Notes: a model not told the origin generated them from the sequence alone. A stretch of DNA of 27,098 nucleotides from a virus (IMGVR_UViG_3300028829_004180:1-27098), one strand, 5' to 3'; counted from the stretch's first letter, positions 1 to 27,098 are shown. Made by a program: numbers and translations.

Positions 1-69
1 AGCCTGCCAGAGTGGAAGTATATATCTGAGAAAGTCTCAGAGAAATGGAGAAAAGAATGCAAGTATTAA
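1..69 (+). CDS. C-terminal end of an unknown upstream gene (partial)
   Basis: The frame beginning at base 1 is open and stops with TAA at 67-69. It gives about 22 residues rich in Glu, Lys and Trp (SLPEWKYISEKVSEKW and on). The gene starts before the window, so its function cannot be judged. The overlap of its end with the next start at 57 fits the compact layout of the rest of the window. It could also be a chance open frame, because only 66 coding bases are seen. Confidence 0.35.
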   Translation, partial: SLPEWKYISEKVSEKWRKECKY

Positions 70-341
70 ACACAATAGCCGACAGTAGAAATATCGACAC
101 AGCTGCTAGAAATGAAATGACAGGGTTCGAGTTACTGAACACGCTCAACTTTCCAAGCAGACCAGCTACGATAATGGAAAAGACAGAAGCTCAGATAGCT
201 GAGCAACTAGCCATCGATACTGAGAAGTTCATCAGTAAATCGATAACAAGTATCAGACACCGAAGCAGAAGAATGCAACTAATTAACCGAGTTAATTACT
301 GTGAGCTTCCAACTCGCTACTTCAAACTGTTGGTGGTCTAA
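57..341 (+). CDS. small protein of unknown function
   Basis: This encodes 94 residues, Arg/Thr-rich and mostly helical in appearance, with a basic stretch (IRHRSRRMQ) in the second half that could bind nucleic acid. I do not recognise a family. I chose ATG at 57 because GGAG at 46-49 lies seven bases upstream; an in-frame ATG at 45 would add four residues but has a weaker ribosome site. The stop TAA shares a base with the next ATG (TAATG), so translation of the two genes is probably coupled. Its position just before a possible small terminase hints at a DNA-binding or packaging role, but that is only inference. Confidence 0.6.
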   Translation: MQVLNTIADSRNIDTAARNEMTGFELLNTLNFPSRPATIMEKTEAQIAEQLAIDTEKFISKSITSIRHRSRRMQLINRVNYCELPTRYFKLLVV

Positions 342-823
342 TGAATAGGATAGAAATAACCGAAACGTTAAAACTGCTGAGGGAATACCGAACAGCTTGG
401 ATTAACGAAAACAGCATACCGATTGAAGATTGGTCTAAGTCTCCGTATCAGTTAGAGATGTCAAGACTTGGTACCCTATTGCAGAAATGCTGGGATAACA
501 ACTGTGAGTGTGACCCAATTATTCATGAGATGACGCACTTGAGTCCTACGGGGATACGAGTCTATGAATCAAAAGGTATGGGCAACTGGGAAGCGTGTTT
601 CGTTTTTGAAATCGAAAGATTGAAACTTGTAAAAGATACGTTGATTCGGAAACGAATGGGGGACAGAGCTAAGTGGATGAGACGTGGGGCAATGTCCGTA
701 GATAAAGGAACGTTAGCTATGTGGAAGATACACGCACGCAATGGAAATCAGTTTTGGATTGATAAATTAGCTGTGAGAGATGAAGCTGTAAAAGAAAAGC
801 ATGCAGAGGAGATGAGTAGTTAA
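341..823 (+). CDS. possible terminase small subunit-like protein
   Basis: This encodes 160 residues. The C-terminal half contains GTLAMWKIHARNGNQFWIDK, which resembles the 'x-FWLKNRxxxxWRDK' tail seen in many phage small terminases, and it is preceded by basic helices (LIRKRMGDRAKWMRRG). An N-terminal part has a Cys pair (CWDNNCECD) with no obvious zinc-site completion. The gene precedes the ATPase half of TerL with only a glycosyltransferase between them, which suits a TerS role. The similarity is short and seen by eye, so the name is tentative; it could be another DNA-binding phage protein. The ATG is coupled to the preceding stop (TAATG). Confidence 0.5.
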   Translation: MNRIEITETLKLLREYRTAWINENSIPIEDWSKSPYQLEMSRLGTLLQKCWDNNCECDPIIHEMTHLSPTGIRVYESKGMGNWEACFVFEIERLKLVKDTLIRKRMGDRAKWMRRGAMSVDKGTLAMWKIHARNGNQFWIDKLAVRDEAVKEKHAEEMSS

Positions 824-1057
824 TGTCTTATAGCAATGACAGATAGTCAGACAGACAAGACCTAGTACAGACCAACAGTAAGAGAGAGTAAGTTCTTTAC
901 TGTTCCTCTTGTGTTGTGACAGCTCCACCCCCATGTCAAAAATCACAGAGACAACCCTATAACAGCTACGCTAAGGCTTCTGTTGTGTTGTCAAAAAAAA
1001 GGAGCTCTTTTCTGTGTAAAATTTCTGAGAAAAATTTCGTGGGATAAAAAAAAGTAG
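824..1057. other. non-coding region before the glycosyltransferase; weak hairpins, GC-rich island
   Basis: No convincing ORF is seen here. A weak hairpin pairs ACAGTAA (875-881) with TTACTGT (897-903). Further on, TGACA and TGTCA flank a GC-rich run (CTCCACCCCCA) near 917-938, which stands out in this AT-rich genome. Such an island next to terminase genes could be part of a cos or pac region, but nothing in the sequence proves it. Two TTGTGTTGT-like repeats occur near 909-917 and 980-991. Confidence 0.35.
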
Positions 1058-1063
1058 TATAGT
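1058..1063 (+). promoter_or_regulatory. -10 box TATAGT, near-leaderless start for the glycosyltransferase
   Basis: TATAGT ends eight bases before the ATG at 1072, so transcription would begin at or just before the start codon. No good Shine-Dalgarno precedes the ATG. The -35 position 17 bases upstream reads TTTCGT, a weak match. The call rests on the same layout being seen at other genes in the window. Confidence 0.4.
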
Positions 1064-1071
1064 GGGACTAT

Positions 1072-2535
1072 ATGAAAATCGTTTTGGACCCTGTGTATAC
1101 GACAAGCCACATGAGTACGTGCAGTAGTTGGTTTCCGACCAAATTAGCAGGATTAAAGTATCTCGAAATGGATGAAAACAATTATATATACTGTCTAGTT
1201 CCAGATGAGGAATATTGTAATGATGGTATCAAAGCAGATGACCTTGTAGACCACCCGAGATGGAAAAACATAAAATATCCATATAGCAAAGATAGATATA
1301 GCAATTTCTTTTTTCCGGGAAGTCAATATGAGTATCTCCTAGCTAATTATGGAGAACTTTGGGACTATGACATACTTTTTACTACGAGAAGTTTCTGTTT
1401 ACCTCTCTTGAGAGCTTCTACAAGAGAAGAAAGAGGTTTGAGATGGTATACGCTTCTAGATTTACTTCCGGGTATGAACTTTAAGACAACAGTTTCTATG
1501 TGGTGGGAAGGGGAGGCTTTTCTCTCCTTAGCATACGCAATGGTAGATAGGGTATTCATGACACCAGAGTGGGAAAGAAAAGAGGCTCTTAAAACAATGC
1601 GTAAATATATCTCTCCTAACTTACTTATGAAAGCACAAGACAAGATGAGAATTACTTATTACCACCCAGATTTAGATTATGAAAGGGTATATAAAAAGAA
1701 GATACGGCAGGACGAAGTATTAAATGTAATATACGCAGGACGACGCAATAACACACAAAAAAAATGGGATGATATCGTCAAACTATTTCGCGACTATTGG
1801 CTCATGAGAAAAGAGAAAATAAATTTTTTCGTCGCTTCGGCATCTAAGTCTCAGGCAGACGCTGTTGAACCTATGTGGGATATGAAATCACTTCCAAGAG
1901 ATGAGTTCTACACTAAGCTAGAAAATCAAGATGTAACAATTTCCATGAGTATAGAAGAGGAAATACCGTTAGCATTGGTCGAGGCAATTAGCTACGGATG
2001 TATTCCAGTTGTTAGAAAGGCTCAATGGTCAGTCGGCATGTTCGGAGAGGACTACTTTGGGCTTGTAAAGAACGAGGCAGAGGCATTTGCTATGTTAGAT
2101 TTGATTGCAGAGGATAAACAGAAGTATTTTGATATGTTTTTGGAGTGGTATGAGAAGTTTAAAGAGGAATATTTAATTCCATACGGGGATTTCAAACAAA
2201 ATCTCTTAGACGACGTTAACGCGTTAGATTCCCGCCGAATGCAGTATTTCGAGAAAAAATTTCCGGAAAATGAGGAAACAAAAGGTTGGATGGAGATGTG
2301 TTCGATAATAAACGACAATCTTGAAGTCGGAGAGGAGTTCAATCTCATGGAAAAGATGGCTCAACTAGGAAAAGAAAATAAACTTCGATATGGACCGCCG
2401 GGAGAATTTATTGATATACTAAATACGCCACTGTGGAGACGACCACGTTGGGCATTAGCAAGGTATGGAATGCTATATAAATTTAACTGCGTGGACAATG
2501 GTACAAATCCGGGAGACTTGAAAAAAATTGGATAG
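1072..2535 (+). CDS. GT-B-fold glycosyltransferase (GT4-like)
   Basis: This encodes 487 residues. The C-terminal half shows a GT4-type layout: a strand and sugar-nucleotide loop start (LNVIYAGRRNNTQKKWDD, about 216-233), then SMSIEEEIPLALVEAISYGC (about 291-310). The latter matches the donor-binding 'E-x7-E' signature followed by G-x-P-V-V-like GCIPVV. The N-terminal half would form the acceptor Rossmann domain. The expected reaction is transfer of a sugar from a nucleotide sugar to an unknown acceptor: phage DNA, a virion protein or a host surface polymer. No signal peptide or membrane segment is visible. It sits between a possible TerS and the TerL ATPase gene, an unusual place for a glycosyltransferase. 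It overlaps the TTG alternative start of the next gene, so the two are probably co-transcribed. The family call is firm; the substrate is unknown. Confidence 0.8.
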   Translation: MKIVLDPVYTTSHMSTCSSWFPTKLAGLKYLEMDENNYIYCLVPDEEYCNDGIKADDLVDHPRWKNIKYPYSKDRYSNFFFPGSQYEYLLANYGELWDYDILFTTRSFCLPLLRASTREERGLRWYTLLDLLPGMNFKTTVSMWWEGEAFLSLAYAMVDRVFMTPEWERKEALKTMRKYISPNLLMKAQDKMRITYYHPDLDYERVYKKKIRQDEVLNVIYAGRRNNTQKKWDDIVKLFRDYWLMRKEKINFFVASASKSQADAVEPMWDMKSLPRDEFYTKLENQDVTISMSIEEEIPLALVEAISYGCIPVVRKAQWSVGMFGEDYFGLVKNEAEAFAMLDLIAEDKQKYFDMFLEWYEKFKEEYLIPYGDFKQNLLDDVNALDSRRMQYFEKKFPENEETKGWMEMCSIINDNLEVGEEFNLMEKMAQLGKENKLRYGPPGEFIDILNTPLWRRPRWALARYGMLYKFNCVDNGTNPGDLKKIG

Positions 2536-2545
2536 AAGATTAGAC

Positions 2546-3292
2546 ATGTCACAAGGACAGGCACTTGAACTTGCGTGTAGTTATCACGCTGGAATATTCG
2601 CAGAGAGAAAGCTTGGATTTAAAAATGAACCGTTTCATTGGGAATGGTATGAACTTGAAATGGAGTCAAACAGACTCTGTGTCGTAGCACCACGTGAACA
2701 TGCAAAGTCAGAAGTCTTTTCAGTAATCAGTACAGCTCATCATGTAATCTACCGACCAAGCTCATGGCAATTTATTTTTTCGGCAACAATCGAGCAAAGT
2801 AAATTACTACTGGAGAGAGCCGTATCTATGATTCAACAAACAAATCCAATGTTGATAGAAGACGCAAAGAAGTGGTCAACGTCAGATATAATTTTCGGAA
2901 ACTATTCGAGAGTAACTGCTGCTTCAGTAGGTAGAAGTATCCGAGGAGTTCATCCAGATAGAATAGTCGGGGATGACGTTTTGACAGACGCTAGTACAGC
3001 GACACAATTACAACGAGAAAAAATTGAACGTTGGTGGTTTGGAACAATCGCTCCACTTGCGCATCCGGGCGCGACAAGACCACTCGGCTGGGGCTCAGTA
3101 AAACCACAAGGTAATGGGCAGACGTTATATCACCCAGCTACTAAAATAGTTCTTGTAGGCACTCCGTTTCATCAGAATGATTTACTTATGAAAATGAAAA
3201 CGAACAGTGCTTATACTTTTAGAAGGTACAGCGCAGAGTACGATATAAAAAATATGCTAGATGGCTCTTGGGCTATAGAAGGAAACGTTTAA
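2546..3292 (+). CDS. terL: terminase large subunit, N-terminal ATPase half (split TerL)
   Basis: This encodes 248 residues carrying the packaging-motor ATPase core. A Walker A-like loop APREHAKSE lies at about 48-56, a Walker B DRIVGDDVLTD at about 137-147, and the coupling motif LVGTPFHQNDLL near 210-221. These are the standard order and spacing of an HK97/phage-type TerL. The protein stops about 35 residues after the coupling motif, where an intact TerL continues into the RNase H-like nuclease. The nuclease half is a separate gene about 9 kb downstream (12314-13246). The two together would be about 560 residues, a normal TerL length. The start is ATG 2546; a TTG at 2528 would add six residues and overlap the preceding gene. 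A split motor would need the two polypeptides to assemble in trans. Confidence 0.85.
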   Translation: MSQGQALELACSYHAGIFAERKLGFKNEPFHWEWYELEMESNRLCVVAPREHAKSEVFSVISTAHHVIYRPSSWQFIFSATIEQSKLLLERAVSMIQQTNPMLIEDAKKWSTSDIIFGNYSRVTAASVGRSIRGVHPDRIVGDDVLTDASTATQLQREKIERWWFGTIAPLAHPGATRPLGWGSVKPQGNGQTLYHPATKIVLVGTPFHQNDLLMKMKTNSAYTFRRYSAEYDIKNMLDGSWAIEGNV

Positions 3293-3294
3293 CA

Positions 3295-3540
3295 ATGAGA
3301 CAGACAACACGAAACAAGTTAGTACAGCTAGTACAACAAGAGGTCATGGACGACCCAGAAATGGACAAACCTATCCTTACTGGCATGGTTATGGTCGCAG
3401 AGTTTGTCGACAGCAATGGGGAGAGAATGTTATTCAAACTTTCCTCCAACCGAGACGCAGAAGCTTTACCACAATGGACAACGCTGGGCTTTCTACATTC
3501 AGCTATGGGAATGGTCGCAGAACCACCAGACGACTTTTAA
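3295..3540 (+). CDS. small actinophage-type protein of unknown function
   Basis: This encodes 81 residues. It has the pattern ILTGMVMVAEFVDSNGERML followed by PQWTTLGFLHSA. I know this pattern (T-G-W-V-L-V-A-E-W-x-D-x-x-G-x-R-W-L, then W-x-x-x-G-L) from short hypothetical proteins in many actinobacteriophages, and no function is established for it that I know of. ATG 3295 lies just after the TerL-N stop, with AGGAAA upstream; an earlier in-frame ATG at 3268 sits inside TerL-N and lacks a ribosome site. It is probably in the same transcript as the glycosyltransferase and TerL-N. It marks the first gene of the block that separates the TerL halves. Confidence 0.7.
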   Translation: MRQTTRNKLVQLVQQEVMDDPEMDKPILTGMVMVAEFVDSNGERMLFKLSSNRDAEALPQWTTLGFLHSAMGMVAEPPDDF

Positions 3541-3545
3541 AAGAG

Positions 3546-3585
3546 CGTACTGTAGCAACGCTACATACGTATAAAAAAATTTTTT
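3546..3585 (+). terminator. possible terminator: hairpin followed by A7-T6 tract
   Basis: TGTAGC (3551-3556) and GCTACA (3560-3565) pair perfectly around an AAC loop. The stem extends by CGTA/TACG if one C is bulged. A T6 run at 3580-3585 comes ten bases after the stem, separated by an A-rich stretch, so it is not a classical terminator. It lies in the gap after the first gene group and before the next promoter, which suits an end of transcription. Confidence 0.4.
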
Positions 3586-3631
3586 CAGCTTACGCTTATA
3601 TAAGGAGTAGGGGGGCAAGTCGAAGGTTTCC

Positions 3632-3660
3632 CAGCAAAACTCTTGACACGTTACTATACT
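3632..3660 (+). promoter_or_regulatory. promoter with shared spacer element AACTCTTGAC
   Basis: The -10 is TATACT (3655-3660). The 17-bp spacer begins with AACTCTTGAC, identical to the spacers of the promoters at 4739 and 5357. The -35 position reads CAGCAA, a poor match, so this promoter may depend on a factor bound at the spacer element. The ATG at 3668 comes seven bases after the -10, so the mRNA is expected to be leaderless. Confidence 0.6.
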
Positions 3661-3667
3661 AAAAAGT

Positions 3668-3925
3668 ATGCAGGAACGACATTGTGTAATATGCGAGAAG
3701 GCGTTTGGTGAAACGTGGAATCATTTGTGGGACCATTTTGACCAAGAAGGAGAACTTTGTTATCAGAAGATTGAGGAAAACTTGATGAACGATAGCAATA
3801 TGTATCGAAACGTTATGACCTCTCCCGACAGCTATGTGGAATATTTTGTTTTAGAGTATTCAAATCCACAAATTATCGCAGGTTACAAGACACAAGAACT
3901 GAAAACAAGCCAAAAACTATCTTAG
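3668..3925 (+). CDS. C2H2 zinc-finger small protein
   Basis: This encodes 85 residues. The N-terminus holds C6-x2-C9-x9-H19-x3-H23 (CVICEKAFGETWNHLWDHF), a C2H2 zinc finger of the kind that binds DNA or a protein partner. The remainder is acidic and polar with no recognised domain. It begins seven bases after a TATACT box and lacks a Shine-Dalgarno, so it is probably translated from a leaderless mRNA. As the first gene behind the shared-motif promoters it may be expressed early. The exact role is unknown. Confidence 0.75.
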   Translation: MQERHCVICEKAFGETWNHLWDHFDQEGELCYQKIEENLMNDSNMYRNVMTSPDSYVEYFVLEYSNPQIIAGYKTQELKTSQKLS

Positions 3926-3952
3926 GAGCAATTTAACGTAGTTTTAAGGCAT

Positions 3953-3975
3953 AGTTGTGAGCAGACCTTACAACT
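3953..3975 (+). other. hairpin in the gap before the regulator gene
   Basis: AGTTGTGAG (3953-3961) pairs with CTTACAACT (3967-3975) around a 5-base loop, nine base pairs with one G-U. No T-run follows, so it is not a standard terminator. It lies about 60 bases upstream of the regulator promoter and could be an RNA structure ending the 3668 transcript or an operator. No function can be assigned. Confidence 0.35.
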
Positions 3976-4033
3976 TACCCCTACACGTTAAAAATGCAGA
4001 AAAATACCCCCAAAAGAGTCAAAAACGAACTAT

Positions 4034-4062
4034 TTGACAAGTACTGACAACTGTTCTATTGT
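4034..4062 (+). promoter_or_regulatory. promoter of the tandem-HTH regulator gene
   Basis: A perfect -35 TTGACA (4034-4039), a 17-bp spacer and TATTGT (4057-4062) form a good primary-sigma promoter. The spacer contains ACTGAC, a shifted version of the CTTGAC element shared by the other promoters; the two TGACA copies here are 10 bases apart. Direct control of its own gene by the regulator is a reasonable guess. Confidence 0.7.
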
Positions 4063-4085
4063 TAAATAAAAAAATTAGGAGGAAA

Positions 4086-4742
4086 ATGAACAATCATCAA
4101 AAGAGTAAGTCGGACAGATTAAGAGTATTTCAACCAAAAGATTTTAAAAAAATCGTTAAAGCGTTTGATTACAACGTTACAGAAGTAGCAAAACAAATCG
4201 GAGTACAACCACCAACTTTAAACAAAGTTGTGAACGGTGATACTAAAAGACCGGCTATAACAACTGTTGATGGTTTTACGCAATATGTTATGGAAAGTTA
4301 TTATACACGCCAAGTAAAGCCAGATATTCCAGAAAGAATCACAATGATATCGCCTTGGCACTATCAAAAAGAAATGGATAAGCGAGGATTAACAATTCCA
4401 GAACTAGCACCGAAAATAAAAAAAATCTCAAGAGCAACGTTAACTGCATACGTAAGAAGTAATTGGGGAAATACAGGACCAACGTATCTTTTTTCTTTAT
4501 GGATATCACAAGCTATTCAGAAATTTCCAATTTTATCGGAAGAAGAGATAATAGCTAAAGCAGGTTTTACTGTTAGGATGTCTGCTGATTACTATGACGA
4601 TTACAATGACCCAAAATTATCGGATAAGCCGAAATGGTCTTTTCACGAAGCACAACAAGAATGGATTAGAAGAGACCAAAAAAAGCTAGCAAAACTGCCT
4701 AGAGTGGGACATTTGACAACGCATCAAAAAACCAAGGATTGA
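4086..4742 (+). CDS. putative transcription regulator with two helix-turn-helix domains
   Basis: This encodes 218 residues. The first HTH is at about 20-65 (NVTEVAKQIGVQPPTLNKVV), with the alternating helix pattern of XRE/Cro repressors. The second is at about 92-130 (MDKRGLTIPELAPKIKKISR then ATLTAYV), also XRE-like. The C-terminus is charged. A protein with two tandem HTH units suits binding to direct repeats, and the promoters here carry TTGACA-like repeats spaced 10-11 bp. It has its own promoter and a perfect AGGAGG at 4077-4082. ATG 4086 is preferred over an upstream TTG at 4059 because of this ribosome site. It may be the repressor or switch protein for the small-gene block. No protease or dimerisation domain is recognised. 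Confidence 0.75.
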   Translation: MNNHQKSKSDRLRVFQPKDFKKIVKAFDYNVTEVAKQIGVQPPTLNKVVNGDTKRPAITTVDGFTQYVMESYYTRQVKPDIPERITMISPWHYQKEMDKRGLTIPELAPKIKKISRATLTAYVRSNWGNTGPTYLFSLWISQAIQKFPILSEEEIIAKAGFTVRMSADYYDDYNDPKLSDKPKWSFHEAQQEWIRRDQKKLAKLPRVGHLTTHQKTKD

Positions 4743-4767
4743 CAAACTCTTGACAGTCGACTAAGAT
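4739..4767 (+). promoter_or_regulatory. promoter with shared spacer element AACTCTTGAC
   Basis: TTGACA (4739-4744), a 17-bp spacer starting AACTCTTGAC, then TAAGAT (4762-4767). Two TTGACA copies are therefore spaced exactly 11 bp (4739 and 4750), one helical turn. It overlaps the stop of the regulator gene and reads into 4827-5195 with a leader of about 50 bases. Confidence 0.6.
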
Positions 4768-4826
4768 AAGAGTATCGGCTTTTTGAAAATTTAAAAACAT
4801 CATCGTAATAACGAAAGGGGAATCTA

Positions 4827-5195
4827 TTGAAAAAGAACAATAGTGAAACCGACCGTTTGCTTGAGCATAACCATAATTGGAATGGTTCATATCGAAAATC
4901 TTACTACGTAAGTGGTTGGGATTTTAGCATGGCTAAAAGATATGAAGTCAAGAAATATTGCAAAGAATGTAATCTTTCTTGGAACAATTTCAAATATCTT
5001 GGTAGAGCTAACGCAGTTGAAGAATATGAGAAGGAAAGTGCTCACTATCAGAAAAATCTTGATAGTGGTTTCAGAGTTCGACATTCTAATAATATGGTTA
5101 AAACTTATAACCGTTCTGCTGCTCGAGCAAGGCTAATTACCGATTGCAATATCGTTAAAAGGCAAGGTTGGTATAAAAAACCAATTTCTGACTAA
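4827..5195 (+). CDS. unknown protein with possible H/C zinc site
   Basis: This encodes 122 residues. It starts at TTG 4827 behind a strong AAAGGGG at 4813-4819. The first third contains HNHNW and the next part has CKEC, so HxH plus CxxC might bind one zinc ion. The C-terminal half is rich in Arg, Tyr and Asn (KTYNRSAARARLI) and basic, as in nucleic-acid-binding proteins. No family is recognised. The stop codon lies inside a 7-bp hairpin at 5187-5207. Confidence 0.65.
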   Translation: MKKNNSETDRLLEHNHNWNGSYRKSYYVSGWDFSMAKRYEVKKYCKECNLSWNNFKYLGRANAVEEYEKESAHYQKNLDSGFRVRHSNNMVKTYNRSAARARLITDCNIVKRQGWYKKPISD

Positions 5196-5351
5196 GATGA
5201 AGTCAGATGTTTAATTGATTATCCACGCAAGCAAAGGCACTGATATCAAAAAACAAATACTTAAGTAATTAATTCTAGTCAGCGAGCTAGAAATTACTAA
5301 GAAAAAGCTCATAGGATTGGACAGGCAACTGCTCAACTTATGGGCTTTTTT
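5187..5351 (+). ncRNA. candidate structured RNA (three hairpins ending in a terminator)
   Basis: The gap of 220 bases between 5195 and 5419 has no convincing ORF but has strong pairing. TCTGACT/AGTCAGA (5187-5193 with 5201-5207) is a perfect 7-bp stem. AGTAAT plus TTCTAG (5264-5269, 5273-5278) pairs with CTAGAA plus ATTACT (5287-5298), a 12-bp stem with a TAA bulge. The third is the terminator stem at 5302-5350. Such a row of stems ending in T6 is what a small phage RNA or a structured 3' end would look like. No promoter clearly belongs to it, so it may be a processed 3' end of the 4827 transcript. No known RNA family is recognised. Confidence 0.35.
5302..5351 (+). terminator. rho-independent terminator
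   Basis: AAAAAGCTCATA (5302-5313) pairs with TATGGGCTTTTT (5339-5350), 12 bp with one G-U, and ends in a run of six T. The loop is 25 bases. It lies just upstream of the promoter at 5357, so it insulates the following genes. Confidence 0.7.
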
Positions 5352-5356
5352 AATGC

Positions 5357-5385
5357 TGGACAAACTCTTGACTGCCAGTTATATT
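5357..5385 (+). promoter_or_regulatory. promoter with shared spacer element AACTCTTGAC
   Basis: TGGACA (5357-5362), 17-bp spacer beginning AACTCTTGAC, then TATATT (5380-5385). The -35 hexamer and the spacer TTGAC copy are 11 bp apart. The predicted start at about 5392 gives a short leader with AAAGGA before ATG 5419. Confidence 0.65.
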
Positions 5386-5418
5386 ATGAGAAAGAATTTA
5401 TTCAAGAAAGGAATAGAT

Positions 5419-5541
5419 ATGAAAAAAATACAATACAAAGATAATTACATTATCGACTGGGAAAACGAAGAAGTTTCCTTTGATGACGGAAATACGTGGG
5501 AAAAGATTGGAGCGAAGAAACATGAATCGGCAACAACGTAG
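5419..5541 (+). CDS. very small acidic protein of unknown function
   Basis: This encodes 40 residues with alternating charged and aromatic positions (YKDNYIIDWENEEVSFDDGN), probably a small beta structure. ATG 5419 follows AAAGGA at 5407-5412. An in-frame ATG at 5386 touches the -10 box and is unlikely to be used. The next ORF starts inside its 3' end, so the two are probably coupled. No family is recognised. Confidence 0.55.
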   Translation: MKKIQYKDNYIIDWENEEVSFDDGNTWEKIGAKKHESATT

Positions 5542-5647
5542 AAAACTAAAATCAAAAAAACGGGGGGCTACGCAAATGAACCACCCAACATTCGTTAAAA
5601 AATTGAAAGCAGAGCAAGATGATTCAAAAACAATTCAACCAAAGTAA
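5522..5647 (+). CDS. very small basic protein (MNRQQRRKLKSKK-type)
   Basis: This encodes 41 residues, beginning MNRQQRRKLKSKKRG. Short phage proteins starting MNRKQRR and similar basic runs are frequent and are thought to bind nucleic acid, though without known function. GGAG lies about ten bases before ATG 5522. It overlaps both neighbours by about 20-30 bases. Its existence is supported by the typical N-terminus and compact placement. Confidence 0.5.
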   Translation: MNRQQRRKLKSKKRGATQMNHPTFVKKLKAEQDDSKTIQPK

Positions 5648-5885
5648 AAGTAAGCCAGAATATACGATTCTTAGATATTCAAAAATCGGTGGTACAATGA
5701 AACCGACCATACTCGGAGCAGGAGTAAGAGGGAAATACGCCAAAGACATTTATGAACGTGAAACTTCAAAACTTGTCAAAGACGGATGGAAATTAGTTTC
5801 TTTCACAAAATCTCCGACAAGCAGAGAACGTATGTTTAGAAGTAACCAAGCAAACTTGATTTTAAAATTGATTGAGGTAGTATGA
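5619..5885 (+). CDS. small basic protein of unknown function
   Basis: This encodes 88 residues if ATG 5619 is used, or 62 from ATG 5697; neither has a strong ribosome site. The segment LVKDGWKLVSFTKSPTSRER looks like the 'G-W-x-L-V-S' strand of small DUF4177-like domains, but this is a weak resemblance. The stop TGA overlaps the next ATG. It belongs to the operon of the promoter at 5357. Confidence 0.5.
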   Translation: MIQKQFNQSKSKPEYTILRYSKIGGTMKPTILGAGVRGKYAKDIYERETSKLVKDGWKLVSFTKSPTSRERMFRSNQANLILKLIEVV

Positions 5886-6124
5886 AAAAAAATAAAGAAA
5901 TAGCAAAAGCAAAATTGATTGAAAGGAATATCGATGAAAGAAGAGAAGCTATCAATATTCTTGAAAAACAGATTGCAAGTATTAACGATTTACTATTCAC
6001 AAACAAAATTTTTGGTATGGATAAAAACGAAATCTCGAAGACAATGAATACTGTTTTCGAAATCAAAAATAACATTAACCAAGAATGGTCTGCGATTGTT
6101 AAATTGTTGGGAGAGGAACAATAA
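5882..6124 (+). CDS. small helical, probably coiled-coil protein
   Basis: This encodes 80 residues, almost entirely helical and charged (KAKLIERNIDERREAINILE), with heptad-like spacing of Ile and Leu. It suggests a coiled coil that dimerises or docks to another protein. It overlaps the preceding stop by four bases (ATGA). Family and role are unknown. Its C-terminus GEEQ is encoded by GGAGAGGAACAA, which also serves as ribosome site for the next gene. Confidence 0.6.
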   Translation: MKKNKEIAKAKLIERNIDERREAINILEKQIASINDLLFTNKIFGMDKNEISKTMNTVFEIKNNINQEWSAIVKLLGEEQ

Positions 6125-6127
6125 AAA

Positions 6128-6508
6128 ATGGGAAAGCACCCAAGATTAAATATTGACGAGGAGATTATCTTTGACACAAAAGCTAAGCAGGTACAAAAGA
6201 ACACAACACACAAGATGAAAACCAAAAGTTTGACACCAAAATTAATTTGGAGTTTAGCTAATGCAATTGATGCGATTATGGATACAGAAGAAAGCATGTA
6301 TCTATCGCAAGACTTGCATAACACCTTGCAGGACTTTCTACCTAATTCAATAGGAATGACTGAATTGTTTGGATTACTGAATAAAGGTAACTCTGAAGAA
6401 GCAGCAAAACGTTTAGCTTACAAAGAAAAGCACGGTAAAAATCCACCGCAAAGTTGGTATAAACAACAAAGAAAGTATTTCTTACCAAGAATAATTGAAG
6501 AGCTGTAA
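6128..6508 (+). CDS. unknown protein, 126 residues
   Basis: The protein has a basic N-terminal third (KQVQKNTTHKMKTKSLTP), a helical middle, and a C-terminus ending WYKQQRKYFLPRIIEEL. Charged helices suggest a DNA- or protein-binding role. No family is recognised. GGGAGAGGAACAATAAAAA precedes the ATG. It ends just before the promoter at 6512. Confidence 0.6.
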   Translation: MGKHPRLNIDEEIIFDTKAKQVQKNTTHKMKTKSLTPKLIWSLANAIDAIMDTEESMYLSQDLHNTLQDFLPNSIGMTELFGLLNKGNSEEAAKRLAYKEKHGKNPPQSWYKQQRKYFLPRIIEEL

Positions 6509-6511
6509 AGC

Positions 6512-6540
6512 TGGACAAACTATTGACGGAATGCCATAGT
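6512..6540 (+). promoter_or_regulatory. promoter with shared spacer element AACTATTGAC
   Basis: TGGACA (6512-6517), a 17-bp spacer starting AACTATTGAC (one base from the other copies), then CATAGT (6535-6540). The ATG at 6547 comes six bases after the -10, so the product mRNA would be leaderless. The -35 and inner TTGAC are 11 bp apart again. Confidence 0.6.
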
Positions 6541-6546
6541 AAAGTT

Positions 6547-6720
6547 ATGGAAAAATTATATAGCAAAGACTACACTATAAAACCTAAATGTGATGTCTGT
6601 GAAGGCACCATGCTAAGCATGATTGAATCAAATGGCAAAGGCGTAACAACCGTATTGCTTATTTGTTATCCTTGTGGAATATCACAATATACAGGCTCGA
6701 CAACGAAAAGGGGGTTATGA
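6547..6720 (+). CDS. zinc-ribbon small protein
   Basis: This encodes 57 residues. CDVC (about 15-18) and CYPC near 40 give a CxxC...CxxC zinc ribbon (KPKCDVCEGTMLSM then LLICYPCGIS). Such small ribbons usually act as nucleic-acid or protein adaptors. ATG 6547 is used because the -10 box ends at 6540; the upstream TTG at 6523 lies inside the promoter. The stop overlaps the next ATG by the ATGA arrangement. Confidence 0.65.
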   Translation: MEKLYSKDYTIKPKCDVCEGTMLSMIESNGKGVTTVLLICYPCGISQYTGSTTKRGL

Positions 6721-7250
6721 TGATATTCGACGAAGAATATGATGATGAACAACAAAAAATGAATGATGATTTCAAAGAAGAAATCAAAAACGGACTAGAC
6801 CAATTTGGACCCGAAGCAATGACGATATTTATTGAGGGAACTATTGGTACAATCGTAAAACATTTAGTACTAAATTATGATGTTTACTGGGATGAGGAAG
6901 AAAAACTAGAATTTGTATTTTTTCACATTGTTCGAATGAGTAGCGTATTTCAATTACTGTGTGATGAAGCAGATGAACGAGGGGATATAGATGAACATTT
7001 TTATCCAAAACCCGAAGACGTATACGAATTTATAAAAAAATCAGAAAGTAAGTCTTATCATAACGAAGCACTTGATATGTTCGAAAGAACGTTTCAAATG
7101 TGGCACGCTAAAAAAGGATTAGACTTTACAAGAGCAATACAAAAGCACCCAAGTCAATTTGATAATGAAAAAGAAACAGAAGTGAACAATCAATTCGCTG
7201 ACATTGTTTTCAATAGTTATTTCGAAGGACTATTAGGGGAGGAAGAGTAA
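6717..7250 (+). CDS. acidic protein of unknown function
   Basis: This encodes 177 residues with strongly acidic ends (MMIFDEEYDDEQQKMNDDFK; ends EGLLGEEE). It looks mostly helical, without a recognised domain. AAGGGGG just before ATG 6717 sets the start; ATG 6720 is an equal alternative. The acidity could mimic DNA or bind a basic partner, but that is speculative. The next gene overlaps its stop (TAATG). Confidence 0.65.
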   Translation: MMIFDEEYDDEQQKMNDDFKEEIKNGLDQFGPEAMTIFIEGTIGTIVKHLVLNYDVYWDEEEKLEFVFFHIVRMSSVFQLLCDEADERGDIDEHFYPKPEDVYEFIKKSESKSYHNEALDMFERTFQMWHAKKGLDFTRAIQKHPSQFDNEKETEVNNQFADIVFNSYFEGLLGEEE

Positions 7251-7315
7251 TGAATAAGTACACATTTTATTTTATTGTATTAGCAATTGCTATAAAATTA
7301 GCAGGTAGCTTCTAA
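7250..7315 (+). CDS. 21-residue hydrophobic micropeptide
   Basis: ATG 7250 overlaps the previous stop and its own TAA overlaps the next ATG at 7315, so the ORF sits exactly in the operon with no slack. GGGGAGGAAGAG is its ribosome site. Residues 5-19 are almost all hydrophobic (TFYFIVLAIAIKLAG), long enough to span a membrane. A single-pass membrane peptide could disturb or mark the host membrane. At this length the call rests on the exact coupling of both ends. Confidence 0.55.
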   Translation: MNKYTFYFIVLAIAIKLAGSF

Positions 7316-7533
7316 TGATAGAAGTAAAGACTAAAGAATGTATTCATTGCAGACAGACAGGTACAGTTATGGTAGATGAAGAAAAGTACAAAGAATTTAC
7401 CGAAACGCCTAGACATCTAAGACGTTTGATACAAGATATATTTCCCGAACACAGCAGAGGACAACGTGAACAACTTTTAAACGGAGTTCATCCCGAATGT
7501 TTTGAAGATATGTTTGGAGGAGAAGGACAATGA
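7315..7533 (+). CDS. small zinc-knuckle protein of a common actinophage type
   Basis: This encodes 72 residues. It starts with CIHC at 9-12 and ends with HPECFEDMFGGEG; the middle has FPEHSRGQREQLLNGVHPEC. I know this layout (CxxC, then F-P-x-x-x-x-x-x-R-E-Q-L-x-x-G-x-H-x-x-C-W) from many actinobacteriophage hypothetical proteins. The two Cys of the N-terminus and His/Cys near the end could hold a zinc ion. Function is unknown. It overlaps the previous stop (TAATG). Confidence 0.75.
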   Translation: MIEVKTKECIHCRQTGTVMVDEEKYKEFTETPRHLRRLIQDIFPEHSRGQREQLLNGVHPECFEDMFGGEGQ

Positions 7534-7814
7534 GAGACTTAACTAAAAAACAAATAAAATTAATTGATGAATGGTTAGAGGAATACAACGAAAAAACATA
7601 TTCTCTTTCCCAAATAGAATTTTCAGTTAATACTAGAACAAGAACGTATGCAAAACAATCTGTAGATATGGATAAGTTTCCATTAGATTTGTTCAAAAGA
7701 TTAGAAGAAATCAACGATACTGAAATCTTGTGGAATACAATAGATTTATATATACAAGAACAACAATCAAAACCGATTGTAGTAATAGATAGGGACGGAT
7801 TCAGTAAAGCATGA
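7530..7814 (+). CDS. unknown protein, 94 residues
   Basis: The first half is helical and charged (LTKKQIKLIDEWLEEYNEKT) and there is a Glu/Asp-rich region later. No family is recognised. GGAGGAGAAGG precedes ATG 7530, which overlaps the former stop. It belongs to the long operon beginning near 6512. Confidence 0.55.
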   Translation: MRDLTKKQIKLIDEWLEEYNEKTYSLSQIEFSVNTRTRTYAKQSVDMDKFPLDLFKRLEEINDTEILWNTIDLYIQEQQSKPIVVIDRDGFSKA

Positions 7815-8194
7815 GGTCTAGAAGAACAGGTTATTCGCCGGGACACTCTCGAGAAGACACCGATGCGACGTATCCAAGATTCGGAACTGCTCGATATGTC
7901 GGACGAAACACCGGTGGATTAGGAGATACAAGTTTCGTAATTGAAGACCTGTTAAGTTTTAAATCAAAAGATGAGAACTATTGGAAAGAAGTAGAAAAAA
8001 CTAAAAAATTAAATATTGAACAAGCAATGACCAAACATCAAATCATCAAAGATAATTTTTTTGGTAAGTTTGGGGAAACATTGAAAGAAAAAGATTTACA
8101 AAATGTTCTCGACCATTTTTTCACAGAATATAAAAGAACAATGAAAACACAAGAAATAGAAAATTTCTTTTACGGCATAGAGGAGGAAGAATAA
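7811..8194 (+). CDS. unknown protein, 127 residues
   Basis: The N-terminus is basic and Arg/Gly/Ser-rich (MRSRRTGYSPGHSRE), followed by acidic helices that end EEEE. The first 40 residues look disordered and may bind nucleic acid; the rest may be a helical bundle. No family is recognised. It overlaps both neighbours by four or one bases (ATGA, TAATG). Confidence 0.55.
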   Translation: MRSRRTGYSPGHSREDTDATYPRFGTARYVGRNTGGLGDTSFVIEDLLSFKSKDENYWKEVEKTKKLNIEQAMTKHQIIKDNFFGKFGETLKEKDLQNVLDHFFTEYKRTMKTQEIENFFYGIEEEE

Positions 8195-8310
8195 TGGAAT
8201 GTAGATTATGTGAGGAAGATTATCCATTAATAAGTATGACGAATGGTATATGTTCTATGTGTATGCAATTACATAGCAAAGCACAACTAATAGAAATGTT
8301 GGTGGAATAA
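8194..8310 (+). CDS. 38-residue zinc-knuckle peptide
   Basis: This short ORF contains CRLC near the start and CSMC near residue 20 (CRLCEEDY, then GICSMC), a CxxC...CxxC pair that would hold one zinc ion. Both its start and stop overlap the neighbours in the TAATG manner, and AGGAGGAAGA is its ribosome site. Several such knuckle proteins occur in this block. Confidence 0.6.
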   Translation: MECRLCEEDYPLISMTNGICSMCMQLHSKAQLIEMLVE

Positions 8311-8852
8311 TGCCTAACTGGTGTAGAACTACTGTTAGATTTACAGGAGAACAAGAAAATCTTGATTTATTAGAAAAAGATATAAATGTTATAACAACAG
8401 AAAATCGTTTTAGCATAGCTCAATCAATAAATCCACAACCCGACGAACTAAGTAACGTAGTAGTTGGCTATAAAGACGGAGCTAAGTATTGGTGGAAAGA
8501 TACAGAAGAACCTTTAGCTCACGAAGACATAGATATGTTGTTTCAAACTTACGGATATTATGATTGGTATCAATGGAGATTAGCAAATTGGGGCAGCAAA
8601 TCGGGAGACCTTGATACTGAAAAACTCAGAATTGACAAAAATCATATAGTTTTCAAATATGAAAGTGCTTGGAATGACCTTAGAGAACTTCATAAAATAA
8701 TTGCAGAAGAATACAAATTGTCATCTGTTGTTTCATGGTGGGAAGAAAGTGGTTATCACGGCTCTTATAAAATTCTAAATGGAAAAGTATTTGATGAAAA
8801 CATAGGTTATGATTATTATGATGGTACCGACGATATAGGAGAAGAAGAATGA
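8310..8852 (+). CDS. DUF1281/Api92-like phage protein with ferredoxin-like fold
   Basis: This encodes 180 residues and begins MPNWCRTTVRFTGEQENLD, the N-terminal signature of the DUF1281/Api92 phage family (M-P-N-W-C-x-N). The rest has the family's Trp/Tyr-rich middle (YGYYDWYQWRLANWGSKSGD) and the W-W-E-E-S-G-Y region of a ferredoxin-like alpha/beta fold. Members occur in many phages and plasmids with no settled function. The start ATG is coupled to the preceding stop (TAATG). Confidence 0.75.
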   Translation: MPNWCRTTVRFTGEQENLDLLEKDINVITTENRFSIAQSINPQPDELSNVVVGYKDGAKYWWKDTEEPLAHEDIDMLFQTYGYYDWYQWRLANWGSKSGDLDTEKLRIDKNHIVFKYESAWNDLRELHKIIAEEYKLSSVVSWWEESGYHGSYKILNGKVFDENIGYDYYDGTDDIGEEE

Positions 8853-9043
8853 CTACTAAAAAAATTAAGAAAATGTTAGCTAAAAATCTTGCTAAATTAC
8901 AAAAAGCCGAAGAAATTAGCAAAAAACTTATAGACGAAAGAAATAAGATAATTAAAAAACTTGCTAGTGATGGTATGGCAGTAAAAGAAATAGCTGAATT
9001 AGTCGGAATGACTAGACAGATGGTCTACAAAATAATTAACTAA
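8849..9043 (+). CDS. small coiled-coil HTH protein
   Basis: This encodes 64 residues. The N-terminal 40 are Lys-rich and helical (coiled-coil-like), and the end (SDGMAVKEIAELVGMTRQMV) is a helix-turn-helix of the resolvase/Hin type. This resembles small regulators that dimerise through the coiled coil and bind DNA by the HTH. It could modulate the small-gene operon. The start overlaps the previous stop (ATGA). Confidence 0.65.
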   Translation: MTTKKIKKMLAKNLAKLQKAEEISKKLIDERNKIIKKLASDGMAVKEIAELVGMTRQMVYKIIN

Positions 9044-9216
9044 TGTGTCTTAAATACGATTACGCAATCGAATTTCAATTAGTAAATCAATTTAATACTG
9101 AGGATATGCTTGTTGAAATAAGAGACAACATTCAAGAAATGTTATTGCAAGCTGACATAACAGAACTTGATGAATATCAAGATGAAGAATGCAAATGTAA
9201 CTTGGAGGAACAATAG
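9043..9216 (+). CDS. small acidic protein
   Basis: This encodes 57 residues: ATG 9043 follows directly on the previous stop (TAATG) and the stop TAG overlaps the ATA start of the next gene. The sequence has a hydrophobic first half and an acidic, Cys-containing end (DEYQDEECKCNLEEQ). No family is recognised. The gene is supported mainly by its exact fit in the operon. Confidence 0.5.
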   Translation: MCLKYDYAIEFQLVNQFNTEDMLVEIRDNIQEMLLQADITELDEYQDEECKCNLEEQ

Positions 9217-9572
9217 CTTATCTAAAAACTCACGACTGGGCTATTAATGGATTAAAGCATATTGTACTGAAAGAAGCTAATGGAAATAAGGATACTGCGA
9301 AAATAGCTTGGGACCTAGCATGGAGAAGACTCCAATGCAACCAATGGGGAAGTGCAGATGAATGGTCAGCAGAAAGAATCGATTCACTTGTAACAACTGC
9401 TAAATCTTTATTACCGAAAACCTTTACTTCGGGAAATCTAATAGATAATATAAGAGAAGTATTTGGGGAAGTAGAAGATATTTCCCACAAATTAGGAACT
9501 GAATACCCTGCAACAATTGTAACGATAAGGAGGACAAGTGGGAATATACAGAATACAGGACGACAAAGCTAA
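9213..9572 (+). CDS. unknown protein with probable ATA start codon
   Basis: The frame from 9201 to 9572 has no stop for about 123 codons and encodes a Trp-rich protein (THDWAINGLKHIVLKEANGN, AWDLAWRRLQCNQWGSADEW), which is very unlikely by chance in an AT-rich region. It contains no ATG, GTG or TTG. GGAGG (9204-9208) lies four bases upstream of ATA 9213, and the ATAG overlap with the former stop is like the ATGA junctions elsewhere. I therefore place the start at ATA 9213, giving 119 residues. A base change from ATG in this individual, or a sequence error, is the main alternative. No family is recognised. Confidence 0.5.
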   Translation: MAYLKTHDWAINGLKHIVLKEANGNKDTAKIAWDLAWRRLQCNQWGSADEWSAERIDSLVTTAKSLLPKTFTSGNLIDNIREVFGEVEDISHKLGTEYPATIVTIRRTSGNIQNTGRQS

Positions 9573-9747
9573 ATGTATAACTTTAACAGTTGACTATGAA
9601 TTTAGTTTTGGAACAAGCGAAGAAGAAGCTATAGAACAAATAGACCAAATGGTAAAGATGACGGACAATGATATAGATTTTACTTTTATATCACACACGC
9701 CAGTTTTTTATACAACAAATCCGTGGGAAGAACACGAGGAAGAATAA
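9538..9747 (+). CDS. small acidic protein, GTG start
   Basis: This encodes 69 residues. GTG 9538 has a strong AGGAGG upstream (in AAGGAGGACAAGTG). The sequence begins as a beta strand (YRIQDDKAKCITLTVDYEFS) with a helix rich in Glu after it, and ends EEHEEE, where the next gene's ribosome site is encoded. No family is recognised. It overlaps the end of the preceding gene by 35 bases in another frame. Confidence 0.6.
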   Translation: MGIYRIQDDKAKCITLTVDYEFSFGTSEEEAIEQIDQMVKMTDNDIDFTFISHTPVFYTTNPWEEHEEE

Positions 9748-9992
9748 TGACAGACCATATAATTAATGAATTGAAAAGACTCATAAAAGAATACTCTCTA
9801 ACTGATGATGATGTTAAAATCTTATCAGCAAAGCTAGAGTTATTTTTCCATGATTATTTATCTGAATATCATTCAGACCTTGAATCAGACAAGATTGTAA
9901 CCGATGAAAAAGCACTAGAAACTATTCTTGGTTTCGAAATGACAAAACAACTAGATGAATACGAAGATATTAAAAAAGAAGGTACAGAATGA
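9747..9992 (+). CDS. small acidic helical protein
   Basis: This encodes 81 residues, mostly helical and acidic (TDDDVKILSAKLELFFHDYL). ATG 9747 overlaps the previous stop (TAATG) and has GAGGAAGA as ribosome site, so an upstream in-frame start at 9723 is not needed. The next gene overlaps its end. No family is recognised. Confidence 0.55.
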   Translation: MTDHIINELKRLIKEYSLTDDDVKILSAKLELFFHDYLSEYHSDLESDKIVTDEKALETILGFEMTKQLDEYEDIKKEGTE

Positions 9993-10171
9993 ATGAAATA
10001 CTTTCTTTTATCCATTGCAGACTTTGTTTAGAAGAATTACCGCCAGAAACTTCTCCAAGAGAATGGACAAAGATAGAAGCAGGTAGGACAGAACACGGAT
10101 TACAAGTTTGGTGTATTAGACATGAAAAAAATATAGTTCACATAGATATGAAGAATGCGTTATGGCACTAA
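9989..10171 (+). CDS. zinc-knuckle protein of a widespread phage type
   Basis: This encodes 60 residues. Near the start is CRLCLEELPPETSPREW, then GLQVWCIRHEKNIVHID. CxxC plus C-x2-H can hold one zinc ion. I recognise the pattern (CRLC...SPREW...GLQVWC-x-RH-x-x-N-x-x-H-x-D) from short hypothetical proteins of many phages. Function is unknown. The start overlaps the former stop. Confidence 0.7.
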   Translation: MNEILSFIHCRLCLEELPPETSPREWTKIEAGRTEHGLQVWCIRHEKNIVHIDMKNALWH

Positions 10172-10317
10172 CAGAAAAAGATTATTTGAAAGCTATAAAA
10201 TCTTATAGAAAACAAATCGAAATAGCACACGATATTATGGACACCGAACAGCAAGTTCAATTTTTTGCAGTCCTAAATGACTGGAATACATTTCAAAGAG
10301 CAACGGAGGAAGAATGA
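10162..10317 (+). CDS. 51-residue protein of unknown function
   Basis: ATG 10162 lies inside the end of the preceding gene and the frame stays open to TGA 10317, overlapping the next ATG at 10314. It is mostly helical (KDYLKAIKSYRKQIEIAHDI) and ends TEEE, which carries the GGAGGAAG for the next gene. No family is recognised. Confidence 0.5.
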   Translation: MALTEKDYLKAIKSYRKQIEIAHDIMDTEQQVQFFAVLNDWNTFQRATEEE

Positions 10318-10484
10318 AGAATATAAGATTAGAAAAAATTGTTTTATATACAGCAATTGATAAAAATAATTACGATACAGCATTAGACACAGTTGTTAAT
10401 CTTTTAGAAGAACAATTTGATTTAAAACTGCTGGACTGGGAAAACCCAGTCGAATATACTATTACTAAAAGAAAGGCACAGTAA
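10314..10484 (+). CDS. 56-residue protein of unknown function
   Basis: The start overlaps the previous stop (ATGA) and the stop overlaps the next ATG (TAATG). The sequence is mixed helix and strand (LYTAIDKNNYDTALDTVVNL). A perfect 7-bp DNA hairpin (10434-10451) lies in its coding region. No family is recognised. Confidence 0.5.
   Translation: MKNIRLEKIVLYTAIDKNNYDTALDTVVNLLEEQFDLKLLDWENPVEYTITKRKAQ
10434..10451. repeat. perfect inverted repeat GACTGGG-AAAA-CCCAGTC
   Basis: Seven paired bases around an AAAA tetraloop, inside a small coding region. It is one of few GC-rich stems in this AT-rich block. It could be an mRNA hairpin or a protein site, or chance. Confidence 0.4.
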
Positions 10485-11017
10485 TGAATACTTTCGTACC
10501 ATACCCAAATCTTGACAAGATTGCATTATGCTTAGATAACTCAAGATTAAATAAACAAATACTAGAAACAGTACAAATTATCAAAGTACTCGAAAAAGAA
10601 TACCCAAGTAACGCTTGGCAAAACCACCCAGCAGTCGTTCAATGGACAGGACATGAATACAAGTTATCAGTTTATGGATTGACTATGGAAAGAGAAGCTA
10701 ACAAGCGTGGTATCAAAGCTAATCAAAAAGATTGGTTGTATGAAAAGATGCAACAATTTATAAAAGAAGGTAGAAATGTAGATTTTCCTAACTGGTGGGG
10801 ATTTGAACCAATGCACGCAAGTCATCGTTCTAACTTAACTAGAAAAGATGCAGTTCATTACGGACAATTCTTTGATGATGAGGCAGGAAAACCTTATATT
10901 TGGATTCGTGATAATAAACTTCAGTTTGGTAAATACCGTTCTGATATTCAATTAAAAGAAGCAGAAAACATGAAACATGCTGAAATTTGGAAAGCTATAA
11001 TAGATAAGAAAGTATGA
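10484..11017 (+). CDS. pyrimidine-dimer DNA glycosylase-like protein
   Basis: This encodes 177 residues. It begins MNTFVPYPNLDKIALCLDNS then RLNKQILETVQI, followed by NHPAVVQWTGHEYKLSVYG and ASHRSNLTRKDAVHYGQFFD. These match the order of motifs (P-Y-P-x-x-x-x-x-x-x-L-D-x-x-R-L-x-K-Q, N-H-P-A-V-x-x-W, H-x-S-H-R-S-x-L-x-R-K-D) of phage proteins annotated as pyrimidine dimer DNA glycosylase-like, which would cleave the glycosidic bond at UV-damaged bases. Whether this version is active is unknown. It is coupled to both neighbours (TAATG, ATGA). Confidence 0.7.
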   Translation: MNTFVPYPNLDKIALCLDNSRLNKQILETVQIIKVLEKEYPSNAWQNHPAVVQWTGHEYKLSVYGLTMEREANKRGIKANQKDWLYEKMQQFIKEGRNVDFPNWWGFEPMHASHRSNLTRKDAVHYGQFFDDEAGKPYIWIRDNKLQFGKYRSDIQLKEAENMKHAEIWKAIIDKKV

Positions 11018-11907
11018 CACCTAGAGAAGAACTTAATGCTAAAAGAAAAGAATTGAAAAAAGAATTAATTCGTATGAATAATATTTGTGTTGATTACTAT
11101 CTCGAAAACATAAAAGATAAACAACCAACAGCTAACGAAGAACTTATTTTTGAACTTCTTAGAGATAACTTAATGGAATATAAACAAAAGTATTACGGAT
11201 GGGATGGTGATGTTAGACCAAACGTTGAACCAGTTGAAAAAATTGTCGAAAATAAAAAACCTATTAAAACAACACGTAGAAATAAAAACCTTGCAATATT
11301 GATTAAAAATGAAATGCTCGCAACAGGTAAAAAAACAAAAATATTTGTTCATAAAACAGGAAGGTATATAGGAAAAGTTAAAACAACAAATGAAATCAGA
11401 GATGAAGTAACTAATTGTTACAATTTGATTGCAAATGATAAAAAAACTAAACCTACTAGAAAAGAATTAATTAACCGTTTAGCTCCAGTTGATAGTTTTT
11501 CAAAACGTATAGCAACAATCGTTGTAAATGAAATGATGTTACAAGATAAAAACCTAAAATTTATTTCAGAAACTAAACGTAGAAGAATGGAACAACATTA
11601 CAAACAAGAAAATCTTAATTACAGTAAATATGTAGAAATATTGTCTTTCATTTCAAATTACCAAATGGAACAATTGATGGAAGGTAGCAAAAGAATCAAA
11701 CCAAAAATAGAAGAAATATTTGTTCATTCATCTTTAGAATCTGTAGCAGAAGTAAATAATCACATTCATAAATTGATGGAAATGAATATGATAGAGAATC
11801 AAAAAACAATGTATCACTTACCGTACGCAGATAGTTATAACGCTTTTAAAAAGCTAGAACGTAAAATAAACACAGAAATCAATAAAAAGAACAAACCCAG
11901 CATATAA
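11014..11907 (+). CDS. basic protein of unknown function
   Basis: This encodes 297 residues, Lys/Arg-rich throughout (ENKKPIKTTRRNKNLAILIK, SETKRRRMEQHYKQE). Helices with charged faces suggest DNA binding; an HTH-like segment may lie in the middle (TRKELINRLAPVDSFSKRIA). No family is recognised. It is the last gene of the long operon of small genes and is followed by 74 bases without a gene, holding the promoter for RusA. Confidence 0.6.
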   Translation: MTPREELNAKRKELKKELIRMNNICVDYYLENIKDKQPTANEELIFELLRDNLMEYKQKYYGWDGDVRPNVEPVEKIVENKKPIKTTRRNKNLAILIKNEMLATGKKTKIFVHKTGRYIGKVKTTNEIRDEVTNCYNLIANDKKTKPTRKELINRLAPVDSFSKRIATIVVNEMMLQDKNLKFISETKRRRMEQHYKQENLNYSKYVEILSFISNYQMEQLMEGSKRIKPKIEEIFVHSSLESVAEVNNHIHKLMEMNMIENQKTMYHLPYADSYNAFKKLERKINTEINKKNKPSI

Positions 11908-11942
11908 AAGTAAGCTTTTAAGAAGATTTAGAAAGTACTTTG

Positions 11943-11974
11943 TTGCAAACCTTAACTCTTTACCCTAGTATAAT
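11943..11974 (+). promoter_or_regulatory. promoter of the RusA/TerL-C/portal group
   Basis: TATAAT (11969-11974) ends seven bases before ATG 11982, so the mRNA should be leaderless. TTGCAA (11943-11948) stands 17 bases before an overlapping TAGTAT. The spacer contains AACTCTTTAC, one base off the AACTCTTGAC element of the other promoters. It is the likely restart of late-gene transcription. Confidence 0.65.
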
Positions 11975-11981
11975 GATTGAA

Positions 11982-12371
11982 ATGGCTATATATAAAGTAG
12001 AAATACCGTTCGTGACTCCGTCTAAAAATACATATGATGGTTGGCAACACGTGTGGCAGTCGGGTTTAAAAAAGAAGTGGAAAGAGCAGCTATATGTAGA
12101 ACTTGCTGCATTACCAGAAGCAAAGATGGTTGAGGCTAAGGCTATATTAATATTTGATGTCAATAGGAGAAGAGACTGGCAAAACTATGTTCATCCTCTT
12201 TGGCATTTTGTAGCAGATGCATTGCAAGATGTAGGTATAATAGAAGATGACACGCCAGAATACTTTACAACCAAAAAAAATGGGGGTATTGAATTTATGG
12301 TAGAGAAGGATGAAACAAAATCGAAGAAACAGATAAGAAGAACCGTCTTGGTTTTAGACCTGACGACGTAA
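11982..12371 (+). CDS. rusA: RusA-like Holliday junction resolvase
   Basis: This encodes 129 residues. The motifs of the RusA family are seen in order: MAIYKVEIPFVTPSKN at the start, then a helix/strand pair, and DWQNYVHPLWHFVADALQDV followed by IIEDD, which contains the conserved Asp pair used to bind metal. RusA cuts four-way junctions as a dimer and, in phages, can trim branched packaging substrates. I prefer ATG 11982 over an upstream TTG because the -10 box ends at 11974. Its stop is inside the open frame of the TerL nuclease half. Confidence 0.8.
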   Translation: MAIYKVEIPFVTPSKNTYDGWQHVWQSGLKKKWKEQLYVELAALPEAKMVEAKAILIFDVNRRRDWQNYVHPLWHFVADALQDVGIIEDDTPEYFTTKKNGGIEFMVEKDETKSKKQIRRTVLVLDLTT

Positions 12372-13246
12372 AACCTTTAGATTACGGTGGTGGTAAAGCA
12401 TCACTTTGGGATGGACGTTGGTCTTTTATAGCTAAGCAAGAATGTATAGATATCGTAAATGGTGTAGAACCAGAATTACGTGAATCCAAAAGATTTGAAT
12501 TACCTTGTGAAAAATGTGAAGCATCTCTTTCATGTTTAACTGCAAAAGAAAAAGAAGTTGGCTCAATAATGTTCGATAGAGAATATAAAACTAAGCCAAG
12601 GTCATCAAGTTCATCATTATTTCCTTATACCGTGATGGAACCAAATCTAGACGAAAGTAGTTACTTAGTAGAAACATTTAATAAAGACTATCAAGGTGGA
12701 CAAAACATGTGGGTAGTTAGTGGATGGGATTTAGCTTGGTCAGAAAAAGCAGGTGGAGATTATCTTGCAAAAGTAACTGCATCTTTTGATATGGAAACTG
12801 GTATAAAAACAATCTTAGATATTGATAGATGGCAAAAACTATCCTTTGAACAGCAATGTAAATTAATAGAACACCACAATGAAAGATACAATGAGGACCT
12901 AGTTGTTATCGAATCTGACTCTGCACAAATGATTTGGGCTCAATATCTTGAACAAAAAACTACTCTACCTATAATGAGGCATAGAGCTGGTGGTAAGAAA
13001 GACTTACAGTCAGGAGTGCCGGGATTACTAATGGATTTAGAAAGAAAGGTCTGGAGAATCCCATATAATAAAAAGTCGCGTAATATGGATAATGTGAAAG
13101 CTTTTTTAACAGAAGCAGAAGCTTTCGGATGGAAGAACGATAAACTCGAAGGAGTTGGAGAACACGACGACCTAGTCATGGCTTGGTGGCATTGTAACTT
13201 CGGCTTAGAGAGATACAAAAAAATAGCATCTTGGGGAGCCTATTAA
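12314..13246 (+). CDS. terL: terminase large subunit, C-terminal nuclease half (split TerL)
   Basis: The frame is open from 12314 and encodes up to 310 residues. The part from ATG 12569 (225 residues) has the RNase H-like nuclease: GWDLA (catalytic Asp 54), VVIESDSAQ (Glu 115/Asp 117) and GEHDDLVMAWW (Asp 200/201). Upstream, ASLWDGRWSF matches the ATPase-nuclease linker motif (L-W-x-x-R-W) and KEVGSIMFDREYKTKP the helix leading into the nuclease, so coding must extend above 12569. No ATG, GTG, TTG or CTG exists between 12314 and 12569. The start is thus unsolved: a rare codon (ATC 12320 has AAGGA nine bases upstream) or a -1 frameshift out of RusA. An insert with three Cys (PCEKCEASLSC) is unusual. 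Confidence 0.8.
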   Translation, partial: NKIEETDKKNRLGFRPDDVKPLDYGGGKASLWDGRWSFIAKQECIDIVNGVEPELRESKRFELPCEKCEASLSCLTAKEKEVGSIMFDREYKTKPRSSSSSLFPYTVMEPNLDESSYLVETFNKDYQGGQNMWVVSGWDLAWSEKAGGDYLAKVTASFDMETGIKTILDIDRWQKLSFEQQCKLIEHHNERYNEDLVVIESDSAQMIWAQYLEQKTTLPIMRHRAGGKKDLQSGVPGLLMDLERKVWRIPYNKKSRNMDNVKAFLTEAEAFGWKNDKLEGVGEHDDLVMAWWHCNFGLERYKKIASWGAY

Positions 13247-13249
13247 TCA

Positions 13250-16123
13250 ATGGCAGAACAAAAAAGTAGTAGATTTCAGAGAGCGTTAGAGTTCTTGAAC
13301 CGACCTCCTGAAAGAACTGTAAATAAATTACAAAATGAAATAAATAATCTCAATAGTAAAAGGGATATTAACCTTGACCCAGACAGAGTAGATTTAAACG
13401 GTCCAGTATACGGATATAATACCAACGCAGGTTATTTTCCAAACACAAATGATGTTGGAGATGGTACTGGTAACTCAGCAGTTGTTGCATGTCTTGAAGT
13501 TTTATCAACTTCTTTCTCAGAAGCACAACTTGAAGTATACGAATTAGACAAAGACACTAATCAATACGAAATGGTTCACAACCACCCAACTTCAAATTTA
13601 TTTAAAAGACCGAACCCGTATATGTCCGGAGAACTTATGAACTCCTATTTAATGTATTCATTACATGCAAACGGTAACGCATATATATTCAAAAGAAGAA
13701 GTGAAGCAGGTAGAGTTGTAGAATTGCACCCAATAATGCCTCACATGATTAGTCCACGAGGAAATACAAAAGAACTAATAACACATTTTGATTATGAACT
13801 TCCAGATGGAAAAGTTCAAATAGCTAGAGATGACATGATACATGTTCGTTTGAATATGGATGCTAATGACCATAGGGTAGGTAGAGCACCATTAAAAAAT
13901 GTTTTAAGGGAAATAATCGGAGATGAAGCAGCAGGACAGTTCGCAACTTCTTTATTAACAAACATGGGAGTGCCGGGAGTTATCTTATCCCCTAAAGGCG
14001 GAGATGATATATTCGGTGGACCAACAAAAGAACAAGCTGAACAAATAGCAGAAGCTTACAAATCTAAATTCGGTGGGGCTAATAGAGGAGCACCGATGGT
14101 ATTGTCTGGACCAATGGATGTAGACGTAGTTGCTTTCTCTCCAGACCAATTAAATTTAAACGACCTTCGCAGAATACCTGAAGAAAGAGTATCAGCTGTT
14201 CTTGGTGTACCGGCAATATTAGCTGGATTAGGAGCAGGTTTAGATGCAGCAACATATTCTAATGCTAGAGAACTAAGAGAATTCTTTACAGAAAACAAGT
14301 TAGTACCAATGTGGAGAATAATTGGTCAAGAAATAACACATTCATTATTAAAACAAGATTTTACCGATAACAATGATATGATTTGTAAATTCAATACAGA
14401 TAATGTTAAATCATTAGCAGAAGATAGAGCAGAACTACTTAAATCAATGGATATCGGTGTTAAAGGTGGTTGGGTGTCAATAGCAGAAGCACGACAAGCT
14501 ATTGGATTACCTACAAACGATTCTCATAATATTTATTTAAGGTCATTGCAATGGAACCCAGAAACAGGAGACCAAAGTGGATTAGGTAGTAATTATGAAG
14601 GAGACCCGATAATTGACGAAGAACCAAAACCATTTGATGAACAAGTTGTTACTGAAGAATCGTTAATGAATGAGGGTTCAACTATTGGAAAATCAAAAGA
14701 TGACTCAGAACAAAAAGATTTACTTAGTACAATTACATTTCCTGTAGATTCAGTTAGAGGACCCGATGTTCTCAAACCTACAAGACTTGACGAGGAAGAG
14801 GAAGAAGATGAAGAGGAAGAAAAAGCAACAGTTGATGTTTTCGAAACAGTTACTGATGCTGAAATGAGAGCAGAACAACTTGGTTGTGAAGGTACTCATA
14901 CACATGACCACAATGGAAATATTTTATATATGCCTTGTGCTACTCATCAAGAATATGAAAAAATTGTTAATGATAATGATAATTCTCCAGTAGAATATAG
15001 TACAGAAGATATTATTAAGGAAGCATTTAAAACCGCTATGGAAGAATTTGAACAAGAAATTGATATATTATCAATGGAAGCAGAATCTAAAAAGCCGGGA
15101 GACCCAGCAACAAGAAATGCAGGTGGACCTAAAGAACAAGAAGGAGATATAACTAACTTTCCAGATAAAGGTAAAGATATGGCTATACTTCTTAGAAATT
15201 CAAAACATAAAGTATTTCCAGATTATGCTTTTGTCAAAAAGATGAAAGATGATTATCCGACTCTTTGGAGAAGAGCAGGTACTGGTGGAAATCCACCTAC
15301 AGCTTTCACGGGTAATGATGCTTTTAGATATTGGTCTAAATTTAGAGCAGGAGATAGAGGTACTGCAACGTTAGCTTGGGTAAGAAGAAGAGAACTTTAC
15401 ATGGGTAGACATGCAGGAGACAAACTTCTTAATGGAACAATAGCAATGATGAAATGGGGCGGTATAACTTCAGCTGGACCAACACGTATGAAAGCTATCG
15501 TAAGAGAAGCTATGGATAAGATAGACGATAAAAAAAAAATAGCTGAACCAGTCGATAGTAAAGCTCCAGCAGTAACAGTTCCAGCAAGTGTTAAAAAAAT
15601 ACTTTCAGACAAAGTAACTGAACATAATAAAAAATCTCAATACAAAGTTAATTCAAGAATGTTACAAGCAGTTTATCGTAGAGGTGTAGGAGCATATTAT
15701 TCAAATCCTTCATCTGTTAGAGGTACAGTAACTTCAGCTCGTCAGTGGGGATTAGGCAGAGTTAATGCTTTCCTTAAAGGAGTAAGAGGTAAATTTCCAA
15801 GAAGTCCATTTGATTTAGATTTATTACCAGCAGGTCATCCTAAAAAAAAAGGATATAAAGCAGCCAATGTAAAAGTTGGAGATTATGTATCATGGTCTGT
15901 AGACAAAAAACCAGACCCACCGTCAATAGTTCACGGTATTGTTGATAAGATAGCTAAATCTGGAACAGTTTCAGCTGGTAACGAAAAGTATGAAGCTACT
16001 GAAAGTAAGCCTGTTGCAGTAATGACAGTTTACGCTCAAGTTAACGGAAAACACGTTAAGACAGACCGTAAAGTAGCAAGATATTTCTCACAGCTAAGAA
16101 TTATTAATGCTTGGGATAATTAA
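13250..16123 (+). CDS. HK97-type portal protein with a very long C-terminal extension
   Basis: This encodes 957 residues. About 1-430 is an HK97-like portal, the ring through which DNA enters the head (LFKRPNPYMSGELMNSYLMY; VPAILAGLGAGLDAATYSNA). It is followed by a Glu/Asp-rich linker near 513-525, a Cys/His segment GCEGTHTHDHNGNILYMPC (about 545-563), a Trp-rich segment around 652-740 (DDYPTLWRRAGTGG; AFRYWSKFRAGDRG), a segment near 804-860 (AVYRRGVGAYYSNPSSVRG; ARQWGLGRVNAFLKG) and a Tudor-like end (VGDYVSW...VHGIVDKIAKSGTV). Portals are usually 400-550 residues, so this is roughly double. The tail may enter the capsid interior or act as internal proteins. No stop or frameshift is seen, so it looks like a true fusion. 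Confidence 0.8.
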   Translation: MAEQKSSRFQRALEFLNRPPERTVNKLQNEINNLNSKRDINLDPDRVDLNGPVYGYNTNAGYFPNTNDVGDGTGNSAVVACLEVLSTSFSEAQLEVYELDKDTNQYEMVHNHPTSNLFKRPNPYMSGELMNSYLMYSLHANGNAYIFKRRSEAGRVVELHPIMPHMISPRGNTKELITHFDYELPDGKVQIARDDMIHVRLNMDANDHRVGRAPLKNVLREIIGDEAAGQFATSLLTNMGVPGVILSPKGGDDIFGGPTKEQAEQIAEAYKSKFGGANRGAPMVLSGPMDVDVVAFSPDQLNLNDLRRIPEERVSAVLGVPAILAGLGAGLDAATYSNARELREFFTENKLVPMWRIIGQEITHSLLKQDFTDNNDMICKFNTDNVKSLAEDRAELLKSMDIGVKGGWVSIAEARQAIGLPTNDSHNIYLRSLQWNPETGDQSGLGSNYEGDPIIDEEPKPFDEQVVTEESLMNEGSTIGKSKDDSEQKDLLSTITFPVDSVRGPDVLKPTRLDEEEEEDEEEEKATVDVFETVTDAEMRAEQLGCEGTHTHDHNGNILYMPCATHQEYEKIVNDNDNSPVEYSTEDIIKEAFKTAMEEFEQEIDILSMEAESKKPGDPATRNAGGPKEQEGDITNFPDKGKDMAILLRNSKHKVFPDYAFVKKMKDDYPTLWRRAGTGGNPPTAFTGNDAFRYWSKFRAGDRGTATLAWVRRRELYMGRHAGDKLLNGTIAMMKWGGITSAGPTRMKAIVREAMDKIDDKKKIAEPVDSKAPAVTVPASVKKILSDKVTEHNKKSQYKVNSRMLQAVYRRGVGAYYSNPSSVRGTVTSARQWGLGRVNAFLKGVRGKFPRSPFDLDLLPAGHPKKKGYKAANVKVGDYVSWSVDKKPDPPSIVHGIVDKIAKSGTVSAGNEKYEATESKPVAVMTVYAQVNGKHVKTDRKVARYFSQLRIINAWDN

Positions 16124-16135
16124 AAAAAAATACTG

Positions 16136-16141
16136 TATAAT
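16136..16141 (+). promoter_or_regulatory. -10 box TATAAT before the zinc-finger gene
   Basis: TATAAT stands 14 bases before ATG 16156, giving an mRNA leader of only about eight bases. A possible -35 (TTGGGA, 16111-16116) is 19 bases upstream, a loose match. Confidence 0.45.
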
Positions 16142-16155
16142 AAAACTTAGAAACG

Positions 16156-16347
16156 ATGAGTAATTATATAAATGCATATAATCTAGGTAAACTTCCAAAA
16201 AGAAGTAGAACAATAGAAGAAGAACGTCAATGTAAATCTGATGGATGTAGCACTATTATTTCTAAATATAACAAAACAGAACATTGTAATAATCACAGAC
16301 CACTCAAATATCCAAGAGTCAGAGGAAAACCCTCAAAGTCAGAATAA
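16156..16347 (+). CDS. small zinc-finger protein, actinophage type
   Basis: This encodes 63 residues. The core CKSDGCSTIISKYNKTEHCN followed by NHRP has C-x4-C and C-x2-H, which would hold a zinc ion; I know the pattern (C-x3/4-G-C-x-T-x-x-S-x-Y-N-x-x-x-x-C-x-x-H) from short proteins in actinobacteriophages, of unknown function. It lies between portal and protease genes with its own -10 box. A basic tail (RVRGKPSKSE) could touch nucleic acid. Confidence 0.7.
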   Translation: MSNYINAYNLGKLPKRSRTIEEERQCKSDGCSTIISKYNKTEHCNNHRPLKYPRVRGKPSKSE

Positions 16348-16396
16348 TAAAAAAGTCAATACTTTTCCAACTTAGTTTCAATTTTTTAGTAAATTG

Positions 16397-16421
16397 GATA
16401 GTGAACACTTTATTTTAAGGA
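16397..16421 (+). promoter_or_regulatory. possible weak promoter and ribosome site of the protease gene
   Basis: GATAGT at 16397-16402 and an AT-rich tract lie in the 80-base gap; no good -35 is found. AAGGA at 16417-16421 is a clear ribosome site for ATG 16428, so this gene has a leader, unlike the leaderless ones. Confidence 0.3.
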
Positions 16422-16427
16422 TAGGTA

Positions 16428-17738
16428 ATGGAAGAACAAAAAAACGCAGAGTTTCACATCAAAGAAAGTGGAGCTGGAAAAGTTGAGGCAGTATTCTCTG
16501 TCTTTAATATGGTAGACTCCGATGGAGACGTCATAGTCAAGGGAGCAGTTAAGTCAGGTTTCCCTAAATCAGGATACGTACCAATGGTATGGTCACATGA
16601 TTGGAAACAACCTGTAGGTAAAGGAACAATCGAATCAGATGATAACAAAGCTGTTTTCAAAGGTAGTTTTTTTATGGACACAGAAGCAGGACAAGAGGCG
16701 TACAAACTTGTCAAAAATATGGGAGACTTACAACAATGGTCTTTCGGTTATGAAGTTAACGATTCCGAACAAGGTGAGTTCACAAAAGATAGTGAAAAGC
16801 AAACAGTTAGATATCTAAAAGATTTATCTGTTTTCGAAGTATCTCCTGTTCTTGTAGGTGCAAATAGAGAAACTTATACTCTAGCTATGAAACATGCAGT
16901 ACAGCAAGAATCAGGTGAAGTAAAGGATGAAATCAAAATGGATGAAATAGAAGAAGTCTTAGAGGATTCATTAGAAACCGAAAAGGGACACACGCCAGTG
17001 CATACTGTACAACAATCAGTTGGTCAGATTGCAGAAGACCTCAAAGATATTATGGGTAAATTACCAAAAGATATAAATGAGCCACTTCCTAGTTGGTGGG
17101 TAGACATGGTCAAAATGACTGCCTCTAAAATAAATGAAGTTAGAGATTACATCGTAGACCCAGCATTTATGGAAACTGACAAACCAATGGAAACAGATGG
17201 TTGGATGGACGATGACAAAGATTATGAAGATGACAAAAAAGATGACAACCAAATAGAAAGTGAAGTCAAGAGCTTTACTTTCATAGAACATGTAGAAAAT
17301 CTCAAAAATGAGGTAGATATGTTCAAAAACCGCGTAATGAGTCTTGCGCTATTACGTGCTGAAAAAGGGAAACGACTAGGTAAAAGTGCTTCAGAAGGTG
17401 TAGCTTCTGTTGCTAATACCCTAGAAGATACTTTCCGTGACTTAGACGAATTGCTTAACGAGGATGTTCTTCCGATTCCTGAAGCAGAAGTCGAAGTCGA
17501 TATAACTGAAGAAGTAACTGAAGTAGAAGAAGTAGAAACTGTAGAAGAAGTAATTTCTGAAACAGAAGAAACTGAATCTGTAGAGGAAACTACTACAGTT
17601 GAGGAAGATATTAACTTAGATGAGGAAATCTCAGGTATAGAATCTGAAGAGGCATTCAACCAGTTATTCCTAGACACCCAAGCTGCTCTAGCTAGGACAC
17701 TTGGGGTAGAAATACAAGATAGCGTAGACGAAGGATAA
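16428..17738 (+). CDS. HK97-family prohead protease with acidic scaffold-like C-terminus
   Basis: This encodes 436 residues. The first 160 form a prohead protease: SVFNMVDSDGDVIVKGA, VPMVWSHDW with catalytic His 57, and LQQWSFGYEV with catalytic Ser 105. It would cleave the capsid delta domain and itself during head maturation. The other 275 residues are very acidic and repetitive (EEVTEVEEVETVEEV near the end) and probably serve as an internal scaffold. In many HK97-type phages scaffold is in the capsid delta domain or a separate gene, so this fused form is a known but less usual layout. Confidence 0.85.
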   Translation: MEEQKNAEFHIKESGAGKVEAVFSVFNMVDSDGDVIVKGAVKSGFPKSGYVPMVWSHDWKQPVGKGTIESDDNKAVFKGSFFMDTEAGQEAYKLVKNMGDLQQWSFGYEVNDSEQGEFTKDSEKQTVRYLKDLSVFEVSPVLVGANRETYTLAMKHAVQQESGEVKDEIKMDEIEEVLEDSLETEKGHTPVHTVQQSVGQIAEDLKDIMGKLPKDINEPLPSWWVDMVKMTASKINEVRDYIVDPAFMETDKPMETDGWMDDDKDYEDDKKDDNQIESEVKSFTFIEHVENLKNEVDMFKNRVMSLALLRAEKGKRLGKSASEGVASVANTLEDTFRDLDELLNEDVLPIPEAEVEVDITEEVTEVEEVETVEEVISETEETESVEETTTVEEDINLDEEISGIESEEAFNQLFLDTQAALARTLGVEIQDSVDEG

Positions 17739-17743
17739 AACAC

Positions 17744-19018
17744 ATGGGCAAACTCAATGAAATGAAAGAGCAAGTTGCGAAAGAACGTAAAGAACTTTCC
17801 GACCTGTTCAATTCAGCTGACGTTGCAGACTTAGATGGTGAAAAGAAAACTGAAATCGCTGACAGAACTAAAGGATTAAATTCTTTAGTAGACTCTGTTA
17901 CCGAACTCGAGAATCTTGAAGCAGAAAAAGCTCGTAACGAAAAAGCTTTAAACTCACTTGAAGCTCCTGTAGACAGCGAAATTCCAGCACAAGCTGGAGC
18001 ACCAGTTGGTAAAAAATCAATCGGTGAACAATTTGCTGAGTCCCAAGTTCTAGCAGACTATCACGAAAGAGGCGTTAAAGGTATTGACGCTCACATAGAC
18101 ACAACAGCTATGGAGATGAAAACCCTCTTAACAACTACTGGTTATCCACCAGAGTCATTAAGAGCGCCGGGCATTATAGAAACTGCAACAAGAAATCCAG
18201 ATTCAGTTCTCGGATTATTCTCAGTTATAAGTACAAACCAAAACAGTTACCCATACTTGACAGAAAGCACATTCACAAATAACGCTGCGGAAGCAGCAGA
18301 AGGTGCAGCTTATGGAGAAGGCGCTTTAGCTTTCACAGAGGCTACAGAGTCAATTAGAAAGTTCTCTGTTTCTTTACCTGTAACTGACGAATTACTATCC
18401 GATGTACCTGCAATTCAAGGATATATCGATAGCAGATTGAAATTAATGCTTCAATTAAGATTAGATGGACAAATTATTGCTGGTAACGGTACTGCTCCAA
18501 ACATCGAGGGTCTCCTTGATGCTGGAAAAACATCCGTTAACGCAATAGACTTCTCAAGCTACTCCGGTACTTTGGGAAGAGTTGGCGCAATATATGAAGC
18601 GATTACTGCAATACGTAATAACGCTTTCCTTGAGCCAGATGCAATAATTATGCACCCAACTGATTGGAATCAAGTAGTAACACAGGTTGGTACCGACTTT
18701 GCCGGTACTAGCTCAGCAGGATATGCAGAAGCATCTCCAGTGTTTGTGTCAGCTGGCGGTTATGGCGCTGGACCAGCACAAAACATTTGGGGACTTCCAG
18801 TTATCCCTACTACAGCGATTTCATCAGGAACAACCTTAATTGGTAAATTCGGTGGTGGCGTTGCTGCTCACTTAGTAATGAGAGATGGCGTTGATATCGC
18901 AGTTAGCGATTCACACGACGACTTCTTTACTAAAGGCAAGATGATGCTAAGAGCTACTATGAGACTCGGCTTCCCTGTTTATAGGCAAGCAGCTTTCACA
19001 AAAATAACAAACTTCTAA
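17744..19018 (+). CDS. HK97-fold major capsid protein
   Basis: This encodes 424 residues. The first about 110 are a charged coiled-coil, the delta domain, which guides assembly and is removed by the protease. The rest follows HK97 capsids: ESLRAPGIIETATRNPDSVL (N-arm), FTEATESIRKFSVSLPVTDE (E-loop to spine helix), DGQIIAGNG, then AIIMHPTDWNQVV and LWGLP-like NIWGLPVIPT, and a final VYRQAAFTK. This is the typical order and length. AAGGA lies about 14 bases before ATG 17744. A strong terminator follows at 19047-19070. Confidence 0.9.
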   Translation: MGKLNEMKEQVAKERKELSDLFNSADVADLDGEKKTEIADRTKGLNSLVDSVTELENLEAEKARNEKALNSLEAPVDSEIPAQAGAPVGKKSIGEQFAESQVLADYHERGVKGIDAHIDTTAMEMKTLLTTTGYPPESLRAPGIIETATRNPDSVLGLFSVISTNQNSYPYLTESTFTNNAAEAAEGAAYGEGALAFTEATESIRKFSVSLPVTDELLSDVPAIQGYIDSRLKLMLQLRLDGQIIAGNGTAPNIEGLLDAGKTSVNAIDFSSYSGTLGRVGAIYEAITAIRNNAFLEPDAIIMHPTDWNQVVTQVGTDFAGTSSAGYAEASPVFVSAGGYGAGPAQNIWGLPVIPTTAISSGTTLIGKFGGGVAAHLVMRDGVDIAVSDSHDDFFTKGKMMLRATMRLGFPVYRQAAFTKITNF

Positions 19019-19046
19019 AGTTTAGTTATTTAGTAGAACGTAGAAT

Positions 19047-19070
19047 GAGGGACACTTAGTGTCCCTCTTT
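19047..19070 (+). terminator. rho-independent terminator after the capsid gene
   Basis: GAGGGACAC (19047-19055) pairs perfectly with GTGTCCCTC (19059-19067) around a 3-base loop, followed by a short T-rich tail (TTTCGTT). It would lower transcription of the genes downstream, or stabilise the capsid mRNA. Confidence 0.85.
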
Positions 19071-19073
19071 CGT

Positions 19074-19079
19074 TATAAT
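19074..19079 (+). promoter_or_regulatory. -10 box TATAAT just after the capsid terminator
   Basis: A consensus TATAAT ends ten bases (counting nine between) before ATG 19089, so the mRNA would have almost no leader. The -35 position falls in the terminator stem and does not match well. It would restart transcription for the small genes and head-tail genes. Confidence 0.55.
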
Positions 19080-19088
19080 AAAGGTATT

Positions 19089-19304
19089 ATGATTAAATTA
19101 GAAAAAGACGTATTTGAAAAAAATGGCGAATATTGGCAAGGCGATGCAGTAGATTGTCCTTGGTCATCATGTGCCAAAGTTGGTAAAAAAGGTATGGAAT
19201 ATTCACAAGATGTAATTGATTCTTGGGGATTAGGCAAAAAAGAAGAAAAAGCTAAAAAATCTGCACCTAAAACCAAAGCAAAAAAACCAGTAGAAGATAA
19301 GTAA
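19089..19304 (+). CDS. small lysine-rich protein after the capsid gene
   Basis: This encodes 71 residues. The first part (EKDVFEKNGEYWQGDAVDCP) may form a small beta fold; the end is a Lys/Ala tail (EEKAKKSAPKTKAKKPVEDK). ATG 19089 is preferred over an in-frame GTG at 19059, which lies inside the terminator. The position suggests a minor head protein or decoration; function is not known. Confidence 0.6.
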   Translation: MIKLEKDVFEKNGEYWQGDAVDCPWSSCAKVGKKGMEYSQDVIDSWGLGKKEEKAKKSAPKTKAKKPVEDK

Positions 19305-19318
19305 ATCTTTATATCCTT

Positions 19319-19489
19319 ATGGATACTGTTGAACTCCAAATAAATATTTGGGTAGATAGTTATACTGGTGAATATATTCTGCAAGATAAACAACCTAATA
19401 GAGGATTGTTAGTCTATTCATCAGGAGAAACTATAACAACAACTCAATGTACCGATTATGGTATCGGAGATGACGGTAATCCTGCCTAG
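19319..19489 (+). CDS. 56-residue protein of unknown function
   Basis: ATG 19319 opens a frame to TAG 19489. It looks like a small beta protein (ELQINIWVDSYTGEYILQDK). No Shine-Dalgarno is seen. Its stop codon is within the AGGAGG site of the next gene. No family is recognised. Confidence 0.45.
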   Translation: MDTVELQINIWVDSYTGEYILQDKQPNRGLLVYSSGETITTTQCTDYGIGDDGNPA

Positions 19490-19498
19490 GAGGCAAAA

Positions 19499-19630
19499 AT
19501 GAAACCTAAATGTTTAGTGTGTAAAGCACTACTTAAACACTTAAGTACTAATAAATGGATGTGTGACCAAAATTCAACTATTTGTTCTAACTCATTAAAA
19601 ATAATATTTATCAGCTTAGAAGAAGAATAA
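19499..19630 (+). CDS. 43-residue zinc-ribbon-like peptide
   Basis: It begins KPKCLVCKALLKHLSTNKWM and continues CDQNSTICSN, with CxxC and C-x6-C, a possible zinc site. A perfect AGGAGG (19488-19493) precedes ATG 19499, strong evidence that it is translated. It ends LEEE. No function is known. Confidence 0.55.
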   Translation: MKPKCLVCKALLKHLSTNKWMCDQNSTICSNSLKIIFISLEEE

Positions 19631-19684
19631 TGTTCGATTCTCGTTCAATGTAGTCTGTGTTCGATTTTCTATCAATGTAGTTTC
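19631..19684 (+). repeat. 27-bp tandem direct repeat upstream of the connector gene
   Basis: Two adjacent 27-bp units (19631-19657 and 19658-19684) match at about 22 positions; both begin TGTTCGATT and contain TCAATGTAGT. They lie in the 76-base gap before the head-tail connector gene, about 10 bases before a -10-like TAATAT (19695-19700) that ends six bases before ATG 19707. A pair of binding sites for a late regulator is a reasonable guess. Confidence 0.6.
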
Positions 19685-19706
19685 TAACAGAAGGTAATAT
19701 AAAAGT

Positions 19707-20363
19707 ATGGCTTTATGTACTAGCGCAGATGTAGAGGGATTCTTAGGATTAAACTTAGCATCAGAAGACGCAACCCAATTAACTGAAAGATATATACCCT
19801 ACGTAGATGAAATGATAAAAAATTTCATTGGTTATGACATTGAATATAGTTCAAGCATCACAGAAACCTTTGATGGTGATAGAACTCAATATGATATATT
19901 TTTAACTCATCAACCAGTTACTGCTATTACTTCTATAACAGAAGATGGTACAACCTTAACTTTTGGTAATGAATCAGACTTTGTATTTTACTCTAATGGT
20001 TTAGTATCACGTGTTGGTGTACGTTGGTCAGATGCAAAACTTAGAAATATAGTAGTAACATATGCAGCAGGATACACAACTTCAAATATGCCAGCTGATA
20101 TTAAATACACTTCAGCAAGAGCAGTAGCCAGAATGTTTTTAAAAACACTACAAATATCAGGTCAGCAAGGTTCAGGTGAAATAAAAACTCATTTAGCCGA
20201 TACAGATAATGGAGGTAGCTTCAATATGGTACAGTCTGAAACTATTGGTTCTTATTCTGTTGATTATGGAGATTTGCCTGATATGAATCTTAATGATGAA
20301 AAAATACTTACAAATCACGATAGAGCAGTACTGTCTAAATATAAAACAGCTTTTTTCGTTTAG
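19707..20363 (+). CDS. head-tail connector (gp6-like adaptor)
   Basis: This encodes 218 residues. It starts MALCTSADVEGFLGLNLASE, the common opening of phage head-tail connector adaptors, followed by ERYIPYVDEMIKNFIGYDIE and a beta core with ITETFDGD and TSITEDGTTLTFG. It should form the ring below the portal. It lies between head and tail genes in the order usual for siphoviruses. The next gene follows after a strong AGGAGG. Confidence 0.75.
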   Translation: MALCTSADVEGFLGLNLASEDATQLTERYIPYVDEMIKNFIGYDIEYSSSITETFDGDRTQYDIFLTHQPVTAITSITEDGTTLTFGNESDFVFYSNGLVSRVGVRWSDAKLRNIVVTYAAGYTTSNMPADIKYTSARAVARMFLKTLQISGQQGSGEIKTHLADTDNGGSFNMVQSETIGSYSVDYGDLPDMNLNDEKILTNHDRAVLSKYKTAFFV

Positions 20364-20372
20364 GAGGAAAAT

Positions 20373-20729
20373 ATGGGTCTACCCAGCAAATACTTAGACC
20401 AAACAGTATCGATACTTAGACAAGGTTCTGCAAGCTATGATGCTTATGGTAACCCGTCACAATCTTTTTCAACAAACAGTAGTGGAGTAAAAGCTAGACT
20501 TGAACGTAAATCTGCTTCAACTGATGTAGATGATGAAGATGTACTTCAATACACAATGTATGAAAATTGGATTATGTGGGTAGATGTTAGTACTGATATT
20601 AGTAGAAAAGATAGAGTTTCATGGACTTACAACTCTACAAGTTATGACTTTGATGTTATGGATGTAGAAGATGTAGTAGGAGCAACAGGTTTTCATCATA
20701 AAGTATGTAAATTAACAAGGATTACATAA
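20373..20729 (+). CDS. head closure / head-tail stopper protein
   Basis: This encodes 118 residues, of mostly beta structure (YLDQTVSILRQGSASYDAYG, then LERKSAS and KDRVSWTYNSTSYDFDVMDV). The pattern of R-Q-G-x-x-x-Y-D-x-Y-G-x-P is typical of head closure proteins of HK97/SPP1-type phages. ATG 20373 has AGGAGG at 20362-20367. Its stop overlaps the next ATG. Confidence 0.7.
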   Translation: MGLPSKYLDQTVSILRQGSASYDAYGNPSQSFSTNSSGVKARLERKSASTDVDDEDVLQYTMYENWIMWVDVSTDISRKDRVSWTYNSTSYDFDVMDVEDVVGATGFHHKVCKLTRIT

Positions 20730-21205
20730 TGGCTAGAAAACAACATTTTGAACTTAGAGCAGGTAAAGTTAAGAGCGTAAAAATCCTTAAACAAAACTTT
20801 AGTCAAGAAATGGTAAAAAAATTAACACCACCATTCAAAGCAGCAGCAAAAATGATGGAAAAAGAAGCTAAGCGTATAGTGCCTAAAGACACTGGAAAAC
20901 TTCGTGATTCTATAAAAGCAGAAGTAATTATAGGAGCAAGAGCACCCAGAACAAAAAAAGGAACAGGACTAAAAGTTCCAATGGGTATAGAACTTAAAGC
21001 AACTGCTAAATATGCAGCATTTGTAGAATATGGAACAGGCGATAGAGGTAGAGCTTCTTTTATTGTTAGAGGACCAACACCTGCTGGATTCCAGCAAAAA
21101 CCAATGGATTATACGCATGGTATGGGCAGAGGACAAAAAGCACAACCGTTTATAAGACCTGCTATGATAAAGGCATTGAAAGCAATGCAAATAGGAAGGT
21201 TATAA
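20729..21205 (+). CDS. HK97 gp10-like tail completion protein
   Basis: This encodes 158 residues, basic. The central AKRIVPKDTGKLRDSIKAEV, then YAAFVEYGTGDRG and AQPFIRPAM, are the signature of the HK97 gp10/lambda Z-like family (V-P-x-D-T-G-x-L-x-x-S, Y-x-x-x-V-E-Y-G-T, x-Q-P-F-I-R-P-A). It helps join the tail to the head. The start overlaps the former stop (TAATG). Confidence 0.8.
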   Translation: MARKQHFELRAGKVKSVKILKQNFSQEMVKKLTPPFKAAAKMMEKEAKRIVPKDTGKLRDSIKAEVIIGARAPRTKKGTGLKVPMGIELKATAKYAAFVEYGTGDRGRASFIVRGPTPAGFQQKPMDYTHGMGRGQKAQPFIRPAMIKALKAMQIGRL

Positions 21206-21206
21206 A

Positions 21207-21638
21207 ATGGCATTACCAAGTCCAGAACAAACAATGGTACAGTGGGCTAAAACTAATACTGTCCTTAATGCAATATTAAGTGGAAGAGTAGCAACCAGAT
21301 TACCAGCAGAACCAGTATTCCCATTTCTAGTAGTACAACTTATCGGTGGAGGTATTGGAGAAGCACCACAACCAGATGCTCATATATCTGAAAGTCTTAT
21401 GCAATTTGATTCATTTGCAGGCAGAGGCAGTACTAGAGGATTCGCACCAGATTACTCAACAGCAGATAATTTAATATTAAAAGTACAAGAAGAATTACAA
21501 AAAATAACAGAAACAACAGTAACAAGCTACGGTGTCATTCTCGGAACACAATTATTAAGTTCGAGTAGAATAGAAGAAGGTGACACTGGTTATGCCAGAT
21601 ACACTTTAGATGCATTGATAACAATGCGAGGAGCATAG
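21207..21638 (+). CDS. tail terminator-like protein
   Basis: This encodes 143 residues. Features: VATRLPAEPVFPFLVVQLIG near the start and LILKVQEELQKIT in the middle. This is the usual layout of the tail terminator/completion protein that caps the tail tube in siphoviruses. It sits just between the gp10-like and major tail genes, as expected. GGAAGG precedes the ATG. Confidence 0.7.
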   Translation: MALPSPEQTMVQWAKTNTVLNAILSGRVATRLPAEPVFPFLVVQLIGGGIGEAPQPDAHISESLMQFDSFAGRGSTRGFAPDYSTADNLILKVQEELQKITETTVTSYGVILGTQLLSSSRIEEGDTGYARYTLDALITMRGA

Positions 21639-21642
21639 AAAT

Positions 21643-21855
21643 ATGAAAATAATGTTGAATAAACTAACAGGATTGAAAGCCGTAGAGGTTGGAGAAAAAA
21701 TGTATTCAGTTGGGGAAGCAATAGAAAGCAATGATGCAGAAAAGCTCATGAAAACTATGTACATGGGTGTACCTAAGTTCGTTGCCTTCAAAGAAGTAGT
21801 TCAGCCAAAACCTGTCAAGGAAAAGGTTGAGAAGTCTGACGAAGACAAAAAGTAA
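21643..21855 (+). CDS. small protein before the major tail gene
   Basis: This encodes 70 residues with a Lys/Glu-rich end (VVQPKPVKEKVEKSDEDKK). The core (NKLTGLKAVEVGEKMYSVGE) may be a short beta/helix fold. Similar little genes are frequent at this point in phage genomes; function is unknown. It follows the previous gene by four bases. Confidence 0.55.
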   Translation: MKIMLNKLTGLKAVEVGEKMYSVGEAIESNDAEKLMKTMYMGVPKFVAFKEVVQPKPVKEKVEKSDEDKK

Positions 21856-21887
21856 TAGTAATAATATATATAGGAGATTGATAGACA

Positions 21888-22457
21888 ATGTCAAAATCAG
21901 CAGCAGCCGTTAAAATCGGTCCAGCACATTTGTATGTTGCAGCAGTTGGAGCAACGTTTCCAGCAGTAACAGCAGCACCAGCAGGTGGAACTTGGACAGA
22001 TATGGGTTACTCAGAAGAAGGTTTTACCTTCGAAATAGAAAATACAATAGAAGAAGTCAGAGTTGCACAATCAGTAGACCCGATTGATGTCAAAGTATCT
22101 GATAGGTCAGTAAGAATTACTGGTGAATTATCACAATCGTCACTAGCAAACCTTGACTATGTAACTGGTGGAGCAGGAGCAACAGCATCTGCATCAGATG
22201 TAACAACATTTACACCAACAGCGAATAACGCGACAGACCATGTAACAAACTTTGCAATACTTTTGCGAGCAGCAGGTCAGTCAGTTGCAAGTTCAGGAAA
22301 ACACAGGGACTATCAAGTTCCAGTTGCAGTTTTTGCTGGAGCACAAGCAATCAATTACCAAAAAGCGCCACAAAAGGCTACTTACTTGGTAGAGATTCAC
22401 GCTCTCGTAACAACTGATGGAAATACACCATTTGTTGTATTAGACGACGAAGCTTAG
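21888..22457 (+). CDS. major tail protein (tail tube)
   Basis: This encodes 189 residues, rich in Ala, Thr and Val. The beta-rich content (VKIGPAHLYVAAVGATFPAV, TWTDMGYSEEGFTFEIEN, EEVRVAQSVDPIDVKVSDRS) and its place between tail terminator and G/GT genes support the tail tube protein. AGGAG precedes ATG 21888. It forms the stacked hexamer rings of the tail. Confidence 0.8.
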   Translation: MSKSAAAVKIGPAHLYVAAVGATFPAVTAAPAGGTWTDMGYSEEGFTFEIENTIEEVRVAQSVDPIDVKVSDRSVRITGELSQSSLANLDYVTGGAGATASASDVTTFTPTANNATDHVTNFAILLRAAGQSVASSGKHRDYQVPVAVFAGAQAINYQKAPQKATYLVEIHALVTTDGNTPFVVLDDEA

Positions 22458-22485
22458 AACTAGATACTTAGAGAGAGGAGACTAA

Positions 22486-22797
22486 ATGACACAATTTAGG
22501 GAATTTAACTCTGCCAAAGCAGAAGAAATAACCGCAAAGATTGATGGAAAAGACTACGCATTTCCGGGTAAATTACCTGCAAAGCTAGTACTTGACTTTA
22601 TATCTGAACACGGGGACGCTTTGAATGATGTAGGAGCAGGCGGTGTAGAAGCCACCATTCCGTTTATGGAAATGGTATTAGGCGAACACCACGATGAACT
22701 TGTATCAAGCACAGATTTAAACACTTTGAATGAAGTTGCTTCATGGTTATTCGGTATTTATGCCGGAGCACCAGAGGTAGAAACGGGAAAAGCTTAG
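22486..22797 (+). CDS. tail assembly chaperone (G protein, shorter product)
   Basis: This encodes 103 residues, acidic, with a helical C-terminus (LNTLNEVASWLFGIYAGAPE). It lies between major tail and tape measure, the fixed place of the G gene. It ends at TAG 22795-22797 right after a GGGAAAA slippery site. Its normal job is to coat the tape measure during tail assembly. Confidence 0.8.
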   Translation: MTQFREFNSAKAEEITAKIDGKDYAFPGKLPAKLVLDFISEHGDALNDVGAGGVEATIPFMEMVLGEHHDELVSSTDLNTLNEVASWLFGIYAGAPEVETGKA

Positions 22798-23132
22798 ACC
22801 CAGAATCTGGAAATAGTGCCAAAAGCACAGATGTTTTAGAGTTCTGGGAGGAGCTTGAAGTAGACTTCCAAAGATTTTACAATCTTTCGGAACCAATGTC
22901 TTTAGATTACAGAAGGTTCTTGACTTTAGTTAAAGGACTTTCTTACTGTGAAGGCTCTGCTTTTATATATCAAGTAACAGCTGATAATAGAGCAAGAGAT
23001 GAAGCACTAGAGAAATTGGCTCAGGCTCAGGGCAGGACTCGTCCTACTCAAGTTGAAGAACAGTCTCCGGATTATTTAAAGAGGTTATATAATGCCAGCA
23101 ATAGCAGAAGCAGCAATACAGATAGTTCCTGA
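22486..23132 (+). CDS. tail assembly chaperone G-T fusion made by -1 frameshift
   Basis: At 22785-22791 the sequence is GGGAAAA with reading-frame codons GGA AAA, the standard X-XXY-YYZ slippery form. Slipping back by one base at AAA continues as AGC TTA GAC (SLDPESGNSAKSTD) in the other frame to 23132, giving about 215 residues. The extension is helical and Arg/Gln-rich. This is the same arrangement as lambda gpG/gpGT. The join is inferred; no downstream structure was tested. Confidence 0.8.
22785..22791 (+). promoter_or_regulatory. -1 ribosomal frameshift site GGGAAAA
   Basis: This is the heptamer in frame (G GGA AAA) just before the stop of the G ORF and within the overlap with the T frame. 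It is close to GGGAAAG of lambda G/T. Level of frameshifting cannot be read from the sequence. Confidence 0.85.
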
Positions 23133-25881
23133 CTTTGACAGGTTTGGAAGGGAACTAGATACAGGACTAAAGCGCTCATTAAGAAGTGCTGGCGGTGGCA
23201 TTAGCAAAATCATGAGAATGGCTACCCAAGCCACAGCAGCTTTGGGTGGGGCAATGGGTATTGTAGGTGCTCAATCACTTAGAATGTCCGCAGATGTTGA
23301 AAAATCAATCCAGATGATTGAAGGTTTGGTCGGTATTTTCGACCCAGTTCAATTAAATTCATTTAAAGACGCTATTAATGAAATAGCACCAGCAACAGGT
23401 CAGTCAGCAGCAGAGTTAGCAAAAGCTATGTTCTTTATTACATCAGCTGGTGCAAGAGGTTCTACTGCTATAGAAATCCTTGATTCTACTGCAAGATTAG
23501 GTGCAGCAGGATTAGGTGACTTGGCTGAAATAGCAAGAGGTATTGTATCGGCAGTTAACGCGTATGGTGAATCAAACATAACAGCAGCACATGCAGCGGA
23601 TATATTTGCTAATACAGTCAGAATGGGTAACTTGGAAGCTACATCTTTAGCTCCAGTTCTCGGTCACGTTATTCCTATTGCATCTCAAATGGGTGTATCT
23701 TTCGAACAAGTCGGTGCAGCATTAGCTGGTATGACTCGTTTAGGTTCATCAGCATCAGAATCAGCAGTTGCTTTACGTGCAACCTTGTCTGGTATTTTGA
23801 AACCAACAGGTAGAGCAGATGAAGCATTTGCATCAGTAGGATTATCAGCAGAACAATTAAGAAACGCTTTAACAAGCGGACAATTAGATTTATTGGGTGT
23901 ACTTGAGCTATTGAAGAAAGCCTTTGACGGTAACACAGCAGCAATGGCTGAAGCATTCCCAAACTTACGTGCTTTACGTGGTGTTTTAGCATTAGTTGGT
24001 AATAACTTAGAAACTAACAGAATGATTACTGATGCATTGGCAGACAGTACTGGTGTAGCTAATGAAGCATACGAAGCACAAGCTGACACTTTGCAATTCA
24101 AGTTAAACCAAATGTTATCTGCTTATAAGACTGCGAATATTGCTATCGGTGATGCTTTGAAACCGTATGTTATACCTTTACTTGAAAGATTTACCAATTT
24201 ATTAACCAGACAGACAACAGAACTTCCTAAAACAATTGTAAAGTTAATAGAATACTTTAAAATTTTAACAGGACGAGGAGATGTGCTCGAGTTTATCAAT
24301 GCATATAGTACACAATTCGGATTAGCTTCACAAGAATCAATAGATTTTGCTCTTAAATTAACAGAAATTCGTGAAACAGCACTTAGAGTATTTGACCAAA
24401 TCAAACTTTCATTTACCACGTTAGTACAAGCATTCATGGATAACTTTGGTGACTTGTTACCTCAGTTTGATGGATTCAGTTTTACAATGCAAGACGTAGC
24501 TAATGCAATCATACTTGCAATGCAGATGGCAACTACATTTTTAGCGAACACTGTATTTCCACGAATAAGACTTTTTATAAACAATTCAATAAAAACATTT
24601 AATTCACTTAAACCACAGTTGATATTACTTATGGCAAAAGTCAAAGAAGTATTTGAAAATATAATAAACTTTGTTATGTCATTTGTTAACCAATTCATCA
24701 TTATTTGGGACAAGTATGGAAAAGATATAACAGAAATTGCAAAAAGATTATTTACAGGTATTGCAATTGTAATAAAAGGGGCATTTGATTTAATCGTTGG
24801 AATAGCTAGAACATTTATTGCTTTATTCTCAGGTGATTTTGAAATGTTTAGTAAAGGTATTAAAGGAATAGTAGAAGGACTTTTTACATTTATTTTTGGA
24901 GCTTTCAAACTTCTTTTTGCTTCTATAGATATGGTACTTCTTAGCGGTACTACAATAATAAAAAATCTCTTTAAATTTATGGGTATAGCCGTAAAGGAAA
25001 CAATCGTAAACATGAAAAATGCAGTTATCGATGATATGAAAGCAATCTCTAATATAGGTACTGTAATATTTCAAGGTTTGAAAGATACTTTTGTAAGTCT
25101 GTTTAGTGGAATAGGTACAGCAGCTAAAGAAATGTGGCAAAGCTTAAAAGACTTTTTTAGAAAAGGATATGATTTCTTAATAGAAAAAACGTCAGTCTTT
25201 GGTGACTTTATTGTTAATGGAGGATTTGGTGACATGATAGCCAGAGTAATTGAAAAAGTTAAAGGTTTCTTTGGTAATCTAAAAGACAAGTTCTTAGAAT
25301 GGTTTGGAAGTGGTGGAAAACTACGTTTCTATATTGAAGGATTCATGGATTTCATTATTGATAAATTTTTGTTTGGATTTAACTTTCTTTTCACAACTGT
25401 TAAAACAGTATTTGCTAAAATCGGAGACTTCATAAGGGGTTTCACAAATGGTAGCTTTAAAGAAGCTATTAAAGGTATGTTTAATGGCATTGTTGATTTG
25501 TTTGAAAGAGGAATCAATCGTATCATAGATACTCTTAATAAAGTAATAGATAAAGCTAACAGTATATTGCCGGGTCCAGACTTAAGTAACATTCCAACTG
25601 TTGATTTTGGTGGATTAAAAGATGGAGGAACAGCATTAACAAGTGGAACAGCATTAGTTGGAGAATCAGGTCCAGAACTTATAAATCTTAACAGAGGAGC
25701 AAGTGTCATTCCTTTAAGAGGACCAACTGGTTCAGCAACAGGACTAGACGTAGGATTAGCTAGATTATTAGCAAAACAAGTACAAGTAACAATTGAACTA
25801 GATAGTGAAACTATAGCTAGAAAGACAGCTCCAATCATGGTTGATGAAATCAGATTAAGAAGTGGATTAACAATAGTATAA
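23092..25881 (+). CDS. tape measure protein
   Basis: This encodes 929 residues. The N-terminal region has the TP901/PhageMin_Tail core (SADVEKSIQMIEGLVGIFD; ATGQSAAELAKAMFFITSAG; ASESAVALRATLSGILKPTG). Hydrophobic Phe/Ile-rich helices fill 400-800, likely for the tube interior and membrane contact. The end has ALVGESGPELINLNRGASVI, a common C-terminal motif. Tail length is set by this protein; at about 1.5 angstrom per residue it would give a tail of roughly 140 nm. It starts inside the end of the T frame. The stop overlaps the next ATG. Confidence 0.9.
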   Translation: MPAIAEAAIQIVPDFDRFGRELDTGLKRSLRSAGGGISKIMRMATQATAALGGAMGIVGAQSLRMSADVEKSIQMIEGLVGIFDPVQLNSFKDAINEIAPATGQSAAELAKAMFFITSAGARGSTAIEILDSTARLGAAGLGDLAEIARGIVSAVNAYGESNITAAHAADIFANTVRMGNLEATSLAPVLGHVIPIASQMGVSFEQVGAALAGMTRLGSSASESAVALRATLSGILKPTGRADEAFASVGLSAEQLRNALTSGQLDLLGVLELLKKAFDGNTAAMAEAFPNLRALRGVLALVGNNLETNRMITDALADSTGVANEAYEAQADTLQFKLNQMLSAYKTANIAIGDALKPYVIPLLERFTNLLTRQTTELPKTIVKLIEYFKILTGRGDVLEFINAYSTQFGLASQESIDFALKLTEIRETALRVFDQIKLSFTTLVQAFMDNFGDLLPQFDGFSFTMQDVANAIILAMQMATTFLANTVFPRIRLFINNSIKTFNSLKPQLILLMAKVKEVFENIINFVMSFVNQFIIIWDKYGKDITEIAKRLFTGIAIVIKGAFDLIVGIARTFIALFSGDFEMFSKGIKGIVEGLFTFIFGAFKLLFASIDMVLLSGTTIIKNLFKFMGIAVKETIVNMKNAVIDDMKAISNIGTVIFQGLKDTFVSLFSGIGTAAKEMWQSLKDFFRKGYDFLIEKTSVFGDFIVNGGFGDMIARVIEKVKGFFGNLKDKFLEWFGSGGKLRFYIEGFMDFIIDKFLFGFNFLFTTVKTVFAKIGDFIRGFTNGSFKEAIKGMFNGIVDLFERGINRIIDTLNKVIDKANSILPGPDLSNIPTVDFGGLKDGGTALTSGTALVGESGPELINLNRGASVIPLRGPTGSATGLDVGLARLLAKQVQVTIELDSETIARKTAPIMVDEIRLRSGLTIV

Positions 25882-27098
25882 TGGTAGTAGGACAAAGTTT
25901 AGTTTCAATAACAGTAGGTGGAACAGCTAGAGATTATATTGCCGGTTCATTAATTATAGAAAACAGGGTAAGTGGTAGGTCTAATGCATCATTTAGTATT
26001 TATGATTCAAATGGAAGTATAGGTCAAATACTTAGAGGTACAGTCATATCAATAATTGATGAATCAGACAGTAGTAAACTCTTTACAGGTTATGTTGCAA
26101 CAGCAATTGCAAAAAACTTAACATCAACAGGAAGTGGTTCAGCAGTAGTTATTGTTGTTAAGTGTATGGACCAACATTATCTGGCAGAAAAAAGGGTAGT
26201 AGCAGCAAGTTATAGAGCTAATGTTCACTCAGCTAAAGACGTAGCACAAGATTTACTCGGTACTGGAAGTCATACCGTAGCTAGCGGAGACTCTCACTCA
26301 CAAGCTCCATTAGGGGCAGAAGGGGTAACAGAAGGCACATTAGAAGATGGAGCAATACTTTCTGAAACAACAGCAAACTATGTTACAGTTGCGTCTTTGT
26401 TAGACAGAATAGCTAGACGAGGTAGTCAGTTTTGGTATATAGATTATGACAAGAAATTACACTTAAGACAGAAAGCTCATATAAAAGATGCACCCTTTGA
26501 TATAGATTTAACCAACTTAGGAACAACTAAAATCCTAAGAAAAAGTATCAGCGTTAAAAGTGGTAATGACAAATACAGAAATAAACAAATACTTAGAGGT
26601 GGTACTCAAGTAACAGCTAATCAAACAGAAGAAGGCATTAGAGCACAAGGTAACAGAAAAACTGTAACTCTTGGTTTTCCTGTATCTGCTGGTGTAACAC
26701 CGCAAGTTTTTGTTGATGATACCTTTACAAATGGAGGAGCAACACCACCAGATGGTACTTTTTACTTGCTTAAAAACGGAGCAGATAATGCAAATGTAGG
26801 TGTAAAAGGTAAAGATACATCAGGAAAGTTTTTCTATTACCAAGTTGGAGACCCCATAATTGAATTTGAAACTGCATTAACTGAAAACTCTTTAGTGAAA
26901 GTTATTTACAGAGGTAACTTTGATTTAATTGCAACTTCTACTGACCAAGCAGAAGTCACAGCACAAGCAACGCTTGAAGGAGGAACATCAGGTATCGTAG
27001 AAAATATTGTAGAAGCAAACTATATCGGTTCGACAACTGAAGCGACAGAAGAAGCAGCAGGCTACTTATCAGAATTTGGGGAACAGGGTATTGTTGTT
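25881..27098 (+). CDS. phage tail/hub-like protein (cut by window end)
   Basis: ATG 25881 overlaps the tape measure stop (TAATG). The frame is open for 406 codons to the end of the window. It begins VVGQSLVSITVGGTARDYIA, then FTGYVATAIAKNLTSTGSGS, a layout like baseplate hub/distal tail proteins following the tape measure. Later QFWYIDYDKKLHLRQKAHIK fits the hub's second beta domain. The 3' end is missing. It is likely at the tail tip and binds the receptor apparatus. Confidence 0.7.
   Translation, partial: MVVGQSLVSITVGGTARDYIAGSLIIENRVSGRSNASFSIYDSNGSIGQILRGTVISIIDESDSSKLFTGYVATAIAKNLTSTGSGSAVVIVVKCMDQHYLAEKRVVAASYRANVHSAKDVAQDLLGTGSHTVASGDSHSQAPLGAEGVTEGTLEDGAILSETTANYVTVASLLDRIARRGSQFWYIDYDKKLHLRQKAHIKDAPFDIDLTNLGTTKILRKSISVKSGNDKYRNKQILRGGTQVTANQTEEGIRAQGNRKTVTLGFPVSAGVTPQVFVDDTFTNGGATPPDGTFYLLKNGADNANVGVKGKDTSGKFFYYQVGDPIIEFETALTENSLVKVIYRGNFDLIATSTDQAEVTAQATLEGGTSGIVENIVEANYIGSTTEATEEAAGYLSEFGEQGIVV

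Follow-up and report, generated by a model that had tools for sequence, protein, structure and literature searches.

Organization of the locus

The window, that is the whole stretch of DNA analysed, is a linear IMG/VR entry of 27,098 bp that is probably a fragment of a genome. It carries two separate genes on the + strand, each encoding one domain of a large terminase subunit (TerL). The first, TerL-N (2546..3292), encodes a stand-alone ATPase domain of 248 aa. It contains a Walker-A-like motif APREHAKSE (2687-2713), a Walker B motif RIVGDD (2960-2977) and the coupling motif GTPFH (3158-3172), all of which are kept in relatives. Its PHROG match is phrog_28155, 'terminase large subunit' (E 2e-69), and its AlphaFold model (pLDDT 92.4) is a self-contained domain whose top PDB match is the ATPase domain of T4 gp17, with that of P74-26 TerL also among the best. 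Reading frame, profile and model agree on the P-loop ATPase domain of a packaging motor, as the first-pass annotation had proposed for this gene. Alignment of relatives shows that the split N halves stop soon after the coupling motif and a strand FRRYxAE.

The second gene, TerL-C (12320..13246, + strand, with the start discussed below), would encode a stand-alone nuclease domain of ~308 aa within a frame that is open from 12314 to 13246 (310 codons). It matches phrog_31692, 'terminase large subunit' (E 7.7e-94). The catalytic residues D139 (12728-12730) and E200 (12911-12913) are invariant among relatives, as are the acids of the HDD sequence with D285/D286 (13163-13171). The AlphaFold model has a pLDDT of 76.5, with a well-modelled nuclease core and a weak region over the first 40 residues, and its top PDB matches are the terminase nuclease domains of G20c, P74-26, P22 and RB49. 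The open frame, the profile and the structural matches together identify an RNase H-fold nuclease with its catalytic acids, as was originally suggested.

The two proteins are complementary halves, because they match successive parts of the single-chain profile phrog_38, TerL-N at 287-475 and TerL-C at 502-696. Thus the claim that two genes together make one TerL is upheld, with complementary complete domains in separate genes; no polypeptide in the window carries both ATPase and nuclease. Neither a second TerL nor a complete terL elsewhere was found within the 27,098 bp.

From the stop of TerL-N to the start of TerL-C is 9,022 bp (9.02 kb). This gap (3293..12313, + strand) holds about 20 small genes, among which family matches identify a Cro/C1-type HTH regulator (4086..4742), a Pyr_excise family protein resembling pyrimidine dimer DNA glycosylase (10484..11017) and a RusA-like Holliday junction resolvase (11973..12371) that overlaps the start of TerL-C, all on the + strand. 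A regulator and tiny genes had indeed been described there. The region from TerL-N to 6.6 kb contains several sigma-70-like sites, accompanied by a repeated GGACAAACTNTTGAC-type element. On the basis of these sites, identified by consensus match only, the two halves probably belong to different transcription units.

The gene directly upstream of TerL-N is glycosyltransferase-like by family match (1072..2535, + strand). No TerS family match was found upstream of TerL-N, where the ORFs 45-341 and 341-823 match nothing, and the TerS-like gene reported before TerL-N is not borne out. Directly after TerL-C, on the same strand, comes an HK97-type head module (13250..19018), comprising the portal (PF04860, 13250-16123) that had been placed right after the C half, an S78 prohead protease (16428-17738) and a major capsid protein (PF05065, 17744-19018). 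Among 15 split-TerL records examined, 10 have a lambda-E-type capsid (PF03864); PF05065 occurs only in the window and its near relative G003.

The start of the nuclease gene

There is no ATG, GTG or TTG in the TerL-C frame between 12314 and 12569, and the TerL-C genes of three further loci (L002, L003 and L004) likewise lack all three ahead of the conserved region. All four keep an ATC at the position corresponding to 12320. In the window this codon stands nine bases after an SD-like AGAAGGA (12304-12310), and starting there would yield an N terminus resembling the LGF-type terminus of relatives that start with ATG. From these features we infer that TerL-C starts at ATC 12320.

The missing common start codon, together with a TerL-C frame that is -1 to that of the overlapping RusA-like gene (which ends at 12371), could be taken to mean that the halves are joined into one chain after transcription or translation, by trans-spliced RNA, a split intein or a frameshift. 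We give this very little credence. Rfam searches detected neither a group I nor a group II intron at the junctions, and the gap holds many genes. Inspection of the alignments revealed no intein halves, and there is no room for them: TerL-N extends no more than ~20 residues beyond its domain, and the C half opens with an LGF-type N terminus. The product of a frameshift would be RusA joined to TerL-C, with TerL-N left out. A programmed -1 shift out of the RusA-like frame into that of TerL-C was considered and rejected, as inspection showed no conserved slippery heptamer and the product would not join the TerL halves. Finally, the C halves of Kitkat and DanielleIgnace are free genes with ATG starts.

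A four-cysteine extension of the split C halves

Alignment of the split C halves reveals an N-terminal extension, encoded in the window at 12404..12562 (+ strand), with an LWxxRW sequence and four cysteines (encoded at 12443, 12506, 12515 and 12533; C44, C65, C68 and C74 in the window frame). A variable tail, in which LGF or LGR is often present, is followed by LWxxRWPxIA...CID...LPCxxCx5-6CLxAKxKE. The four cysteines are invariant in 18/18 split C halves aligned, and are also present in further split C halves and in that of Actinomycetospora. TerL-C of the window thus has both the LWxxRW sequence and the four cysteines of the Kelleziovirus-type split TerL. No cysteine-bearing extension was seen in alignments of single-chain relatives, in most of which the two domain matches are roughly a dozen residues apart. 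The extension may be a docking or stabilizing module of the split C halves, which is perhaps metal-bound. A zinc site is only a guess, because the extension is modelled with moderate confidence.

The same split in other genomes

How general is the split? A tblastn search of cultured phages finds the same two-gene arrangement in the Arthrobacter phages Kitkat, KellEzio, BeatusComedenti and DanielleIgnace, where the annotation names one gene 'terminase large subunit, ATPase domain' and the other 'nuclease domain'. The two-gene TerL of Kelleziovirus type is therefore already known. The alignments of phrog_28155 and phrog_31692 with Kitkat proteins run from end to end, and the window has separate halves homologous to Kitkat gp4 and gp11. 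The two Arthrobacter phage maps examined have a RusA-like resolvase and small genes between the halves. More broadly, a RusA-like gene lies between them in 10/13 genomes examined with both halves, the window included; it was placed by a profile model, and blastp gave the same placements.

Alignment-based scans of IMG/VR added more contigs, each carrying one half or the two together. A profile search of genome contigs found nothing with a narrow alignment and one split form with a wide alignment, in the cultured actinobacterium Actinomycetospora termitidis, in which a single tiny gene separates the two halves. In two contigs (G012 and G016) the C half is present and no N half was found in the 8-10 kb upstream.

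The distance between the halves is about 0.2 kb in Actinomycetospora, 0.3 kb in G006, 0.7-3 kb in most others and 9.0 kb in the window, the longest among contigs with the order N, gap, C. A long gap is not unique to this record, because the halves of G018 are also far apart, at about 40 kb in a 66-kb contig, or about 24 kb if it is circularly permuted, a possibility that makes the exact distance uncertain. As to whether related phages have both halves at the distance seen here, both do occur as separate genes, the gap being mostly 0.7-3 kb.

The locus had been read as a cassette inserted into the terL of this phage. A recent insertion into an intact gene of this lineage would fit the fact that the 9 kb of regulator and small genes differ from those of more distant relatives. 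Yet every relative found above about 40% identity is already split at the same place, the content of the gap varies between split-TerL phages, there is no intron and no long repeat flanks the gap (2.0-13.5 kb searched). Moreover the single-chain relatives lack the extension of the C half. Together with the single clade formed by the split forms (see below), this makes a recent insertion most improbable, and the long gap is explained by genes gained later, after the locus had split.

A probable single, old split

Trees were constructed separately for the N domain (26 rows) and the C domain (32 rows, built without the extension), both rooted on single-chain forms. In each, all the split forms fall into one clade with support of 100/100, apart from the single-chain relatives and with one change of state. 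Because neither tree has a split form outside that clade, one old split of TerL is the simplest reading of these sequences; it is not a proof, because of the single-chain rooting and because the single-chain relatives were sampled by a pattern scan, so that a closer single-chain form could exist. The histories of the halves are congruent. Across 13 genomes the N and C distance matrices correlate with a Mantel r of 0.83, and 0/10,000 permutations were as high. C-half pairs give pairwise dN/dS values of 0.05-0.32 and the single N-half pair tested gives 0.19, showing purifying selection on both halves in the pairs tested; for the C half this extends to comparisons between the window and its near relatives.

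The same data bear on whether the record is an assembly chimera, with TerL-N and its flank from one phage and TerL-C and its flank from another, which had been put forward as the main alternative. Two observations might favour this. IMG/VR contains nothing near-identical to the region 1-7.2 kb, and no near-identical TerL-N or gap genes there bridge 3.3-7.2 kb, a stretch found only in this record; and third-position GC in the first ~2.5 kb is 0.38-0.44, above most of the rest. Against it, the N and C halves of the window fall in the same subclade (with G004, G005 and G008) in independent trees, an agreement that speaks against the joining of unrelated phages. The split is at the identical point in cultured phages and an isolate, there is no long repeat in 2.0-13.5 kb to invite a misjoin, and an independent contig of 92-97% identity covers 7.2-18.8 kb and so confirms that part of the record. 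We therefore regard a chimera as unlikely.

A probable packaging motor in two pieces

We conclude that this is a genuine, anciently split large terminase, in which two proteins would rebuild the motor in trans, with a probability of about 0.85. The two-piece motor first proposed for this locus is thus probable, given complete and complementary domains, a single clade and the congruent histories of the halves. The ATPase half would come from one gene and the RNase H-fold nuclease and translocation half from another 9 kb away. The separately made proteins would come together in trans at the portal vertex, with five copies of each by analogy with T4. The ATPase half would power translocation while the nuclease half would cut the concatemer. 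The break falls in the hinge between the domains, and contact is probably kept by the domain-domain interface together with the cysteine-bearing N-terminal extension of the C half. We infer trans assembly, the pentamer, and the docking role and metal binding of the extension, as we do the ATC start.

In T4 the two TerL domains form two rings under the portal. Function in trans is not automatic, because splitting T4 gp17 at the linker abolished translocation, although ATPase and nuclease activities were kept (PMC3012670). A stronger non-covalent interface would be the simplest way to avoid such a loss. More tentatively, at slightly less than even odds in our judgement, we suggest a hinge-free motor in which separate ATPase and nuclease rings are held together by a four-cysteine docking module, leaving the genes free to drift apart (9 kb here and >20 kb elsewhere), to occupy different transcription units and to associate with two types of head module.

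The window is probably a fragment, and the split proteins might be relics, or serve another role, while a different terminase packages the DNA. This is very unlikely. The catalytic motifs are intact and both halves are under purifying selection in relatives, and the complete annotation of Kitkat lists gp4 and gp11 as the sole terminase. Searches of seven split-TerL records with PF17289 and PF03354 revealed no other terminase; both models also fail to detect most known halves, and being too narrow in this way they provide weak evidence of absence.

It has long been asked how ATP hydrolysis in the ATPase domain of TerL is transmitted to DNA by way of the nuclease domain. A naturally hinge-less clade that has cultured members makes it possible to test directly whether the motor needs a covalent link, for which the conserved four-cysteine extension is a concrete candidate substitute. 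Annotation that looks for a single full-length TerL gene would overlook such motors or record only half of them, and distance between the TerL halves is no argument against function.

Comparison with known terminases

A few cultured phages, and a remark made in passing in the literature, already document split TerL of this kind. As far as the open-access literature searched shows, what looks new is the pattern across the clade, together with the four-cysteine extension, the length of the gap and the exchange of the head module. The closest known systems are Kelleziovirus (cluster AT; Kitkat, KellEzio and BeatusComedenti) and DanielleIgnace, in which gp4 is the ATPase and gp8, gp10 or gp11 the nuclease, with halves 43-48% identical to those of the window. 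They share with it the break point, the RusA-like and small genes between the halves and the four cysteines. They differ in a gap of 0.9-1.9 kb compared with 9.0 kb, and in the ATG start of the C half where the window has no ATG, GTG or TTG. The capsid of Kitkat, the phage tested for this, is of the lambda-E type (PF03864), in contrast to the HK97 type of the window. The genomes of Kitkat and KellEzio are about 63% GC.

Single-chain TerL of the phrog_38 type (DAC16_232 of Bacteroides phage DAC16, Mushuvirus, D3112 and loci L014-L031) has related domains, with about 22-37% identity, on a single chain whose length in the loci examined is roughly 480-680 aa, and lacks the cysteine extension. T4 gp17, the top structural match of TerL-N, has the same two folds joined by a hinge in a single chain. 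TerL ATPase and nuclease are also encoded by two genes in the cluster AY Arthrobacter phages BillyTP, MidnightRain and BlueShadow (PMC11920828, PMC12820723). There the overlap between the genes is some tens of bases; they belong to a different family (phrog_9 type), and no sequence similarity of gp2 and gp3 to the window halves was detected. The AY split is thus an independent one, and TerL seems to have been split at least twice.

The distance between the two halves of the split large terminase differs greatly from one genome to another. On the 66-kb contig G018 the two TerL-half loci lie at 22700-23440 (L061) and 64194-65009 (L063), so that they are separated by ~24 or ~40 kb according to whether the genome is permuted. 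Both halves are also present in an isolate genome, that of Actinomycetospora termitidis, where a single tiny gene lies between them (L091, 8869-10876); this locus is probably a prophage with a split motor.

In the window the RusA-like gene and the gene for the nuclease half (TerL-C) overlap in different reading frames (12304-12371). There is no ATG, GTG or TTG start for TerL-C, and the ATC at 12320 is its probable start codon. About 35 bases of the region are identical in a more distant relative, L004. The gap between the halves contains several copies of an element of the GGACAAACTNTTGAC type, along with further TTGACA boxes whose spacing is sigma-70-like, at 4739, 5357 and 6512 (also 3643 and 4034). 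They may act as early promoters or as operators for the HTH regulator encoded at 4086-4742.

The split terminase adjoins an HK97-type capsid in the window (13250-19018) and in its near relative G003, but in ten others (the cultured Arthrobacter phage Kitkat and nine more records with a split TerL) its neighbour is a capsid of lambda-E type. It seems that exchange has taken place between packaging and head modules. The portal protein of the window is very long (957 aa, 13250-16123), with a DUF3721 match and additional C-terminal sequence. In L004 the portal region (3011-6899) is divided between two ORFs, the second of which ends in what by eye looks like a MuF-type domain.
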